Source: Saprospiraceae bacterium
GTDB lineage: Bacteria; Bacteroidota; Bacteroidia; Chitinophagales; Saprospiraceae
DNA length: 64,000 nt
Assembly (NCBI GenBank): GCA_030729925.1
Contig: JANQWK010000065.1
Span: 1 to 64,000, forward strand
Direction: 5' to 3'
The notes beneath the pieces are model-generated. The model did no database searches. It saw nothing but the letters and a program-made list of their open reading frames with translations, and was not told where the DNA came from. Made by a program: the position numbers and the translations under genes. Shown piece by piece: positions 1 through 64,000 of the stretch. Each line of letters begins with the position of its first letter. Positions within the stretch are counted from its first letter, which is position 1.

Positions 1-473
1 TCCACCTTCGACTCCTCGTGCTCCCTCGATGCGATCAAAATGGCATCCTCGGGAAAAGTGTTGCCAGGCAGTAATGGTATCCAGGACAACAATTCCTGCG
101 GGGAAGTGGCCATATCGGCATCCAGGGTCAGGATATGATCGCCCGTGGCACGTTGTACACCAGCTTTAAGCGCCGCTCCTTTGCCTTTGTTTGTTTCGAG
201 ATCAACAATTGCTACCGATACCCCTGTCGCAGCAGAAAAGGCGTCTCCCTTTGTTTGAAGTTTTTCCAAGGTATCGTCTGTACTCCCGTCATTGACCAGA
301 ATGACCTCAAAGTTTCCCGTCCAGTCACTATGAAAGCGCTGTAACTTCGAAAACAGGTCGCCCAAGCGATTGCCCTCGTTGAAACAAGGAACGACCAGCG
401 ACAATTTTCCTGCATAATTATTGGAAACCTGCGTTTTTTTGGAAGGAACGGTTTGTTTTTTGCGCTTACTCAT
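1..473 (-). CDS. Family 2 glycosyltransferase, N-terminal part (cut by window edge)
   Basis: The frame opens with ATG at 473 and runs off the left edge, so only about 157 residues are visible. A short basic, cytoplasmic-looking N-terminus is followed by the GT-A fold hallmarks: VVPCFNEG near residue 28, NDGSTDDT near 62, NKGKGAALKAG near 95 and the metal-binding LDADMA. The order of motifs and the ASREHEESKV stretch resemble polyprenyl-phosphate sugar transferases of the DPM1/ALG5 type, which load a sugar from a nucleotide donor onto a lipid phosphate. The acceptor cannot be told without the C-terminus. It is transcribed away from the membrane protein gene at 637; the 163 bp between them must hold both promoters. 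Confidence 0.85.
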   Translation of the reverse strand, partial: MSKRKKQTVPSKKTQVSNNYAGKLSLVVPCFNEGNRLGDLFSKLQRFHSDWTGNFEVILVNDGSTDDTLEKLQTKGDAFSAATGVSVAIVDLETNKGKGAALKAGVQRATGDHILTLDADMATSPQELLSWIPLLPGNTFPEDAILIASREHEESKV

Positions 474-636
474 GAAGTTTGCCGGTTTGTGGACAAGCTG
501 AAAAGACCAGAATACCCACAAATATGGCAATAAATCGGGAATTGAAGAAACAGCGCGGTTTCATAATCATTCAAGATTTTCCCTTTTTAGCCACTTACCA
601 CTTATTTTTATACCTTAATTAAAAAATCGCCACAGC

Positions 637-1344
637 ATGGAACAACATATTCTTTTCTGGATCTTCATAGGTATTTTTGCCATTAGTGCGGCGATTACCC
701 TTCTGGGTATTACCAATGTGCTGAAGATCAGAGACAAATACCTCAATGCGCTGTTTACTGCCCTCATCCTGGAGGTAGTGGCCGTGGTGCTCTTGCTGTT
801 TAAAAATTCGGATTATTTCAATCCAAGTGCAAACCTCGATCAGCTCATTACGGAAGCGAGCATGACCCTTCCCGCTCAGACCGACCCTGCTTACTTTATC
901 GTAGAAAACCTCAAGGAATCTGCCAAGCTTACACAAATTACCCGGCAATTGGATTCTCTGGAGCGTGCGTTATCGGATTGTAGCAATCAGTTGGATGCCA
1001 CCACTCGCGATGTGAATGAACTCAATGAGGCCTTCTACACAAAAGTGATTCGGCTGCGCGGACAAATTCCCAAATACCAGGGCTCGATCAATTTGTCGTT
1101 CCGACCAGACACCAAGACCGAACTTTTTATATTGCTGGTGAACATTTTGAGTGACATGGGGGAGGTTCCCCCAGGAAAATCTATGCAGTTGTCTGATGGC
1201 AGTGTTGATTTTTTGGCCGTACAAGAGATGTATCGCACCTTTAAAAGCCGTTATACCGACCAGCATTTGGAATTGATTACTTATGACGATGCGCCCCAGA
1301 TGATCCGAAAGTTTATTGATTATCACCACCCACGAAGCAGGTAG
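637..1344 (+). CDS. Membrane protein of unknown function, two TM helices plus coiled coil
   Basis: I do not recognise a family. The 235-residue product starts with two hydrophobic helices (about residues 5-27 and 36-54), then a soluble part. Residues 85-135 look like a coiled coil, with heptad-like leucines around a DSLERAL stretch, and a mixed alpha/beta tail follows. The topology suggests a membrane-anchored cytoplasmic or periplasmic domain. The stop at 1342-1344 directly abuts the stop of the convergent TonB-dependent receptor gene with no spacer. ATG at 637 is the only sensible start; no strong Shine-Dalgarno is visible, which is common in Bacteroidota. Confidence 0.7.
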   Translation: MEQHILFWIFIGIFAISAAITLLGITNVLKIRDKYLNALFTALILEVVAVVLLLFKNSDYFNPSANLDQLITEASMTLPAQTDPAYFIVENLKESAKLTQITRQLDSLERALSDCSNQLDATTRDVNELNEAFYTKVIRLRGQIPKYQGSINLSFRPDTKTELFILLVNILSDMGEVPPGKSMQLSDGSVDFLAVQEMYRTFKSRYTDQHLELITYDDAPQMIRKFIDYHHPRSR

Positions 1345-3663
1345 TTATTTTCCTCTTGATGTAAGGTCATTCCAGGTAAAGTTCCAGGTCAAGGAAGGAA
1401 TAACGGGAAAAAGGGAAACCTGAAAGGCGGTTGCTTTGGCAAAGCCTGAGGTTTCAGCATTGTTCTCCAAGGAATAATAGATAAAAAACGGATTTTGGCG
1501 GTTGTAGAGGTTGTACACCGAAAACGTCCAGGAAGAATGGAATTTTTTCTCCCTTCCCATCGCTGGTTTTGGGGTATAAGTGGCCGCCAGATCCATGCGG
1601 TGATAGTCTTTTAGTCTGGCGCTGTTGCGTTGACCGTATTCCTGCACCAGCAATTGGTCAATGAAATAGAGTCTTTCTACCGGAGTAAATGCCTGACCAG
1701 AGCCAAAAATAAAGGTCAACCCCAAGTCCCATTTGGGATTCAGTTGGTAATTCAAAACCAAAGAAAGGTCGTGTCTCCGGTCGTATCGTGCGGGAAAACG
1801 CTCACCGTTATTAATTTCGGCAAACGAGCGGTCTGTTCGAGACAAGGTATATCCCAACCAACCGGTCAAAGCCCCCTTGTTTTTTTGGACCAGCCACTCT
1901 GCACCATAAGACTGACCGGTACCAAAAACAAACTCCTCCTCCAGGTCAGCCCCAATATCATTGACGTAAGTTTCGCGATAATCAATTTGATTCCGCATAT
2001 ACTTGTAATATACTTCAAGGGATGCTTCCCAGGCATTGCCATCGAAGTTCCGGAAATACCCCATCGCATACTGCACGCCTTGTTGTGGCCGCACCCGTTT
2101 AGAACTAGGCACCCAGATGTCGCCGGGTAAAGTACTCGAAGAATTGCTCACAAGGTGGATAAACTGGTTAGACCAGGTCGCCGCCGCCTTTACGGAACTC
2201 CTGTCGTTCAGACTCCAACGCAAATTGATCCGTGGCTCCAATCCCATATAATCCGCAACGATATCAGATCTTAACTGCGCAAAATATACCCAGCGCAGCC
2301 CTGCCTCCAAACCCACCTTGGGACTGATTTCCCATTCGTCCTGTGCATACACGGCAAACTCGCCCGCATAACGAGGATCTGTACCGCTGGAAAAAGAAGT
2401 TTCGCCATTGGTTGCCCGGGTAACATTGGGCGTCAGCCTGTGATAAATGGCATTCACGCCAAACTTAAGCTGATGGTCCGCATTGGGAAAAACATCGAGA
2501 TCCGATTTGAAATTCCAATCCCGCACCCCGGAAAATAAATTGAAACTCCACTCGCCTTGTCCACCCTCAAATCCAAAATCGTAATCGTTATAAATCACTG
2601 CTGTATTCAAAAAGGATTTGGCTCCAAACAAATGGTTCCAGCGAAGGGTAGCCGTAGCATTGCCGTAGGGAAGTCGGAAAGACAATCCTCTTTGGTTACT
2701 TTCAAAAGCAAGGATGTCTCGGCCAAAATACGTGCTAAAAAATAACCGATCTTTGTCCGAAAAACGCACATTAAACTTTGCATTCAGGTCGTAAAAATAG
2801 TAGTTGGTACCGGCAAAGTTCGTCTGTTTGATGAAAGGCTGCGCCAAATCCAACAGGTAGGTTCTTCGCGCTGATATCAGGAAAGAACTTTTATCCTTGA
2901 TCAAAGGACCTTCCAGGGTAAGCCGGGAGGCGATCCAGCCAATTCCTCCCTTCATGGCATAAGATTTATCGTTGCCTTCTTTCATGGTAATGTCAATCAC
3001 CGAAGAAAGCCTGCCCCCATAACTCGCCGGCATCCCCCCTTTGATCAACCGGGTATTTTTGATGGCATCTGAATTAAACACAGAGAAAAAACCCAGCAAA
3101 TGACCGGAATTATACACCGGAGCCTCGTCCAATAAGATAAGGTTTTGATCTGGTCCCCCTCCCCTTACATAGAACCCGGAATTGCCTTCGCCGGCAGACA
3201 TCACCCCAGGCAACAACTGCAAAGCTTTGAGTATATCCACCTCTCCCATCAATGCAGGTAATTTTTTGATCTGCTCTATTGGAAGTGCAACCACTCCCAT
3301 CTGCGGATCCCGAAGGGCTTGATCCTCCGCTTCCGCAGCCACCACTACCTCCGCCAAGTCAATTCCCTCCAACAACGACACATTGAGTCGCGTATCCGCA
3401 AACAACTCCACCCGAACAACCCTGCTTTGGTAACCCAGGTAAGAAAACTCCAGTTCGTAAATCCCCGAAACCGCACTCAACGAATAATACCCATACGTGT
3501 TTGTATTGACCCCAATACCTGAATTGTCTTTCAAAACAATATTAGCCGCAACCAGCGTCTCCCCTGATAGCGAATCACGGACAAAACCACTAACAGTGAA
3601 TTTTTCCTGGGCAAAGGAAGGGATAGTACCAACAAAAAGTAGGACGATCGTAAAAATTCGCAT
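1345..3663 (-). CDS. TonB-dependent receptor with carboxypeptidase-regulatory-like N-terminal domain
   Basis: This is a 772-residue outer-membrane transporter. A signal peptide (residues 1-18, ending SFA) is followed by a beta-sandwich of the CarboxypepD_reg-like type (about 22-90, FTVSGFVRDSLSGETL) and a plug domain (about 115-235, with GVMSAGEGNSGFYVRGGGPDQ). The rest is a long beta-barrel with alternating aromatic strands. This architecture is typical of Bacteroidota receptors that take up siderophores, metals or larger nutrients with TonB/ExbBD energy. It lacks a SusD-like partner next door, so a polysaccharide locus is unlikely and the substrate is unknown. The gene stands alone between a convergent membrane-protein gene and lrp. 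Confidence 0.9.
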   Translation of the reverse strand: MRIFTIVLLFVGTIPSFAQEKFTVSGFVRDSLSGETLVAANIVLKDNSGIGVNTNTYGYYSLSAVSGIYELEFSYLGYQSRVVRVELFADTRLNVSLLEGIDLAEVVVAAEAEDQALRDPQMGVVALPIEQIKKLPALMGEVDILKALQLLPGVMSAGEGNSGFYVRGGGPDQNLILLDEAPVYNSGHLLGFFSVFNSDAIKNTRLIKGGMPASYGGRLSSVIDITMKEGNDKSYAMKGGIGWIASRLTLEGPLIKDKSSFLISARRTYLLDLAQPFIKQTNFAGTNYYFYDLNAKFNVRFSDKDRLFFSTYFGRDILAFESNQRGLSFRLPYGNATATLRWNHLFGAKSFLNTAVIYNDYDFGFEGGQGEWSFNLFSGVRDWNFKSDLDVFPNADHQLKFGVNAIYHRLTPNVTRATNGETSFSSGTDPRYAGEFAVYAQDEWEISPKVGLEAGLRWVYFAQLRSDIVADYMGLEPRINLRWSLNDRSSVKAAATWSNQFIHLVSNSSSTLPGDIWVPSSKRVRPQQGVQYAMGYFRNFDGNAWEASLEVYYKYMRNQIDYRETYVNDIGADLEEEFVFGTGQSYGAEWLVQKNKGALTGWLGYTLSRTDRSFAEINNGERFPARYDRRHDLSLVLNYQLNPKWDLGLTFIFGSGQAFTPVERLYFIDQLLVQEYGQRNSARLKDYHRMDLAATYTPKPAMGREKKFHSSWTFSVYNLYNRQNPFFIYYSLENNAETSGFAKATAFQVSLFPVIPSLTWNFTWNDLTSRGK

Positions 3664-3764
3664 TGGGTAAAGGGCTTGTGCAACTTTAAGAATGGGTATT
3701 AAACACTTTTGCAGCCCAGAGGTTGAGAAGCTTCAACACCTACAAAGGATTTATCCAAAAAAAA

Positions 3765-3802
3765 TTGCGGAAAACACCCACCTGTAGAGGCATTTTCCGC
3801 AA
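3765..3802 (-). terminator. Intrinsic terminator of the lrp-like gene
   Basis: A 10-bp perfect inverted repeat (TTGCGGAAAA / TTTTCCGCAA, 3765-3774 and 3793-3802) lies 23 bp past the stop of the minus-strand Lrp-type gene. Read on the minus strand the stem runs into eight consecutive T residues, as expected for Rho-independent termination. It also isolates the TonB receptor gene from lrp read-through. Confidence 0.75.
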
Positions 3803-3825
3803 TCCGTAGCAAGCGTAGGGCGCTG

Positions 3826-4299
3826 CTAATCATACCGATAAGGCAATAGCTTTGTATCTTTTACCGTAGATAAAGTCATTAAAGTCTTCAAGCGCTCAAT
3901 TTCCTCGATTTGTGACAAGGTCTTGAACAATAACTGCTCATACGTAGGAATATCCTTGCACACAATCTTCATCAGAAAATCAGCCTCTCCAGTGATGATA
4001 TAACACTCGGTTATCTCCTCGATAGACTTGATCTTCTCCAGAAAGTTATTCAGGGCATTCTCCTTCTGCCAAGCCAATGAAACCAATACAAAAGTCTTGA
4101 CGTTCAACCCAATCGTGGGGGGGTTCACATGTGCGTGGTAACTTTCAATAATGCCGCTCTGCTCCAGTTTTTTTACCCGCTCCAACGTAGGGGCTGGCGA
4201 AAGCCCAATGCGCTTGGAAAGATCCAGATTCGTGATTTTGCTATTCTCTTGCAGAATCTTCAGGATTTTGAGGTCAATTTTATCCAATTTTTCGCTCAT
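3826..4299 (-). CDS. Lrp/AsnC family transcriptional regulator
   Basis: The 157-residue protein has the full Lrp layout. An N-terminal winged helix-turn-helix opens LDKIDLKILKILQENSKI, continues with a recognition segment RIGLSPAPTLERVKKLEQSGII, and leads into a C-terminal RAM/ACT-like effector domain (about 65-150) with YIITGEADFLMKI. Such proteins bind amino acids, form octamers and control amino-acid metabolism. It lies 202 bp downstream of a glutamate dehydrogenase gene on the same strand, but a strong terminator separates them, so it has its own promoter in the A/T-rich 4300-4447 interval. Control of the adjacent dehydrogenase or of the genes at large is plausible but not shown. Confidence 0.93.
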   Translation of the reverse strand: MSEKLDKIDLKILKILQENSKITNLDLSKRIGLSPAPTLERVKKLEQSGIIESYHAHVNPPTIGLNVKTFVLVSLAWQKENALNNFLEKIKSIEEITECYIITGEADFLMKIVCKDIPTYEQLLFKTLSQIEEIERLKTLMTLSTVKDTKLLPYRYD

Positions 4300-4447
4300 G
4301 AGACAAACGTTTAAAATAATATTCTTAAAATCGTGCGTAAGATATAGTTAAATAAAATAAAATTCAAGTTTGGAAACAAAAAACCTATGTAAATTTTACC
4401 ACTAGGAATAAAATAAAAATTTAACACAGGTTATTTTACAAAAAACA

Positions 4448-4483
4448 AAAGGTCGGAGCACAAAGACATGCGCTCCGACCTTT
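4448..4483 (-). terminator. Intrinsic terminator downstream of glutamate dehydrogenase
   Basis: A 12-bp perfect inverted repeat (AAAGGTCGGAGC / GCTCCGACCTTT; arms 4448-4459 and 4472-4483) with a 12-nt loop sits about 20 bp past the dehydrogenase stop. On the minus strand it is followed by TTTTGTTTTTTG, a good Rho-independent terminator. It marks the end of the ccmB-ccmC-ccmD-gdh run. Confidence 0.85.
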
Positions 4484-4501
4484 CCAAACAACATACCTAC
4501 A

Positions 4502-5923
4502 TCAGGGGAAAATACCCAGAGCAGAGTAATCGTCGGCGATCTTTTCGATGGCACACACGAAGGCAGCTGTCCGGTAATCCTTGATGTTCTTTTTCAATTT
4601 GACATCCCTAACGCTATTATACGCATTGATCATCGTTTCTTCGAGACCTGAGCGAACCAAGTCTATTTCATCGGCACCGCGGGCAATCAGGGTTCTTTCG
4701 AAATCATCTACTTTTTTCTGGGTAGTTTTTTCGATATAGCTGATCAGGTTGTCGTAAGTCCGTTGGTTAAACCGCTTCTCCAAGCGACCAAACCGGGTGT
4801 GAGAAAGGTTTTTCAACCACTCGAAATAAGAAACCGTTACCCCTCCGGCATTCAAAAACAAATCGGGGAGGATAAGGGTACCTCTTTCCAACAAGATTTT
4901 TTCAGCACCGGCTGTCAATGGTCCATTGGCTGCTTCTGCGATAATCTTTGCCTTTACCCGTGGCGCATTGCCCTCGTGAATGGCATTTTCAAGTGCTGCA
5001 GGTACCAGAATGTCGCAATCAAACTCGAGTACTTTTTCCCGATCCTCTTTGCCAAAATTCACTGCTCCGGGATAATTCAGGATAGATCCCGTCTCTTTTC
5101 GGAAGCGGATCAGGTCGTGAATATCTATTCCGTCCGCTTTGTAAATAGCTCCTTCCACTTCTCCGATCCCCACAATCTTTACGTCCCCTTCGTCCTGAGA
5201 GATCATCGCAGTGTAAGATCCCACGTTACCAAGTCCCTGGATAGCCATCGTTTTGCCTCCGATTCCTTTGGACAAACCCAGTTTCTGCATATCTTCCTCG
5301 ATACTACAGGCCTCGCGGATACCGTAAAAAACACCCCGTCCCGTGGCCTCTGTACGTCCCACGATACCATTTTGGCTAACGGGCTTTCCGGTTACGCAAC
5401 CGGCAGCATCAATCTCATTGTCTTTAAAAGTGCGATACGTATCATAAATCCAAGCCATCTCGCGTGGACCCGTGCCGTAATCGGGAGCAGGTACGTCAAT
5501 GGCAGGGCCAATAAAATTGCGTTTGACCAATTCGGAAGTATAACGGCGGGTAATGCGCTCCAACTCATCTTGGGTGTAATCCCAGGGGTTGATTTTTACG
5601 CCGCCCTTGGCTCCGCCAAAAGGAACATCTACAATAGCACATTTGTAGGTCATCAGGGTGGCCAGTGCCATAACCTCATCTTGGTTAACGTGCATGCTGT
5701 AACGGATTCCCCCCTTCGTAGGGAGTCTGTGGTGGCTGTGTTGTACCCGATAAGCCTCAATCACCTTGACCTCATTGCCAATTTTCACAGGAAAATGGAG
5801 ACGATACACCGCATTGCAAATTTTGATTTGCTGTAAGATGCCCGCATCAATATCGGTGAACTTTGCGGCGTTATCAAAGTAACTCTGTACACTTTGATAA
5901 AAATTGGACGCTGAACTACTCAT
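4502..5923 (-). CDS. Glu/Leu/Phe/Val dehydrogenase (probable NAD(P)-glutamate dehydrogenase)
   Basis: The 473-residue enzyme reversibly deaminates glutamate to 2-oxoglutarate and ammonia. Visible signatures are the substrate-side glycine-rich motif PFGGAKGGVKINP with its catalytic lysine (about residue 100), IDVPAPDYGTGPREMAW carrying the conserved aspartate, TGKPVSQNGIVGRTEATGRG, and the Rossmann motif GLGNVGSYTA. The length fits the hexameric class. Its ATG (5921-5923) lies within an 8-nt overlap with the stop of the upstream ccmD-like gene, suggesting translational coupling with cytochrome c maturation genes. Cofactor preference cannot be read safely. A glutamine synthetase gene at 41.4-42.4 kb covers the assimilating direction. 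Confidence 0.94.
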   Translation of the reverse strand: MSSSASNFYQSVQSYFDNAAKFTDIDAGILQQIKICNAVYRLHFPVKIGNEVKVIEAYRVQHSHHRLPTKGGIRYSMHVNQDEVMALATLMTYKCAIVDVPFGGAKGGVKINPWDYTQDELERITRRYTSELVKRNFIGPAIDVPAPDYGTGPREMAWIYDTYRTFKDNEIDAAGCVTGKPVSQNGIVGRTEATGRGVFYGIREACSIEEDMQKLGLSKGIGGKTMAIQGLGNVGSYTAMISQDEGDVKIVGIGEVEGAIYKADGIDIHDLIRFRKETGSILNYPGAVNFGKEDREKVLEFDCDILVPAALENAIHEGNAPRVKAKIIAEAANGPLTAGAEKILLERGTLILPDLFLNAGGVTVSYFEWLKNLSHTRFGRLEKRFNQRTYDNLISYIEKTTQKKVDDFERTLIARGADEIDLVRSGLEETMINAYNSVRDVKLKKNIKDYRTAAFVCAIEKIADDYSALGIFP

Positions 5924-6128
5924 GCTCCTTAATTTGGTTTTCTAATTTGGTTAGTCTTTTTTCGATCGTAAACAGAAATACAATCAGACCGAGAAATATG
6001 GCAGCAATGACGCCGACCACTACATACATTTTCCCCATGCTGCGCATGAAATCGGGGTCAGTCTGTTGGGCCAGAAGAACTGGCGTGCTACACAGCAGCC
6101 AAAAAAAGATTACCGTCAAATATCTCAT
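5916..6128 (-). CDS. CcmD-like small membrane protein
   Basis: I start it at ATG 6128 because GGAAGG lies just upstream and a clean signal-like helix follows (MRYLTVIFFWLLC). The 70-residue product has a cleavable or anchoring N-terminal segment, then a second helix (YVVVGVIAAIFLGLIVFLF) and a basic, coiled tail RLTKLENQI. That layout and its place directly after a CcmC homologue match the short Bacteroidota proteins annotated as CcmD family, which in other bacteria help release haem-loaded CcmE from CcmC. Sequence conservation of CcmD is weak, so the call rests mainly on position and topology. The stop overlaps the start of the dehydrogenase by 8 nt. Confidence 0.7.
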   Translation of the reverse strand: MRYLTVIFFWLLCSTPVLLAQQTDPDFMRSMGKMYVVVGVIAAIFLGLIVFLFTIEKRLTKLENQIKEHE

Positions 6129-6206
6129 ACCTTCCGATTTGAGTGCCAAAAGTCGCTTTAATTTTTTACTTAAACAAGCCTGAGGGACAAATTTGCCTCA
6201 GGGTAT

Positions 6207-7274
6207 TTAGCGATTGCTTTTTGCATTTAAATATTTGAAATCCAGGTCTTTTATCCGATATAGAAGATTGACCATCCAAAACCCGAGGAGGGTCCATCCA
6301 ATAATTGCCGGATAAAAAACCATCCGCATGGTGTTGTCCAGATCTTCGCCCCCCAGCGCCGGATTTCCGCCTGCTCCGGGATGCAGACTGTCCGTTAGTC
6401 TGGGAATGATATAGATCAGGGGAATGAGCAGGCTAAACGCGAAAATATTATACACGGCCGATATCCTGGCCCGCTGCTCGGGATCTTCGAATAGCCCCCT
6501 CAGAATAAAATACGCGAAATAAATCAACAGGGCTATGGCTGTCATATTTTGCTTCACATCCCAGCTCCAGTAAGCTCCCCAGGTGTTTTTTGCCCAAATC
6601 GCTCCGGTGACCACCCCTAGAAGTCCATAGAAAATTCCACCGCTGGTAAAAGCGCTGGCCCTGTGGTCTGCACGTGGATCTCCGCTGCGGAGGTATTTGA
6701 TGCTATGCACGATAGAAGCCAAAAATAAAAAGATCATAGCAAACCACAAAGGCACGTGAAAGTAGGTATTCCGAATGCTTTCCGCCAGGATGTTTCTGAA
6801 AGGAAAGGCAAAAGAGCGGATCACGTGCAAATCGGGCGGCGTCACCACCGGCCATTCCCGTTGCCCCCGTTCCGGCTGAATGCTATCCTGGGTAATGAAC
6901 ACCGCCGAAGGCAAAACAGAGGGTCCGTCTATGGCGTTATCCAAAATTAAAGCAACATCCTGCACCTTGCCGGAGACCGGCAAAAAAGCAGGAATTGTAA
7001 ACACCGCATTCAGGTGCCGGTCGTCCAGGACTTCCAGCTCTTGTGCTTCCAACAAATATTCATTGTTGAGCTTCAGCCAAGCTTTTTGCGTAGCTGCCCC
7101 CTTCAAAAAAAATGAATTATACCCCTCCACTGCAACGGATAGCACGTCACCCGTTTTTGCCGATCCCGGACTTACGCCTGTGATACCAGGTTTTAAAGGC
7201 ACAAGCAGTCCGGACACAAAAACGTAAATCAAGATCACCACCCCCAAACCCTTCCACCAGTTTTTCTGAATCAT
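6207..7274 (-). CDS. ccmC: CcmC-type haem handling protein with extra periplasmic domain
   Basis: The protein works in cytochrome c maturation, presenting haem at the periplasmic side of the inner membrane. ATG 7274 is preferred over in-frame upstream codons because it lies 13 nt past the ccmB stop and gives a TM helix at 9-25. Diagnostic features are the HVP motif (His173), the tryptophan-rich WGAYWSWD (232-239) and a second periplasmic histidine (His298); these histidines bracket haem in CcmC/CcsA proteins. Unlike a usual CcmC of about 220-250 residues, this one has 355, because about 120 residues (27-145), beginning ITGVSPGSAKTGD, are inserted between TM1 and the HVP helix. They resemble an immunoglobulin-like IPT/TIG fold, but that is inference. 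Confidence 0.88.
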   Translation of the reverse strand: MIQKNWWKGLGVVILIYVFVSGLLVPLKPGITGVSPGSAKTGDVLSVAVEGYNSFFLKGAATQKAWLKLNNEYLLEAQELEVLDDRHLNAVFTIPAFLPVSGKVQDVALILDNAIDGPSVLPSAVFITQDSIQPERGQREWPVVTPPDLHVIRSFAFPFRNILAESIRNTYFHVPLWFAMIFLFLASIVHSIKYLRSGDPRADHRASAFTSGGIFYGLLGVVTGAIWAKNTWGAYWSWDVKQNMTAIALLIYFAYFILRGLFEDPEQRARISAVYNIFAFSLLIPLIYIIPRLTDSLHPGAGGNPALGGEDLDNTMRMVFYPAIIGWTLLGFWMVNLLYRIKDLDFKYLNAKSNR

Positions 7275-7287
7275 CCCGTTTTTGATT

Positions 7288-7941
7288 TTAATCTTTCCAA
7301 ACTTGGGGAAAAAGTATAAAACCCATCCCCATGGACAGTAAAATGATCGCAAACATAATCAAAAAATCACCGCTCGTGTCCAGTGACATCCCCTGAATGG
7401 CCGCCGTATTTTGCGTAATCCGCAAGCCTGTCAGCAATACGGGGATCAAAAGCGGAAAACTCAGCACAGCCATCAAGGTTCCCGATTTTCCCGCCTTTGC
7501 AGCAATGGCCGAAATGAAAGTCAAAATAGCCGACAACGCAAAGCTACCCAGCAACAAAACAAGTAAGAATTGTCCTTTTAATTGAACAGGACTCCCTACG
7601 GCAAATGAAAATATACCCCAAATCAGCAAGTTAAGCCCAAACAATAATGCGAAATTGTACAATAACTTAGCAGCCAGCACTATCTGCGGATCTGCAAGGG
7701 TGTAAAGGTAGAGGTACCGACCCTCTCCCTCCTGCACAAAACTTTTGCCGATGGCGCTCACCGAAACAAAAACCGCAATGATCCAAAAAAGAGCGGTCCA
7801 AGTCAGGATATCCACCGTTCGAAAGGTCGCATATATGATAAACACCGTGGAAAAAAGGTACAACAAAATGCCCCCAAAGGCATAGCCCCTTCTCCATTCC
7901 AACACCCATTCTTTTTTCAGTAGAACCCAAAATGCTTTCAT
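7288..7941 (-). CDS. ccmB: Haem exporter subunit CcmB
   Basis: The 217-residue protein has six predicted TM helices and the CcmB family signature around an early FVQEGEGRYLYLYTLADPQ stretch, preceded by WIIAVFVSVSAIGKS. CcmB is the membrane part of the CcmABC transporter that works with haem chaperone CcmE. It is the first gene of a minus-strand run ccmB-ccmC-ccmD-like-gdh, and its start lies 91 bp from the divergent amidase gene. The ATPase subunit CcmA is not encoded in this window, which is unusual because ccmA normally precedes ccmB; it must be elsewhere or absent. Confidence 0.9.
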   Translation of the reverse strand: MKAFWVLLKKEWVLEWRRGYAFGGILLYLFSTVFIIYATFRTVDILTWTALFWIIAVFVSVSAIGKSFVQEGEGRYLYLYTLADPQIVLAAKLLYNFALLFGLNLLIWGIFSFAVGSPVQLKGQFLLVLLLGSFALSAILTFISAIAAKAGKSGTLMAVLSFPLLIPVLLTGLRITQNTAAIQGMSLDTSGDFLIMFAIILLSMGMGFILFPQVWKD

Positions 7942-8032
7942 CCTGCAAATTTAACAAAGCTGTTTCAATTTATTCGACCTTGTTAATTTTCCCTACTTTT
8001 AGGAACTTTATCCCATAACAAACTACTCACCC

Positions 8033-9217
8033 ATGAAAGGTGCCCTTTTGCTCCTGGCCTGGATTTGCATGTTGCCTCTCGGCCAAGCCGCAGCGGAGAC
8101 GATCTATTTCAAGGCGGAAGCGCGTCCCGGCGATGGGGTCTATGCCCTGCTCAGGCGGTACCAACTCGATGCTTACCCCTGTAATTTCGAGGCGTTTTAC
8201 AGCATCAACCAAATGCGATCCAACAAACACCTCCTTGCAGGAAAAGCCTATTTCTTGCCTATCCTGATCTATACCTACAATGGCAAGAGCATCCGGAGTA
8301 CCCTGGGCAATGACGATCTCGACAAGGCGCTGCGCATCCAAGAATACAACAACCAAATGTACAAAAATGGTCTTCGACAAGATGTTTTTACCAACAGCAA
8401 TATCCTTTGGGTGCCTTATCACGAATTGCACTGCGCAGATAAGATGTTGGCTGCACCGGAAGCCGAACCAACACCACCCGGCCCTACGGGTGCGCGCAAA
8501 TACGACATCTTTGGCGGCAAATACGCCTACACCCCACTTAAAAGCAGCCGTTTACAGGGAAAAATTTTTTATGTGGTAAGTGGTCACGGAGGACCCGATC
8601 CCGGAGCCATGAGCACCCGACAGGGCAAACAGTTGTGTGAAGACGAATATGCCTACGATGTAGCGCTGCGCTTTTGCAGACTCTTGATCCAGCATGGTGC
8701 TACCGCTTATATGATTACCCGTGACCCCAACGATGGCATTCGGGATGCGCCTTATTTGGCCTGCGATACGGACGAAACCATCTGGCAAAACCAAGCGATT
8801 CCCAGAGGACAAATTGAACGATTGACCCAAAGGTCTGATGCCATCAACGACCTGGCCAGTTCCCATCTTGCCAAAGGACAAAAAGATCAAACCGCCATTA
8901 TTATTCACGTGGACTCCCGCACCAGAAGTCAGAAAACGGATGTGTTTTTTTACCACCACCCCAGCTCATCAAGCAGTAAATCCATCGCTACGAATATCCT
9001 CAAAGCCATCAACCAAAAATACAGCAGATACCAGCCAGGCAGGGTGTATGACGGCACGGTAAAAGCAAGGGATCTGCACATGCTCCGCGAGGTAAGCATA
9101 CCCGCAGTATATGTCGAACTGGCCAATATCAGAAACCCTTCCGATCAGGTGCGCATTGTAGAACCACGCAACCGACAACTCCTGGCCGAGTGGATGCTCG
9201 ACGCTTTTTTGCCCTGA
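8033..9217 (+). CDS. N-acetylmuramoyl-L-alanine amidase with LysM-like N-terminus
   Basis: This exported enzyme is predicted to cut the amide bond between MurNAc and the stem peptide. A signal peptide (MKGALLLLAWICMLPL, cleaved near residue 21) precedes a degenerate LysM-like segment (about 25-85, ending LLAGKAYFLPI). The amidase_3 domain covers about 180-394. Its zinc site is visible: the first histidine in VVSGHGGPDPGA, a glutamate in CEDEYAYDV, and a histidine in IIIHVDS. The catalytic glutamate is probably in the closing VYVELANI strand. It is divergently transcribed from ccmB and followed 46 bp later by an exported peptidase. Confidence 0.88.
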   Translation: MKGALLLLAWICMLPLGQAAAETIYFKAEARPGDGVYALLRRYQLDAYPCNFEAFYSINQMRSNKHLLAGKAYFLPILIYTYNGKSIRSTLGNDDLDKALRIQEYNNQMYKNGLRQDVFTNSNILWVPYHELHCADKMLAAPEAEPTPPGPTGARKYDIFGGKYAYTPLKSSRLQGKIFYVVSGHGGPDPGAMSTRQGKQLCEDEYAYDVALRFCRLLIQHGATAYMITRDPNDGIRDAPYLACDTDETIWQNQAIPRGQIERLTQRSDAINDLASSHLAKGQKDQTAIIIHVDSRTRSQKTDVFFYHHPSSSSSKSIATNILKAINQKYSRYQPGRVYDGTVKARDLHMLREVSIPAVYVELANIRNPSDQVRIVEPRNRQLLAEWMLDAFLP

Positions 9218-9263
9218 CAAAAAGTATTATCTTTTACCTATTTTTTGAAAAAACCAACTGCTC

Positions 9264-10787
9264 ATGATTCGATTATCGCTGTTTGCAGGCATGTTTTGCC
9301 TGGTTTGCACCGGGCTTTCCGCCCAAAATATTACCCGGGAAAGCTCCCTCGATGACTTGTCTTTAGCTTTCGCAAAAAACTCCTGGAACGCTTTCTACGA
9401 TTTCCTGGCCTTACCCAACGATGCGCATTTTCCCGAAGATATGGAGAAAAACATCCAGTGGTGCGAACAGGCTTTTTCCCAAAGGGGATTCAAAGTGCAA
9501 CGCCTCCCTACCCCGGAACTGCCCTTACTATTGGCAGAATTGCCCCAGCCCGGCGCTGAAAAGACCGTTTTGGTATATTTGCAGATAGACGGACAACCTG
9601 TTGATCCCAGCGCCTGGTTCCAGGAAAACCCCTTTGTGCCGGTACTCAAAGAAAAAGATGCAACAGGTAACTGGCAAATCATTCCCTGGGCCAGATTGGA
9701 GTCGGACTACCAACCCGAATGGCGCATCTTCGCCCGCTCAACTTCCGATGCAAAAGGTCCGGCTATGGCTTTTTTGCAAGCCTTTGACATCACCACTTTT
9801 CTGGAAAAAAGTCCCAATTACAACTTGAAAGTAATTATGGATTTCGAAGAAGAGCTGGGTTCTCCCAATCTCCCTCCCGCAGTGGCACGCCATAAAGCAC
9901 TTTTGTCTGCAGATATGCTCATCATCTGTGATGGACCCCGACATATTACCAACCAGCCTACCCTGACCTTCGGAGCAAGGGGGATTGCCACCATTACCCT
10001 TCAGGTGTTCGGCCCCAAAGTAGCCCAACACAGTGGCCATTACGGCAATTACGCCCCCAACCCTGCGCTGCGCTTAGCCCAACTCCTTTCTGGTATGAAA
10101 GACGAAGAAGGTCGGGTTACCATACCCGGATTTTATGAGGGCATCGCCCTGGACGATGCCACCCGCAGTATTCTGGCTCAGGTACCGGATGATGAAAAAT
10201 TTATTCAGGAAAATCTGGGTATTGCGGCACCAGACCAGGTGGGCAACAACTACCAGGAGGCGCTCCAATATCCCTCTTTGAATATCCGCGGACTCTCCTC
10301 GGCCTGGACAGGCAAGCAAGTCAGAACGGTCGTGCCGGCAGAAGCCACCGCAGAAATTGACATCCGACTCGTGCCCGAATCAGATCCCAAGCGATTGATC
10401 CAATTGGTGCGCGACTATATCACCTCACAAGGCTATCACATCACCGACCAAGCGCCTACGGATGCCGAACGCCAACAATATTCAAAAATCCTCCGCATGG
10501 AATCCAGTATCTCTTACCTGGCTTTCAGAACAGACTTTGACTCGGAAGTGGGCCTCTGGCTGGATCGTGCCATAGTGGGCGCCTTCGGCAAAACGCCGAT
10601 CAAAATAAGAAGCTCGGGGGGCTCCATTCCGATTTCACCATTTGTACAGACCCTTGGCATACCTGCCGTAACAGTGCCAATTGTGAATCGAGACAACAAC
10701 CAGCACAGTCCCAATGAAAACATCCGATTGGGCAATTATGTAGATGGAATAAAGACTTATCTCGCTATCCTGTTGGAAGCATTATAA
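9264..10787 (+). CDS. M20-family metallopeptidase, first metal ligand changed
   Basis: A signal peptide (MIRLSLFAGMFCLVCTGLSA) is followed by an M20/M25/M40 dipeptidase-type catalytic domain split by a dimerisation lid (about 215-400). Conserved elements are the bridging aspartate in ARSTSDAKGP, the general-base pair in DFEEELGSP, ICDGPR, and the C-terminal ligand histidine in NNQHSPNENIR. The first ligand, normally His in the xHxDxxP motif, reads LQIDGQP, with Gln107 in place of His and Asp109 kept. The enzyme may bind metal differently or have altered activity. It would act in the periplasm. Convergent with the helicase-like gene at 10806. Confidence 0.85.
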   Translation: MIRLSLFAGMFCLVCTGLSAQNITRESSLDDLSLAFAKNSWNAFYDFLALPNDAHFPEDMEKNIQWCEQAFSQRGFKVQRLPTPELPLLLAELPQPGAEKTVLVYLQIDGQPVDPSAWFQENPFVPVLKEKDATGNWQIIPWARLESDYQPEWRIFARSTSDAKGPAMAFLQAFDITTFLEKSPNYNLKVIMDFEEELGSPNLPPAVARHKALLSADMLIICDGPRHITNQPTLTFGARGIATITLQVFGPKVAQHSGHYGNYAPNPALRLAQLLSGMKDEEGRVTIPGFYEGIALDDATRSILAQVPDDEKFIQENLGIAAPDQVGNNYQEALQYPSLNIRGLSSAWTGKQVRTVVPAEATAEIDIRLVPESDPKRLIQLVRDYITSQGYHITDQAPTDAERQQYSKILRMESSISYLAFRTDFDSEVGLWLDRAIVGAFGKTPIKIRSSGGSIPISPFVQTLGIPAVTVPIVNRDNNQHSPNENIRLGNYVDGIKTYLAILLEAL

Positions 10788-10805
10788 ACTGCAAATCCGG
10801 TCTAA

Positions 10806-13800
10806 TTAGCTTTCCCCGATGGCAGCTGCCAGTCGCCGACATGCGCCATCGGGGTCAAGCAACCAATAAATCGAAAAAGTACTAACTATCCGGTAGCCAT
10901 AACTACTGACGCTCACGGTTCTTTGCAACTCCCATTCCATATTCGTTTGAGCTGCCTCCGACCAGTACCCATCCAAGTGGATCACCACTTTCGGACTACT
11001 CGGATCTGCCCCGTGGATGACCAGCGCAAAATCGAACTGTGCCTCCCGGAAGTTGCGTATAATGCGCTCCCGAGGGATCCACAAACTCAAGCCCGACGCG
11101 ATCCGATCATACAGTCTCTTCGCATAGGCGCCTTCAACCCTACCTCCCATTTCGGGATATCCCAAATATTTCCTTAGGGAAGCAATCACCTCACCCTGTG
11201 CATCGGCTCCATGCCCACCCAAGACCCTTAAATAAGCCAAATAATGTAACAAGTAAGCCCCACTAAGGCCATAAGAAAAGCTTAGCGACAAGTTTTCTGG
11301 ATAGAGTAAGGTTTCAGGAATAGAATTCAGGACAAAGACTTTCTGGCCTGTTCGACTAGCCAAAAGCTGTATATCCTCCAGCAAACTCACACTCCAGCCA
11401 GATAAATCATCCGGCAGCTCCCCTTTGATGTTAATCGGTCCAACCGTTGCGCTGATCACCAATACATCTGCCTGCACCCCTCTCAAATCGCTGGCAGCAC
11501 AAACTAACAACCCATTTCGCTCCAATTGCCTGATCCGCTCCACACCCGGCAGGTTGCTGTATTTAATTCTGTCTATAGCAGCCGCAATCAAATTTCGCTG
11601 GGCTTTTGTCAAAGCAGCAATAATTACCCGGGGCATCGTGCGCTGAGGCGTTTCTTCAAAGCCATTCAGCAGCTGTACGACCTGCATAGCCTCAGTCTCA
11701 TTGGCTCCCGCCAAAGCATCAAAGCGGCCGTCCACCTGCACAAACTGAACTTCGAAGCCACGAACCCCCTCTGTTGAAATCTGGGTTTGGGTATCCACCA
11801 ACAGATCCATGCAACCTGGAGGCCATCGGTGACAAATAGCAAGCCGCATAGACTCCCCCGCTCCCGGTAACGCAGCCAAAGGAGTTGTTCCATAAAAAAA
11901 CACCCCTTGTTTTCCGACGGTTTTTAGCAGGGGAAGTAGCCCTGAAGCAACGGCTTCCGCATCGTCCACCAACACCAGATCAAAGGATTGTTTTAGACCG
12001 GGTAACAATTTTTCCGCTGCTGCGGATCCGAATAACAATACCGGAGCCAAGGCAGTAATCGCCTCGAAATGAGTATCAAACCAACTTCCATCCATCGAAG
12101 TCCCGGCAGCAAATGCCCCCTTATCCCGGGACGACAAAAACCTCCTTTTAGTGCGTTTAACCCTATCTGCACGGATATCCCTCCACACCCGCGCTATTTG
12201 AACCGGATATTGTTGTCGAAGATTTTCCAGGTGCCCTGCCAAGCTGGAAAAATCGGAAGGTTGCCGCGGAAAATCAGCGGCACCGGAAGCCAGCAGCGCC
12301 TGGTAAAAGAACCAGCTCTTAAACGACTCCTCCCAATTGGACGAACGCAGTCGAATCAAGCCCTTCAACACCACCTGATGGTCTTCAGGCAAACCCAACC
12401 AAAAGCGATGCCAATCGAAAAAAGCCTCAAAATCAGACATTTCAGAGACAATGCCTTCTATAAACCCGATGATTTCGTCCAAAAAAGCTCCTTTTCGGGA
12501 AAGAGACAACATCACATCTTCAAACACCCGCGCAAACAAACCCGAACCATTCATGGCTTCCACTAAATCTGAGAGTTCCCGTTCCAAATTTTCCCAGGGA
12601 TCCAGCAAGTGAAGCTCCTCACGAATCGTTTTGGCACCTAATCGGGCTGCAGCGTCTTGCGCCAGCCGGGGTATGGTCTCACCCCATTCCCGAAGTGACC
12701 TTGCAAAAGATTTGGAAAGCTGTTTGATCTCAGGGATATCCCGGGATAACTTTGCTCGGGGAAGGCCGTGATGCGCCAGAGAACTTTCCCCCACCAACTC
12801 AACCAACTTGCCCCACTCGCGGATTACGCTTGCCTTCGATTCCTGCATAGCAGCATAGCGCTTGCCCAAAAAACGCTTCCAGAACAGCCCATCATTGACA
12901 GCATTCTCCCAGGAAGTCCCAAATTCCTGTTCGGCGCTCCGGAAAACAAACGCCACCAATTCGAGCTGGTCTTTGATCCGGATATACCCATCCTGGAAAT
13001 CACCCAATAAAGCATCCGTATAATCCCGTGAAAAATCGCCTAAAGCACGGCGAAGCTCTATCGCTCTCCCCTTGTATTTCTCCAGCCCATGTGCTACCCA
13101 CGCACGGGCATCCGATTTGTGTTTCGTCAAAAAAATGTCAGGCGAAAGATGAGCCAGATGGCGCACCTGGACGTTCATCCCGGAATACAATACCTCGCCT
13201 GTCAGCACCACCCGCCGCAAATCGTGGTACTGTTTGTCATCAAACACAAAACCCGGAATCGTCAACTCCGCGTCCATCCGATCTTTGCCTGCAATTTGGC
13301 TGCTTTGAAGAAACAAACCCAGCAATTCAGGCCAGGAAAGTTCGCCAAAAACCTTAGTACGCACCGCTGCATACTGTCTGTCCAATTTGTCCAACAGGCG
13401 ATGAAACCCATCCGAGGCCCTTTTCCAATCCGCCTCAGACTCCATACGCGAGGTATCAAAAGAATCATTGCCTCTTTTTGTCAACAAGGACAAAAAGTAA
13501 TCGCCATCCACGCCCAAGTCTGTCAGGACAGCATATAAATCTGCAAGCCGCTCGTCGCTCAAATACTGCTGAATTTCCCGAAGTCCGCTCACGCTTGGAG
13601 AAAGCACCAACACCTTTTTTCCCATGGATAAGGCGTGCCACAACAACTGCACCAAGGTATGTGTTTTCCCTGTCCCCACTGCCCCCGACACCTCCAACTG
13701 TCCTGTTCCCTCGCCAACGAAGTCCAGCACAGCCTGCTGAGAGGGGTCTGCCGGCAGGGGGAACACTCGGTGTGTATGCGTAAAGCGGGGAATCCCATTA

Positions 13801-14525
13801 TCAACAGCAACAGAAGGGGGTAAGGATTTTTCCTCCGCAAAAAAAGCGGGAAAAAAACCCAACACGCCCGCCGATAACAACTGGTTTGCTGCTTGGCCTG
13901 CGTCTGAAGTAAAGCGAAAGGGATGGGACACCAGACGCTCCAGTTCAACAGGAACTACCAGCCCTGGGATCCAAGTAGATAGCAGCTCATATAGCGCAGG
14001 AAGCCACAAATTTGCAGCCTCGCCGTTTTGCAGAAAAGCAGCCAATCTTCCAATATCTGCTCCCTCAAAGGAACGCAGCCATGCAGCAATAAATGGGTTT
14101 AAACGGGCACGCTTCCTGCCCTTGGACAGTATAACCCATTCTGAAAAAAATTCGGGATGCCGGTTTAGTTTCACCTCCCAGAGAAACACCGGTACGCTAA
14201 GTACCTGGTCAGGGCTCTCCACTATGCGTAGGATGGGAAACCCCAAAGCCAGAGTGCTTCTTCCTTCCCGGAAAAGCATGCTCTGCTGTTCATAGTACAA
14301 AGCCTCCATGGCTGAGAGATCGGGAGAACTCCCACTACAAGGCAACCAAGTCTCGCTCCCTCGCTGCAACCACTGCAACAATACCCCGGCATAAGAAAAC
14401 TCTGGTTTGCCCCTTAGCGCGGAAACATCCACGCAACCACCACGAGCAGGATACTGCTCGTAATACATCGGAGGGAAATCCCTCGAAAAAGAGTTGTTGT
14501 TATCTGCTTCCACCCTGAAATTCAT
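10806..14525 (-). CDS. DUF4011-type SF1 helicase-like protein with C-terminal nuclease-like domain
   Basis: This is a 1239-residue single-gene transcription unit. Residues about 75-230 resemble DUF4011 (short acidic lead-in, LALGFPIL, VPVFLWEV, RLNPFI). The helicase core starts with an intact Walker A GAVGTGKT (281-288). Later motifs are eroded: motif II is VLVDDAEAV instead of DEAx, motif III is GTTPLAALPG instead of GDxxQLPP, and the motif V region is RGVQADVLVIS instead of QGxExD. Motif VI is recognisable as LLASRTGQKV. Residues about 1140-1230 match the MTES_1575-like PD-(D/E)xK pattern (FDFALVI ... VVIHLDG ... SIYWLLDPDGACRRL), but the usual ExDG reads HLDG. Intact relatives of this layout occur in anti-phage systems such as Mokosh. 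Role here unknown. Confidence 0.75.
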   Translation of the reverse strand: MNFRVEADNNNSFSRDFPPMYYEQYPARGGCVDVSALRGKPEFSYAGVLLQWLQRGSETWLPCSGSSPDLSAMEALYYEQQSMLFREGRSTLALGFPILRIVESPDQVLSVPVFLWEVKLNRHPEFFSEWVILSKGRKRARLNPFIAAWLRSFEGADIGRLAAFLQNGEAANLWLPALYELLSTWIPGLVVPVELERLVSHPFRFTSDAGQAANQLLSAGVLGFFPAFFAEEKSLPPSVAVDNGIPRFTHTHRVFPLPADPSQQAVLDFVGEGTGQLEVSGAVGTGKTHTLVQLLWHALSMGKKVLVLSPSVSGLREIQQYLSDERLADLYAVLTDLGVDGDYFLSLLTKRGNDSFDTSRMESEADWKRASDGFHRLLDKLDRQYAAVRTKVFGELSWPELLGLFLQSSQIAGKDRMDAELTIPGFVFDDKQYHDLRRVVLTGEVLYSGMNVQVRHLAHLSPDIFLTKHKSDARAWVAHGLEKYKGRAIELRRALGDFSRDYTDALLGDFQDGYIRIKDQLELVAFVFRSAEQEFGTSWENAVNDGLFWKRFLGKRYAAMQESKASVIREWGKLVELVGESSLAHHGLPRAKLSRDIPEIKQLSKSFARSLREWGETIPRLAQDAAARLGAKTIREELHLLDPWENLERELSDLVEAMNGSGLFARVFEDVMLSLSRKGAFLDEIIGFIEGIVSEMSDFEAFFDWHRFWLGLPEDHQVVLKGLIRLRSSNWEESFKSWFFYQALLASGAADFPRQPSDFSSLAGHLENLRQQYPVQIARVWRDIRADRVKRTKRRFLSSRDKGAFAAGTSMDGSWFDTHFEAITALAPVLLFGSAAAEKLLPGLKQSFDLVLVDDAEAVASGLLPLLKTVGKQGVFFYGTTPLAALPGAGESMRLAICHRWPPGCMDLLVDTQTQISTEGVRGFEVQFVQVDGRFDALAGANETEAMQVVQLLNGFEETPQRTMPRVIIAALTKAQRNLIAAAIDRIKYSNLPGVERIRQLERNGLLVCAASDLRGVQADVLVISATVGPINIKGELPDDLSGWSVSLLEDIQLLASRTGQKVFVLNSIPETLLYPENLSLSFSYGLSGAYLLHYLAYLRVLGGHGADAQGEVIASLRKYLGYPEMGGRVEGAYAKRLYDRIASGLSLWIPRERIIRNFREAQFDFALVIHGADPSSPKVVIHLDGYWSEAAQTNMEWELQRTVSVSSYGYRIVSTFSIYWLLDPDGACRRLAAAIGES

Positions 14526-14634
14526 CGCTACACTTAATTTTCAAATATACAAAAACTCTCTCTTTACTTCCCGCAGTTACCACACTCCAATTTGAAAAAC
14601 ACAATTTTTAACGCTCCAAAAATGAGATAAGTAA

Positions 14635-14642
14635 TAAGTTTG
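14635..14642 (+). promoter_or_regulatory. Probable -7 element for the PAS-HTH regulator
   Basis: TAAGTTTG matches the Bacteroidota -7 consensus TAnnTTTG exactly and points toward the PAS-HTH gene, about 85 bp upstream of its ATG. I see no clear -33 TTG at the usual distance. Between it and the gene lie overlapping short inverted repeats (CAAGTC at 14666-14671, GACTTG at 14675-14680, then AAGTC), which could be an operator, possibly for autoregulation. Confidence 0.45.
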
Positions 14643-14727
14643 TATTAACTTACCGTATTGATAATCAAGTCATAGACTTGTTTAAGTCTCAGCATCAAAA
14701 CAAGCGGTATGATTAAACAAAACCTGT

Positions 14728-15465
14728 ATGTCTGTTAACATTGCCGTTATTCTGACCGATTCGAAAAAGCAAATTCTTTGGGTAAACGACGGATTTACCT
14801 TTATCACGGGATATACCCCCCGGGAAGCGATTGGAAACATTCCCGGAAAGTTACTTCAAGGACCGGAAAGCGAGTTTGAAGTGATCCAGCGAATGCGAAA
14901 AGCACTGGACGAGCACGTGCCCGTTCGGGAACAAATCAACAACTACCGCAAGAATGGGGAAATTTACCCCTGCAGACTGGTCATTTATCCCGTGTTTGAC
15001 CAGCAAAAGCAACTTACCAATTTTATTGCGTTCGAGGTAGATGGCGATGAGGTACCGGAAGATGCGCCAATTCCATTGTTGGACCTGAGTTTGAAATACA
15101 AAAACAGTGGGCTGAGTAAATTTGAAGGTACCCGGATTTACGAGGCGCTCGTTCAGTTGCTAGAACGGGAGAAAATTTACCTCGATCCCGATCTTTCGCT
15201 CAAGCAGACTGCCGACCGTCTGATGACCAACACCAAGTACTTGTCACAAGTCGTCAACCAGTTTACCGGTAACAATTTCCAGCAATTCGTCAACACGTAC
15301 CGCATAGAAGCGGTAAAAGCCAAAATTAACGACCCTCAATTCAAAAATCTCACCCTTTACGGTATTTCTCTCTATTGTGGATTCAAAAATAAATCCACGT
15401 TTTATAAGGTATTCAAGGAAATTACCGGCCTGACCCCCAAAGCTTTTATGGAGAAATACCGCTAG
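14728..15465 (+). CDS. PAS domain and AraC-type HTH regulator
   Basis: This soluble 245-residue one-component regulator has an N-terminal PAS domain (about 1-105) and a C-terminal AraC-like double HTH (about 145-245). The PAS core reads NDGFTFITGY followed by GNIPGKLLQGPES, which resembles LOV domains but lacks the flavin-linking cysteine of the GxNCRFLQ motif, so blue-light photochemistry is not expected. The HTH (EKIYLDPDLSLKQTADRL ... CGFKNKSTFYKVFKE) is the same type found in the four membrane regulators at 54-61 kb, including a KIYLDP-like lead-in. It is divergent from the helicase-like gene, with 202 bp between the starts. Ligand and targets are unknown. Confidence 0.88.
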   Translation: MSVNIAVILTDSKKQILWVNDGFTFITGYTPREAIGNIPGKLLQGPESEFEVIQRMRKALDEHVPVREQINNYRKNGEIYPCRLVIYPVFDQQKQLTNFIAFEVDGDEVPEDAPIPLLDLSLKYKNSGLSKFEGTRIYEALVQLLEREKIYLDPDLSLKQTADRLMTNTKYLSQVVNQFTGNNFQQFVNTYRIEAVKAKINDPQFKNLTLYGISLYCGFKNKSTFYKVFKEITGLTPKAFMEKYR

Positions 15466-15633
15466 CCCTGTCTATATTCTCAAAATCAGACCTCATTTAG
15501 TCGGCAGGCGTTGATATTGATCGGACTTAAGGCGATCTTTATATAGAGTTTAAACAGCGCTTTTCTCTCTTGGCATCAAATCGGATGTATTTTTTATTTG
15601 ATTTTCAGATTGAAGGCCCAAAAAACAAAACGT

Positions 15634-15822
15634 ATGGGTAGTTTCAACGATCTGATGGGGTTGTATCACTGGATTGGCAATGAGCCGGAAAAATCCATGG
15701 AAGACCTGAAAAAAAACCGGTTAAAAAAGGAGGCTGAAAAATCCCTTAAGATGAATGTTGTTCCAAAAAAACACCTTCAGCATCATGCAGCCCCACGGGT
15801 GGCGGTCAGAAAAAAGCTATAG
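15634..15822 (+). CDS. Small basic protein, doubtful
   Basis: A 62-codon frame starts with ATG at 15634 and encodes a lysine-rich product: an N-terminal MGSFNDLMGLYHWIG followed by a highly basic helix and tail. No family is recognised and no good ribosome binding site is visible. It follows the PAS-HTH gene by 168 bp on the same strand and ends 9 bp before the convergent MORN-repeat gene. An in-frame TTG lies upstream at 15598. Coding status is uncertain. Confidence 0.35.
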   Translation: MGSFNDLMGLYHWIGNEPEKSMEDLKKNRLKKEAEKSLKMNVVPKKHLQHHAAPRVAVRKKL

Positions 15823-15830
15823 CTAAGTTT

Positions 15831-16433
15831 TTACTGCTCCCCAGTCGTTAAAATTTCTCCACCGGAAATCTTTTCGCCCTCCTGATAGAGGTATTCAACG
15901 GTAACCTGACCCGCATCGTTATAGAAGCGGTAGGGGCCGTCGTATTTGTCGTTTTTGTAATGAATTTCTTCCAGAAGTTTACCGGTTCTGTCGTTAAACT
16001 TCCTGAGTACTCCATGCAATTTACCGCTGTCGTATTCACGGGTTTCCGTGGGCCTGGCAAATTTGTAGGACGACCAAAATCCATGCAGCAGGTTGTTCTT
16101 ATAATACGCGCGCAGATCTACATTGCCCCTGTCGTTAAACCCGATATAGGGGCCATTGTACATCCCCCCTGCAAAGGATGCCACCGTTTTCGGGAAGCCG
16201 TTTTCGGGAAAGTAGGTAACCCAGGTTCCCTCCTTCATCCCGTTCCGGGTAAATCCTTCTTCGAGTACAGTACCCTGGCTGTCGGCGAGAAATACGCGTT
16301 CCAAATCGGTGCCAGAGACTTTTTCAGTTTGAAAACCCGACAGCTCTGCAGCGGCTCCGGTAGGATTAGATCCCGATTGACAGCCACTAAATACGATCAC
16401 AAAACACAACAGCTGAAATACTTTAGCTTTCAT
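15831..16433 (-). CDS. YwqK-like MORN-repeat lipoprotein
   Basis: The 200-residue protein has a lipoprotein signal peptide with lipobox FSGC (Cys18) and a series of MORN_2-type repeats with the pattern E.(Y/F)..G...G.W..Y...G: examples are NGMKEGTWVTYF, GGMYNGPYIGF, NLLHGFWSSY, GKLHGVLRKF and DKYDGPYRFY. Such proteins are often annotated as YwqK family antitoxin components, though in Bacteroidota they are mostly stand-alone surface or periplasmic lipoproteins of unknown role. No toxin-like gene is adjacent, so an antitoxin function is not supported. It is followed by no obvious terminator; the convergent small frame ends 9 bp away. Confidence 0.82.
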   Translation of the reverse strand: MKAKVFQLLCFVIVFSGCQSGSNPTGAAAELSGFQTEKVSGTDLERVFLADSQGTVLEEGFTRNGMKEGTWVTYFPENGFPKTVASFAGGMYNGPYIGFNDRGNVDLRAYYKNNLLHGFWSSYKFARPTETREYDSGKLHGVLRKFNDRTGKLLEEIHYKNDKYDGPYRFYNDAGQVTVEYLYQEGEKISGGEILTTGEQ

Positions 16434-16739
16434 ATAGGCTTTCTTTTTTCTTCAAATTTAAGGACTATTCTCCAAAAACAGCCGACCCAAGTGCTCGAAA
16501 TCCGCAAACTCCACCTTCATTCCACTTCTTTTTTGGCCTGAGATAATAGGGGAAACAGCCAAAAAAAATTAACCAATTTATTGATTATCAATTTTGTAAA
16601 TATCAGGTGCAAGGCACCTTAAGGTGGCTTGCACCTGATTACCCTTATTAATACCCCGACCCTCAAAAAGGTAACCTCAACTTCATCCGGGGTAATTGTT
16701 GTCAAGAGATGTTTAGGGCGATTATTGCGTCAGGAGAGC
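16434..16739. other. 306-bp intergenic region carrying a repeat copy
   Basis: No gene was found here. The stretch separates two minus-strand genes (tryptophan-rich protein upstream, MORN lipoprotein downstream). It contains the first copy of the 74-bp intergenic repeat (16605-16677). The rest, 16434-16600, is A/T-rich and must include the MORN gene promoter. No intrinsic terminator is visible after the tryptophan-rich protein gene. Confidence 0.7.
16605..16677 (-). repeat. Intergenic repeat element, copy 1 (palindrome plus conserved arm)
   Basis: On the minus strand this 73-bp element reads AGGTTACCTTTTT, 9 variable bases, GGTATTAATA, a short variable stretch, then a 32-bp near-perfect palindrome (16605-16636: AGGTGCAAGGCACCTT and its inverted partner with one mismatch). 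The same order and spacing recur at 62057-62130 on the plus strand, with one single-base indel. In both places it lies downstream of one gene and upstream of another on the same strand as the element. No open frame or transposase accompanies it. Confidence 0.8.
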
Positions 16740-17510
16740 TTATAGAGGTTTGGTCTTTGGGGTATCTGCCAGGATTTTTACGGTTTGCCAAACTAAGGCA
16801 ACCGACAGGACGAGGAGTTCGCCAAGTGCCCAGTTGTGTACCAGGGGCAAGTCTGCCTGACCCAAATGAATACCCCACAATGCCCACACGATGACTGCTG
16901 CAAAAAGGATATCCCTTTTTTTCCGAAGGAAGAAAAAAGCGAGCAGACCGGCAATGGTCATGAGTACGACAGACCAGATCTCCGGAAAGGGCAAACGAAC
17001 CTCGTAGGCAACCAACACCAAGGTGGCGTTTGCCAGCGTAGCGACGTTGATCCAAGCGAAATATACGCTGAAGGGTGCCCAGATCAAAAAACCTGTGGAG
17101 GATGGGCGGAGCAGCCTTGCCGGTGCTGCCTTGGTATAGATCTGCAGCAGGGAAAACAACAACACTACCATCACAAGGATGCTCAGCAACCACTGCTGAT
17201 AGTGAAAAGTAAAAATCCAAAGGCTGTTCATGAGGCAACTCACCCAAAACCACGGCTGGATTTGATCTATTATTTCCTGGACAGCTCCTTTTTTTCCCGA
17301 CAGGGAATACCACAACTGCAGCACCACATGTCCAATCAAAAGAAGATAAATCAGTCCCCAAATGGCAAAAGTCAGCCCTGCCGGCACGAAAGCATTGTCG
17401 TACATACCGGATATGTCTCCTGTGGTGAGCCCATTAAGGGGTAAAGCATTGGCTAAATAATTCACGTAAAGGGTAGCGAGCAGAGCCAATAGGCTGATTA
17501 GTGATTTCAT
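16740..17510 (-). CDS. Tryptophan-rich sensory protein family (TspO/MBR-related) membrane protein
   Basis: The 256-residue integral membrane protein has about seven to eight hydrophobic helices and many tryptophans. The N-terminal segment ANALPLNGLTTGDIS followed by FAIWGLIYLLL is characteristic of the longer TspO/MBR-related proteins often annotated as tryptophan-rich sensory protein. Further helices contain LIWAPFSVYFAWINVATLAN. TspO proteins bind porphyrins and have been linked to stress and tetrapyrrole signalling, but for this longer branch the function is unknown. It is transcribed divergently from the small membrane protein gene at 17572. Confidence 0.8.
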   Translation of the reverse strand: MKSLISLLALLATLYVNYLANALPLNGLTTGDISGMYDNAFVPAGLTFAIWGLIYLLLIGHVVLQLWYSLSGKKGAVQEIIDQIQPWFWVSCLMNSLWIFTFHYQQWLLSILVMVVLLFSLLQIYTKAAPARLLRPSSTGFLIWAPFSVYFAWINVATLANATLVLVAYEVRLPFPEIWSVVLMTIAGLLAFFFLRKKRDILFAAVIVWALWGIHLGQADLPLVHNWALGELLVLSVALVWQTVKILADTPKTKPL

Positions 17511-17571
17511 GGGCGAAGCGGTTTATACAGTAAGCTAAGGGATATTTTGTAATTTGCAAAGAAAAAGTAGG

Positions 17572-18054
17572 ATGGATCCCATTGCTGTTTTTGAACCTGT
17601 CTATTCCAGTAACTCATTTTGGTTGTACACCGGCCTGGTGCTCTCCTTACTGCTGTGGATCGGCTTTGCTGCGGTACTGGCACAGAAGTCGGACAGAAGC
17701 CAGTATCAGCGACGGATGTTGTTGGCACTGCTCCTGTTTTTGGCAGGCATCACCTTCTCGGGGATGACCCTGTTTAGTGGCTGGGCTGTGTTGCGCACAG
17801 GCAAAGTGAGCATTTATGCCGATTACATGGAACATGGATCTAAGCGCTACGGCTATGACCAAATCCAGCAAGTATATATGCAGGACGACAGGCAAACTTC
17901 CATGATCAATCCCAATCTCGTAAAAAAGCAATCTCAGCTTTTATTTGTGGAACTCAAAGCCGGGAAGTTAATCGTCTTCTCTTCGGAAGATTACGAAACC
18001 TCCCGCATTTTTGATGCTGTGCGAAATGCTTTCGAAGCGTATCGGAAGCAATAG
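17572..18054 (+). CDS. Membrane protein with possible PH-like domain, unknown function
   Basis: The ATG at 17572 is used because it follows a purine-rich AGTAGG and gives a start just before the first helix; upstream in-frame codons are non-ATG. The 160-residue product has two TM helices (about 16-37 and 51-75) and then a soluble domain of about 80 residues beginning KVSIYADYMEHGSKRYGY. Its short strands and closing amphipathic helix (IFDAVRNAFEAYRK) resemble bacterial PH-like domains; that is inference only. Convergent with the NUDIX gene, 10 bp between stops. Confidence 0.7.
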   Translation: MDPIAVFEPVYSSNSFWLYTGLVLSLLLWIGFAAVLAQKSDRSQYQRRMLLALLLFLAGITFSGMTLFSGWAVLRTGKVSIYADYMEHGSKRYGYDQIQQVYMQDDRQTSMINPNLVKKQSQLLFVELKAGKLIVFSSEDYETSRIFDAVRNAFEAYRKQ

Positions 18055-18064
18055 CCTTAGGGGT

Positions 18065-18688
18065 TTAAACAGACAGATATTGCTGGCTTATTTCCCGGAT
18101 ACTGGCATAAGTCGGTTCCACCCGAACAAACGCTCCGAAATCCATCCAGCAGGCCTGTTCGATATCCTCATCTGCCTGGGGTACAAGCAGTTGACTATGC
18201 GTCTCAAAAGCAAACCAATGGGTTTGTTTGAGCACCCGGACAGCCTTGCCCATGCGGTAAACATGCCAGGTAGCTCCGATTTTGGGGCCAAGCCTTAAAT
18301 CCACTGCTCCGGTCTCCTCACCCACTTCTCGAGTAGCAGCCGTCTCGGCATCCTCTCCGGGATCAATTTTGCCCTTGGGCAAATCCCAATACCCTTTCCG
18401 GAAAATTGCCAAAATTTCCTTTTTTTCGTTGAAAACGAGCCCTCCTGCCGCTTCAATCCACTCAAAGCATTCCTTGAAAGCCTGCCATGCCTTTTCGATA
18501 TCATCGGCTATAAAAACGAATGTCCGGGCTTCAGCCGACTTTTCCAAGGCATCTACATAGTTCAGGATGAATTTTTTCTTTCGGGGAAACGGCGCGACAA
18601 ACTCCGGCTCCTGGGCTAAATTGAGAACCGATGCCGCTTCATTAGTCAGCACCACACAACTTTCTCGGATATAGATTTTGTAGTACAT
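18065..18688 (-). CDS. NUDIX hydrolase with N-terminal extension
   Basis: The 207-residue protein carries a complete NUDIX box, GKIDPGEDAETAATREVGEE followed by TG, at about residues 112-133, so it should hydrolyse a nucleoside diphosphate linked to another moiety with Mg2+. About 70 residues precede the catalytic domain (FVAPFPRKKKFILNYVDALE) and have no recognised fold. The substrate cannot be inferred. The gene is transcribed divergently from pyrE, with only 19 bp between the two start codons, so their promoters overlap the opposing coding regions. Confidence 0.9.
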   Translation of the reverse strand: MYYKIYIRESCVVLTNEAASVLNLAQEPEFVAPFPRKKKFILNYVDALEKSAEARTFVFIADDIEKAWQAFKECFEWIEAAGGLVFNEKKEILAIFRKGYWDLPKGKIDPGEDAETAATREVGEETGAVDLRLGPKIGATWHVYRMGKAVRVLKQTHWFAFETHSQLLVPQADEDIEQACWMDFGAFVRVEPTYASIREISQQYLSV

Positions 18689-18707
18689 TTGAGGAAATTA
18701 AATTCAA

Positions 18708-19337
18708 ATGATGAATTATTCAAAGGAAATAGCAGCCAAATTGCTTGAAACCAGCGCTGTGAAATTGCGCCCCGAACACCCTTTCCAATGGGCTTCGGGA
18801 TGGCTTTCGCCTATTTATTGCGACAACAGGGTTTTACTATCGTATCCAAAGGTAAGAAATCTGATTGTAAATGGTATGCTCGAGCTAAGCAGTCAATTCG
18901 GACAGTATGACTATATCGCCGGCGTCGCGACCGCAGGTATTCCACATGGTATGCTGCTTGCCGATCGCCAGGAAAAACCTTTTGTGTATGTTCGGGCAAA
19001 AGCAAAGGAACACGGCAGACAAAATCAGATCGAAGGATATATCCCGGAAGGATCCAAGGCACTTGTGGTAGAAGACCTGATCTCTACCGGAATGAGCAGC
19101 CTTCAGGCAGTAGATGCGCTGCATCAGGCAGGGGTTCAGGTAGTCGGCGTGATTGCCATCTTCACCTATGCTTTCCCCCAAGCCACCCAGGCCTTCGAAC
19201 AGGCTTCCTGCCCGCTTTATACCCTAACCGATTATCCCACCCTGCTGGAAGTAGCACAGGAGCAGGGATATATAGAAGCGGAAGCGCTTGCCCTGCTGGA
19301 TCAGTGGCGCATGGCTCCCGATAGCTGGAAGCCTTGA
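18708..19337 (+). CDS. pyrE: Orotate phosphoribosyltransferase
   Basis: The enzyme joins orotate and PRPP to make OMP, the fifth step of UMP synthesis. The 209-residue protein shows FQWASGWLSPIYCDNR near the N-terminus, the flexible catalytic loop with KAKEHGRQNQIEG, and the PRPP-binding motif ALVVEDLISTGMSS (about residues 118-131). Two tandem ATG codons (18708 and 18711) are possible starts. The next enzyme, OMP decarboxylase pyrF, lies in the same window at 47.2-48.0 kb, so the two are not clustered. Confidence 0.95.
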   Translation: MMNYSKEIAAKLLETSAVKLRPEHPFQWASGWLSPIYCDNRVLLSYPKVRNLIVNGMLELSSQFGQYDYIAGVATAGIPHGMLLADRQEKPFVYVRAKAKEHGRQNQIEGYIPEGSKALVVEDLISTGMSSLQAVDALHQAGVQVVGVIAIFTYAFPQATQAFEQASCPLYTLTDYPTLLEVAQEQGYIEAEALALLDQWRMAPDSWKP

Positions 19338-19342
19338 TTGTC

Positions 19343-19372
19343 TTGAAAATGAAAATAGTTTTTTTATCTTTG
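19343..19372 (+). promoter_or_regulatory. Bacteroidota-type promoter for the M42 peptidase gene
   Basis: A -33 TTG (19343-19345) and an exact -7 TATCTTTG (19365-19372) are separated by 19 bp, the spacing known for the major Bacteroidota sigma factor. The expected start of transcription is about 6-8 bp downstream, giving a leader of roughly 28 nt before ATG 19407. Confidence 0.65.
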
Positions 19373-19406
19373 CACGCTGCAAGAGATACATACAATTCAA
19401 CCAGCG

Positions 19407-20480
19407 ATGATCACAAAACAATCAGAGGAATTCCTTACCCGCTACTTAAATAATGCCTCGCCGACCGGTTTCGAAGCAGCCGGCCAAAAACTGTGGATTG
19501 ATTACATCCAACCCTTTGTAGATGAATGGCATTTAGATACTTACGGAACGGCATACGCCATCATCAATCCGGGTAAAAATTTCAAGGTAGTGATTGAGGC
19601 CCATGCCGATGAAATTTCCTGGTTTGTCAACTACATCACCAATGATGGTTTCATACACGTAATCCGCAACGGAGGTTCTGACCATGTAATCGCTCCTTCC
19701 AAACGGGTAAATATTCACACCGCAAAGGGTTTGGTAAAGGGCGTCTTTGGCTGGCCCGCCATTCACATGCGCGGTGCTGATGATCAAAAACTTAGTCCTC
19801 AGACTGATAACATCTTTATTGACGTGGGAGCGGCCAACAAGGAGGAGGTTGCCCAGATGGGCATTCATGTTGGTTGTGTGATTACCTACGAGGACGAGCT
19901 TATTGTGCTCAACAACAAATATTACACAGGTCGTGCCCTGGATAATCGCATGGGCGGCTTTTGCATTGCTGAAGTGGCTCGTTTGATTCGGGAAAACAAC
20001 ATTGAGCTTCCCTATAGTTTGTATGTGGTTAATTCTGTGCAGGAAGAAGTGGGTCTCCGAGGTGCTGAAATGATTACCCGTACCATCGAACCGGATATTG
20101 CCATTGTCACCGACGTGACGCACGACACCCTCACGCCAATGGTGAACCAGAAGAAATTTGGAGAAGTGCAGTGCGGCAAAGGGCCAAGTGTCACGTATGC
20201 ACCAGCCGTGCACAACCACATCCGCGAATTGATCCTCCAAACGGCTCAGGAAAAGGGGATTCCTTTTCAGCGGGAAGCGTCTTCGAGAAGAACCGGTACA
20301 GATACCGATGCCTTTGCTTATTCCGGCAAGGGCGTTGCATCTGCGCTGATTTCCCTTCCTTTGCGGTACATGCACACCACGGTTGAGATGGCGCACAAGG
20401 AAGATGTCGAAAACCTGATCCTTTTGATCTACGAAACACTTCAAAAAATTGAAAACGGACACCCGCTCAAATATTTTTAG
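19407..20480 (+). CDS. M42-family aminopeptidase (glutamyl aminopeptidase/cellulase-like annotation)
   Basis: This 357-residue cytosolic dinuclear metallopeptidase releases N-terminal residues from peptides and usually forms dodecameric shells. The metal and catalytic residues are visible: His in VIEAHADEISW, the bridging Asp in ALDNRMGG, Glu in NSVQEEVGLRGA, Asp in IVTDVTHDT, and the final His in RYMHTTVEMAHKED. It has its own promoter and is followed after 3 bp by the GTG start of a UbiA-like gene, suggesting a two-gene unit. Confidence 0.93.
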   Translation: MITKQSEEFLTRYLNNASPTGFEAAGQKLWIDYIQPFVDEWHLDTYGTAYAIINPGKNFKVVIEAHADEISWFVNYITNDGFIHVIRNGGSDHVIAPSKRVNIHTAKGLVKGVFGWPAIHMRGADDQKLSPQTDNIFIDVGAANKEEVAQMGIHVGCVITYEDELIVLNNKYYTGRALDNRMGGFCIAEVARLIRENNIELPYSLYVVNSVQEEVGLRGAEMITRTIEPDIAIVTDVTHDTLTPMVNQKKFGEVQCGKGPSVTYAPAVHNHIRELILQTAQEKGIPFQREASSRRTGTDTDAFAYSGKGVASALISLPLRYMHTTVEMAHKEDVENLILLIYETLQKIENGHPLKYF

Positions 20481-20483
20481 GGT

Positions 20484-21299
20484 GTGCTGTTCTTTTCTGT
20501 GAAGCGGGTGCTATCGGGGTTGATTGACGGAAAGGTTTGGATAGCGGGTGCAACTCCGCTGCTGGCAGCCGCCAGTTACCGAATTTTCGGGCTTCCCTTG
20601 AATCCTTTTCTGCTGGCTTTTTTGTTTGCCGGAACGCTTTCTGTCTATGGACTTCATGCTATAGCCAGAAAGCGTGGAAGGGTACTCCTGTCGGAAAAAA
20701 TCCCGATCGCGGCTGGCATCTTCGCGCTGGGGCTCGCATTATTGTTGCCGGTTAGACTGATTCCTGCCATGGCGCTGACAGGACTGCTTGCACTGGCCTA
20801 CAGCCATCCCATCCTCCCCGGAAAAAAGCGACTGCGGGATTTTCCATTGATCAAAATTTTCCTGATTGCAGGTGTTTGGACGTATTTGAGTGTTTTTTTT
20901 CCCGCATGGGAAGCGGATGTACCGCTTGTAACGAGCTGGTGGAGCTTTGCAGCAGAAAGGGCACTGTTTATTTTTGCCCTTACCCTACCCTTCGATATCC
21001 GGGATATGCAATCAGATCGGGAAGAAGGTGTGCTGACCTTTCCGATCTACTTGGGCATCTTCAAAACCAAGCAGCTGGCTTTTTTCGCCCTTTTGCTTTC
21101 GCAAGGACTAACGACCTTTCATCTGGGTATTGGGCTCTACACCTTCGAATTATGGCTGGGTCAGGGCGTCTGCTCGATTCTTACGGCCATACTGGTGGCA
21201 GGAAGTCATTCAGACAGACACCCCTGGTACTACACCGGGTTGCTCGACGGCATGTTGGTCATACAACCGACGATTTTGCTCCTGATAACTGCCTTTTAG
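20484..21299 (+). CDS. UbiA-superfamily prenyltransferase-like membrane protein, first Asp motif missing
   Basis: The 271-residue protein has about eight hydrophobic helices. The second aspartate-rich motif of the UbiA superfamily is present as DIRDMQSDREEG (about 171-182). Where the first NDxxDxxxD motif would be expected after helix 2, the sequence reads LSVYGLHAIARKRGR, without aspartates. Since both motifs normally hold the Mg2+-diphosphate, activity as a standard prenyltransferase is doubtful. The start is GTG at 20484, 3 bp after the M42 stop. Its stop overlaps the stop of the convergent dehydratase gene by 4 bp. Confidence 0.75.
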   Translation: MLFFSVKRVLSGLIDGKVWIAGATPLLAAASYRIFGLPLNPFLLAFLFAGTLSVYGLHAIARKRGRVLLSEKIPIAAGIFALGLALLLPVRLIPAMALTGLLALAYSHPILPGKKRLRDFPLIKIFLIAGVWTYLSVFFPAWEADVPLVTSWWSFAAERALFIFALTLPFDIRDMQSDREEGVLTFPIYLGIFKTKQLAFFALLLSQGLTTFHLGIGLYTFELWLGQGVCSILTAILVAGSHSDRHPWYYTGLLDGMLVIQPTILLLITAF

Positions 21300-22360
21300 C
21301 GATTGGCGTACTGATCTTCGTAATAAGACTGATAGGCTCCTGAAGTAACATCATCCAGCCATTGTTGGTGATCCAAGTACCACTGAACCGTTTTGCGCAA
21401 GCCTTCCTCCATAAAAACAGTGGGCTCCCACCCCAATTCGGATTGTATCCGCGTTGCATCAATGGCATAGCGCTTGTCGTGACCGGGACGATCCTTCACG
21501 AAAGTAATGAGTTGTTCAGAGCTGCCCGCCTGGCGATCCAGTGCCTCATCCATGATCCGACAAAGCAAGCGCACCAGGTCTATGTTTTTCCACTCGTTAT
21601 TACCACCTATGTTGTAGGTTTTCCCGGGTGCACTCTCGTGCAAAATCAGATCCATGGCAGCCGCGTGATCTTCCACCCAGAGCCAATCGCGCGTGTACAA
21701 ACCATCGCCATACACGGGCAGAGGTTTTTCCAGGCGGATGTTGCGGATCATGAGGGGAATCAGTTTTTCGGGAAACTGAAAGGGGCCGTAATTGTTCGAA
21801 CAATTGGAGATCAGGATCGGAAGCCCGTAGGTATGAAAATAAGCCCTTACCAGGTGATCGGAAGCCGCCTTCGAAGCGCTGTAAGGCGAACGCGGATCAT
21901 AAGGGGTCTCCTCTGTAAAAAAGCCCTCTTCGCCCAAACTTCCATACACCTCGTCGGTGGAAACGTGATAAAAGCGCCTGTCGGCAAAATCACTGTCCCA
22001 AAAACGAAGGGCTGCATTCAGCAGGTTTGCCGTTCCGACCACGTTGGTCTCGACAAAAGCCAGTGGATTCGATATCGAACGATCCACGTGTGACTCGGCT
22101 GCGAGATGGATAACGTGGGTGATTCCGTAATCGGCAAACACCCGGTCCAACGCTGTACTATCCCGAATATCTGCCTTACAGAAAATGTAATTAGACGCTG
22201 TAGCCACATCGGACAAATTAGCCAAGTTGCCTGCATAAGTCAGGGCATCCAAGTTCACGATGCGGTAATCGGGATAGCGGTTAACCAATCTGCGCACCAA
22301 GTGAGAGCCGATAAAACCGGCTCCACCGGTCACCAGGATATGCTTTTTGAAAGAAGACAT
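21296..22360 (-). CDS. rfbB: dTDP-glucose 4,6-dehydratase
   Basis: The enzyme converts dTDP-glucose to dTDP-4-keto-6-deoxyglucose, the entry to rhamnose and other deoxysugars. ATG 22360 (MSSFKKHILVTGG) is chosen, 10 bp after the upstream stop; an in-frame TTG lies further up. Visible are the NAD-binding VTGGAGFIGSHL, the family motif AAESHVDRSI, VSTDEVYG, and the catalytic YSASK within RSPYSASKAASDHLVRAY. At about 354 residues it is a normal RfbB/RmlB. It forms a unit with the upstream UDP-glucuronate decarboxylase-type gene. No rmlA, rmlC or rmlD is present in the window. Confidence 0.94.
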   Translation of the reverse strand: MSSFKKHILVTGGAGFIGSHLVRRLVNRYPDYRIVNLDALTYAGNLANLSDVATASNYIFCKADIRDSTALDRVFADYGITHVIHLAAESHVDRSISNPLAFVETNVVGTANLLNAALRFWDSDFADRRFYHVSTDEVYGSLGEEGFFTEETPYDPRSPYSASKAASDHLVRAYFHTYGLPILISNCSNNYGPFQFPEKLIPLMIRNIRLEKPLPVYGDGLYTRDWLWVEDHAAAMDLILHESAPGKTYNIGGNNEWKNIDLVRLLCRIMDEALDRQAGSSEQLITFVKDRPGHDKRYAIDATRIQSELGWEPTVFMEEGLRKTVQWYLDHQQWLDDVTSGAYQSYYEDQYANR

Positions 22361-22370
22361 AAGCAAAAAA

Positions 22371-23315
22371 TTAATCAAGGGTTACTACCTGTCTGAAATA
22401 ATCAAGCGTCTTTTGCAAGCCCTCGGAACGCGGCACCTGTGGCTCCCATCCCAATACCGCCTTTGCTCGGGTAATATCAGGCTGTCGCACCTTCGGATCA
22501 TCCACGGGCAAATCCTTGAACACCACGTGAGCAGCGGGATTCTTTACCAGTTCGAGTACCTCTGAAGCAAACTCAAGGATCGTAATTTCATCGGGGTTGC
22601 CAATATTGACCGGTTCGTGGCAATCGCTTAGCAACAAGCGATAAATACCCTCAACCAAATCATCCACATAGCAGAACGATCGCGTCTGACTACCATCGCC
22701 AAAAACCGTAAGTCCTTCGCCGCGAATAGCCTGTGAAAAGAACGCGGGTAGTACCCGGCCATCCATCACGCGCATACGCGGCCCGTAAGTATTAAAAATC
22801 CGAACAATTCGGGTGTCCAGTCCGTGAAAATTGTGGTAAGCCATGGTAATCGCCTCTAAAAAGCGCTTGGCCTCATCATATACCCCTCTGGGACCCACGG
22901 GATTCACATTGCCCCAGTAAGACTCGGGCTGTGGGTGAATCAGGGGATCCCCATATACTTCGGAAGTAGAAGCCACCAAAATACGGGCATTTTTTTCCTT
23001 TGCCAGCCCCAAAAGGTTGTAGGTACCCAAAGCCCCCACTTTTAAGGTCTGTATGGGCATCTTCAGGTAGTCCATCGGACTTGCAGGAGAAGCAAAATGA
23101 AGGATATAATGCAGTTCGCCGGGAACGTGGACAAACTTGGTCACATCGTGGTGATAGTATTCAAATTCTTTTAGCTTGAACAAGTGCTCGATATTCGTCA
23201 GGCTTCCGGTCAGGAGGTTGTCCATCCCAACAACGTGATAACCTTCTCGAATAAACCGATCGCACAAGTGAGAACCTAAAAATCCGGCAGCACCGGTAAT
23301 TAAAACTTTTTTCAC
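22371..23315 (-). CDS. UDP-glucuronate decarboxylase type SDR (UDP-xylose synthase)
   Basis: This extended short-chain dehydrogenase is most like UXS, which oxidises and decarboxylates UDP-glucuronate to UDP-xylose. I start it at GTG 23315 because the Rossmann motif begins immediately ([19 protein letters not shown]); in-frame codons upstream are TTG. Other marks are [22 protein letters not shown], the catalytic [10 protein letters not shown] and [15 protein letters not shown], all typical of UXS and related bacterial proteins. It is upstream of rfbB in the same unit, pointing to extracellular polysaccharide or LPS sugar supply. Confidence 0.9.
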
Positions 23316-23454
23316 TGGAGTGGGTTTTGATAATTTTGTTCCCAAAGATAGAATTTGTTGGACAAAAGTGACCAAAGTACAAGTATTAAAACCCTGCGTA
23401 ATTCCTTTTATTTGTCATCTTTGCGCATTAAATTGTGTATTAGCATGAAAGTAA

Positions 23455-24213
23455 ATGCACAATTGTGTCAAACCAAACCACAACCAATTGGCTACCAGGT
23501 TTTTAATATTTATATCAACAATATTTTCCCTTTTTAGCGCAACTGCCCAGCGCTCAGTTGCCCTTGAGTTTTCTTATGGGGTACAAGCGCCGATTGGGCG
23601 ACTCACGGATAGGTTTGGCTCAAATTTCGTAGCGGAAATGGGCACCTTCCTGTATCCTGCCGGAGGATCGGGATGGCAGCTTGGACTGTCGGGAGCATTA
23701 TTATTTGGAGATCGGGTAAAGGAAGATGTACTGGAAAGTCTGCGAACCAGTCAGGGCTTCCTTTACGGCAATGACAAATCCGTTGCCAACATTCAGCTTC
23801 GCATGCGCGGCTGGAGAACCCTGCTGGTTTTGGGCAAGGATTGGCAATTAAACGAAGTCTCTGGCATTCAAGGGCGCTTGGGAGGGGGTTACCTCAGTCA
23901 CAAAATCAGGATACAAGATGATCCACAAACCTATGTCCCACAGGTGCACGGGGATTACAAGCGGGGGTACGACAGGCTCGAAGGCGGTCCTTTATTGTAC
24001 GCCTGGACGGGTTATCGCTACAGGGGCAGCAACAACAACCTCAACTTTTCCATAGGACTGGAAGGTACACTTGCCTTCACGAGGGGGCAGCGCAGTTTCC
24101 AATTTGACCTCAGAAAAGCCTATCTGGACAGACAGCCCTCTGCCTGGATCGGGCTTAAAGCGACTTGGGTACTAATTGTCTTGGATCGTTCCACTTCTCA
24201 AAATTGGTATTAA
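23455..24213 (+). CDS. Exported protein, probably outer-membrane beta-barrel
   Basis: No family is recognised. The 252-residue product starts with an export signal (hydrophobic TRFLIFISTIFSLFSATAQ) after a polar lead of 14 residues. The mature part is rich in alternating aromatic/glycine strands (WQLGLSGALLFGDR, LNFSIGLEGTLAF, WIGLKATWVLIVL), as in small outer-membrane barrels. It ends 2 bp before the ATG of the Kdo transferase gene, so the two are probably co-transcribed; a role in the envelope is plausible. A near-consensus -7 (CATCTTTG, 23416-23423) lies upstream. Confidence 0.75.
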   Translation: MHNCVKPNHNQLATRFLIFISTIFSLFSATAQRSVALEFSYGVQAPIGRLTDRFGSNFVAEMGTFLYPAGGSGWQLGLSGALLFGDRVKEDVLESLRTSQGFLYGNDKSVANIQLRMRGWRTLLVLGKDWQLNEVSGIQGRLGGGYLSHKIRIQDDPQTYVPQVHGDYKRGYDRLEGGPLLYAWTGYRYRGSNNNLNFSIGLEGTLAFTRGQRSFQFDLRKAYLDRQPSAWIGLKATWVLIVLDRSTSQNWY

Positions 24214-24215
24214 GG

Positions 24216-25466
24216 ATGTTAAACGAAAAACTGTATCAATTTGGAATTCGGCTGTACGGGCTGGGAATTAAAACTTATGCCCGATTCAACCCCAAGGCGA
24301 GGCTGTGGATTCAGGGAAGAGCAAACTGGGAACAACAATTACAAGAAGCGATGTACCGGCTACCGCCGGAAAAACCACGGATTTGGGTACATGTAGCCTC
24401 GCTGGGAGAATTTGAACAAGGCAGGCCTGTGATAAGTGCCATTCATCGCCAATATCCCGATTATCAGATCGTACTCAGCTTTTTTTCCCCATCGGGGTAT
24501 GAGGTCCGGAAAAACTATCCCGAGGCTGCATTTGTATGTTATATGCCTTTAGACACCCCGGACAACGCTTTCCTGTTTGTGCAGCACCTGCAGCCTGTGA
24601 TGGCTATATTTATCAAATACGAATTTTGGTACAACCACCTCATGGCACTGGAACATTGGGGCATACCCGTTTTTTTGATCTCGGCAAGGTTTCGCGAACA
24701 TCAAATTTTTTTCCGACCCTGGGGAGGATTTTTCAGAAGACTGCTTTCTACCTTCGATACCATCCTTATTCAAGATGAACGCTCCAAGGTACTCCTTCAG
24801 AAAATAGGCCTGAAAAAAGTGTATGTTACTGGCGATTCGAGGGTTGACCGAGTTCTGGACATAGCCGCTAACCCCCTTCCTTTTCCGGAACTCGAAAAAT
24901 TTGCAGCCGGGCACAAAATTATTGTATTTGGAAGCTCCTGGGAGCCGGATGAAGCTATTTTTTGCCGCTGGATCAACCAAGAACTGCCCCCAGGCTGGAA
25001 AGTCATTATTGCTCCCCACGAAACAGGTGCCGATCACGTGCAACGCCTGCAGCAAAAACTCAAGCTGAGCCAAGCCACCTATAGTCAAAGGGCGACCATG
25101 AACCCGGACACCCAAATATTGATCATAGACAACGTGGGATTACTCGCCCAACTCTACCAATTTGGCAGTATTGCATACGTTGGCGGTGGATTTGGAAAAG
25201 GCATCCACAGCATACTCGAACCAACCGCCTTTGGGATTCCGGTAATCACAGGACCACGCTACCACAAATTTGAAGAAGCCATTGCCCTGAAAGCCATAGG
25301 GGCACTTTTTCCCATTAAAAACTTAGCAACATTTAGTCGGATCATGCAGACCTTGTGCGAAGACCCCATCCGTAAAGAGATCAAGGTCAAATTGAATGGT
25401 TACTTCGCAAGTCAGCAAGGCGCCACCCAAAGAACGCTGCAACACTTGGCTTCCCTGCTGGAGTAG
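24216..25466 (+). CDS. waaA: 3-deoxy-D-manno-octulosonic acid (Kdo) transferase
   Basis: This inner-membrane-associated GT-B enzyme transfers Kdo from CMP-Kdo to lipid A precursors. The 416-residue product has the N-terminal membrane-proximal helix (YQFGIRLYGLGIKTYARF), the family motif WVHVASLGEFEQGRPV with the conserved catalytic glutamate, YEFWYNHL, the nucleotide-binding segment FGSSWEPDE, and GKGIHSILEPTAFGIPVI in the C-terminal half. ATG 24216 follows the upstream stop by 2 bp. It indicates an LPS-bearing Gram-negative organism. The next gene encodes a heptose-7-phosphate kinase, so this is a small LPS inner-core cluster. Confidence 0.94.
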   Translation: MLNEKLYQFGIRLYGLGIKTYARFNPKARLWIQGRANWEQQLQEAMYRLPPEKPRIWVHVASLGEFEQGRPVISAIHRQYPDYQIVLSFFSPSGYEVRKNYPEAAFVCYMPLDTPDNAFLFVQHLQPVMAIFIKYEFWYNHLMALEHWGIPVFLISARFREHQIFFRPWGGFFRRLLSTFDTILIQDERSKVLLQKIGLKKVYVTGDSRVDRVLDIAANPLPFPELEKFAAGHKIIVFGSSWEPDEAIFCRWINQELPPGWKVIIAPHETGADHVQRLQQKLKLSQATYSQRATMNPDTQILIIDNVGLLAQLYQFGSIAYVGGGFGKGIHSILEPTAFGIPVITGPRYHKFEEAIALKAIGALFPIKNLATFSRIMQTLCEDPIRKEIKVKLNGYFASQQGATQRTLQHLASLLE

Positions 25467-25506
25467 GCTTGTCAAGCCGAATTTATCCCGATATTGTTGT
25501 ACCTTT

Positions 25507-26541
25507 ATGGCTTCACAACTGGAACCCCGTATGCAACGATCCTCGGATATCAACAGCCTGTTTGACGCCTTTACCCGACTCAACGTCCTGGTCGTGGGAG
25601 ATGTCATGATTGACCGCTATATTATGGGGCAGGTTCGTCGGATCTCTCCCGAGGCGCCCGTACCGGTCGTAGAATGGCAATCCCAGGAAGACCGTCTGGG
25701 TGGAGCAGCCAATGTAGCCCTCAATATTCAAGCGATGGGAGCAAACGTACTCCTGTGCAGCATCATTGGTGAAGATGAGGCCGGAGACAACCTGCTCAAG
25801 CTCCTTCCAGCCTCCCAGCTTTCCACCAAAAACATCCTGCGTTCCAGCACCCGAAAAACAAGTGTTAAGTCCAGGGTTTTGGCTCAAAACCAGCAACTGC
25901 TGCGCATAGACGCAGAAGACACCCATGACCTGGACGAGGCTGAACAACTACTCCTTCTTGGGCAAATTCGGCAAACCCTCGATGCCCAAGACATACATGC
26001 CATTCTTTTTCAAGACTACAACAAAGGGGTACTCTCTTATCCCGTGATCCGCGCCATTTTACTAGAAGCCATCAAACGCGATATTCCCACCGCAGTGGAT
26101 CCAAAGGATAAAAATTTTTGGGCCTACAAACACGTCACCCTGTTCAAGCCCAACCTGAAAGAAATCCGACAACAACTCCCCGGCTCCATTACCCCTACCC
26201 CCGAATCACTCCGACAAACCGCAAAGGCCATCGTTCAAAAACTCGAAAACCAAATTACCCTCATCACCCTTTCTGATAAAGGGCTGTATATCAACAACCA
26301 ACAACAAGACCTCTTGATAGACACCCTACCCCGGCAAATTGCCGATGTTTGCGGAGCAGGCGATACCGTGATCAGTGTAGCCACCCTGGCCATGGCACTC
26401 GGAGCCGACCTGGACACCATCGCCACTTTGTCTAATCTGGCGGGCGGCCAAGTCTGCGAAAAAGTAGGCGTGGTTCCTGTTGACCGAGCACAGCTACAAC
26501 AGGAATGCTTCAAATATCTGGAAGTTAAAATTAATACCTGA
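25507..26541 (+). CDS. PfkB-family kinase, D-glycero-D-manno-heptose-7-phosphate kinase type
   Basis: The 344-residue protein matches the kinase domain of HldE/RfaE (or stand-alone HldA), which phosphorylates heptose 7-phosphate at C1 for ADP-heptose synthesis. Signs are VLVVGDVMIDRYIMG near the N-terminus, RISPEAPVPVVEW, RLGGAANVALNIQAMGA, VDPKDKNFW, and the PfkB anion-hole motif DVCGAGDTVISV with its catalytic aspartate. The C-terminal cytidylyltransferase domain of HldE is absent, so that activity needs a separate gene not seen here. It follows the Kdo transferase gene by 40 bp on the same strand. Confidence 0.88.
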   Translation: MASQLEPRMQRSSDINSLFDAFTRLNVLVVGDVMIDRYIMGQVRRISPEAPVPVVEWQSQEDRLGGAANVALNIQAMGANVLLCSIIGEDEAGDNLLKLLPASQLSTKNILRSSTRKTSVKSRVLAQNQQLLRIDAEDTHDLDEAEQLLLLGQIRQTLDAQDIHAILFQDYNKGVLSYPVIRAILLEAIKRDIPTAVDPKDKNFWAYKHVTLFKPNLKEIRQQLPGSITPTPESLRQTAKAIVQKLENQITLITLSDKGLYINNQQQDLLIDTLPRQIADVCGAGDTVISVATLAMALGADLDTIATLSNLAGGQVCEKVGVVPVDRAQLQQECFKYLEVKINT

Positions 26542-26585
26542 AAATTATACCCCAATAAATGCTATATTTTTCAATATAAAAAAAC

Positions 26586-26593
26586 TAACTTTG
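26586..26593 (+). promoter_or_regulatory. Probable -7 element for the T9SS cargo gene
   Basis: TAACTTTG is an exact match to TAnnTTTG, 44 bp upstream of the ATG at 26638. The upstream region is very A/T-rich (26560-26585) without a clean TTG at 19 bp. It would give the cargo gene its own transcript apart from the LPS genes. Confidence 0.5.
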
Positions 26594-26637
26594 TAATTGT
26601 TACGGGGAAAATTCTACATACCAAACACGCATAATCA

Positions 26638-28398
26638 ATGAAAACCCTCGTTCAAACAATAGCACTATTGTTTGGTACGGGTATTTTGGCTGCACAAGCA
26701 CATGCGCCTTTTTGGTTCGAAGCTTTTTCCGACAGGGACAGTTTTGCTACCAACTGGGTAGATGGCGGTCTCAATGCCGGTCCCCAAACATGGAAGTGGT
26801 CTGACAATCCCCGTGAAGCTACTTTCGGCAAGCAGCCTGTTTTTGCCGCTACTTCTGTGGCAAATGGCTACATCCTTTTCAATTCGGATGCCAATGGCAA
26901 CCATCCCTTTCAAAAAAGCATTACCTCCCCTCCTATTGACATTTCGGATAAAAAAAGTCTTTTCGTGCGTTTCGAGACCCAGTATGGTTTTTTTTCCAAA
27001 AAAGGGATCGTAAATGCTGAGTTGGGGTATAGTTTCAACGGAACAGATTTTTTATATATCCCGGTTTTGGACTTCGTGCCGCAAAACACCCTGTTGGACT
27101 CGGTGCTTGTGCAGATCATTCAGATTCCTTTGAATGCTCCGCAACAATTAATGCACTTGCAATTCAGGTGGAAAGGAAGGTATGAATATGCCTGGAAAAT
27201 TGACGACCTGGGCTTGTATGAAGAAAATCCGCGGCCGCGCAACGATATTGCCTTGGAGTATCCCAAGGGTGCCCCAAACCACACGACTCCAATAAGTCAA
27301 GTCAACCCTATGGATTTTGCTGTAACCGTCAACAACAATGGCACAGCTGTCCAGAAAAACATACGGGTACAAGCTTGTGTATTGTTTGAGGGCGTAGAAG
27401 TTTTCCGATCCTATGCCGATCTACCTCAACTGTTACCGGACAGCAGTCAGCTCATGGGGTTTGAAAACGCTTTTACGCCAAAAACCCGTGGATCTTATAC
27501 CATAGTTTATCAGGCCATAAGCGGGGACATGGACGAAATGTCTGCCAACAACACAGTAAGCATGCCCTTTCACGTATCGGACAATTTGTTTGCCAAGGAC
27601 GACAACAACATCACCGGAGCGACCCAGCCCAGTGCGCCCGGGAGTGACAACTGGCAGGCGGGAAACTTGTACAAAATCCAGCAAGCGGGCTATGAGGCTT
27701 CTCGAGCTCATATTTCAGTAATGAGTCCGGAAGGAGCAAACGGCTATGAAGGTGCTGCTGTAGCGGTATTTCTGTACGAGGTATTACCGGGGGCAGACAA
27801 AATCATCATGGATGAAAACCTGGAAATAAAGGGTTTTGGCGCTTACACCTTTGGTTCGGAGCAGCCATTCGAAGTTGTGGAAGTGGACTTGTTCGATATT
27901 TCAAGTGGCGAGCAGGGAATTGCCCTGGAAAAAGATCGCGACTACTTATTGAGTGTACAGTATCCCAATCATTTGATGGTACCTTACAGCACGCTCCCGT
28001 ATTTTTACGACTATGCGACTATCGTCAAAAACAACAATTGGTTTCCCGGGGGATTCGGGCCTGGTATTACGGTGATAGCCAGGATGGAGATCCAAGCGGA
28101 AGGACTACAGACCCGGGTAAACAACCAGCTCATTCCAAACGCACAGGTTAGGCTATATCCCAATCCTGTCAGCTCCTACTTACATGTAACACCACTTGAT
28201 CCGGCATTGCGCATCATCCAATATCGGATTCGCGACCTACAGGGTAGGGATCTGTCGGGAAAAGCAGCTATTGGCGGCTTGCCTCCCGTCGGGGGTATCC
28301 TCGAAATACCTGTGCACCAATTGCCTGCAGGAACCTATATCCTTGATCTGGATTTGGAAAATGGCCAGAAAAGTGGCATACCGTTTATTAAAAAATAA
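26638..28398 (+). CDS. T9SS cargo protein with type A C-terminal sorting domain
   Basis: A signal peptide (first 22 residues, ending AQAHA) is followed by a jelly-roll-like region (about 25-190) that includes WSDNPREATFGKQPVF and VNAELGYSFNGTDF, then a CARDB-like segment (about 205-305; NDIALEYPKGAP ... VNNNGTAVQKNIRV). A further domain (about 330-500) resembles part of the truncated protein at 63201: both have an EIKGFGAYTF/EIVGFGAFTL strand and EVDLFD. Residues about 505-586 are the T9SS type A sorting domain (VRLYPNPVSSYLHV ... LPAGTYILDL). The protein is probably exported to the surface or medium; no enzymatic motif is seen. Confidence 0.85.
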   Translation: MKTLVQTIALLFGTGILAAQAHAPFWFEAFSDRDSFATNWVDGGLNAGPQTWKWSDNPREATFGKQPVFAATSVANGYILFNSDANGNHPFQKSITSPPIDISDKKSLFVRFETQYGFFSKKGIVNAELGYSFNGTDFLYIPVLDFVPQNTLLDSVLVQIIQIPLNAPQQLMHLQFRWKGRYEYAWKIDDLGLYEENPRPRNDIALEYPKGAPNHTTPISQVNPMDFAVTVNNNGTAVQKNIRVQACVLFEGVEVFRSYADLPQLLPDSSQLMGFENAFTPKTRGSYTIVYQAISGDMDEMSANNTVSMPFHVSDNLFAKDDNNITGATQPSAPGSDNWQAGNLYKIQQAGYEASRAHISVMSPEGANGYEGAAVAVFLYEVLPGADKIIMDENLEIKGFGAYTFGSEQPFEVVEVDLFDISSGEQGIALEKDRDYLLSVQYPNHLMVPYSTLPYFYDYATIVKNNNWFPGGFGPGITVIARMEIQAEGLQTRVNNQLIPNAQVRLYPNPVSSYLHVTPLDPALRIIQYRIRDLQGRDLSGKAAIGGLPPVGGILEIPVHQLPAGTYILDLDLENGQKSGIPFIKK

Positions 28399-28408
28399 GC
28401 GGTATGCC
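28375..28408. terminator. Hairpin overlapping the stop of the T9SS cargo gene
   Basis: A 15-bp inverted repeat (GGCATACCGTTTATT, 28375-28389, with AATAAGCGGTATGCC, 28394-28408; one G-T pair) with a 4-nt loop straddles the TAA at 28396-28398, in the gap between convergent genes. No T-run follows on the plus strand, so it may act as an RNA 3'-end stabiliser or a weak terminator. Confidence 0.45.
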
Positions 28409-28425
28409 GGACAATTTATCTCAAA

Positions 28426-31152
28426 CTATTTCAGTAGTTGAGCCAGTGCCTGCTCCAGGTTTCTGATTTTTGCCTCCCCGTCTGCCAGTTTCTGCCGTTC
28501 GCGCTCCACCACATCTGCGGGTGCACCAGCCACAAAGCGCTCATTGCTGAGTTTCTTTTGTACGCTTTGCACAAAGCCCCTGAAATGATCCAACTCCTTC
28601 TCGATGCGCTGTTTCTCTTCCTCCACATCTATCTGTTGCTCTAGTACCAGGTAGTATTTTTCTGTATCCGAAATAAAAGAAAGCGCGCCGTCCACCTCTG
28701 TGGGTGTCCACCGAAGTGGATGTAAAACCCCCATTTTCTCAACTATCGGTGCCACGCCCTCCAGATCGAACAAAGCCTTGGCAGAATCGTCGTCCTGAAT
28801 ATACACATCGAGTAAATCTCTCGCTTTCAAGCCTTTGGAACTTCTAATTTCTCGAATAGCCGCCACTAAGGAACGAGCCTTCTCCACTTTTCTAACCAAT
28901 TGTTCGTCAAAGGACTGAGCTTTGGGGTAAGTTCCAATGACACAATCCTCCCCTTCCTTTCGATCCTTGAGTTGGTGCCAGATTTCTTCTGTAATAAACG
29001 GCATAAAGGGATGGAGGATCAGCATCAGTTGCTCATAAATTTCGATGGTTTCCGTTACCACTTCAGCATGGATGGGCGCCTCATAATCTGGCTTGATCAT
29101 TTCCAGGTACCAGGAGCAAAAATCGTCCCAGATTAATTTGTAGATGGACATCAAGGCATCGGAGAGCCTGTAATCGTCAAAATGTTGTTGGATTGCTTGC
29201 AATTCCTGATTAACCCGATGGCGCATCCAAGCCACTGCCAATTGGTTGATGGTCTGTTTTTTTGCATCCGGTTCAACGTTGGTCTGTTCCCAGCCTTTGA
29301 TCAGGCGCAAGGCATTCCACATTTTATTGCAGAAATTCCGCCCTTGTTCGCACAGTTTACTCTCGTTGACAATCTGCTTGGTCTCAGGATCAAATGGGGC
29401 ATCAAAAATGATGTCGTTACCGGCTGCTGCGCTGGACAGAATGCCGAAGCGCACCCCATCGGCGCCGTAGGTGTGGATCAGTTCCAGGGCATCCGGAGAA
29501 TTGCCCAGGGACTTGCTCATTTTTCGGCGTTTATTGTCGCGCACCATTCCGGTAAAATAGACCTTTTCAAAAGGTTGTCGTCCTTTTTGGCTGGCCAGGG
29601 TTTCACCCAGCAGGGACTCGGACCACTCGTATCCCGAAATAATCATACGAGCCACCCAAAGGAACATGATATCCCAACCGGTGACCAACACCTGAGTGGG
29701 ATAATAATATTTCAGTTCTTCCGGGTTTTCAAAGCCATCGAACACAGAAATTGGCCACAACCAGGAAGAAAACCAGGTGTCGAACACATCCTCGTCGCGG
29801 GTCAGGTCGCCGATTTCGAGTTGTGGGTTACCGGTTTCCAGGCGAGCCAATTCGAGCGCCTCTTCGGCTGTCTCTGCAACAAAAACCTGTTCGCCCAGGT
29901 ACCAGGCAGGAATCTGCTGACCCCACCAAAGTTGGCGTGAGATACACCAATCTCGAACGTTCTCCTCGCGCAGCCAGTTGTAATACATATTCCAGAAATG
30001 CTCGGGATAGAACTGCACCTCACCGCTCTTCACCCCTTCCAGCGCTGTTTTGGCGAAGCCTTTCATATCCACAAACCACTGGTAGGTAAGCCGTGGCTCC
30101 ACCATCGCATCGGTTCGCTCGGAGCGCCCCACTTTATTCTTGTAATCCTCAACTTTCACCAATTGACCCAGCCCCTCCAGCGCTTTCACCATACTCTTGC
30201 GCGCCCGGAAGCGATCTTCCCCAACAAACCAGCCGGCGGCTTCGCTCATCGTGCCATCCTCATTGAGGACATCAATCACCTCCAATTTGTGGTTCAGGCC
30301 AATTTCATAGTCATTGGGATCGTGAGCGGGGGTTATTTTGAGCGCACCCGTACCGAACTCCCTGTCCACATAGCGGTCGGCAATAATGGGAATACTTCGG
30401 TTTACCAAAGGAACAATGGCCCTTTTGCCCTGCAGGTGCAGGTAGCGTTCATCTTCGGGATGCACCGCGATGGCCGTATCACCGAGAATCGTTTCCGGGC
30501 GGACTGTAGCAATCGTAATCCACTCCTCATCCGAACCCTCGATTTGGTATTTCACAAAATGCAACCGGGACTGCTCTTCCTTATAGATCACTTCCTCGTT
30601 GGAAAGCACGGTTTTTGCCTCCGGATCCCAATTGGTCATGCGAAGACCTCTGTAAGCTTTTCCTTTCCGGTAGAGATCCACAAAAACTTTCAGCACGGCG
30701 GCAGACAACTTCGGCTCCATGGTAAAGCGGGTTCTGTCCCAATCGCAGGAAGCCCCCAACTGTTTGAGCTGATCCAGGATAATTCCGCCGTACTTTTCTT
30801 TCCATTCGAAGGCATACTCCAGGAACTTCTCCCTACCGATATCCGACTTTTTGATCCCTTGTTCGCGCAGGAGGTTGACCACTTTGGCCTCTGTTGCAAT
30901 AGAAGCGTGGTCGGTACCCGGAACCCAGCAAGCATTTTTGCCATCCAATCTCGCCTTTCGGATCAAGATATCCTGAATGGTATTGTTGAGCATGTGTCCC
31001 ATGTGGAGTACCCCGGTCACGTTGGGCGGGGGGATCACAATCGTAAAAGGCTCTCTTTCATCGGGTACAGAGTGAAAATACTGGTGTTTTAACCAGTGAT
31101 CATACCATTTTTTTTCCGTCTCCTGCGGATTATAGCGGGTTGACAAGGCCAT
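28426..31152 (-). CDS. valS: Valyl-tRNA synthetase
   Basis: This class I synthetase charges tRNA-Val. ATG 31152 begins MALSTRYNPQETEKKWY, the usual ValS N-terminus; a longer in-frame extension would overlap lysA. The HIGH signature is PNVTGVLHMGH (about residue 40), the editing domain occupies roughly 190-330, KMSKS appears as RRKMSKSLGNSPD, an anticodon-binding domain follows, and the C-terminal coiled-coil arm (RIEKELDHFRGFVQSVQ) that is diagnostic for ValS closes the protein. Length of 908 residues is normal. It has its own promoter just inside the end of lysA. Confidence 0.97.
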   Translation of the reverse strand: MALSTRYNPQETEKKWYDHWLKHQYFHSVPDEREPFTIVIPPPNVTGVLHMGHMLNNTIQDILIRKARLDGKNACWVPGTDHASIATEAKVVNLLREQGIKKSDIGREKFLEYAFEWKEKYGGIILDQLKQLGASCDWDRTRFTMEPKLSAAVLKVFVDLYRKGKAYRGLRMTNWDPEAKTVLSNEEVIYKEEQSRLHFVKYQIEGSDEEWITIATVRPETILGDTAIAVHPEDERYLHLQGKRAIVPLVNRSIPIIADRYVDREFGTGALKITPAHDPNDYEIGLNHKLEVIDVLNEDGTMSEAAGWFVGEDRFRARKSMVKALEGLGQLVKVEDYKNKVGRSERTDAMVEPRLTYQWFVDMKGFAKTALEGVKSGEVQFYPEHFWNMYYNWLREENVRDWCISRQLWWGQQIPAWYLGEQVFVAETAEEALELARLETGNPQLEIGDLTRDEDVFDTWFSSWLWPISVFDGFENPEELKYYYPTQVLVTGWDIMFLWVARMIISGYEWSESLLGETLASQKGRQPFEKVYFTGMVRDNKRRKMSKSLGNSPDALELIHTYGADGVRFGILSSAAAGNDIIFDAPFDPETKQIVNESKLCEQGRNFCNKMWNALRLIKGWEQTNVEPDAKKQTINQLAVAWMRHRVNQELQAIQQHFDDYRLSDALMSIYKLIWDDFCSWYLEMIKPDYEAPIHAEVVTETIEIYEQLMLILHPFMPFITEEIWHQLKDRKEGEDCVIGTYPKAQSFDEQLVRKVEKARSLVAAIREIRSSKGLKARDLLDVYIQDDDSAKALFDLEGVAPIVEKMGVLHPLRWTPTEVDGALSFISDTEKYYLVLEQQIDVEEEKQRIEKELDHFRGFVQSVQKKLSNERFVAGAPADVVERERQKLADGEAKIRNLEQALAQLLK

Positions 31153-31170
31153 GCCGGATGTATTTTTTTG

Positions 31171-31201
31171 TAAAGATAGTTTGCTAAAATCAGTCGAACA
31201 A
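31171..31201 (-). promoter_or_regulatory. Probable valS promoter
   Basis: On the minus strand a TTG (31199-31201) and a near-consensus -7 TATCTTTA (31171-31178) are 20 bp apart, just upstream of the valS ATG at 31152. The upstream part overlaps the last codons of lysA. Confidence 0.5.
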
Positions 31202-32428
31202 ATGCTGGTCAATCTGGTGCCTGCGCAAATCCTCCATGGTTTCCCTTTCCCTGATCAGGTAATCTTTGCCTTCAAACAGCATCACCTCTGCAGGTCGGGG
31301 TCGGGAATTGTAATTGGAGGCCATCATGAAACCGTAGGCACCTGCATTGAGCAGGCAAAGTACATCGCCTTCCCGAACTTCGGGAATTTCGCGGTTATGA
31401 CCCAAGGTATCTGTTTCACAAATGTATCCCACCACCTGATACAGATGGGGATCGCCCTGGGGATTAGAAACGTTGACAATATGGTGATAAGCGTGGTAAA
31501 ACATGGGGCGAATCAGGTGGTTCAGACCGGTATTCAAAAAAGCGAAGGTCGCTGCAGGGGTCTTTTTGATCAGGCTGGTAGTCGCCAACAGATAACCCGC
31601 CTCACTCACCAAAAACTTGCCCGGTTCGAACACCAGGGTCAAGTTTTTGCCGTAGGCCTGACAAAAATCCCGGAAACGAGCAGAAAGCATAGCTCCCAGC
31701 CTTTCCAGATCCAGTCCTTGATCACCTGGTTTATAGGTCACCTTGAACCCCCCTCCGAGATCAACAAAATCCAGATCCGGAAAACCCATAGCCAATTGGA
31801 GCAGCAAATCTGCACCCTGCAAAAAAGCCTCGGGGTCAGCAATATCTGAGCCGGTATGCATGTGCAAGCCATTGATGCACATACCCGTATTTTCGACAAT
31901 GGCTTTAATGGAAGGCAGTTGTTGGTAAGAAATTCCGAACTTGGAATCAATATGCCCCACGGAAATCTTCACATTCCCACCTGCCATGATGTGAGGGTTG
32001 ATGCGGATGCACACAGGGACATCGGGAAAAGTGCGTCCAAACCGCTCCAGCATGGGCAAACTATCAATATTGATCCGCAAACCCATTCCTACAGCAGCTA
32101 CCATTTCTTCCCAGGCTACCCCGTTGGGGGTAAACATGATCTCCTGAGGCTCAAATCCTGCGGATAAGCCCAGTTGGGCTTCCTCGATAGACACCGTATC
32201 CAGGGCTCCTCCCAAACTTTTCACAAACCGCAACAAATTGATATTCGTCAGCGCTTTACAGGCATAATCCAATTGCAAGTTGGGCACATCAAAGGCCGCC
32301 TTAAGGCGATGGAACTGCCCGGCGATCTTGTCAAAATCATATACATACAGGGGTGTCCCGTATTTTTCCGCCAGGAAAAGTGGATCAACGCCCTCATTCA
32401 TCACATACTTTCCGTTATTTACCAGCAT
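31190..32428 (-). CDS. lysA: Diaminopimelate decarboxylase
   Basis: This fold-type III PLP enzyme makes lysine from meso-diaminopimelate in the last step of lysine synthesis. The PLP lysine is in LDYACKALTN (about residue 58), followed by HMHTGSDI, the glycine-rich phosphate site DLGGGFKVTY, EPGKFLVSEAGYLL, NTGLNHLIRPMFYHAYH, and the C-terminal CETDTLG with the catalytic cysteine, all in the expected order. At 412 residues it is normal in length. It is read in the same direction as valS, but each has a recognisable promoter. Confidence 0.95.
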   Translation of the reverse strand: MLVNNGKYVMNEGVDPLFLAEKYGTPLYVYDFDKIAGQFHRLKAAFDVPNLQLDYACKALTNINLLRFVKSLGGALDTVSIEEAQLGLSAGFEPQEIMFTPNGVAWEEMVAAVGMGLRINIDSLPMLERFGRTFPDVPVCIRINPHIMAGGNVKISVGHIDSKFGISYQQLPSIKAIVENTGMCINGLHMHTGSDIADPEAFLQGADLLLQLAMGFPDLDFVDLGGGFKVTYKPGDQGLDLERLGAMLSARFRDFCQAYGKNLTLVFEPGKFLVSEAGYLLATTSLIKKTPAATFAFLNTGLNHLIRPMFYHAYHHIVNVSNPQGDPHLYQVVGYICETDTLGHNREIPEVREGDVLCLLNAGAYGFMMASNYNSRPRPAEVMLFEGKDYLIRERETMEDLRRHQIDQHLFD

Positions 32429-32447
32429 TCCGGATAATTTTGAAGTT

Positions 32448-32476
32448 CAAAGATAGCAAGCTCCTTTATCCACCAA
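32448..32476 (-). promoter_or_regulatory. Promoter of lysA
   Basis: On the minus strand a -33 TTG (32474-32476) and an exact -7 TATCTTTG (32448-32455) lie 18 bp apart. The predicted transcript starts about 6-8 nt downstream and leaves a leader of only some 14 nt before ATG 32428. Confidence 0.65.
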
Positions 32477-32517
32477 AATATTTTTTTTCTGCATCTTTAA
32501 GAAATAAAACCCCTTTT

Positions 32518-33069
32518 GTGAACCTGGAAATATTGGTAGAAGGCTGTAAGAGAGGAACACCGCAGGCGCAACAGACGCTGTATGACCGATATTCGTCGGT
32601 GTTGTTTGCGATTTGCCGGCGCTATCTTCCGCAATATGAAGATGCGGAGGATGCCCTCGTTGCGGCTTTTTTCAAAATATTTACCCAGATCCATCAGTTT
32701 AATGAAATGGGAAGTTTTGAAGGCTGGATGAAGCGCATTGTTGTGAATGAGTGTCTGATGACCCTACGCAGGCAATCCCTGCCCTTTTCAGCAATAGAGA
32801 TCCAACTGGAAGTTCCGGCAGGGGAAATTTCTGCAGAGGCCCACCTCGAGGCGGGCGATGTACTTCGCCTGCTCGAACAGCTGCCTCCGGGTTACCGTAC
32901 CATATTCAACCTTTATGTTGTGGAAGGATACAAACACAAAGAAATTGCAGACCTGCTTGGCGTCAGCATTAACACCTCCAAATCGCAACTCATTCTGGCA
33001 AAAAAGCGGATGAAGGAGTTGTTGTTGGAGCTGCAGTACCCTGATTCGGAAAACTATCATGCCAAATAA
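32518..33069 (+). CDS. ECF-type RNA polymerase sigma factor
   Basis: I start it at GTG 32518 (MNLEILVEGCKRG), since the preceding in-frame residues look untranslated. The 183-residue protein has sigma region 2 (about 10-85; LYDRYSSVLFAICRRYLP, YEDAEDALVAAFFKIF, FEGWMKRIVVNECLM) and region 4 (about 120-175; LPPGYRTIFNLYVVEGYKHK then EIADLLGVSINTSKSQL), with no region 3, as in ECF sigma factors. The following gene overlaps its stop and encodes a small one-TM protein, the usual place for a membrane regulator. Confidence 0.92.
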   Translation: MNLEILVEGCKRGTPQAQQTLYDRYSSVLFAICRRYLPQYEDAEDALVAAFFKIFTQIHQFNEMGSFEGWMKRIVVNECLMTLRRQSLPFSAIEIQLEVPAGEISAEAHLEAGDVLRLLEQLPPGYRTIFNLYVVEGYKHKEIADLLGVSINTSKSQLILAKKRMKELLLELQYPDSENYHAK

Positions 33070-33445
33070 CCAAAAACGCGTTACCATGAAAACAACAAAC
33101 GACTGGGACTTTTTCAGGGAGCAAGCCCGAAACCTGAGTGCCAATCCCCGACCGGAAGCCTGGGAGAAACTACAACAACAGTTGGTGCAACAAAGAGGCA
33201 AGGTGATCCGAAAATTGTGGATGACCCGTACCGCTGCTGCAGCCAGTGTCCTGCTTATCGGTTTCTGGGCCTTACAGCAAGGACAACCCAATGCGCTCCA
33301 TCATCCTGTGGAAGACATCACAACAGAACAGCTTCTGGCAGAGTCCTATTTGGAAAAAGTAAACTGGTCGGCTGTTCACCTGAGAGAAGCGGCGGACATC
33401 CAGGAGGGTACAGGCAATAAGCGGCTGGTTCCCAAAAAGCGCTAA
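33059..33445 (+). CDS. Small membrane protein, possible regulator of the adjacent sigma factor
   Basis: The 128-residue product has a cytoplasmic N-terminal half (NDWDFFREQARNLSANPRPE), one TM helix (about 57-75; TAAAASVLLIGFWAL) and a short outside tail. ATG 33059 overlaps the sigma stop by 11 bp; a second ATG at 33086 is an alternative start. Genes in this position often encode anti-sigma factors, and the topology fits, but no zinc-binding HxxxCxxC motif is present and homology to known anti-sigma families is not visible. The stop lies 3 bp from that of the convergent lipoprotein gene. Confidence 0.6.
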   Translation: MPNNQKRVTMKTTNDWDFFREQARNLSANPRPEAWEKLQQQLVQQRGKVIRKLWMTRTAAAASVLLIGFWALQQGQPNALHHPVEDITTEQLLAESYLEKVNWSAVHLREAADIQEGTGNKRLVPKKR

Positions 33446-33448
33446 CCA

Positions 33449-34042
33449 TTAATCGCGCAAAATTGCTTGTTGCACGACCTTCAGGGCTGCCTTTTCGTCA
33501 TCCCAGCCGATGATTTGGGTGTCTGGCAGGTTGCGGTAAAAAACAAACCAATCCTCCACTGCCCTTTTGAGGGAATCCCGGTACAGCAAAAAGTCCTGGA
33601 ACCCTTGCAGCGGCTGTTCCGGATCGGTCGTGGTAAGCGGTGTGGCCAATAACATTTGCTTTTCTTTGCCTCCCTCCTTTACCTTCAACAAGCCAATCAG
33701 GCGGGTTTCTGTTAGGGTACCCGTGGGTAAATCCGGTCCTATGACCATAATCCTTACAGGAGTACCTGCGGAGTTGCCGGAAACGTCCAGGGAGGTACCC
33801 GGAACAAACCCGAAATTGGCAGGAAAGGGAAGGACATCAATAGATTGTTGGAGCCCCTCCTTCAGGATGGGCAAAATATCTCCAGATTGTCCGTCAAAGG
33901 CAAACAAGTCCATGCTGCCGGCTGGCATTTCGATTACCACCCTCAGCCCATTGTCGCCGAAAGGCTCCAAATCCCGATAATCGGGCTGACAGGAAAAGCA
34001 TAACCACAGCCCCGAAAGGAGCCATTTTTTGACGTACCTCAC
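33449..34042 (-). CDS. Inorganic pyrophosphatase-like lipoprotein, catalytic residues lost
   Basis: The 197-residue protein (GTG start 34042, chosen because it gives a lipoprotein signal ending LCFSC, Cys18) has the overall sequence path of family I soluble pyrophosphatases: LRVVIEMPAGS, LPFPANFGFVPGTS (YPxNYG in true enzymes), TPVRIMVIGPDLPTGT, LIGLLKVKEGGKEK. But the metal-binding aspartates are gone: the GDPxDVLV motif reads GTPVRIMV, the DExxxD motif reads EGGKEK, and the active-site lysine after the first strand is missing. It is therefore probably not a pyrophosphatase but an exported protein using that fold. Role unknown. Divergent from the GIN-domain gene. Confidence 0.72.
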   Translation of the reverse strand: MRYVKKWLLSGLWLCFSCQPDYRDLEPFGDNGLRVVIEMPAGSMDLFAFDGQSGDILPILKEGLQQSIDVLPFPANFGFVPGTSLDVSGNSAGTPVRIMVIGPDLPTGTLTETRLIGLLKVKEGGKEKQMLLATPLTTTDPEQPLQGFQDFLLYRDSLKRAVEDWFVFYRNLPDTQIIGWDDEKAALKVVQQAILRD

Positions 34043-34127
34043 AAAATTTATTTGAAAATATGCAACTTCCCCATGGGGGGATGCGTCCAAATTAAGCATC
34101 CAATCCTTAAAAGTAAAAATTTTACCT

Positions 34128-34844
34128 ATGAAAAAATTATTAGTTGTTCTTATCCAGCTTTGCTTGTTTCAGGTGGCCATCGGACAAAGTTGGTTTGGTT
34201 CAGGAATCAACGGCGAAGGCCCTGTAGTCGAGCGTACCTTGGATATTAAAGATTTTGATGCGATTTCCCTGACCACCAGTGGAAAAGTTTATTTGACCCA
34301 GGGCGACAAATTTGAGGTGCGGGTCGTTGCACAACAAAACATTATTGACAACCTGACCAAACGGGTATCGGACAGAGAATGGCGGATCGGGTTTGAGAAA
34401 AACGTACGCCGCTACGACAAACTAGAGCTGTACATTACCCTTCCTCAACTCAGAAAGGCCCATATCAGTGGGTCGGGCGATATCAAAAGTACCAACACAC
34501 TTGCCTGCTCCAATGACGTATCCGTTTCTATTAGTGGTTCGGGCAACATCACCCTCGATTTGGAAGCAACCGCTATCAATGGAAGGATATCCGGTTCGGG
34601 CGATATCGCACTACGTGGAAAAGCGGACAAACTCGACCTGAGTATTTCTGGTTCAGGTGATATTAATGCTACAGACCTGACGGGCAGACAGGCTACCATT
34701 GCCATTGCCGGATCGGGCGATTGCAAAGTGAGTGCCAGCGAAGATTTGGATGTCCGCATCTCGGGATCGGGAGATGTCCAATACACGGGAAGACCTCGGA
34801 TCAATACCAGGATTTCCGGCTCAGGAAGTCTGCGCTCTTTGTAG
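34128..34844 (+). CDS. DUF2807 (GIN domain) exported protein
   Basis: A signal peptide (MKKLLVVLIQLCLFQVAIGQ) leads into a right-handed beta-helix-like domain of the DUF2807/GIN type, often called putative auto-transporter adhesin head domain. It shows VVERTLDIKDFDAISL at the start and then seven or so short repeats of SGSGDI / ISGSGNI spaced about 20 residues apart. Such proteins are common and often multiple in Bacteroidota, located in the periplasm or surface; no biochemical role is established. A 21-bp inverted repeat follows the stop. Confidence 0.88.
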   Translation: MKKLLVVLIQLCLFQVAIGQSWFGSGINGEGPVVERTLDIKDFDAISLTTSGKVYLTQGDKFEVRVVAQQNIIDNLTKRVSDREWRIGFEKNVRRYDKLELYITLPQLRKAHISGSGDIKSTNTLACSNDVSVSISGSGNITLDLEATAINGRISGSGDIALRGKADKLDLSISGSGDINATDLTGRQATIAIAGSGDCKVSASEDLDVRISGSGDVQYTGRPRINTRISGSGSLRSL

Positions 34845-34849
34845 GATTT

Positions 34850-34908
34850 TTTTTTCAAAAAAATAAAGACTGCTGTATCTTGTGGCGGTCTTTATTTTTT
34901 TGAAAAAA
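34850..34908. terminator. Long perfect inverted repeat, bidirectional-type terminator
   Basis: Arms at 34850-34870 and 34888-34908 are exact inverted copies (21 bp, core AATAAAGAC / GTCTTTATT with flanking A/T tracts) around a 17-nt spacer. It follows the GIN-domain stop by 5 bp and ends 7 bp before the next ATG, so it should terminate the first gene and lies within the leader or promoter of the lipoprotein gene at 34916. Confidence 0.65.
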
Positions 34909-34915
34909 CAACACC

Positions 34916-35413
34916 ATGCGATACGCTTCCCTGATCTTTTCCCTGCTGCTTTTTGTAGCCTATTCCTGTAATTCTGAGTCCAGCTCGACCGCCGGTCAAC
35001 CCGACCTGGCCAAAGCGCTCATTGGCACCTGGGAGTCCGTCTCCGTCAACGTCCTCGTTCAATCTGCCGACAGCATAGAAGGAGAAAGTTATGAATTTGT
35101 GATTGGTGAAAATGAGTGGGAGACCAAAATCGGTTCTCTGCCTATCTTGAGCTATTACGAAACCGAGAACAATACCTACCGGATGCTATTCCGCAATGCT
35201 TCTACCCTGCCCGATGGCGATATGGTTCGCGGAAAATGGTTTGTCAATGACAATGTACTTCGCCTGGTTACCGAGAAAGACACCAACGAGTACGAGGTCA
35301 CCCTGGATGGTGGTCTGATGACCTTCAAGCAAACCGTGGATTGGGATGGAGATGGCGCGACGGACGACGAATACACCGCCGTCCATCGCAAAATCAGCAA
35401 TTATACCCGATAA
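34916..35413 (+). CDS. Lipoprotein, lipocalin-like, unknown function
   Basis: The 165-residue protein starts with a lipoprotein signal (MRYASLIFSLLLFVAYSC, Cys18). The mature part begins after a serine-rich linker with LAKALIGTWESVSVNVLV, a GTW opening typical of small beta-barrel lipocalin-like proteins of Bacteroidota, and continues in short strands, ending with an aspartate-rich DWDGDGATDDEY that could bind calcium. The function is unknown. Its stop directly abuts that of the convergent serine hydrolase gene. Confidence 0.7.
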   Translation: MRYASLIFSLLLFVAYSCNSESSSTAGQPDLAKALIGTWESVSVNVLVQSADSIEGESYEFVIGENEWETKIGSLPILSYYETENNTYRMLFRNASTLPDGDMVRGKWFVNDNVLRLVTEKDTNEYEVTLDGGLMTFKQTVDWDGDGATDDEYTAVHRKISNYTR

Positions 35414-36880
35414 TTATTTGTCGGGTTGGCGGATCCAATGGATGTTGCCGGTATAAACGCCGGAAACTTTTCCCTGCGGGTTCCATTCGAACCTAAAAAA
35501 CTGTCCCCCTTGAGCAGCCTGAAAAAGATCCGTGTGGCGGTGTTGTAAATTCAATTCAATCCGGTCATTCAGCGAAAGTTGGAGTTTACCCTCACTCAGA
35601 CTAACCACTGCCTCCCCTCTCATGGGATGGGTATAAATTCCGGTATAGCTTTCCAAGGGCAAACTTGGCGGAAGAACAGATTTAAAAGGTGTGGAAGTGT
35701 TGGAAGGCAAGGCAGCGGCAGCACTTGGTTGGTACAGCCGAAAAATATCGTCATGCCAATCCCTGTCCCCCCCGGTCACAAACAAATCAATAGCCTTGTA
35801 GAGAATCGCATGTCGCAGTTCGATGTGGTCGGTATTGCCAAACACATACACCCCAAAATCATCGGAAAGCAACAATCCGCAGATGGCGATCAAACCCGGT
35901 AAGCTCCCCGTGTGGTAATTCAGTATTCTCCCCTTGTAATCGTGTTGAAACCAGCCCAAACCATAGGTAGTCCAATTGGGTTTCGTCAACTGCGTAGTCG
36001 GATAAAAACTTTCTCGGGGGATCACAATCTGAGGGGTAAACAGCTCCCTGAAGGTCTCGGTTTGGAGCAAGGGCTCCCCTCCGTTGAGCAGGAACTTCAT
36101 CCAAATGGCCATATCTGAGGCGCAAGACATCACCGAACCCGCCGCACCGATCGCATCTGCGCTCAGCATGGGAATTTCGGACAATACCCCATTGACCTTA
36201 TCGTGAGGCACCACCACATTCGCCATACCGGCCACATCCCGGTGAAAAGGGAAGGTGCGGTTCATGCCCAGGGGTTTGAATATCCTTTGGGTAAGAAAAT
36301 CGGCCCAGGACATTCCGCTGGCAGCAGCCACCACTTCACCCGCTGCTGCATACATAATGTTTTGGTAAATATACCCACTCCTAAACGGATACACGGTTTC
36401 TGCATAACGCATGCGATCCAAGATTTCAGCGGTGGACCAATTGGCAGTGGACCACAAAAAGTCGGCATTTGCCATACCCGCCCGGTGGGTCAGCAGATCT
36501 CGGATGGTTAGTTCGCGGGTAATCCAAGGGTCAGCCACTTTAAAACCCGGAAGGTGGTCAAGTACCTTGTCGTCCCAGTGCACCTTACCCTCATCCACCA
36601 ACATCCCCAGCGCCAGTGCCGTTACTGCTTTGGTAGTCGAGCCCATCGCCATCAGGGTTTGATCATCTACCTGTTCATCCGTACCAACCTTCGTAAGCCC
36701 GTAGCCCTTGTTGAAAACGGTCTGACCATCTTTAACCACCACAACAGAGAGTCCGAGACCTTCCCAGTCCTTCAACCCCTTTTGGATAAGAGCATCGAGT
36801 TCGGATTGTGGATTTGAAGACAGCTGCGCATGCAGCAGGAAGCTGCTTCCCAGCAGCAAAAGCAGGAATGTTTTTCTCAT
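35414..36880 (-). CDS. Class C beta-lactamase-like serine hydrolase, exported
   Basis: The 488-residue protein has a signal peptide (MRKTFLLLLLGSSFLLHAQ), a beta-lactamase/esterase domain (about 25-370) and a C-terminal DUF3471-like beta-domain (about 400-488). The catalytic SxxK is in MAMGSTTKAVTAL (Ser about 83, Lys about 86), the YxN motif is YIYQNIMYAAAGE, and the third motif is probably NYHTGSLPGL (HTG). These proteins are mostly peptidases or esterases rather than antibiotic-resistance enzymes; substrate cannot be inferred. Divergent from the TauE gene with a 105-bp gap. Confidence 0.9.
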   Translation of the reverse strand: MRKTFLLLLLGSSFLLHAQLSSNPQSELDALIQKGLKDWEGLGLSVVVVKDGQTVFNKGYGLTKVGTDEQVDDQTLMAMGSTTKAVTALALGMLVDEGKVHWDDKVLDHLPGFKVADPWITRELTIRDLLTHRAGMANADFLWSTANWSTAEILDRMRYAETVYPFRSGYIYQNIMYAAAGEVVAAASGMSWADFLTQRIFKPLGMNRTFPFHRDVAGMANVVVPHDKVNGVLSEIPMLSADAIGAAGSVMSCASDMAIWMKFLLNGGEPLLQTETFRELFTPQIVIPRESFYPTTQLTKPNWTTYGLGWFQHDYKGRILNYHTGSLPGLIAICGLLLSDDFGVYVFGNTDHIELRHAILYKAIDLFVTGGDRDWHDDIFRLYQPSAAAALPSNTSTPFKSVLPPSLPLESYTGIYTHPMRGEAVVSLSEGKLQLSLNDRIELNLQHRHTDLFQAAQGGQFFRFEWNPQGKVSGVYTGNIHWIRQPDK

Positions 36881-36985
36881 AGTACGTGTCGTTAAGCTTG
36901 TGCAGTAAAGATTGAAAATAAAACTTTATTCTGAAATCAGAAAGCGCTTTGCGCAAAAGAAAAAGGCCTACATTTAACAAAAAAA

Positions 36986-37723
36986 ATGGGTTTGAACACG
37001 GATCAGTGGCTGCTGTTTTTGCTGTCCGGCTTTTTTATCGGCATGGCAAAGGGGGGAGTCAAGGGGCTGGGGATGATTGCCATACCACTCATGGCTGAGG
37101 TATTTGGCGGAAAATCCTCTACGGGCATCATTCTGGGCATCCTTTTGGTAGCAGACTTTCTGGCGCTGCCTTATTTCAACAAGCACACGGAATGGGGTTA
37201 TATCCGGGCGCTCCTACCGGGAACCCTTGCCGGGCTGATCAGCGGGATGTTTTTAGGCAATTATTTGGACGATCAGCTTTTTCAGCAACTCATTGCCGGC
37301 ATCATCCTTTTCAGTCTTGTCCTGATGATTATATGGGAGCGCAAACCGGTAGATGTCGGTCTGCTGAACCACCCTGTGGTAGTCGGCATTTTCGGGTTTT
37401 TGTGTGGATTTACCAGTATGATCGGAAACGCTGCAGGAGCCATTCTGTCGGTATATATGTTGGCGCAGCGGGTTCCCAAAAACAGCTTTATCGGCACCCA
37501 GGCCGGTTTTTTCGTTGTCACCAACGTCCTTAAAATCCCTGTGCACCTTTGGTATTGGAAGACTATAGGTGCGGAGACCCTCACCATGAGCTTGTACAGC
37601 ATCCCTTTGGTAGCGCTTGGGGTTTTCTCCGGCATCATCCTCATACGGTACATTCCGGAGAAAACCTTCCGCTATTTCATCCTCACCATCACTTTTCTAA
37701 TGGCCATTCGACTATTGTGGTAA
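36986..37723 (+). CDS. TauE/SafE-family membrane exporter
   Basis: The 245-residue inner-membrane protein has about eight TM helices, with the family features GFFIGMAKGGVKGLG in the first helix, VFGGKSSTGIILGILLVAD, and CGFTSMIGNAAGAILSVYML in the second half, giving two related halves. TauE/SafE proteins move small sulfur-containing or organic anions such as sulfite or sulfoacetate; the substrate here is unknown. Upstream, TTTG (36950 area) and TACATTTA (36969-36976) make a plausible promoter. Its stop is 3 bp from the convergent DUF5916 gene. Confidence 0.88.
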   Translation: MGLNTDQWLLFLLSGFFIGMAKGGVKGLGMIAIPLMAEVFGGKSSTGIILGILLVADFLALPYFNKHTEWGYIRALLPGTLAGLISGMFLGNYLDDQLFQQLIAGIILFSLVLMIIWERKPVDVGLLNHPVVVGIFGFLCGFTSMIGNAAGAILSVYMLAQRVPKNSFIGTQAGFFVVTNVLKIPVHLWYWKTIGAETLTMSLYSIPLVALGVFSGIILIRYIPEKTFRYFILTITFLMAIRLLW

Positions 37724-37726
37724 AGT

Positions 37727-39949
37727 TTAACGCAACACATCGAACATGCGGGAATACTTGATCGTCAGGCTGCGGTTGTTGACCATTTCGTTGCCTCTGA
37801 TCTCGTTGAACACCACAAAAAGTCCCGTGTTTGCCTGTTGGAGCAAGCCGAAGCGGATATTGGCCGACCACAACTCTGCCACGCTGTTGTACTGAATAAA
37901 AGCCTGGGTAAACACCCGGGGGGTAAAAGCATAGGACAGGCGGGTGCGGAAAATATTTGTATTAAATTTGCCCCAGGGCAGATCCACATCATTTCTGCTC
38001 AGGGTGTATTCAGAATTGAACTTATTACCAAAGCGCAAGCCCATCGTAACGCTGTTGTTGTAGCGTTTCCCGCCAAAAGAACCGCCCAGTACGTGTCGGG
38101 TATTGAAGTAGATATTTTTGCTTTGGTTGGTCATAAAGACGATCTGTGCCTCTTGGTGCCGATAGGTGCCAGCGGGAACAACCACTCCCTTGGCAATTTC
38201 AAAATCTTCCACGACCCCTTCCACGGTAAAGTTGATCCCGGTATGCACCTCGAAACCGCTTTTCCACTCCCAGTGGTTATCAATGTGCAAAAAGCTCGTT
38301 TCGAGGAAATTATCAAAATTCCAATAGCTTCTGTAGCTCACGTGTGGTCGGAGTTCGAGAATGCCGCCCATTTTTCCATTTGGTCGGATCTGTTTGAGAA
38401 CCGTAAACTCGGGTTTTCGAAAGGCGCTTCGCAGCAAAAAGCCCACCTCGGGGTTAAATCCTTCGGCTACTTCTGTGTATGCGCCTCTGATATTCAGCCC
38501 ATTCCAGAGGTATTCGGTTTGCAGGTTAAACGCGTATTCGCCATCTTCGATGCCCGGTGTTGAAGTTCCAGCATAGTACCCGGAAATCTGGGCTTTTTTG
38601 CCGATGCCCAAGCGCGTATCGAGGGCATAGGATCGGTTGTAATTGTTTTCTTCGCCATCGCCCATGCCCAATCGGTTGATAAACATCCCCCCGACAGAAG
38701 ACCGCGAAGCGAACTGGTGGTTTACTCGGGCTACGGTGTAATTATTGGCCATAATCCCGGCTTCCGGATCGTCTTCGGTAAACATAGACAAAAAGCCCAC
38801 GTTCGTTTTATTGACCTTACCGGACAGACGTGCTCCCCCAATAATCGGAACCACCCTGCCCCCATCGCCGATACCGATGCGGCGGCTAAAAAACAGATCT
38901 ACCTCACCCGGGCTACCTACGGTAAACAAGCCTGCATTTTCGAGAAAAAAAGGTCGTTTTTCGGGAAAAAAGAGATTAAACCGATCCAGGTTGACCTGCT
39001 GATCGTCCACCTCTACCTGGGCAAAATCCGTATTGTAGGTCAGATCGAGGGTCAAACTTGGCGTCACGCTGTACTTTACATCGGCTCCGAAATCGGCGCG
39101 CAGGTCTGTTTTGGCATCGTCCTGTCGAAAATCCTTTACCCCTTGTGCCAGGGCATAGGGAATCAATTTCAGGTTACCGGGACTTTGCAGATCCAGTCCG
39201 TCAATTTTTCCGGCCATGGACAAGCGGTGAAGGTCGAACTGAATGGGCAACGGTGACCAATAGGCAATTTCATTCGTCTTACGGATATTCCGGCGGAAAT
39301 TGATACCCCAGCTTTGGTCTTTTCCGGTAAGGAACCTCAGTGTGCGCAGGGGGATGGCAAACTCGGCGCTCCAGCCATACTCTCCCACCTCGGTTTTAAC
39401 CGTCCAGGAAGCATCCCAATTGAGGTTTACCCCCCCGACGGTTCCGCCCTGCTGGCGGTTGGGGTTGCGATTGCCCTGACCCTCGTTATCAATTTGTGCA
39501 TCGTATTCCACCCCGCGAGAATTCGTTCCAAAAACGAAACCATTTTGGCTATCGTTATAAGTATCCAGGATAAATAAGAAGCTGTCCGTGTCATCCAGGG
39601 GAGCATCGCGTCGCGCATCGGAAATGACCAATTTATCCGGTTTGGCATCGTAGCAAACCACCCCCACGAAGAAGGTCGTCTGGTTGTACATGACCCGGAT
39701 ATCGGTTTTCTCCGAAGGAGGAGCCCCCTCAAAAGGTTGCGACTGACGCATTTCCCCGATGGGCTGAACACTTTGCCAAGCGGGATCGCTCAGTACATTG
39801 CCATCCAGCACAGGTTCATTGGTAGCTTTTGCAGCAATAGCACGGGGTCGGATGGAATAGTCAACGGGGACTGCAACTGCCTGAGCAGCAACTTTGCTAA
39901 AGCTGGTGATGCCCGCAAACAGCAGGGGGACAATCAGTTGGTTTTTCAT
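37727..39949 (-). CDS. DUF5916 / CBM9-like exported protein
   Basis: ATG 39949 gives a signal peptide (MKNQLIVPLLFAGITSFSKV). Residues about 30-215 form a family 9 carbohydrate-binding-like beta-sandwich (PVLDGNVLSDPAWQ, FVGVVCYDAKPDKL, FLFILDTYNDSQNGF). Residues about 235-740 are a large beta-strand-rich DUF5916 region with repeated barrel-type strands (LDLTYNTDFAQVEVDDQQVN, FFPEKRPFFLENAG), ending in an aromatic strand, suggesting an outer-membrane barrel. The family is widespread in Bacteroidota, of unknown function; sugar binding is inferred from the fold only. Confidence 0.88.
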   Translation of the reverse strand: MKNQLIVPLLFAGITSFSKVAAQAVAVPVDYSIRPRAIAAKATNEPVLDGNVLSDPAWQSVQPIGEMRQSQPFEGAPPSEKTDIRVMYNQTTFFVGVVCYDAKPDKLVISDARRDAPLDDTDSFLFILDTYNDSQNGFVFGTNSRGVEYDAQIDNEGQGNRNPNRQQGGTVGGVNLNWDASWTVKTEVGEYGWSAEFAIPLRTLRFLTGKDQSWGINFRRNIRKTNEIAYWSPLPIQFDLHRLSMAGKIDGLDLQSPGNLKLIPYALAQGVKDFRQDDAKTDLRADFGADVKYSVTPSLTLDLTYNTDFAQVEVDDQQVNLDRFNLFFPEKRPFFLENAGLFTVGSPGEVDLFFSRRIGIGDGGRVVPIIGGARLSGKVNKTNVGFLSMFTEDDPEAGIMANNYTVARVNHQFASRSSVGGMFINRLGMGDGEENNYNRSYALDTRLGIGKKAQISGYYAGTSTPGIEDGEYAFNLQTEYLWNGLNIRGAYTEVAEGFNPEVGFLLRSAFRKPEFTVLKQIRPNGKMGGILELRPHVSYRSYWNFDNFLETSFLHIDNHWEWKSGFEVHTGINFTVEGVVEDFEIAKGVVVPAGTYRHQEAQIVFMTNQSKNIYFNTRHVLGGSFGGKRYNNSVTMGLRFGNKFNSEYTLSRNDVDLPWGKFNTNIFRTRLSYAFTPRVFTQAFIQYNSVAELWSANIRFGLLQQANTGLFVVFNEIRGNEMVNNRSLTIKYSRMFDVLR

Positions 39950-40048
39950 TGTCAATATTACCTTTATCATTCAAAAAAGGGAAATCGAAGGACAATATAC
40001 TGACAAAAAGAAGAATTCCAAGCAAAAAAATAAGGCCATCAACCAGCC

Positions 40049-41251
40049 CTACCTGAACAAGCCAGAACTTCGAATCTTTTGAGTAAGAATAGGTTTGAAA
40101 CGATCTGCCAAAACCAATACCATGGTCGCATCATCCGGAAAATTCACGGGTCTGTTGCCAATGCGGCGTTTGGATTCCTCGCTCAAGGCCCGCTCATCGC
40201 CCTTGAAAGTTGCTGCGTAGTGTTCGAATACATGCTCTGCAAACAAGGGTTCCGATTCTAAGGTATTGTTGGTGTAAGCATCCCGGATTTCGATAAAACC
40301 CTCCATTTTTGACGCTTTGCGCTGATACACTTCCAGCACATCCGCTACGATCTTCACCTTTTTGGGAATCTTGATATCATTGCCCAGACTGTCCTTGCGG
40401 ACATTGCCGCGAGCATCCAGCACGTACTCAAAACCCTCTTCGATCTCACGGACTTCCTGGTAGGACTTCTCCTGAATCACTCCGGGGCTTACCTGAATGG
40501 TGCGGAACTTAACGGCCACCAGATAATCAAAATTAAAATCCCCAAAATCGCGCGTGTAGAAGCGCGTCCAGCGAGAATCCAGATCACGGGTACCAATGCT
40601 GAGCAAGGCATCTTCGAAGGACTTATCCAACATAACCGGACTGTCGTTGATCAGGGAAATCAGGACGTGGGCCTTACCGGCTTCCAGCGCGGCTTCCAAC
40701 AAACTTTGGGTATCCAGGTAATTGGTTTCGTACTCCTGGATCCGCAAAAACGCTGCATGTGCCTCTCTGCCCCGCATCCGGTTGCCTGTGGATTGGCTCT
40801 CCTGAAGTAGCTGGCGACCCTGGGAATAAAAATAGGCAGCCGATTTCTCCCTGGCCTCAGCAAGCAAAGGCACTACGCGAACAAACTGAAATTGCGCCTC
40901 ATAACCATTCTTGTCCACGAGCGGAATCAGCGGTTCTACCAAGGCCTGGCGATTGGCAATGCGGGAATAGATGCGAAACATATCGGGCCAGCGTGCAGGG
41001 TCGGATGACTGCTTGAGTTGTTCCACGGCAGCCATATCCCGACTGGTAGCCCTTTCAAAAGCCGTTTCCAGAGCGGCTACCTGATCTTCATCCCTATTGG
41101 TTTTGCCTTTCAGGCGAGAAAGGCTCTTTTCGATCACCAGATCGTAGTCTCCCTCATCGAGGAGGCGTTGGGGAGAACTGCAAGCACTCAGTCCCCAGAA
41201 AACGAGCAGGATCAGACTGGCAAAGAGATAATTTGTAGGAAAACGCTTCAT
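40049..41251 (-). CDS. Lipoprotein with helical-repeat N-terminal half, unknown function
   Basis: ATG 41251 precedes a lipoprotein signal (MKRFPTNYLFASLILLVFWG, lipobox LSAC). The 400-residue mature protein starts with helical, TPR-like segments (about 30-190; LLDEGDYDLVIEKSLSRLKG) and continues into a mixed alpha/beta part. The family is common in Bacteroidota genomes without a known role. No neighbouring gene suggests a function. It sits upstream of, and is transcribed in the same direction as, the DUF5916 gene 100 bp away. Confidence 0.75.
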   Translation of the reverse strand: MKRFPTNYLFASLILLVFWGLSACSSPQRLLDEGDYDLVIEKSLSRLKGKTNRDEDQVAALETAFERATSRDMAAVEQLKQSSDPARWPDMFRIYSRIANRQALVEPLIPLVDKNGYEAQFQFVRVVPLLAEAREKSAAYFYSQGRQLLQESQSTGNRMRGREAHAAFLRIQEYETNYLDTQSLLEAALEAGKAHVLISLINDSPVMLDKSFEDALLSIGTRDLDSRWTRFYTRDFGDFNFDYLVAVKFRTIQVSPGVIQEKSYQEVREIEEGFEYVLDARGNVRKDSLGNDIKIPKKVKIVADVLEVYQRKASKMEGFIEIRDAYTNNTLESEPLFAEHVFEHYAATFKGDERALSEESKRRIGNRPVNFPDDATMVLVLADRFKPILTQKIRSSGLFR

Positions 41252-41341
41252 GGTTAGTTTTTTTTCCAAGTTACATCCGCAAACGATGGCAGAAAACCAA
41301 CGGAAAGTTAAGAACTTTTAAAAACCTGTTAAAAAAAAAGA

Positions 41342-41364
41342 GCATGTACTTTGACAGTACATGC
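41342..41364 (-). terminator. Intrinsic terminator of glutamine synthetase
   Basis: A perfect 9-bp stem (GCATGTACT / AGTACATGC) with a 5-nt loop, followed on the minus strand by TCTTTTTTTTT (complement of 41332-41341). It lies 48 bp past the glnA stop. Confidence 0.8.
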
Positions 41365-41412
41365 CCGGAATATCTCGACTAACCAAATTTACAATCTTAT
41401 CAACCCCTGGTT

Positions 41413-42420
41413 TTAGCTCATCGCCTCGTCCATCGTTTGGATGATACGTGCGGTAACTTTATAGGGATCTGCATTGGAAGCTGGGCGTCTGTCTTCCAGG
41501 TAACCCTTCCAATCATTTTGAGCAGTAGAAACCGGGATACGGATAGAAGAACCTCTATCGCTCACCCCGTAGCTGAATTTTTCGATAGACTGCGTTTCAT
41601 GCAAGCCTGTCAAGCGCTCCTCGTTGGCCGAACCATATACTGCGATGTGTTCGCTGTGGTATTTGCCAAAAGTATCCAGGATTTTAGTCATCATCTCCTT
41701 GCCTCCAGTATCGCGCATCAACTTGTTGGAGAAGTTGGTATGCATACCCGATCCGTTCCAGTCCCCTTTGATGGGTTTGGGGTGATATTCGATCTCTACC
41801 CCGTATTTTTCCGCCACGCGGAACAACAAATACCTTGCAATAATCAAATCGTCGCAGGCCTTTTTAGCTCCCATGCCAAAGCACTGGAACTCCCACTGAC
41901 CCAACATTACCTCTGCGTTGATCCCGGTAATTTCCAGACCCGCCTCAAGGCAAAGATCCAAGTGATCTTCTACGATATCTCTTCCCACCGCATTGCTGGT
42001 TCCTACCGAACAATAGTAAGGACCCTGGGGTCTTGGATAGCCATTTTTAGGAAAACCTAATGGCAAACCCTCCTTCGTAATCACATATTCCTGCTCAAAA
42101 CCCAACCAAAGGTCTTTATCATCCTCAAACTTAGCTCTGAAATTGGACGCATGCGGCGTACCGTCTGCATTCAACACTTCACAAACCACCAAAAAAGCAT
42201 TCTTTCTGCCTTTATCGGCATACACATTCACCGGCTTCAACAAACAATCGGATTTGCTGCCTTCTGCCTGCTTGGTAGAACTACCATCATAAGACCACAA
42301 TGGAACAGTGCTGATGTCTCCATCAAAAAAATCCATTTTGATGATTTTGGTCTTGCTCCTAAGGTTGGGCTCAGGTGACCAACCATCTAACCAAATGTAC
42401 TCGAATTTGAAGTGTGCCAT
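41413..42420 (-). CDS. glnA: Glutamine synthetase, GSII (eukaryotic-like) type
   Basis: The enzyme makes glutamine from glutamate, ammonia and ATP. At 335 residues it is the short GSII class rather than the 470-residue GSI or 700-residue GSIII. Visible signatures are the beta-grasp part with WSYDGSSTKQAEG, the ATP/metal site GFEQEYVI, GINAEVMLGQWEFQ, the loop KGDWNGSGMHTNFSN, GLHETQS, and the closing DRGSSIRIPVS and YLEDRRPASNADPY. GSII in Bacteroidota is a known but minority form. With glutamate dehydrogenase at 4.5-5.9 kb the window covers both sides of the glutamate-glutamine node. Confidence 0.96.
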   Translation of the reverse strand: MAHFKFEYIWLDGWSPEPNLRSKTKIIKMDFFDGDISTVPLWSYDGSSTKQAEGSKSDCLLKPVNVYADKGRKNAFLVVCEVLNADGTPHASNFRAKFEDDKDLWLGFEQEYVITKEGLPLGFPKNGYPRPQGPYYCSVGTSNAVGRDIVEDHLDLCLEAGLEITGINAEVMLGQWEFQCFGMGAKKACDDLIIARYLLFRVAEKYGVEIEYHPKPIKGDWNGSGMHTNFSNKLMRDTGGKEMMTKILDTFGKYHSEHIAVYGSANEERLTGLHETQSIEKFSYGVSDRGSSIRIPVSTAQNDWKGYLEDRRPASNADPYKVTARIIQTMDEAMS

Positions 42421-42509
42421 TTTGTTGTTTAGCGTTTGGTGGATAATTGATTCAGGCTGTAATCAGTCATGTTTGGACAAAGCTGCTCTCTTTCTGCCAA
42501 ATGACTTCA

Positions 42510-42517
42510 CAAAAGTA
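42510..42517 (-). promoter_or_regulatory. Possible -7 element upstream of glnA
   Basis: The minus strand reads TACTTTTG, an exact TAnnTTTG match, about 90 bp upstream of the glnA ATG. The nearest TTG upstream is 25 bp away, longer than usual. The leader would be roughly 80 nt, leaving room for control of nitrogen metabolism. Confidence 0.4.
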
Positions 42518-42648
42518 TCAGACTACGTATTTTTACCCCAGCCAAGTTTTAAGCGAAATGTGGCTGCCAAATGCAGAAAAAAATTCATAAAAAACTGTAA
42601 ATCAATTTTTTAAAAGATTTCAGATTGTTCTATTCAATGTCTTTTTCC

Positions 42649-44550
42649 ATGTCGAAAAAAAGGTTGCTCGTATTGTACTTTTGTATCGGTGCCGGGGTTG
42701 TGGCTTGGACGCAGGAGGTTTTGCCGCCGGATTTGACAGAATCGGTTCAAGACGAGGCGGGCGAATGGGATTTGGACGAACTGGGGACTTTGCCTTTGGA
42801 CATCAACCGGATCAGGTTGGATCAATTGCGCAGGCTGGGAATCTTGACCCCTCAGCAGCAGCAAGCTTTTTTAAACTATCGGGAGGAATATGGTCCTTTT
42901 TTATCCTTGTATGAGTTACAGGCTGTTCCGGGTTGGGATCCCGAACTCATTAACCGGATACTTCCTTATCTGAGTTGTGGTGAACCAGGACTGGCCGATG
43001 AGGGGGAAGCGCTGCGGTACATCCGGGAAGGCAAGACGACATTGAGTTGGTACAACCGGTTTGTTTCCCGGCAAGCAGCACAGGAAAGCTGGCTGGGTCA
43101 ACCTGTACAATGGCAGTTTCGGATCCGGCATCAATACCCGGATAGGTTATCGCTGGGGTTTCAGGCGGAGAAAGACGCCGGAGAAAAATCGGGGCTGGCT
43201 GGCGACCATCAATCCTACCATATTCAGCTCATTCGTCCGCTCAAAGGATTGGATCAGGTCATCCTGGGCGATTACAAAGTAAGTTGGGGTCAAGGTTTGC
43301 TGGTGTTCCAGGGCTACCACAGTCAGGGCAGCGGTGCCGGAGCCGGCCGCAGCGCACAGCCATTCAGACCGCATACCGGCATGGACGAACACCATTTTTT
43401 CCGGGGCATAGCAATAGCGGGAACCATCCGTTCGGGACTTCGGGCGCATGCCTTTTACTCCTTGCGGAGCCTCGATGCCAACTTGAATCAAACTGATCAT
43501 GGCACGGTAGCAAGCTCGATCCCGAAAGGTGGTTTACACCGGACAACTTCCGAAGCCGGGTACCGGCACGTACTTCCTGCACGCACTGCCGGGCTCAGGC
43601 TGGAATGGGAAAAATCAGGCCAAAAGGTGGGTTTTCAGGGAATTTGGGGCGGCTTTGCACATCCCTTAGATCCGCCTCTGAACTACTATAACCGGCAGGA
43701 TTTCAGGGGTTCATCGCTATGGAACGGCAGTTTTGACCATGAACTTCAGTTTGGCAACCTCTATCTTTTTGGGGAATGGGCCTACGGCGGCAACACATCT
43801 TTTGCTGCCCTTCAGGGAATGCAGTTAAGCCTGGGCAAAAATTTTCAGCTCTCCTTGTTGTATAGAAATTACGCCATTGATTACCAATCGCTCTATGGCA
43901 ATGCCTACGCCCAGACCAGCAAAATGGCCAATGAGAAGGGCCTGTTGTGGCAGCTTCGCTGGAGTCCGATCTCACAATTGCGGGTAGAAGCTTCCACGGA
44001 TCTCTGGCACCATCGGGGGCCGGTGTATCGGGAAAGAGGTCCTTCCGGGGGGCAGCAGCAACACCTGCGGATAAGCTATCAAAAGCGAAAACAATATATG
44101 GCGTATTTGTTGCTGGAAAGTCAGCTTACCCAAACCAACCTGTACCGGCTCCGGCTGCATCTGGAAACACAACTCAGCCCCGATTGGGAATACCGAATCC
44201 GGTTCAACGCGGGAAAAGCAGGAGTAGCTCGTTACGGGTCGGCCCTCCAGCAGGATCTGTTGTATCGGCCTGCCGGCAAAAAGTGGCATTTTACCGGCAG
44301 GATCGCTTTGATACACACTCCCGACTACGACCTCAGGTTTTACAGCTATGAAAACGGCTTGCTCAATCAGTTCAGCATTGCCCCTTACTATGGAAAGGGC
44401 ATCAAAAGTTACCTGAACATCCGTTACAAAGGCCTCCGCAACACCACTATAGAAGCGGGTATTAACCATTTGGCAAGGCCTTCGGGTGCACCCGAAGGCC
44501 CCGGCAATACCCGAATCAGCTTCCAAATCCGATACGAGCCGCGGGGCTAA
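42649..44550 (+). CDS. Helix-hairpin-helix protein with outer-membrane barrel-like C-terminus
   Basis: Start ATG 42649 gives a signal peptide (MSKKRLLVLYFCIGAGVVAW); ATG 42637 is an alternative. The mature N-terminal 100 residues contain ComEA-like HHH motifs (LPLDINRIRLDQLRRLGIL, and PFLSLYELQAVPGWDPELI). Residues about 130-630 have amphipathic aromatic strands (GLQVILGDYKVSW-like pattern) and end RISFQIRYEPRG, as in outer-membrane barrels. DNA-binding HHH modules in an exported protein suggest either DNA uptake or simply a structural use of the motif; both are inference. Convergent with the NamZ-like gene. Confidence 0.78.
   Translation: MSKKRLLVLYFCIGAGVVAWTQEVLPPDLTESVQDEAGEWDLDELGTLPLDINRIRLDQLRRLGILTPQQQQAFLNYREEYGPFLSLYELQAVPGWDPELINRILPYLSCGEPGLADEGEALRYIREGKTTLSWYNRFVSRQAAQESWLGQPVQWQFRIRHQYPDRLSLGFQAEKDAGEKSGLAGDHQSYHIQLIRPLKGLDQVILGDYKVSWGQGLLVFQGYHSQGSGAGAGRSAQPFRPHTGMDEHHFFRGIAIAGTIRSGLRAHAFYSLRSLDANLNQTDHGTVASSIPKGGLHRTTSEAGYRHVLPARTAGLRLEWEKSGQKVGFQGIWGGFAHPLDPPLNYYNRQDFRGSSLWNGSFDHELQFGNLYLFGEWAYGGNTSFAALQGMQLSLGKNFQLSLLYRNYAIDYQSLYGNAYAQTSKMANEKGLLWQLRWSPISQLRVEASTDLWHHRGPVYRERGPSGGQQQHLRISYQKRKQYMAYLLLESQLTQTNLYRLRLHLETQLSPDWEYRIRFNAGKAGVARYGSALQQDLLYRPAGKKWHFTGRIALIHTPDYDLRFYSYENGLLNQFSIAPYYGKGIKSYLNIRYKGLRNTTIEAGINHLARPSGAPEGPGNTRISFQIRYEPRG
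44477..44500. repeat. Perfect 24-bp palindrome inside the HHH gene
   Basis: GGCCTTCGGGTG is followed directly by its exact inverted partner CACCCGAAGGCC, about 50 bp before the stop codon. It encodes part of the extramembrane loop ARPSGAPEGPG, so the codon choice rather than the protein makes the palindrome. No T-run follows. Confidence 0.6.
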
Positions 44551-44555
44551 GGCTT

Positions 44556-45764
44556 TTATTCCGGGTACAACAAATATTTTTTGCGCAAGGCGCGGTAAGC
44601 ACTCAGTTCCGGCTCCCAGGAAGCTCTGATCTGAGCAGCATTGTTGCCGGCGAGAATCGCCTCCCGGAGTTCTTTACCGCCAGCGAGTTTGTCGAGGTAC
44701 AAATTTTTCAAAAACAAACTGTCCTTGCTGGGGAAACCCTGGTAAAAATCTATTAAGTATTCTACTTGCACTTGTCGGATATTGCGCAGCGTATCTATGG
44801 AAAGCGCACTCAGGTCAAAGCCTTTGCACAACTGTCCTTCCAGCTTGGGCTTTTGCGCCCCTTTCATAGGCATGGGGGTAAAGCTAACATCCCCTCCCGG
44901 AAAATCGGGATGGCCATACACCTGAAACTGTTTGTCTGTTCCGCGACCCTCACTGGCCACGGTGCCTTCAAAAAAGCAAGTAGAGGGATACAAGTAAATC
45001 GCTTTCATATTTGGCAGGTTGGGCGAAGGAGGTACCGGTAAATCGTAATAGGTCTGATGGTCGTATCCTGCGCAGGAAACCACCCGCAAATCTGCCTGCA
45101 CCCCCCCCTTTAGCCATCCCTCACCGTTGATCATGGTAGCCAGTTCGCCCACTGTAAGTCCATGGACAACCGGAATGGGGTGCATGCCCACAAAAGAGCG
45201 GTAAGCGGTATCGAGTACGGGGCCATCCACATAATATCCAATCGGGTTGGGGCGATCTAAAACCATAAATGGAATACCCTGTTCGGCACAGGCCTCCATC
45301 AGGTAAGTCATGGAAGAAACATAGGTATAGAACCTCGCCCCCACATCCTGGATATCAAAAATCACCAGATCCAGGCTGGCCAGATCCTCCGGATCCGGTT
45401 TGTATTTACCCCCGTACAAAGAAAGCAATCGCACCCCCGTTTTGTCGTCCACCCCATCCCCGATCACTGCTCCGGCATCAGCATCTCCGCGAAAGCCATG
45501 TTCGGGCGCAAACACCACATCTACCAACATCCCGGAAGCCAACAAGGTATCCACCAGGTGTACCCCATTGACGATGCTGGTATGGTTCACCATAAGCCCA
45601 AGTCGCTTGCCCTGAAGTTCTGGGAAATACACGGCTGTGCGGCTGGCTGCCACCTGTAGCGGCTCCTTTTCCACCATTGCGGCGGGAGGAGAATTTTGGG
45701 CACAATTTTGTTGAAAAAACAGGCTTATAAAAACAAAAAATTTTAAATTTGTTTTGGATAACAT
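44556..45764 (-). CDS. DUF1343 exo-beta-N-acetylmuramidase (NamZ-like), exported
   Basis: ATG 45764 is chosen: it starts a signal segment (MLSKTNLKFFVFISLFFQQ, possibly lipidated at Cys24). The 402-residue protein shows the DUF1343 pattern GKRLGLMVNHTS, FAPEHGFRGDADAG, TGVRLLSLYGGKYKP, VIFDIQDVGARFYTYVSSM and LDRPNPIG, which corresponds to NamZ enzymes that remove terminal MurNAc from peptidoglycan fragments. It probably acts in cell-wall recycling together with amidases such as that at 8033. Start codons of this gene and of the exonuclease gene at 45787 face away from each other, 22 bp apart. Confidence 0.88.
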   Translation of the reverse strand: MLSKTNLKFFVFISLFFQQNCAQNSPPAAMVEKEPLQVAASRTAVYFPELQGKRLGLMVNHTSIVNGVHLVDTLLASGMLVDVVFAPEHGFRGDADAGAVIGDGVDDKTGVRLLSLYGGKYKPDPEDLASLDLVIFDIQDVGARFYTYVSSMTYLMEACAEQGIPFMVLDRPNPIGYYVDGPVLDTAYRSFVGMHPIPVVHGLTVGELATMINGEGWLKGGVQADLRVVSCAGYDHQTYYDLPVPPSPNLPNMKAIYLYPSTCFFEGTVASEGRGTDKQFQVYGHPDFPGGDVSFTPMPMKGAQKPKLEGQLCKGFDLSALSIDTLRNIRQVQVEYLIDFYQGFPSKDSLFLKNLYLDKLAGGKELREAILAGNNAAQIRASWEPELSAYRALRKKYLLYPE

Positions 45765-45786
45765 GATAGTAGGATTTAACGCGCTT

Positions 45787-47193
45787 ATGAAATCGAATCG
45801 TTTTGCCATTGTTGACTTAGAAACTACCGGCGGTAAAGCCGGCAGGGATCGGGTCACTGAAATTGGAATTGTCCTGCACGATGGTCATCAGGTACTGGAC
45901 ACTTTCCATTCTCTGGTCAACCCGGAATGTTATATTCCAGCGGGTATTGTGGAGCTAACGGGGATTACCCAGCAGATGGTAGCAACTGCCCCCAAGTTTT
46001 ATGAGATAGCCAAAACCGTGGTTGAGCTGACCCAAAATACCATTTTCGTAGCACATAACGCAAGATTTGACTATACATTTCTGCAGGAGGAATTTGGGCG
46101 CCTGGGCTATACCTTTTCCCGGAAAAAATTGTGTACGGTTCAGTTGACTCGGCGGGTGTTTCCGGGCTTGGGGTCTTATAGTCTGGGCAACTTGATCGGA
46201 CATTTCGGGTTACCGGCGGATCGGAGGCACCGCGCATTGGACGACGCGCTAGCCACGGCGGCCTTGTTTGAAAAGATTATGGCGAATGGGGAGGCGGATC
46301 AATCGGTAGAGGAAATGATCTATCAGGGTTTAAAAGCGGCGCTGCTGCCTGCCGGTTGGGATGCCGAGCGCATTTTGGAACTTCCCGAGGCTTGTGGGGT
46401 CTATTATTTCCACAATCGTGCCGGTGAGGTCATCTACGTGGGAAAGAGTTTGAATATTCAAAAGCGCATCGTGGAGCATTTCAGGAATCCCCGAAGCAAG
46501 GGTAAACAAATGCAGGAGCTGACGGATCACATCAGTTACGATATTACGGGCAGTGAGCTGATTGCGTTGTTGCTCGAATCTCAGGAGATCAAGCGGATGC
46601 GACCGCTGATCAACCGGGCGCAAAAAGCGAGAAGTTACCCTTATGTCGTGCACCGGTATCGGGATGAAGAGGGGTTCGATCGGCTGGAGGTAGCGAAATT
46701 GAGCCAAAAGCAGGCCGGACAACTGCAGGTGCTGGCTGCTTATCCGAAGATAGATCATGCCCGTAACCATGTGCGGGCGACCGCTGATAAATATGGATTG
46801 TGTTTGAAATACACCGGTCTGGAAACCGGTACGGGGGCTTGTTTTCACTTCCACCTGGGGACTTGTACAGGCACCTGTGTGGGGAAAGTAGCTGCACAGG
46901 AGCACAACGAGCGCATGGAATTGGCTATTGAGGTTTTGCAACAAAACTTTCAGGAAAATTTCTTTATCCTGGAGGATGGTCGGCGGTCGGATGAATACGC
47001 GGTTGTAGGCGTGGTGGATGGGGTTTGTATTGGTTTTGGCTACCTCGAAAAAGCGGAATATCGCGGAATATCGGATCTGTTTGATTGCTTGAGCAAGGTA
47101 CAACAGACCCCGGAGATGACCCAGATCATCCGACGTTATTTGGGAGACCAACCGAAAGTCAAGATCGTACCGATTCCCGAAAACTACCTATGA
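45787..47193 (+). CDS. DEDDh exonuclease fused to GIY-YIG endonuclease domain
   Basis: ATG 45787 gives MKSNRFAIVDLETTGG, the usual start of the domain. Residues 1-165 are a DnaQ-type 3'-5' exonuclease: DLETTGG (Exo I, D and E), HNARFDYTFL (Exo II) and HRALDDALAT (Exo III, H and D). Residues about 190-275 are a UvrC-like GIY-YIG nuclease domain (CGVYYFHNRAGEVIYVGKS ... RIVEHFR). The remaining 190 residues contain a cysteine-bearing TGACFHFHLGTCTGTC stretch, also UvrC/Cho-like. Fusion of these modules is known in several bacteria and points to DNA repair. Its stop overlaps the convergent pyrF stop by 6 bp. Confidence 0.9.
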   Translation: MKSNRFAIVDLETTGGKAGRDRVTEIGIVLHDGHQVLDTFHSLVNPECYIPAGIVELTGITQQMVATAPKFYEIAKTVVELTQNTIFVAHNARFDYTFLQEEFGRLGYTFSRKKLCTVQLTRRVFPGLGSYSLGNLIGHFGLPADRRHRALDDALATAALFEKIMANGEADQSVEEMIYQGLKAALLPAGWDAERILELPEACGVYYFHNRAGEVIYVGKSLNIQKRIVEHFRNPRSKGKQMQELTDHISYDITGSELIALLLESQEIKRMRPLINRAQKARSYPYVVHRYRDEEGFDRLEVAKLSQKQAGQLQVLAAYPKIDHARNHVRATADKYGLCLKYTGLETGTGACFHFHLGTCTGTCVGKVAAQEHNERMELAIEVLQQNFQENFFILEDGRRSDEYAVVGVVDGVCIGFGYLEKAEYRGISDLFDCLSKVQQTPEMTQIIRRYLGDQPKVKIVPIPENYL

Positions 47194-47997
47194 GAGTATC
47201 CATTTGTCCATTGCTGCCTGCATGCTTTTAGCCTCTGCCCTTGCCGCATCGGCAAAATCTGCCCCCTTGCTTGCATATAAGATGCTTCGGGAAGCATTAA
47301 CCAATACGCCGCAATGGTCATTGAGTGCCGCTTTGCTGATCGCCTCCAGGTCGCCGCCCTGTGCACCTACCCCTGGAATCAGCAAGAAGTGATCGGGACA
47401 GAAGGATCGAATATGTTCAAATTGTTCGGGATGGGTAGCACCCACCACAAACATCAGTTCGTCGGGGCTGGCCCATTCCATACAATGTCGCATCACCTTT
47501 TCGTACAAAGGTACGCCTTCCGGTTGTTGGCTCAGCTGAAAATCCTCACTTCCCGCGTTAGAGGTGAGTGCCAGCACGACCACCCATTTGTTTGGAAAAC
47601 CCAAAAAAGGTTGAACCGAATCACGCCCCATGTAAGGAGCCACGGTAACGGCATCTGCACCCAGGGCCTCAAAAAAGGCCTTGGCATAATATTGGGAAGT
47701 ATTGCCGATATCACCCCTTTTCGCGTCAGCGATCACCAAATGGGTATCCGGGATATAGGCGATGGTCTTTTGCAAAGACTCCCAGCCACTTGACCCCAGC
47801 ACCTCATAGAAAGCCAGGTTGGGCTTGTAGGCCACACAAAGGTCGTGGGTCGCATCAATGATGCGTTTGTTGAACTCAAAAATGGGATCCTCGTGCTCCA
47901 GTAAAAAATCGGGGATCTTGGACATATCCGTATCGAGGCCAACGCAGAGAAAAGACCGTTGTTGGCGAATAAAATCGTACAAAGCAGCTTTAGACAT
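47188..47997 (-). CDS. pyrF: Orotidine 5'-phosphate decarboxylase, long type
   Basis: The final step of UMP synthesis. At 269 residues it is the longer type 2 OMP decarboxylase. The N-terminus carries FLCVGLDTDMSKIP, then YKPNLAFYEVLG, the catalytic VIADAKRGDIGNTSQYYAK with the Lys-Asp charge network, APYMGRDSVQPFL and, near the C-terminus, PGVGAQGGD. ATG 47997 lies 5 bp after the NifU-like stop; an in-frame TTG upstream is rejected. The order Mrp-NifU-PyrF on the minus strand suggests one transcript. Confidence 0.94.
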   Translation of the reverse strand: MSKAALYDFIRQQRSFLCVGLDTDMSKIPDFLLEHEDPIFEFNKRIIDATHDLCVAYKPNLAFYEVLGSSGWESLQKTIAYIPDTHLVIADAKRGDIGNTSQYYAKAFFEALGADAVTVAPYMGRDSVQPFLGFPNKWVVVLALTSNAGSEDFQLSQQPEGVPLYEKVMRHCMEWASPDELMFVVGATHPEQFEHIRSFCPDHFLLIPGVGAQGGDLEAISKAALNDHCGVLVNASRSILYASKGADFADAARAEAKSMQAAMDKWILS

Positions 47998-48002
47998 ATT
48001 GG

Positions 48003-48266
48003 TCAATTAACACCATTGATCGCCTCTACGGCAATAATTTCAGGAACCTTTCCCAACACCGCCTGCTCTACTCCCGCTTTCATGGTCATGGCAGACATGC
48101 GGCAAGATTCGCAGGCACCTATCCATTTGATCTTAAGTACACGAGCGGAAGTCACTTCTACCACTTCCACATTGCCGCCATCTATTGCCAGGTGGGGTCG
48201 GATATCATCCAAGGCATGATCAATACGTTCGAGTAAATCAGCATTATCCACAACAGCCATAAGCAT
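48003..48266 (-). CDS. NifU-family Fe-S scaffold domain protein
   Basis: The 87-residue protein is the small NifU C-terminal-like domain that carries or transfers Fe-S clusters. The cluster-binding motif GACESC (CxxC) lies at about residues 50-56 within KIKWIGACESCRMSAMTMKAGVE, preceded by LDDIRPHLAIDGGNVEVV, the typical opening. ATG codons at 48266 and 48260 are both possible starts. It is 18 bp downstream of the Mrp-type ATPase gene, another Fe-S carrier, so a joint role in cluster assembly is likely. Confidence 0.92.
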   Translation of the reverse strand: MLMAVVDNADLLERIDHALDDIRPHLAIDGGNVEVVEVTSARVLKIKWIGACESCRMSAMTMKAGVEQAVLGKVPEIIAVEAINGVN

Positions 48267-48284
48267 TTAATTTAGAAAGACGAA

Positions 48285-49379
48285 TCAATTCATGGATACG
48301 GGGCGAGTCGGTGCTTTGGTAGCATTCCGCTTCTCCACTTCGGCCATGGTTCGCTTGGCGATGTCCATAAAAATGGCAGCCACCGGGTGTCCCTCCTGCA
48401 GTACGATGGGCGTACCCGAATCTCCTCCTTCGCGAACCCCTTGGACAATGGGAATTTGTCCCAGCAGGGCAGACTCGCTGAACTGCACCAGTTTTTCGCC
48501 ACCGCCCTGTCCAAACAAGTAGTACTTGTTATTGGGCAGTTCTGCCGGCGTAAACCAAGACATATTCTCCACCACGCCGATGATTGGCACATTGACGGAA
48601 GGCATCAGAAACATATTCATCGCTTTAATCGCATCTGCCACTGCCACCTCCTGGGGGGTAGTCACCATCACCGCGCCGGTAACCGGAACAGTTTGCACCA
48701 GGGTAAGCTGTACATCGCCCGTTCCCGGAGGAAGATCTACCACGAGGTAATCCAAGTCGGGCCAAAGGCAATCCTGAAAAAACTGTTTCACAATTGCAGA
48801 CAAGCGCGGCCCTCTCAGCACCACTGCCTGTTCGGGCTCTATGATAAAACCGATAGACATCACCGGCATCCCGTAAGCCTCCAGAGGCGTAATCTTGGCT
48901 TGGCCATAAACCGTCTGCACCTTTGGACGCTGTCCGCTCAGTCCCAGCATGGTAGGAATTGAGGGGCCATAGAGATCTGCATCAATCAGACCTGTTTTCG
49001 CGCCCAGTTTTTGGAGGGCAAGCGCCAGGTTGGTCGCCACGGTGGACTTCCCTACCCCGCCTTTGCCGGATCCTACTGCGATGATATTTTTGACCTGCGG
49101 TACGATACTCGAGGGCGCATCACTGGGACTGCCCTGTATGTTTTTTGCCGTCAGGTGCACATGGACATCTGCCGTGGGATAGACTTTTTGTACCGCAGCG
49201 ATGCAGGCAAAATTCAGTTCAGACTTATACTCATTGTTCAGAGAGGGAAGTTCGATTGAAAAAGAAACCACATTTCCCTCCACCTGTAAATCCCGAACCA
49301 TGCGCAGCGAAATAATATCCCTGCCGGTCTGAGGATCTTTGACGGTGGACAAAGCATCAATAATCAAAGGTTTTTCCAT
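48285..49379 (-). CDS. Mrp/ApbC-type Fe-S cluster carrier P-loop ATPase
   Basis: ATG 49379 starts MEKPLIIDALSTVKDP, the family opening. The 364-residue protein has an N-terminal MIP18/DUF59-like domain (about 1-85), then a deviant Walker A GSGKGGVGKSTVATNLA, DADLYGPSIP, LVVDLPPGTGDVQ and VATPQ-like VMVTTPQEVAVADAI. The CxxC pair of many Mrp proteins after VVENMS is absent here (WFTPAELPNNKYYLF), as I recall for other Bacteroidota homologues. The gene is first of a likely Mrp-NifU-PyrF run and divergent from ribF with 131 bp between starts. Confidence 0.93.
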   Translation of the reverse strand: MEKPLIIDALSTVKDPQTGRDIISLRMVRDLQVEGNVVSFSIELPSLNNEYKSELNFACIAAVQKVYPTADVHVHLTAKNIQGSPSDAPSSIVPQVKNIIAVGSGKGGVGKSTVATNLALALQKLGAKTGLIDADLYGPSIPTMLGLSGQRPKVQTVYGQAKITPLEAYGMPVMSIGFIIEPEQAVVLRGPRLSAIVKQFFQDCLWPDLDYLVVDLPPGTGDVQLTLVQTVPVTGAVMVTTPQEVAVADAIKAMNMFLMPSVNVPIIGVVENMSWFTPAELPNNKYYLFGQGGGEKLVQFSESALLGQIPIVQGVREGGDSGTPIVLQEGHPVAAIFMDIAKRTMAEVEKRNATKAPTRPVSMN

Positions 49380-49495
49380 CTTGGAAAGGGGTTGCCGGAA
49401 AGCCGGGGTCAATAAATAAAAATAACAAAATACAAAGGTACAAACAATTTCCATAGCGGAGGGTTTCCATTGTACCATAGATTAAAAGTCTTGTT

Positions 49496-49503
49496 TACAT
49501 TTG
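49496..49503 (+). promoter_or_regulatory. Probable -7 element, nearly leaderless ribF-GT2 transcript
   Basis: TACATTTG is an exact TAnnTTTG match ending 7 bp before the ATG at 49511, so transcription would begin at or next to the start codon. A TTG lies upstream at 49470-49472, 23 bp away, slightly longer than the usual spacing. No Shine-Dalgarno is present, which agrees with a leaderless message. Confidence 0.5.
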
Positions 49504-49510
49504 CAGTACC

Positions 49511-51559
49511 ATGAAAGTACACCGCGACCTAAACCACATTCCGGCCTTCAAGAACGCTGTCATCACGATCGGATCATTCGACGGGGTGCACTTGGGCCAC
49601 AAGCGCATTTTGCGGAAGATTACCCAACTGGCTGCAGACATTGGAGGAGAAAGTGTTGCCATTACCTTCGATCCCCACCCCAGGCTGGTTGTCTATCCGC
49701 AGGCCAACGACCTTCAGCTGATTACCACCACGGAAGAAAAGATCCGGTTGATGGCTGATACGGGTATAGACCATCTGGTCGTCGTGCCCTTTACCATTGA
49801 ATTTTCGCAGCTCAATCCGGATGAATACATAGAAAAATTTATTGTCCGACATTTTAAGCCGGCCTATATCGTCATTGGGTATGACCATCGTTTTGGGAGT
49901 AACCGACAGGGGGACATCAACTACCTGAAATGGCATGGTAAGGCATCCGGTTATGATGTCATTGAAATATCCCGGCAGGAAGTGGACGATATTGGGATTA
50001 GTTCTACGAGGATCCGGTTGGCGCTGGCCGCCTGTGATATTCCGAAGGCCAACAAACTATTGGGGCACCATTACAGCATTACGGGAAGGGTCGTTCCAGG
50101 CGACAGGATAGGCAACCAACTTGGATTCCCGACCGCCAATCTGCAATTGGACAGTCCACATAAGCTCATCCCGCCGGACGGGATTTATGCTTGTTTGGTT
50201 TGCCACGACCACCAACACTACCGGGGGATGCTGTATATCGGTAAGCGCCCAAGTATCCGCGATGGCGGCAACAAGGTTATTGAGGTCAATATATTCGATT
50301 TCAACCAGCAGATTTATGGCGACCTGTTGCGGGTAGAGCTCATTGAGCACCTGCGCAAAGACATGACCTTTCCTTCTTTGGAAGCCTTGAAAATTCAACT
50401 TAACAAAGACAGAGAAACCACCCGGGAAGTATTTGAATATCGGTCGAGGCAGGCAGAAGAAGTGGCTGTCCTACCGGAAAAACCTTTCAGCGCTTCGGTA
50501 GTATTGCTCAACTTCAACGGGCTCAAGCACCTGCGGGAATTCCTGCCCAGGGTACTTGAAACGCTGCCTCCGGAAGTTCCCCTTGTGGTTGCAGACAATG
50601 GCTCGACAGACAAATCCGTTGCTTTTTTGCAACAGCACTACCCCGACATTCGGTTGATTGAATTGGGGCATAACTATGGTTTTGCCAAGGGCTACAACCT
50701 GGCCTTGCACCATTTGGACGACGATTGTTACGTGCTCCTCAACAGTGACATTGAGCCTTCCGAAAACTGGCTCAGTCCATTGTTGGAAGCCATGCAGGAC
50801 AATCCCCGGCTGGCAGCCTGTCAGCCCAAAATAAAATCCCTCAAAAACCCGGCCTTATTTGAATACGCCGGGGCAGCGGGGGGGTGGATAGATGTATTGG
50901 GCTACCCCTTTTGTCGGGGCAGGATCTTTGACCACTGCGAAGCCGACGAGGGGCAATACGAAGACACCACAGAGATATTCTGGGCAAGTGGCGCTGCCAT
51001 GTGTGTGCGGGGCAGTTTGTTTCAGGAAGTAGGCGGATTTGACCCGGATTACTTTGCTCATTCGGAAGAAATAGACCTTTGCTGGCGCCTCAAACGAGCG
51101 GGGTATCGCATAGAAGTCGTGCCAAATTCGGTGGTCTATCACCTCGGCGGGGGCACGCTCAACTATCAAAGTCCTTTCAAGACCTATCTCAACTTCCGCA
51201 ACAGTCTGTACAGCCTTGTCAAAAACGAAGCCTTTTTCCGATTGATCTGGATTTTGCCGCTTCGACTCGTGCTAGACGGGGTAGCCGGCCTTTTGTTCCT
51301 CTCGCAGGGCAAATGGCCGCACATCAAAGCCATCATTGACGCACACTGGACTTTTTTTCCGCGTTTGCCCAAATTGTGGCAGCAGCGGCAGGTCCTTCGC
51401 GCCAAAATCAGACAAATCAGGCAGAACGAGGCACCGAACCTTTCCACAGGAAGATATTCACGAAGCATCGTATGGGATTATTACGTGCGCGGAAGAAAAC
51501 AATTTTCACAACTAACCACAAAAAAAGCGCAACAAACCCAAGCCTATGAAAAAGCCTGA
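49511..51559 (+). CDS. ribF: RibF (riboflavin kinase/FAD synthetase) fused in frame to a family 2 glycosyltransferase
   Basis: Residues 1-302 are a complete RibF, which turns riboflavin into FMN and FAD: adenylyltransferase motifs GSFDGVHLGH (21-30), DPHP, and ISSTRIR (163-169), then riboflavin kinase with GDRIGNQLGFPTAN (197-210), PPDGIYA, and the closing LRKDMTF. A polar linker (303-326) leads without a stop into a GT2 domain: SVVLLNFNGLKHLREF (329-344), ADNGSTD (361-367), LNSDIEP (410-416) and SEEIDLCWRLKRAGY, with a membrane-proximal helix near the end. No ATG lies at the junction; a GTG at 50462 is the only candidate internal start. The RluA gene overlaps the end by 14 bp. Confidence 0.9.
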   Translation: MKVHRDLNHIPAFKNAVITIGSFDGVHLGHKRILRKITQLAADIGGESVAITFDPHPRLVVYPQANDLQLITTTEEKIRLMADTGIDHLVVVPFTIEFSQLNPDEYIEKFIVRHFKPAYIVIGYDHRFGSNRQGDINYLKWHGKASGYDVIEISRQEVDDIGISSTRIRLALAACDIPKANKLLGHHYSITGRVVPGDRIGNQLGFPTANLQLDSPHKLIPPDGIYACLVCHDHQHYRGMLYIGKRPSIRDGGNKVIEVNIFDFNQQIYGDLLRVELIEHLRKDMTFPSLEALKIQLNKDRETTREVFEYRSRQAEEVAVLPEKPFSASVVLLNFNGLKHLREFLPRVLETLPPEVPLVVADNGSTDKSVAFLQQHYPDIRLIELGHNYGFAKGYNLALHHLDDDCYVLLNSDIEPSENWLSPLLEAMQDNPRLAACQPKIKSLKNPALFEYAGAAGGWIDVLGYPFCRGRIFDHCEADEGQYEDTTEIFWASGAAMCVRGSLFQEVGGFDPDYFAHSEEIDLCWRLKRAGYRIEVVPNSVVYHLGGGTLNYQSPFKTYLNFRNSLYSLVKNEAFFRLIWILPLRLVLDGVAGLLFLSQGKWPHIKAIIDAHWTFFPRLPKLWQQRQVLRAKIRQIRQNEAPNLSTGRYSRSIVWDYYVRGRKQFSQLTTKKAQQTQAYEKA

Positions 51560-52283
51560 GCTGATCCATCTCGATGACGCCATTGCTGTCGTCAACAAAC
51601 CGGCTGACTTTCTCAGCATTCCGGATCGCTTTCAGGCAGACAAGCCCAATGTGGCGGACTGGTTGAGGGGGAAAATCGGGGAAGTATTTACCGTTCACCG
51701 GCTCGACAAAGACACCAGCGGGGTGATCTGTTTTGCACGGACGGCAGAAGCTCACCGGCAGCTTTCGGTTCAATTTGAGGGACGGATCGCCAAAAAAATC
51801 TATTTGGCCTTGGTAGATGGACAGGTAGAACAAGAAAGTGGCGACATAGACCTGGCCATAGCTCACGACCCACTGAAGCCAGGGCGCATGGTCATCAACA
51901 AAAAAGGCAAGCCTGCTTTGAGTCACTATACCTGTAAAGAGCGGTTCCAGCATTTCACGCTGTTGGAAGTAGCCATTCACACGGGCAGAACCCACCAGAT
52001 CCGCGTTCATTTAGCGGCTATTGGGCATCCGCTTGCCGTAGATCCCTTCTATGGAAAGCGGACGGAGTTGTTTCTCTCGGAAATCAAAAGAAGGAATTTC
52101 CGCTTGGGCAAAGAAGAAGTAGAGCAACCCATAATGAGCCGCACCCCTTTGCATGCTTGGGAGCTGGGCATCGTACACCCTGAAACAGGTCTGACGCAAC
52201 ATTTTCAGGCACAACCGCCCAAAGACATGGAAGCGCTGCTCAAGCAATTGGGCAAGTGGGACAGACCCAATGATATCTTATAA
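51546..52283 (+). CDS. RluA-family pseudouridine synthase
   Basis: The 245-residue enzyme isomerises uridines in rRNA or tRNA. Family motif II with the catalytic aspartate is FTVHRLDKDTSGVICFAR (Asp about 57), and the C-terminal part has GRTHQIRVHLAAIGHPLAVD and LHAWELG. There is no S4 RNA-binding domain at the N-terminus. It starts inside the last codons of the RibF-GT2 gene (14-bp overlap) and ends 14 bp before the GT39 gene, so the three form a tight transcription unit. The target base cannot be inferred. Confidence 0.92.
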   Translation: MKKPELIHLDDAIAVVNKPADFLSIPDRFQADKPNVADWLRGKIGEVFTVHRLDKDTSGVICFARTAEAHRQLSVQFEGRIAKKIYLALVDGQVEQESGDIDLAIAHDPLKPGRMVINKKGKPALSHYTCKERFQHFTLLEVAIHTGRTHQIRVHLAAIGHPLAVDPFYGKRTELFLSEIKRRNFRLGKEEVEQPIMSRTPLHAWELGIVHPETGLTQHFQAQPPKDMEALLKQLGKWDRPNDIL

Positions 52284-52297
52284 TCTATGCTCCGCTC

Positions 52298-53980
52298 ATG
52301 AAGAACAACGCAATACGCCCCTATCTGATCATTGCCGCGCTTGCGGGTATCTTCTTTCTACCCTGGCTGGGAGGGGTGCATCTCTTTGACTGGGACGAAA
52401 TCAACTTTGCCGAAATTGCCCGGGAGATGGTTATTTCGGGCAACTACACGGGAGTGACCATTGACTTTCAGCCATTTTACCAAAAACCGCCCCTGTTTTT
52501 TTGGTTACAAGCGGCCGCCATGCACCTGTTTGGCATTGGAGAATATGCATCGAGATTTCCCAATGCCATTGCGGGCATCATAACGTTGCTTTTGCTTTAC
52601 CATTTGGGAAAAAAGCACTTTGACGCGCTCACGGGCTGGTTGTGGGCGGGAGCCTATTTTGGATCGGTACTGCCTTTTTTATACTTCAAATCGGGGATCA
52701 TAGATCCGGTATTCAACCTCTTCATCTTTTTGGGTTTGTACGCCCTGATTCGTTTCCACTGGCAAAAATCGGGGATGCTCCCTGGCGGGAAAAACAACAC
52801 CTGGCTGCTTTGGGGCGGGTTATCAGTCGGGCTGGCCATATTGACCAAGGGGCCGGTGGCTTTTCTGATTATTGGATTGGTATTGGGTGTCTATTGGATC
52901 TATCAGCGCTTTAGGATGTACATCAACATACCGGAGTTTTTAGGTTTTTCGCTGGCGGCAGCGGGTGTCACCCTCACTTGGTTTGGGATAGAGACCTTGG
53001 CCAATGGCTCTGAATTTGTTGTGGAATTTACCCGATATCAGTACCGACTGCTGTCCACTCCGGATGCGGGTCACAAGGGATTCCCGCTATACCATGCGGT
53101 GGTATTGCTGGTTGGCTGTTTTCCGGCATCCCTGTTTATCTTTCCTTCATTTCGAAAATCCTTTGCAAAGGAACTCCCTAAACATCAAGCTGACCTCATC
53201 CGCTGGATGAAAATCCTGTTTTGGGTAGTATTGATCCTCTTTTCCATTGTGCAATCCAAGATTGTACACTACTCATCATTAGCTTACTTCCCTTTAACCC
53301 TCCTTGCGGCAGTAGTCATCCGGAAAATTATCCGGGAGCAATCGGCCATCCCCAAGGGATTGCGAGTGGGTTTGACAGGAATAGCAACCCTGTATATGAT
53401 TGTCATTACGGGAGTTGCGCTATTGGGCAAGCGGGGTACCGAAGCCTTGGCACCCTATATTTCCGACCCCTTTGCCGTGGCCAACCTCGCTGCGGAAGTA
53501 CGCTGGTCGGGTTGGGAATGGACGCCTGCACTGTGGCTATTGGTGGTGCTCCTTGTTTTTTTCCGGTTTACCGGAGCAGGTCGGCACTTGGCTGCCTTCC
53601 GATGGCTCTTCCTGTCCACTGCCCTATTTACCCTCATTACCCTTGTCTTTTTTGTCAGGCGCATCGAAGGCTATTCGCAACGAGCTGCCCTGGAATACTT
53701 CTCTCAGCTTGCCGGGGAGGACTGTTACCTTCAGCCAGTAGGCTATAAAAGCTATGCCCACTTGTTTTATGGAGAGGCAATGCCTGGCAAACGGTCGGAA
53801 GCCAGGGATCAGGAATGGCTGCTCACCAGTCCGGATTTGGACAAAACCGCCTATTTTATCACCAAGGTTCACAAAACGAAAGACTTAGCTCCCTATCCCG
53901 AGCTGGAAAAGGTGGGAGAAAAAAACGGATTTGTACTGTTTAGGAGGAAAGCTCACACAAAAAACCTCGGAAAAACATAG
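52298..53980 (+). CDS. GT39-family (ArnT/PMT-like) membrane glycosyltransferase
   Basis: The 560-residue integral membrane protein has about eleven to twelve TM helices and the GT-C signature near its N-terminus, LFDWDEINFAEIAREM with the catalytic acidic residues (DWDE), followed by QPFYQKPPLFFWLQAAAMHL and YASRFPNAIAGI. These match ArnT/PMT-type enzymes, which move sugars such as aminoarabinose or mannose from polyprenyl phosphate to lipid A or protein. The acceptor is unknown. It closes the RibF-GT2/RluA unit. The polyprenyl-phosphate donor may be made by GT2 enzymes such as those at 1 and 49511. Confidence 0.9.
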   Translation: MKNNAIRPYLIIAALAGIFFLPWLGGVHLFDWDEINFAEIAREMVISGNYTGVTIDFQPFYQKPPLFFWLQAAAMHLFGIGEYASRFPNAIAGIITLLLLYHLGKKHFDALTGWLWAGAYFGSVLPFLYFKSGIIDPVFNLFIFLGLYALIRFHWQKSGMLPGGKNNTWLLWGGLSVGLAILTKGPVAFLIIGLVLGVYWIYQRFRMYINIPEFLGFSLAAAGVTLTWFGIETLANGSEFVVEFTRYQYRLLSTPDAGHKGFPLYHAVVLLVGCFPASLFIFPSFRKSFAKELPKHQADLIRWMKILFWVVLILFSIVQSKIVHYSSLAYFPLTLLAAVVIRKIIREQSAIPKGLRVGLTGIATLYMIVITGVALLGKRGTEALAPYISDPFAVANLAAEVRWSGWEWTPALWLLVVLLVFFRFTGAGRHLAAFRWLFLSTALFTLITLVFFVRRIEGYSQRAALEYFSQLAGEDCYLQPVGYKSYAHLFYGEAMPGKRSEARDQEWLLTSPDLDKTAYFITKVHKTKDLAPYPELEKVGEKNGFVLFRRKAHTKNLGKT

Positions 53981-54030
53981 AGATATGTAAAGTTTTTGTT
54001 ATCATTGAGTTGGAGAAAAATTAAAAAATC

Positions 54031-55836
54031 ATGGCATTTTTTCGTGTAAGCTCAAGGATGTTATTTCCTTGTTTGGTATTGCTCCTTGGCTGCCAAGTCA
54101 ATCAGCAATCCTCAGATGAAGATGTGCGACGATCTTTAGATACGCTCAAAGTCAAAATAGCAACGCTTACAACCAGTAACCTGGATTCAGCCCTTCACTA
54201 CAGTAACCTTGCCATTCGGTTCATACAAGACAATCAACTTGGCAACAACGAGCTACTATATCTACAACTGCGTCGAAGTGAGCTGTTCGACCAGATGGGT
54301 TTACGCGATTCTGCGGAACAGACCATCGCTATAACCGAAGTCTTGTTACAATCGCAGGAGGATCCCTACCAAAAAGCGATAATGAATTTTTGCAAAGGCA
54401 TCCATTTGTTTGCTGCCGATCAATACCAGGATGCGGAGATTTACCTCCAGGAAGCCGGAGCCTATTTTTTGCAAAACCCTAAGGAGCCCAAAGCGGGAAA
54501 AGTATTCCAAGAGCTGGCTAATTTTTATACCAAAACAGGGCAATTGACCAGGGCACATGACTTTTTATTGAAAGCTGCTGCTCATTTTTCCAGCATTCGG
54601 GATGCTGATGGGGTTCTGGCTGCCAACATCCAGCTTGCGACCATTTTCAGACAACAGGAACTACAGGCGGAACTTTCGGGTCTTCTGGAAGAGATACTAT
54701 CTTCGCTGCAACAAACCGGGGCAGCAACAATTACCTACACCCAGTTGCAGCAATTGGGCTTTGCCGCAGCGGAAGCCCTCCCTGACTCGGCCTTGGCTTG
54801 GCAGCAAGTAGCCGCCCGGGAAGCCCTTCAGGCCGGGGACACTGTCAGTTATTACCTTTCTCTGACCCATATCAACGCGATTGTCCCGGATCAAAACAAA
54901 CTGGAAGAAGCTGCCGCTTACTTTGACAAGACAGATCACCCATCTCATTTTATACTGGCATCCAGTAACTTAGGTAAGCTGTTGCTCGAAAAAAACGAGC
55001 TGGATAGCGCTAAAAGCTGGTTAGACCGGGCGCTGGAACACGCCACAGCGTTGGAGAATCCGGTTGAACAGATTCCTGTATTGACTGCGTTGCAACAATG
55101 GTACCTCAGAGCTGGCAAAAAAGAGCTATTTGGAAAAACCCAAGACAACATTCAAGACCTCAAGCAGGACTTAGCTCAAAAAAACGCAGCCACTACGCTG
55201 GAATTTTTAGAAAAAGCACAGTTGCTGGAGCAAGTTAACCATCAGAAAACCCTGCTTGCGACCAAACTGGAGCAACAGCAACGAAAAATCAGGTTTAGAA
55301 ATGGCTTAATCCTGGCAATGGGCTTGGGTGTATTCATCCTGGGCATCGGAGCTCAAAAAGTTTACCAGGCGGCGCAGCGCAAAAAAATAGCCATGCAGGT
55401 ATTATTGGAGTCTTACAAAACAGAACTCCTGCATTTGACCACTGCCCGGAAAAGCGAGCCACAAACTACCAAACCTGGAGGTGCTGAATTAAAAAAGAAA
55501 TTGCTGGTGTTATTTGAGCAGAGAAAGATCTTCCTTCAGCCAGGACTTAAGGTGGAAGAGGTTACGGAAGAACTTGGAATCTCCTACAAAGACTTCAACC
55601 AGCTCCTTAAAGAAGAATACGGCACCAATTTCAAAAATTTCATCAACGCTTTCCGGGTTGACCATGCCAAGAGCCTGTTGTTGGACCCAAACTATCAACA
55701 CCTCACCGTTGAGGGTGTAGGACTTGAATCCGGATTTGGAACCAAACAAAGTTTTTACACGGTTTTTCAGCAAGCACTGGGAGTTAGCCCTGGGGAATAT
55801 AAAGACATCATTCAGCACAAAACCCAGGCATCGTGA
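54031..55836 (+). CDS. Membrane-anchored TPR-like sensor with AraC-type HTH (array gene 1)
   Basis: The first of four paralogues. A lipobox-like signal (LFPCLVLLLGC, Cys about 22) precedes a helical TPR-like region (about 35-390; LDSALHYSNLAIRFIQDNQL is a typical helix pair). A single TM helix (about 422-442) leads into a coiled linker and a C-terminal AraC-type HTH (about 488-590; KIFLQPGLKVEEVTEELGIS, then GFGTKQSFYTVFQQ). Predicted topology: TPR domain outside, HTH in the cytoplasm, so a one-piece transmembrane regulator. What it senses is unknown. Its stop overlaps the GTG start of the next gene by 4 bp. A 50-bp gap separates it from the GT39 gene. Confidence 0.85.
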   Translation: MAFFRVSSRMLFPCLVLLLGCQVNQQSSDEDVRRSLDTLKVKIATLTTSNLDSALHYSNLAIRFIQDNQLGNNELLYLQLRRSELFDQMGLRDSAEQTIAITEVLLQSQEDPYQKAIMNFCKGIHLFAADQYQDAEIYLQEAGAYFLQNPKEPKAGKVFQELANFYTKTGQLTRAHDFLLKAAAHFSSIRDADGVLAANIQLATIFRQQELQAELSGLLEEILSSLQQTGAATITYTQLQQLGFAAAEALPDSALAWQQVAAREALQAGDTVSYYLSLTHINAIVPDQNKLEEAAAYFDKTDHPSHFILASSNLGKLLLEKNELDSAKSWLDRALEHATALENPVEQIPVLTALQQWYLRAGKKELFGKTQDNIQDLKQDLAQKNAATTLEFLEKAQLLEQVNHQKTLLATKLEQQQRKIRFRNGLILAMGLGVFILGIGAQKVYQAAQRKKIAMQVLLESYKTELLHLTTARKSEPQTTKPGGAELKKKLLVLFEQRKIFLQPGLKVEEVTEELGISYKDFNQLLKEEYGTNFKNFINAFRVDHAKSLLLDPNYQHLTVEGVGLESGFGTKQSFYTVFQQALGVSPGEYKDIIQHKTQAS

Positions 55837-57683
55837 ATAATTTGCTTCAACTACCGCGATCCGGCATCTATTGGTTTTGGTTCATTTTCCTGAGCTGGTT
55901 TTGTGCAACTTGTAGCCTGTCCACTGAAAATTTAATCCCGGAAAAGGCATCTCCCTTACCTGCTTCATTGGTAGCCGAGTACCTTCAAGCCAGGGAAACC
56001 AATGTTGATGCTGCCTTGACTTACGCTGATTCCATTATCAACTACATCGAAAAAAACCAACTTCCTGACTCCCTGCACATATATTACCTTTTTGAAAAAG
56101 CAGAGGCCTTGGTTAAAGCAGGAAGGCAAAAAGAAGCACTGAATTTTTTCCTGGAGGGAAACCTCCTCGCCAGTTTGAGCCAGGACAGCACCCAGATGGC
56201 TTTGGCCGCATTACAGCTGGGCAATTATTACAACATCATTTATCAACCCTCGCTTGCTTTACCTTACACCACTCAAGCTGCTCAGTACTACAAAAACTAT
56301 CCTTCCAGCCCGGAAACCGCCAAAACCCTCAGTAATTTAGGCAGAGCCTATTTAGAAGACGGCAACAGTTACAAAGCCCTTGAATTGTTCAACCAGGTAG
56401 CCCAAATTCATGAGTCGAATAAGGACAGCCTTAATATAGCCTATAACCTCTCTGATATTGGGTACGCTTTGATCCAGCTCCAACAGGAAGAAGCGGGACT
56501 CGATGCAACCCGAAGAGGGATCCAGATCGTCGAAGCTTTAAAAAATGCCCCGGATGTGGGGATGACGCTTAGCAATCTGGCCTTGAACTACCGGAATTTT
56601 CATCCGGATACCGCCATCCTGTACCAGCAAAAGGCCATGGAGCTTACCTTGGAACTTGGAGATTCGCTCAACTGGATAGCCTCAAAATTCAATTTCGGAA
56701 ATGTACTTTATGAGTTCGAAAACTACCCTGATGCCAAGCGAGTTTACCAAGAAGTACTTGCATTTTGTCAGGAAAAACAAATTGATCATGGTGTCATGCT
56801 GTCCTTCAACGCCTTGGGGACTTTACACCACAAAACAGGACAACAACAAGAGGCCATTTCGTTGCTGCAAAAAGCGAATCGCATGATTACTGAGAATAGC
56901 GGTTCTACCGCCATCCTCATCCAGAACCTTCAAAGCATTGGAATGGCCCAGCGAGCACTGGGCAATATCGAGTCGGCTCAAACCATCGAATGGAAAGTAG
57001 ATAGTCTTCAACGGCAATCGAAATCGCAACAAATCCAAAGCAGCCTGGAATACCTGGAACAAAATATGGAAGTAGGGCAGGCATTATTTAACCAACAAAT
57101 GCTGGAAAAGCAAAGCGCTGAAGCAAAAGCCCAACTCATCCGACGCAATGTTATCCTTGGACTGATTTTAAGTTTTGTTATTGCAGGTCTTCTGCTCTGG
57201 TATCGGTGGCGGGTTGAATATCAATCGGGGCAACAAGCCATCAACCGACTCCTTAACAAATACGCAAGAGAACTCGAGAAAGAAAAATCAAACGAATCCA
57301 ACCCGCCGGTGGAAGTTCACTATGCCAAACTTTCACAAGAATTGGTTAACCTCCTCGAAATCGAAAAAATCTACCTTCAATCCAATTTAAAAACCGAGGA
57401 TGTACAAGAGCGCCTCCAGATCTCCTACAAAGACCTCAATCACATCCTGAAGTCTCAATTCCAAACCAGTTTCCCCAATTTGGTCAACCAATATCGCATA
57501 AAAACGGCACAACAGCTGTTGGCAGACCCCGACCATGCCAATTTATCCATGGACGAAATTGCGATTCTCTCCGGCTTCGGCACTCGACAAAATTTTTATA
57601 AAACCTTTCAGTTGATTGCGGGAGTGAGTCCGGGCAGCTTTAGGGCCTATTTTCAGGAAAATTGGCCCCAACATTCTGGATAA
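55833..57683 (+). CDS. Membrane-anchored TPR sensor with AraC-type HTH (array gene 2)
   Basis: GTG start 55833 sits in a GTGA overlap with the preceding stop. The 616-residue protein opens with a hydrophobic export segment (WFWFIFLSWFCATC), then clear TPR repeats (about 70-400; for instance LSNLGRAYLEDGNSYKALEL and AYNLSDIGYALIQLQQEEAG). A TM helix (about 436-456) is followed by a coiled linker and the HTH (about 505-610; KIYLQSNLKTEDVQERLQIS, SGFGTRQNFYKTFQ). Of the four it has the most regular TPRs, suggesting a peptide- or protein-binding groove outside the membrane. Same predicted topology and coupling as gene 1. Confidence 0.88.
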   Translation: MNNLLQLPRSGIYWFWFIFLSWFCATCSLSTENLIPEKASPLPASLVAEYLQARETNVDAALTYADSIINYIEKNQLPDSLHIYYLFEKAEALVKAGRQKEALNFFLEGNLLASLSQDSTQMALAALQLGNYYNIIYQPSLALPYTTQAAQYYKNYPSSPETAKTLSNLGRAYLEDGNSYKALELFNQVAQIHESNKDSLNIAYNLSDIGYALIQLQQEEAGLDATRRGIQIVEALKNAPDVGMTLSNLALNYRNFHPDTAILYQQKAMELTLELGDSLNWIASKFNFGNVLYEFENYPDAKRVYQEVLAFCQEKQIDHGVMLSFNALGTLHHKTGQQQEAISLLQKANRMITENSGSTAILIQNLQSIGMAQRALGNIESAQTIEWKVDSLQRQSKSQQIQSSLEYLEQNMEVGQALFNQQMLEKQSAEAKAQLIRRNVILGLILSFVIAGLLLWYRWRVEYQSGQQAINRLLNKYARELEKEKSNESNPPVEVHYAKLSQELVNLLEIEKIYLQSNLKTEDVQERLQISYKDLNHILKSQFQTSFPNLVNQYRIKTAQQLLADPDHANLSMDEIAILSGFGTRQNFYKTFQLIAGVSPGSFRAYFQENWPQHSG

Positions 57684-57736
57684 GTTACATAATGGATCAT
57701 GCTTCTGGAAAGTGGAGAAAATTAAATTAAGTTAAA

Positions 57737-59203
57737 ATGCCAAATCAACTCCTCGGATTACTTTTTTTCATCCTTCTACCCTTTCGTGGTGAAGCAGCAT
57801 TCCAGCAAAAACCCGATGAAAACCGGGGCGAAACTCAACAGCACCCGTTGGATCCCGAGGTCTGTGGATTGTCGTCCGCATTTTCACAGACAGAAGCAGC
57901 TCAATACCTTTATGCCCTGGATTGTTTGCAGCGCGCGTTTGATAGGTTCCAAACCGCTAAGGATAGTGCAAGTATGGCTGCAGCAATTGCCAATACGGCG
58001 TATATTCTCAAAGCACTTCAGGGTGACAATCAGGTTCAGGACTTTTACAACCAAGCCTTATCGCTTCTCCCCGAACACCCCCTACAAGATGTCCCACTTT
58101 CAACTTGGTTTCACCTGGCCGCTGTTGCAGATACCTTGCCCCGAGGTCAATATTTTCGCGACGCAGGCATGCAGTTCGCAACCCAGCAGAAGGATACCTT
58201 TTTTCTGGCTCGATTTCTTCACCTCCAGGGAGTAGCCGCCCTTGACAATAAAGACATCGGCGGAGCAGACACCCTGATGCAACAAGGCCTCCTATTGGCA
58301 CGTGCCAGTTTGGACACCATGCTCATGGGAAAAATTGCGGCTAACCTCGCCTCCATTGCCCTGCAACAAAACAATATTTCTGAAGGGCGCAGCTATCTAA
58401 ACATCTGCCGGAACTTATATGGCAGTAAGCCCATACTGGCTGTCCAACCGGATGTTCTACAAGCAGAACTACAATTTTATCAGGCTGTTGGCGACCGTCA
58501 AAACAGCAAAATTATCGCAGAAAAAATAGACAGTTTCGCCATCCAGTTGAAAAAAGATCAATTTCAGGCTATCATGGATCTTTCAACCAATGCAAGGGTT
58601 CAAGCTACCCTAAGTTGGGAAAATAATTTATTAGAGGCCCAATTGTTGGCACAAAAAAAACGCCAGTTGCTGCGCTATGCTGTCTTGGGCTGCCTTTTGG
58701 TTTGTACTTTGACGCTGTACCGTATTCTCTCCAAGTTTTTGCAGGCCAATAAAGAAAGACAACAAACACTTCAGGTTTTATTTGATCAATATCGAGAAGA
58801 ATACCTGGTATCGCTTCAGCAGCATGAACCAGCAATCCAGCAGCCGCAGAACGCTCCCCTTGAAAACGCACTATATAAACTATTTACAGAAAAAAAAATC
58901 TACCTGGATCCTACGCTCAAAGTCAACCAGGTTGCCAAGGAGCTTGGCATCGGATATGACACGCTCAATCAATTGCTGAAAGACACCCAAAAAGGCAATT
59001 TCAACCAAATGGTCAATGGGTTTCGCATCGAACACGCCAAAAACCTATTGTCCGATACCGGGCAAGAACATTTAACCATAGAAGGCGTGGCGCTCAGTTC
59101 GGGCTTTGGAAGCAAGCAACAATTTTACAACACATTTCAGCAATTCGTAGGCATAAAACCCAATGAATTCAGGAAATTTATGCATAATAATAAGGGATCG
59201 TAA
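57737..59203 (+). CDS. Membrane-anchored TPR-like sensor with AraC-type HTH (array gene 3)
   Basis: The shortest of the four (488 residues). An export signal (LLGLLFFILLPFRGEA) is followed by a reduced TPR-like helical region (about 50-300), a TM helix (about 312-332; LRYAVLGCLLVCTLTLY), a linker and the HTH (about 375-480; KIYLDPTLKVNQVAKELGIG, SGFGSKQQFYNTFQQ). The lipobox cysteine of genes 1 and 4 is missing. It starts 53 bp after gene 2 and ends 16 bp before gene 4. Divergence outside the HTH suggests that each paralogue recognises a different signal while DNA targets may be shared. Confidence 0.85.
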   Translation: MPNQLLGLLFFILLPFRGEAAFQQKPDENRGETQQHPLDPEVCGLSSAFSQTEAAQYLYALDCLQRAFDRFQTAKDSASMAAAIANTAYILKALQGDNQVQDFYNQALSLLPEHPLQDVPLSTWFHLAAVADTLPRGQYFRDAGMQFATQQKDTFFLARFLHLQGVAALDNKDIGGADTLMQQGLLLARASLDTMLMGKIAANLASIALQQNNISEGRSYLNICRNLYGSKPILAVQPDVLQAELQFYQAVGDRQNSKIIAEKIDSFAIQLKKDQFQAIMDLSTNARVQATLSWENNLLEAQLLAQKKRQLLRYAVLGCLLVCTLTLYRILSKFLQANKERQQTLQVLFDQYREEYLVSLQQHEPAIQQPQNAPLENALYKLFTEKKIYLDPTLKVNQVAKELGIGYDTLNQLLKDTQKGNFNQMVNGFRIEHAKNLLSDTGQEHLTIEGVALSSGFGSKQQFYNTFQQFVGIKPNEFRKFMHNNKGS

Positions 59204-59219
59204 ATTAAGCAATATACCT

Positions 59220-61079
59220 ATGGATACTTTCCAGGAGTACGCTGCCGTACAGCAATTTCCAAACCCCAAATTCCAATGGGCACACGCTGGTCTAATTTCC
59301 GGAAGCCGCTTCAGTCGCTTTGCTATAAAATATTGGGTTTACACTGGATTACTGGGGTGGTTGTTGGGGTTAAGTGCTTGTCAAGCCGGCCCTGAACATC
59401 CACAATATTACCCCTTGGAAACCGATACCCCAAACTGGGACTCGCTGTTGGTCTTTACTGACTCTATGCTCTACAAAACAGATCCCGGTCAGATACCCCC
59501 TGGCAAACAAATAGAATTGCACCTGCTTCGGGCGGCCTGTCTAACCCCATCTGGGGATAACGATAAAAGGCTCCAAAGCTTGCTGGAGGCAAAACTAATT
59601 ACAGCCGGGATGGATTCGCCCTACGAAAAGGCCCTGACAGATTACGAGCTGGCCAACTTTTTCATCGCCAGCTATTTACCGGCCCTTGGCATCCCCTACG
59701 CCGAAAACGCCTATGCATTTTTTCAGGAAAACCAGAAATACGCTGAATTTGGGAAGGTAGCGCAAAAACTGGGACAAAGTTCCATGATAACCGATAAATT
59801 TGCGCAGTCCGTTTTTTATTTTGAACAAGCCATTGACTTTTATAAATCCCAACAGGATACGATTTTAACCGTCTCGGTGCTGATGGATTTGGGTTTTGCC
59901 CAAATCAAAATGGATCAATTGGAGGCCGCAAAACAGACCTCCCAAAAAGCACTCCTCTTGATGCAGCAAAACTCCAAACCGGAACTATTTGCCGCAGAAT
60001 ATACCAACCTCGCTGTCAACTACAGATACTTTGATCCGGATTCGGCAATTGCCCTCCTCGAGCACGCCATGAACCTATCGGTACCTTTTCAAGACTCCAT
60101 GAATATCATTATTTCAAAGTACAATCTCGCTAATTCGCTCGTAGATACTAAGCGATTCGCCACAGCAAGCTCGATTTACGATGAAGTAGAAGATTACTGT
60201 AAGCGCAACAAGGTTGCGATAGGAATTCCACTCGTTTTAATTGGAAAAGGAAATATCCTCTTTCAGCAACAGCAATACTCTGCATCCATAGAACGGTACA
60301 CCCAGGGGCTGGAAATTTTCGATCAAATGGGAACAACTTCCTTCAACAAAGGCACCTATCCCTATCTTGATGAAGCTTATCTCCAAATAGGTCAGCCGCA
60401 AAAAGCACAAGAGATACGCAACAAACTGGAGCAAGTCGAGCAGCAAGAACGAGATCAACAACTGGCTGCCATCGTGGAATTGAACCAAAAAGCAGCAGCC
60501 ATAGAAGGGGAACTGTTCAAAAAGCAAACCTTACAAACCCAAGAAAGCGCCTTACAAGTCAGGAATAAGTCCTACCAAATCATTTTCGCCATCCTAATTC
60601 TTTTCTCTATGCTTGCATCCACCATCACCTGGCAACGCCTTCGCGTTCAAAAATCCAGGAATAGTGCGGTGATGGCAATCCTCGAAAAATACAAAACTCC
60701 AACACTCCCAGAAAAAACCGACCCGGATTCGTCGCTGGTCAACGCCCTTTTGGAGCTTTTTGAGCAGCAAGCAATTTTTCTGGATCCGACGCTGAAGGTA
60801 GAATCCGTAATCCAGCAACTGAATACAGACTATCCGACCCTTAATCATTTGCTAAAAAGTCATTTTTATTCAAACTTCCCTTCTTTTGTGAACCACTATC
60901 GAACAAGCTATGCCCAGGCATTACTCCTCAATAGCGAATATCCAGCGCTTACCCTGGAACAAATCGCAGCAAAATCCGGATTCGGAACCAGACAAGCTTT
61001 TTACAATGCTTTTCAAAAAAGATATGGAGTTACACCTGGGCAAATGAGAGCAGCTATGCACAGCACAAACCCCATCTAA
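59220..61079 (+). CDS. Membrane-anchored TPR sensor with AraC-type HTH (array gene 4)
   Basis: ATG 59220 is taken because it follows the gene 3 stop; in-frame upstream codons overlap gene 3. The 619-residue product has an unusually long polar lead (about 38 residues) before the hydrophobic segment YTGLLGWLLGLSAC, whose cysteine looks like a lipobox. TPRs (about 100-420; SVLMDLGFAQIKMDQLEAAK) precede a TM helix (about 450-470) and the HTH (about 515-615; IFLDPTLKVESVIQQLNTD, SGFGTRQAFYNAFQ). Its ordering matches gene 2 most closely. It ends the array; a 383-bp structured gap follows. Confidence 0.87.
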   Translation: MDTFQEYAAVQQFPNPKFQWAHAGLISGSRFSRFAIKYWVYTGLLGWLLGLSACQAGPEHPQYYPLETDTPNWDSLLVFTDSMLYKTDPGQIPPGKQIELHLLRAACLTPSGDNDKRLQSLLEAKLITAGMDSPYEKALTDYELANFFIASYLPALGIPYAENAYAFFQENQKYAEFGKVAQKLGQSSMITDKFAQSVFYFEQAIDFYKSQQDTILTVSVLMDLGFAQIKMDQLEAAKQTSQKALLLMQQNSKPELFAAEYTNLAVNYRYFDPDSAIALLEHAMNLSVPFQDSMNIIISKYNLANSLVDTKRFATASSIYDEVEDYCKRNKVAIGIPLVLIGKGNILFQQQQYSASIERYTQGLEIFDQMGTTSFNKGTYPYLDEAYLQIGQPQKAQEIRNKLEQVEQQERDQQLAAIVELNQKAAAIEGELFKKQTLQTQESALQVRNKSYQIIFAILILFSMLASTITWQRLRVQKSRNSAVMAILEKYKTPTLPEKTDPDSSLVNALLELFEQQAIFLDPTLKVESVIQQLNTDYPTLNHLLKSHFYSNFPSFVNHYRTSYAQALLLNSEYPALTLEQIAAKSGFGTRQAFYNAFQKRYGVTPGQMRAAMHSTNPI

Positions 61080-61462
61080 GCCATCCATTTGCACCAAACC
61101 CCTTCAATGAATTGAAAAAAAGGCAAATACCTCGTGTAATCTTTTTTTTTACACGTGAAAAAACTTTGACTTTAATGCCAAAATGTACAAATATGCCACA
61201 TCGCAATTAACTGAAAATCAACAATGTAAATATTTTTTGGTCAAAAATCCAAAAAACTGGACGTATCCGATTTGTTACATCCCGAATATAGCCTCATATT
61301 TGACCTGAGGCTAATATTTTTATTTGATTATGCGAACGTTTTGAGAGGCGTCCGTTTCCGGGTGTAAATTACGGCATGGTTTGTGCGGTTGTCACGAGGG
61401 GTTACTGCTCCTCGTGACGGCACCCTTTTCTGGAACAGATTGCCAACCAAAACTAAGGAATC
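61080..61462. other. 383-bp intergenic region with three inverted repeats
   Basis: No gene found. In order it holds: CGTGTAA/TTACACG (61133-61139 and 61149-61155) around a T-run, possibly the terminator of the regulator array; GCCTCA/TGAGGC (61291-61296 and 61306-61311) followed by an A/T-rich TAATATTTTTATTT; and a 9-bp hairpin at 61390-61417. A promoter and a long leader for the gene at 61463 are expected here. These palindromes could also be binding sites for the adjacent HTH proteins. Confidence 0.6.
61390..61417 (+). promoter_or_regulatory. Leader hairpin upstream of the DUF4402-like gene
   Basis: GTCACGAGG (61390-61398) and CCTCGTGAC (61409-61417) form a perfect 9-bp stem with a 10-nt loop, 45 bp before the ATG at 61463. 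No T-run follows, so it is not a terminator. It could be a leader-RNA structure or a DNA operator. Confidence 0.45.
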
Positions 61463-61954
61463 ATGATGTTTGCCATTCCAAGGCACAACAGCCTGCAAGT
61501 GTATGACAATGCTCAAGATGCTATTTTCTATGAGCGTACCGATCTGACGGTATATCAGATACAAGATTTGCAAATAGACTCGCTGGTATTGGGTCCCAAA
61601 GGAGGAACATTTGCGTTATTACCCAATGGAAAAACCAGTTTCACCGGAGATATCAAAATGCGCGGAAAGCGACATTTCCCAGCGATTTTTGAGCTTACGA
61701 GCCACAAACGTTCTGAGGTAACTGTGATCTTACCCAAAAACACGCCCCATCCTTGGCAACATTTGTCTAATACAATAGACATAAAGTGGGAATGGGTGAA
61801 TTGTTGGAACAGCAACCGTTTTTCGATCCGGTCGTCCGGACGGAAAAACACCTTGGTTGAGGTCGGAATCAGATTTCATGTGAATACCTACGGAAAACAG
61901 GTGCTTACAGAGCCTGTTAGTCTTCCGTTTGACATACAAGCTATGCAGGATTAA
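61463..61954 (+). CDS. DUF4402-like protein without visible signal peptide
   Basis: The 163-residue product is mostly beta-strand. The central part follows the DUF4402 pattern: DSLVLGPKGGTFALLPNG, then TGDIKMRGKRHFPAIFEL and a VTVILP strand. DUF4402 proteins are normally exported, with a signal peptide, and some form surface structures. Here the start (MMFAIPRHNSLQVY) is polar and no signal is evident, so either the true start lies upstream in a non-ATG frame, export uses another route, or the protein is cytoplasmic. It has a strong terminator behind it and lies alone between the regulator array and the hydrolase. Confidence 0.6.
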   Translation: MMFAIPRHNSLQVYDNAQDAIFYERTDLTVYQIQDLQIDSLVLGPKGGTFALLPNGKTSFTGDIKMRGKRHFPAIFELTSHKRSEVTVILPKNTPHPWQHLSNTIDIKWEWVNCWNSNRFSIRSSGRKNTLVEVGIRFHVNTYGKQVLTEPVSLPFDIQAMQD

Positions 61955-61980
61955 TTTCCTGTAATTGAATTTACACTGCC

Positions 61981-62040
61981 GAGGGGGCACATCCTTTCTC
62001 ACTGCATTCAATCGCCCTAATGCACCGCCCCCTCTTTTTT
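61981..62040 (+). terminator. Strong two-tier intrinsic terminator
   Basis: An outer stem GAGGGGGC (61981-61988) with GCCCCCTC (62027-62034) encloses an inner stem TGCATT/AATGCA (62003-62008 and 62019-62024) and runs directly into TTTTTT. It ends the transcript of the DUF4402-like gene, 26 bp past its stop. Confidence 0.8.
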
Positions 62041-62056
62041 AGTCCTTCCCAAATTT

Positions 62057-62130
62057 AGGTTACCTTTTTAGAACTGGAGGTATTAATAGAGGTATTCTAG
62101 GTGCAAGTCACCTTAAGGTGCCTTGCACCT
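62057..62130 (+). repeat. Intergenic repeat element, copy 2
   Basis: The element reads AGGTTACCTTTTT (62057-62069), 9 variable bases, GGTATTAATA, a variable stretch, and a 32-bp palindrome with one mismatch (62099-62130). It matches the minus-strand copy at 16605-16677 in order and spacing. It lies past the terminator of the upstream gene, so it is not part of that terminator, and about 105 bp before the hydrolase gene. Confidence 0.8.
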
Positions 62131-62235
62131 GTGCTTTAAAATATTGGTAATCTATATTTTAGTATAAAATTTATCCGTATTTTCCCCCCGTAATCGCCCC
62201 AATGGCTACACCAAACACCATATAACCCAATTGAC

Positions 62236-63141
62236 ATGAAAATTTTTCGGGTGCTTTTGTTTTTGCCTGTTTTAATCCTTTTCCTTGCCTTTTTTTACCG
62301 GGGACCGGTGAAGACATTTGATCAACTTTACCCCCATTCAGATACCTTAAAAGCGGCTTTTGAGCAGTTTCGCGCTTTGCCTTTGCAACAAATCGAACAC
62401 GGAGGCCACGATTGGCCGTACCTGGCTCTGGGCAAGGGAAACGAGACGGTTCTTTTACTCCATGGCATGGGGGGATCTTATGATATCTGGTGGCAACAGA
62501 TAACAGCCTTGCAGGATAGTTATCGCATCATCGCCCCAACTTATCCGCCGGTGAGTACCATGGAGGCGCTGGCAGCGGGGATCATTGCGATCCTTGATCA
62601 GGAAAACATCTCGGAGGTACATCTCGTGGGATCGTCGTTAGGCGGTGACCTGGCGCAATATTTGGCGGCGTATTACCCTGAGCGGGTAAAGAGTGCCCTT
62701 TTTGGCAACACCTTTGTAGCTGATACGGACTTTAAAGCCGTTGTAACGCCCATGTTTGCTCCCTTGCGATGGGCACCGGAGTGGCTCATTCGTTATCAAT
62801 TCCGAAAAGGAATTTTGGCGCAGCACTATCCCGCATCGGGACAATCGGAATTTTTACGGGCTTACTTACTCGAGCAAGGCTACGGGGCGATGGGAGTAGA
62901 TCAATTTCGCAACCGCGCCTGGTGTGTGCTGGATATTTATGAGAAGCGGCTGAGCAAAGACATACCCCTGCAGATCATCGAATCGGATAATGATCCTTTG
63001 GTGCCCGAAAAATTTCGCGAACAACTCAAAGCCACCTACCCTGGTGCCGGGGTTTACACCTTTTCCGGAGCCGGTCATTTTCCTTATCTGAGTCACCCGG
63101 ATACCTACAACCAAATCCTGCTGGATCACCTTAGAAGGTAA
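62236..63141 (+). CDS. Alpha/beta hydrolase, membrane-anchored or exported
   Basis: The 301-residue protein starts with a signal/anchor helix (IFRVLLFLPVLILFLAFFY). The hydrolase fold shows the oxyanion region LLLHGMGGSYDIWW, the nucleophile elbow VGSSLGGDLAQYL (Ser about 136), an acid in IIESDNDPLVPE and the catalytic histidine in FSGAGHFPYLSHP, so a full Ser-Asp-His triad is likely. Substrate is not inferable; esterase, lipase or haloalkane-type activity are options. It has its own promoter region behind repeat copy 2 and ends at a shared bidirectional terminator. Confidence 0.9.
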   Translation: MKIFRVLLFLPVLILFLAFFYRGPVKTFDQLYPHSDTLKAAFEQFRALPLQQIEHGGHDWPYLALGKGNETVLLLHGMGGSYDIWWQQITALQDSYRIIAPTYPPVSTMEALAAGIIAILDQENISEVHLVGSSLGGDLAQYLAAYYPERVKSALFGNTFVADTDFKAVVTPMFAPLRWAPEWLIRYQFRKGILAQHYPASGQSEFLRAYLLEQGYGAMGVDQFRNRAWCVLDIYEKRLSKDIPLQIIESDNDPLVPEKFREQLKATYPGAGVYTFSGAGHFPYLSHPDTYNQILLDHLRR

Positions 63142-63142
63142 A

Positions 63143-63179
63143 AAAAAATCCCGCCTGCATGACGCAGGCGGGATTTTTT
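63143..63179. terminator. Bidirectional intrinsic terminator between convergent genes
   Basis: A perfect 16-bp inverted repeat (AAAAAATCCCGCCTGC, 63143-63158; partner 63164-63179) with a 5-nt loop. It has A-runs at the left and T-runs at the right, so it terminates both the plus-strand hydrolase gene and the minus-strand T9SS cargo gene. Confidence 0.9.
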
Positions 63180-63200
63180 GTGCGACAAAATCTGTTCAAC

Positions 63201-64000
63201 TTATCGCTGAATCACTATTTTTTGTCCGATACGGGTGCCATCTTCCAAAGCGACATTGATGAAGTAATAGCCCTGTGGATAGTTGCTCAGGTCGAAGCGC
63301 TGAGGCTCGCCGAAATACTGGTCAATCCTGCGCTGCTCGATGATGCTGCCCTGTGCGTTAAACAGCACAAACTGCACCCCCTGAGCCTGTTCAAAGCGCT
63401 TGAAATCCACTTGGAACACATCAGATGCAGGGTTGGGGTACGTGCGTAGTTCCCACTCCTTCACCAGTGCCTCATTGCGAGTGGACTCTGTGAAATCCAG
63501 CTCCATTCGCAGCACTGCTGCATCTTCAGCACCAAAACCACCCAATAACCATTGTCCATCTATATTCAGGATCGTAGAAATCTGATAATAATCAATGGCA
63601 CGGCTCACTGCGTGGAACAACTGGTTAGCTGTGCCCTCATAAGTAGCCATGATGAAGTACTTAGATCCCGGATCAAGTGCTATGCCCGGATTGGAATTAA
63701 AATCGAACAAATCCACCTCAAACAATTCGAAATTACCCAGACTAGGTGCCAGGGTAAACGCTCCAAAGCCCACAATCTCCACATCGTCGTTGTTACCTAC
63801 CGAGTTGACGTCAAAGTTGCTAAAATCGTCTCCTACTGCATCATTCACTTTGTACACCAAAATGGTAACCGTCTCGTTGTTGAAAGCATTATTGGAAGCG
63901 CAGGAAAAAACGGCTTTATTGGCAAACCACTGCTTGCCGTCTGCATTTGACAAGGGACTTATCCGGTAGTAATTACCGATGCTGAAATCTCCGCCACCTG
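63201..64000 (-). CDS. T9SS cargo protein, C-terminal part (cut by window edge)
   Basis: The frame is open to the right edge, so at least 266 residues are shown and the N-terminus is missing. A beta-rich domain (VTILVYKVND ... EIVGFGAFTL ... LFEVDLFDF ... GIALDPGSKYFIM) resembles the middle domain of the protein at 26638, and the C-terminal 85 residues are a T9SS type A sorting domain (LRTYPNPASDVFQVDF ... YPQGYYFINVALEDG, ending KIVIQR). The protein is probably secreted and attached to or released from the cell surface. No enzymatic motif is visible in the part shown. Confidence 0.85.
   Translation of the reverse strand, partial: GGGDFSIGNYYRISPLSNADGKQWFANKAVFSCASNNAFNNETVTILVYKVNDAVGDDFSNFDVNSVGNNDDVEIVGFGAFTLAPSLGNFELFEVDLFDFNSNPGIALDPGSKYFIMATYEGTANQLFHAVSRAIDYYQISTILNIDGQWLLGGFGAEDAAVLRMELDFTESTRNEALVKEWELRTYPNPASDVFQVDFKRFEQAQGVQFVLFNAQGSIIEQRRIDQYFGEPQRFDLSNYPQGYYFINVALEDGTRIGQKIVIQR

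Follow-up and report, generated by a model that had tools for sequence, protein, structure and literature searches.

The window analysed here, a 64,000-nucleotide stretch of contig JANQWK010000065.1 from a Saprospiraceae bacterium (GenBank assembly GCA_030729925.1), carries on its forward strand four collinear genes, designated T1 to T4, whose products combine a transmembrane-like (TM-like) segment with a C-terminal AraC-type helix-turn-helix (HTH) domain. T1 (54031-55836, 601 amino acids, type a) begins with an export signal bearing a lipobox-like LLGC motif, read by eye, followed by a helical TPR-like domain, a TM-like segment at residues 426-444 and the HTH at residues 513-591. T2 (55833-57683, type b) starts with GTG and encodes 616 amino acids, comprising an export signal, a TPR domain, a TM-like segment (residues 439-457) and the HTH (residues 526-605). 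T3 (57737-59203, 488 amino acids), again of type a, displays an export signal, a shortened sensor, a TM-like segment at residues 314-332 and the HTH at residues 400-480. T4 (59220-61079, 619 amino acids, type b), whose start was taken at 59220, the mechanical open reading frame (ORF) opening earlier at 59163, harbors a TPR solenoid at residues 73-389, a TM-like segment at residues 454-472 and the AraC domain at residues 505-614. T1 and T2 overlap by 4 bp (GTGA) and the following gaps are 53 and 16 bp, which bears out the spacing given in a first-pass annotation of this DNA.

All four proteins matched PF12833 (HTH_18) above its curated cut-off (51.6-59.7 bits versus 33.6), and each has one strong internal hydrophobic segment ahead of the HTH (mean Kyte-Doolittle 1.73-2.21), with T4 displaying a second, weaker one within the sensor (residues 332-350, 1.33). 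In Pfam scans, TPR models scored above their cut-offs in T2 and T4 and slightly under them in T1, and no TPR match was obtained in T3 up to an E-value of 0.01; the T3 sensor is about 110-130 residues shorter, part of it having been lost. Export was judged from hydrophobicity, using a threshold of 1.2: the N-terminal segments of T1, T2 and T3 scored 1.67, 1.47 and 1.48, and that of T4 fell under the threshold, making it the weakest export signal of the four, with the signal (...TGLLGWLLGLSAC after an N-terminus of about 40 residues) and a lipobox-like LSAC both read by eye. The common layout that the first-pass annotation had proposed (export signal or lipobox, TPR-like domain, one TM helix, AraC-type HTH) was thus recovered in all four proteins as regards the TM-like segment directly before the HTH, and only in part as regards the TPR domain and the export signal. 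A sensor outside and an HTH inside are predicted from the order of the hydrophobic segments, weak in T4, and from the T4 model described below; in T1, positive residues on both sides of the TM-like segment leave the topology unsettled by the charge rule. The parts after the TM-like segment share 31-44% pairwise identity and those before it 19-28%, in agreement with the earlier view of similar HTH regions and divergent outer domains. Against 200 shuffles, z-scores for the latter parts were 10.6 (T1/T2), 10.3 (T1/T4) and 21.3 (T2/T4), and only 2.7-4.3 for pairs including T3.

An AlphaFold model of T4 (mean pLDDT 84.4, pTM 0.58, residues 1-31, 55-69 and 495-503 below 50) reproduced the anticipated architecture in this protein, with the TPR solenoid leading into a continuous helix of about 99 residues (393-491) that spans the TM-like segment and is followed by the AraC domain. 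Structure searches matched the solenoid to the peptide-binding TPR structures of LGN (4wnd; Z 27.6, 316 aligned residues, rmsd 5.6), NprR (5dbk; Z 24.2, 339 aligned, rmsd 5.1) and Rap (4gyo; Z 24.2, 331 aligned, rmsd 5.3); a match in TPR fold does not by itself identify a ligand.

A gap of 383 bp separates T4 from the next gene (61463-61954, forward strand), the presumed target, which encodes a DUF4402-like protein of 163 amino acids modelled by AlphaFold as a low-confidence all-beta structure (pLDDT 35.9). This product differs from the neighbors of the single relatives described below, being short and devoid of an export signal. In a congeneric MAG, one a-b pair with a spacing of 2 bp lies at the same place, and both genomes share the order regulators, DUF4402-like gene, hydrolase and T9SS-type protein. 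The proteins flanking the intergenic region are 30-36% identical between window and congener (T4 versus the congener's B, 32%; DUF4402-like protein, 36%), the two genes beyond the DUF4402-like gene reach 66% and 84%, and the upstream gene (52298-53980) has a partial congener match of 27%. A search of 199 family genomes recovered the DUF4402-like gene in two, this one and the congener, the same two that carry array-like regulators among 60 relatives searched.

Relatives occurring as single genes offer an indication of what such regulators may control. In 9 of 16 close single relatives, the next called gene lies on the same strand no more than 900 bp away and encodes an exported-looking protein of at least 400 amino acids, compared with 52 of the 488 remaining called genes at these loci (Fisher p = 1.8e-5, only indicative, as the rule was fixed after the loci had been viewed, the relatives lack independence and contig ends truncate many ORFs). 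The remaining seven (L050, L051, L052, L054, L055, L060 and L061) do not follow this rule, and among more distant regulators a long exported neighbor was present in only 8 of 31. Seven scanned downstream proteins or parts of proteins contained cadherin-like, Invasin_D3, Ig_7, Laminin_G_3, SprB, NHL or HYR_4C domains. The frequent position of single relatives immediately before a gene encoding a long exported protein suggests a role in switching on that neighbor.

The array itself could instead act mainly on distant genes, for instance those of exported proteins elsewhere in the genome, with the conserved DNA downstream of T4 serving an unrelated control of the DUF4402-like gene. This explanation, to which we assign a rather low probability, draws on the atypical, short and apparently non-exported product of the neighboring gene, and on the single copies on contigs C7 and C45 of the same genome, which precede exported-looking ORFs with weak HYR_4C matches; it is countered by the co-occurrence of the rare DUF4402-like gene and the array-like regulators, in the same order, in both genomes, and by the fact that regulators and DUF4402-like gene both diverge fast, whereas the two genes beyond do not.

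Between T4 and its neighbor, a conserved region at 61205-61481 (forward strand), which is non-coding up to 61462 and whose last 19 bases belong to the DUF4402-like gene, is 74.7% identical over 292 columns to positions 3594-3876 of the congener contig L043 (blastn and alignment); a second comparison gave 79% over 185 bases. This conservation comes from one species comparison, and other nearby non-coding DNA is also alike in the congener (61972-62040, 84% over 70). The conservation of non-coding DNA at 61205-61470 lends support to the 60-62 kb interval that the first-pass annotation had put forward for DNA-binding tests; in its other candidate, at 53.9-54.0 kb, no promoter-like site was detected with the patterns used, the congener counterpart lying off its contig. 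When the conserved block was searched in 199 family genomes, 25 gave an E-value of 0.01 or lower, and the match extended beyond about 51 bases only in this genome and the congener; elsewhere in the own genome, apart from itself, it returned only short matches with E-values of 0.258 or more. Within the region, a promoter-like site (61271-61302, forward strand) reads TTTG-N20-CATATTTG, occupies equivalent positions in the two species and is one base off TANNTTTG of the Bacteroidota -33/-7 promoter consensus; the pattern was loosened after reading the sequence, and the strict TANNTTTG pattern had no match in the regions scanned. Further downstream on the same strand lie a block of 37 nucleotides identical in both species (61320-61356), which holds the mini-ORF ATG CGA ACG TTT TGA, and a 15-bp leader hairpin (61388-61421), also of 15 bp in the congener. 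Both species also contain a GTAA..TTTTT repeat, with spacings of 90 and 91 bp, which might be a candidate operator, although it is A+T-rich.

Alternatively, the stretch from 61205 to 61430 might chiefly encode a small RNA or serve as an attenuator or terminator, rather than as a region bound by the regulators, a possibility that we consider tenable and yet improbable. In its favor, the promoter-like site and the invariant block are accompanied by a hairpin in which four outer pairs are changed on both sides with pairing kept (in a by-eye register on the shared CACGAG/CTCGTG arms), hairpin fragments fold at -27.8 and -20.6 kcal/mol in the two species, and the whole leader folds with a z-score of -2.19 (5 of 200 shuffles as low). 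Nevertheless, the five Rfam matches in 61000-62300 all lie under their gathering scores and were taken as chance; the four T residues (five in the congener) that follow the hairpin past a short gap make a poor terminator, and conservation already starts some 66 bp ahead of the promoter-like site, leaving room for operators.

The origin of the array was addressed with phylogenetic trees. T1-T4 group with the two congener copies in a single clade to the exclusion of 12 outgroup proteins, chosen from 24 others (100/100), so that the array genes are nearer to each other than to unlinked families. In the full-length tree, T1 and T3 (type a) pair as sisters, as do T2 and T4 (type b), with support of 99/98 each, and the AU test rejects both a T1+T2 clade (p = 0.0059) and a T3+T4 clade (p = 0.0011). 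Because of these pairings, the a-b-a-b order is, judged from the trees, the product of duplication of a two-gene a-b unit; the amplification with sensor diversification postulated earlier therefore stands in outline, except that genes were not copied one by one. The congener's pair joins T3-T4 in the full-length and sensor trees (87/73 and 94/90) and T1-T2 in the HTH-part tree (80/68 and 89/79). A first HTH-part tree of 30 rows, including G0_C49 and L068, did not resolve T4; with these two long rows removed, as in the HTH-part tree just cited, type a was supported at 95/94 and type b only at 50/71, and the congener copies grouped with T1 and T2. Since the best trees nest the congener's pair with one window pair, the duplication would precede the species split; a duplication after the split was not rejected (AU p = 0.245 and 0.10). 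Similarity between the sequences upstream of T1 and T3 was discarded as a sign of pair duplication, since 148 of 1000 shuffles reached an equal score. A tandem duplication that is neutral or decaying, with T3 especially degenerating and no division of labor between a and b, is quite unlikely: the copies are very divergent, T3 has its short sensor without a Pfam TPR match and two tree regions disagree over the partner pair of the congener copies, but none of the four genes has a disrupted frame or HTH domain and the a-b order with tight spacing recurs in the congener.

The layout, termed rare in the first-pass annotation, is not unique: 7 of 12 HTH_18 matches in the own genome display it (T1-T4 and three more), and single copies occur in scattered Bacteroidota. 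In 395 Bacteroidia genomes searched with a C-terminal profile, mostly with eight candidates scored per genome, E-values below 1e-50 were confined, among the matches listed, to the own genome and G284, the contig of the latter being the source of L063, itself a member of the profile query; other long-frame matches were mixed, many without a TM segment before the HTH. No other run of at least three full-length genes with this layout was found in Bacteroidia genomes among the matches listed. A full-length profile (same 395 genomes, three candidates scored per genome) was dominated by other TPR proteins and was not used for counts. A sequence search of the PDB returned TPR designs and AraC domains, and no such layout among the best 60 of 82. 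Eight loci, mostly of Cytophagaceae, show a parallel organization in which the sensors are of multi-TM rather than TPR type: tandem pairs (typically 386 and 385 amino acids) precede exported ORFs whose lengths range from 717 to at least 2623 amino acids.

As single chains with a TM-like segment and an AraC HTH, and with no kinase or receiver family matched up to an E-value of 0.01, T1-T4 fall among membrane-bound one-component AraC-type regulators, and their layout adds a variant to those already known. In Saccharophagus degradans, 16 of 31 AraC-type regulators are described as membrane-bound, 13 of these 16 being paralogs from lineage-specific duplication and several lying near possibly controlled genes (PMC2386152). 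T1-T4 resemble them in these respects; the S. degradans regulators belong to another phylum and neighbor cellulose-degradation enzymes, and the available text of that report says nothing of TPR sensors or of pairs that alternate. SusR-like proteins of Bacteroides are likewise membrane proteins with a periplasmic sensor and a cytoplasmic DNA-binding domain that activate nearby operons, a topology predicted for T1-T4; the DNA-binding domain of SusR is reported, in the text available, to be without significant resemblance to that of any other known factor, whereas that of T1-T4 is AraC-type, and the SusR sensor and targets (glycan use) also differ (PMC3878776). With the Bacteroides HTCS, T1-T4 share a sensor, a membrane passage and an AraC-type domain in one chain, as well as the question of how tethered AraC domains stay off, as posed in the part of PMC11253607 available; lacking histidine kinase and receiver matches, they are not HTCS. 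The T4 model has a TPR solenoid of the same general shape as Rap and the RRNPP sensors. RRNPP peptide sensors carry a cytoplasmic TPR sensor and an N-terminal XRE-type HTH; T1-T4 lie outside that family, since their HTH is of AraC type and sits at the C-terminus, and their TPR part is apparently exported. The name of TIGR04094 (adjacent_YSIRK, NCBIfam) points to an AraC-type regulator whose gene neighbors that of a surface protein, the genetic logic being the same; T1-T3 score 29.1, 34.7 and 30.3 bits against a cut-off of 200, over the HTH region only, and T4 gave no match up to an E-value of 0.01. Among the matches listed in open-licence PMC literature, none described regulators of TPR-TM-AraC type or connected them with exported proteins, and the available portions of PMC10434189 and PMC1183210 contain nothing on this layout.

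Our preferred reading, to which we give an even chance, is that T1-T4 represent two copies of a two-gene unit for membrane-tethered one-component activators, for which we infer export, topology, ligand, dimer, DNA target and activation as follows. Export of each regulator would stop at its internal TM helix, placing the TPR-type sensor in the periplasm and the AraC domain in the cytoplasm. A peptide or protein ligand would bind in the solenoid and alter a dimer through the helix of about 99 residues, from sensor to membrane segment and towards the AraC domain, by which DNA binding would be controlled. The likeliest target would be the adjacent DUF4402-like gene, reached via the conserved region at 61205-61470 with its promoter-like site and structured leader. 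Types a and b probably act together, as predicted from their tight spacing in both genomes, possibly as a heteromer. A bolder version, which we hold to be doubtful, combines two proposals: that the two types assemble into an obligate heteromeric membrane activator binding the conserved block before the adjacent gene, and that tethered AraC activators, often paired and directly preceding genes of long exported proteins, constitute a general Bacteroidota device for adhesin-like proteins. Under that bolder version, fast-changing sensors and DUF4402-like product around a much better kept control region would reflect sensors co-evolving with a variable partner. If the reading is true, one-chain tethered switches before long exported genes would provide named, individually testable regulator-target pairs in Bacteroidota. 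The duplicated a-b unit offers a natural example of regulators in pairs, with sensors that changed fast and a likely control region that was largely kept.

The four tandem regulator genes T1 to T4 were confirmed as open reading frames running in a single direction, on the forward strand at 54031-55836, 55833-57683, 57737-59203 and 59220-61079, and the AraC-type HTH attributed to them from the sequence was found in all four, each exceeding the cut-off of PF12833 (HTH_18). The internal membrane segment was also recovered, as one strong hydrophobic stretch immediately N-terminal of the HTH in each protein. The first-pass annotation described a real array and described it well, but overstated the TPR domain and the export signal for some members: TPR matches were above cut-off in T2 and T4, slightly below it in T1 and absent in T3, and N-terminal hydrophobic segments were detected in T1, T2 and T3, that of T4 being below the scan threshold and identified by eye. 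The reported contrast between similar HTH parts and divergent sensors was reproduced, with pairwise identities of 31-44% after the TM segment and 19-28% before it; pre-TM similarity was clear among T1, T2 and T4, and weak toward T3. The AlphaFold model of T4, built from an alignment 22 sequences deep (mean pLDDT 84.4, pTM 0.58), places TPR helices at residues 73-389, a single unbroken helix at 393-491 that encloses the predicted TM segment (454-472), and the AraC domain at 505-614, with pLDDT below 50 at residues 1-31 and 55-69 and in the linker 495-503. The modelled solenoid matched the structures of LGN, NprR and Rap (Z 24-28, 316-339 residues, rmsd 5.1-5.6), a likeness of predicted fold that does not reveal the ligand.

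The genome containing the array (3.74 Mb, 104 contigs) yielded 12 HTH_18 matches: the four array members, three single genes combining TPR, TM segment and HTH (contigs C7, C45 and C49), four located inside frames of 1220-1440 aa, the size of hybrid kinases, and a small PAS-AraC regulator of other layout within the window (14728-15465). Also within the window, a single ORF at 49511-51559 fuses RibF (FAD synthetase and riboflavin kinase domains) with a GT2-type glycosyltransferase, and a 1239-aa ORF on the minus strand (10806-14525) had no Pfam match at E 1e-5. Of 60 genomes of relatives, own genome included, two had array-like matches (E < 1e-70): the own genome and G001, a congener. In the G001 contig, copy A, truncated by the contig start, is followed by copy B; next come the genes for a DUF4402-like protein, an alpha/beta-hydrolase and a T9SS-type protein, an order matching that of the window. 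No additional array copy was found in the G001 assembly, which is 88% complete.

In full-length trees of T1-T4, A and B with 12 outgroup proteins, a subset of 24 others available, the array proteins formed one clade (100/100) divided into two sister types, a (T1, T3 and A) and b (T2, T4 and B), each with support of 99/98 (99/97 in another run). The same types were obtained from the sensors only (b 97/95, a 90/85) and, more weakly, from the HTH parts (a 95/94, b 50/71), for which the addition of two more long rows left the position of T4 unresolved. This alternation, a-b-a-b, is consistent with gene spacing, tight inside pairs (a 4-bp overlap and a 16-bp gap in the first and second window pairs, a 2-bp gap in that of the congener) and 53 bp between pairs. 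The earlier proposal that one gene was amplified holds as regards common descent, but its stepwise mode gives way to duplication of a coupled pair. Trees constrained to T1-T4 as one clade without A and B (p 3.6e-5), to T3+T4 (AU p 0.0011) or to T1+T2 as one group (AU p 0.0059) were rejected. T3 joins A (87/73) and T4 joins B (94/90) in the full-length tree, and T1 joins A (80/68) and T2 joins B (89/79) in the HTH-part tree; since the congener pair nests with one window pair in both, the pair duplication would be older than the species split, a later duplication also being compatible with the data (p 0.245 and 0.10). The trees conflict over which window pair matches that of the congener, the program warned of long branches (T3 and A), and exchange between array copies is possible.

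T4 is separated from the next gene, the DUF4402-like gene at 61463-61954, by 383 bp, and positions 61205-61481 share 74.7% identity with the congener over 292 columns (79% over 185 bases by a separate search). On the different scale of aligned protein residues, identity to the congener was 33% for T1/A, 30% for T2/B, 36% for T3/A, 32% for T4/B and 36% for the DUF4402-like proteins, rising to 66% for the hydrolase and 84% for the T9SS-type protein beyond; DNA search within the regulator genes returned two short matches only, of 48 and 83 bases. The conserved region contains a 37-nt block (61320-61356) with zero differences between both species, and a 15-bp hairpin (61388-61421) in which, as judged by eye, four outer pairs are altered on both sides in the congener with pairing retained. 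The promoter pattern TTTG-N17-23-[TC]A-N2-TTTG, loosened by one base post hoc once the sequence had been read, matched once per species at the corresponding place; the stricter pattern had zero matches in the regions scanned. The invariant block also holds, in both species, a mini-ORF of four codons and stop (61330-61344, ATG CGA ACG TTT TGA), and non-coding DNA is conserved with the congener a second time, between the DUF4402-like and hydrolase genes at 61972-62040 (84% over 70 columns). The DUF4402-like gene was present in 2 of 199 family genomes (own and G001); its Pfam match was slightly below cut-off in the window protein (24.7 versus 25.2 bits) and absent in that of the congener, and neither protein displayed an export signal. 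The search for targets should be centred on 61.2-61.5 kb.

Gene neighbourhoods were compared for a set of 16 single relatives that are close (profile E < 1e-50) and reach 470 aa or more; the congener's array (L043) and repeats of loci already included (L184, L187-L189) were left out, and the neighbour was taken as the next called gene encoding 100 aa or more. In 9 of the 16, the neighbour was on the same strand, no more than 900 bp away, exported-looking and at least 400 aa long; the other seven had no export signal (three), the opposite strand (two), another regulator or a short exported protein (one each). Among 488 control genes of the same loci, 52 had such a neighbour and 75 had no next gene (Fisher p 1.8e-5 for the comparison, indicative because the rule postdates viewing of the loci, export was judged by a crude test and the loci are related to one another); for more distant mixed regulators the count was 8 of 31. 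Eight of the nine long ORFs extend past the end of their locus. Five were scanned for domains, whole or in part, revealing SprB repeats (L053), a cadherin-like domain (L057), Invasin_D3 and Ig_7 (L058), Laminin_G_3 and Ig_7 (L062) and Ig_7 (L065); the L065 record is labelled Candidatus Planktophila (Actinomycetota), yet its regulator groups with those of Bacteroidota, perhaps owing to a binning error. Also scanned were an ORF of G001 (L044, HYR_4C) and one behind an HTH-only ORF (L064, NHL and T9SS tail). The own singles on C7 and C45 precede exported-looking ORFs truncated at the contig end, with sub-cut-off HYR_4C matches. Three ORFs of the same AraC subfamily that consist of the HTH alone were counted separately, and two of them come before an exported ORF reaching 400 aa or more; those of L050 (5272-5673) and L052 (3454-3855) lie between a membrane regulator and an exported ORF, and that of L064 (1999-2316) is immediately before one. 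Five regulators of the more distant set (L175, L177, L178, L182 and L186), about 600 aa long, have an AraC HTH but no TM peak and are encoded 96-196 bp upstream of an oxidoreductase-like gene.

A parallel case is provided by eight loci, mostly from Cytophagaceae MAGs (L067, L070, L071, L072, L074, L075, L081 and L082), in each of which two tandem multi-TM AraC proteins immediately precede an ORF that looks exported; these ORFs range from 717 to at least 2623 aa. A 771-aa portion of the ORF in L070 returned no Pfam match, and in L082 a third, shorter HTH ORF lies ahead of the pair.

Taken as membrane-tethered activators of the adjacent gene, the array proteins would hold a TPR sensor outside and an AraC domain inside, joined by a transmembrane helix continuing from the sensor, and the signal would pass to the promoter without phosphotransfer; export, ligand, dimer and target are inferred. 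We regard this mechanism as an evenly balanced proposition, our confidence being reduced by the weak N-terminal segment of T4, the disagreement between the full-length and HTH-part trees and the use of rules that postdate the data. A joint function is plausible given how tightly a is coupled to b, and a/b heteromers are hypothetical. Among known systems, DNA-binding proteins are tethered to the membrane in this general way in SusR-like regulators (PMC3878776) and in the membrane-bound AraC proteins of Saccharophagus (PMC2386152), and work on the hybrid two-component systems of Bacteroides notes that tethered AraC domains require some way of staying off (PMC11253607). The TPR-TM-AraC layout was not found described in an open-licence literature search, and we file the array as a variant of membrane-bound one-component regulators.
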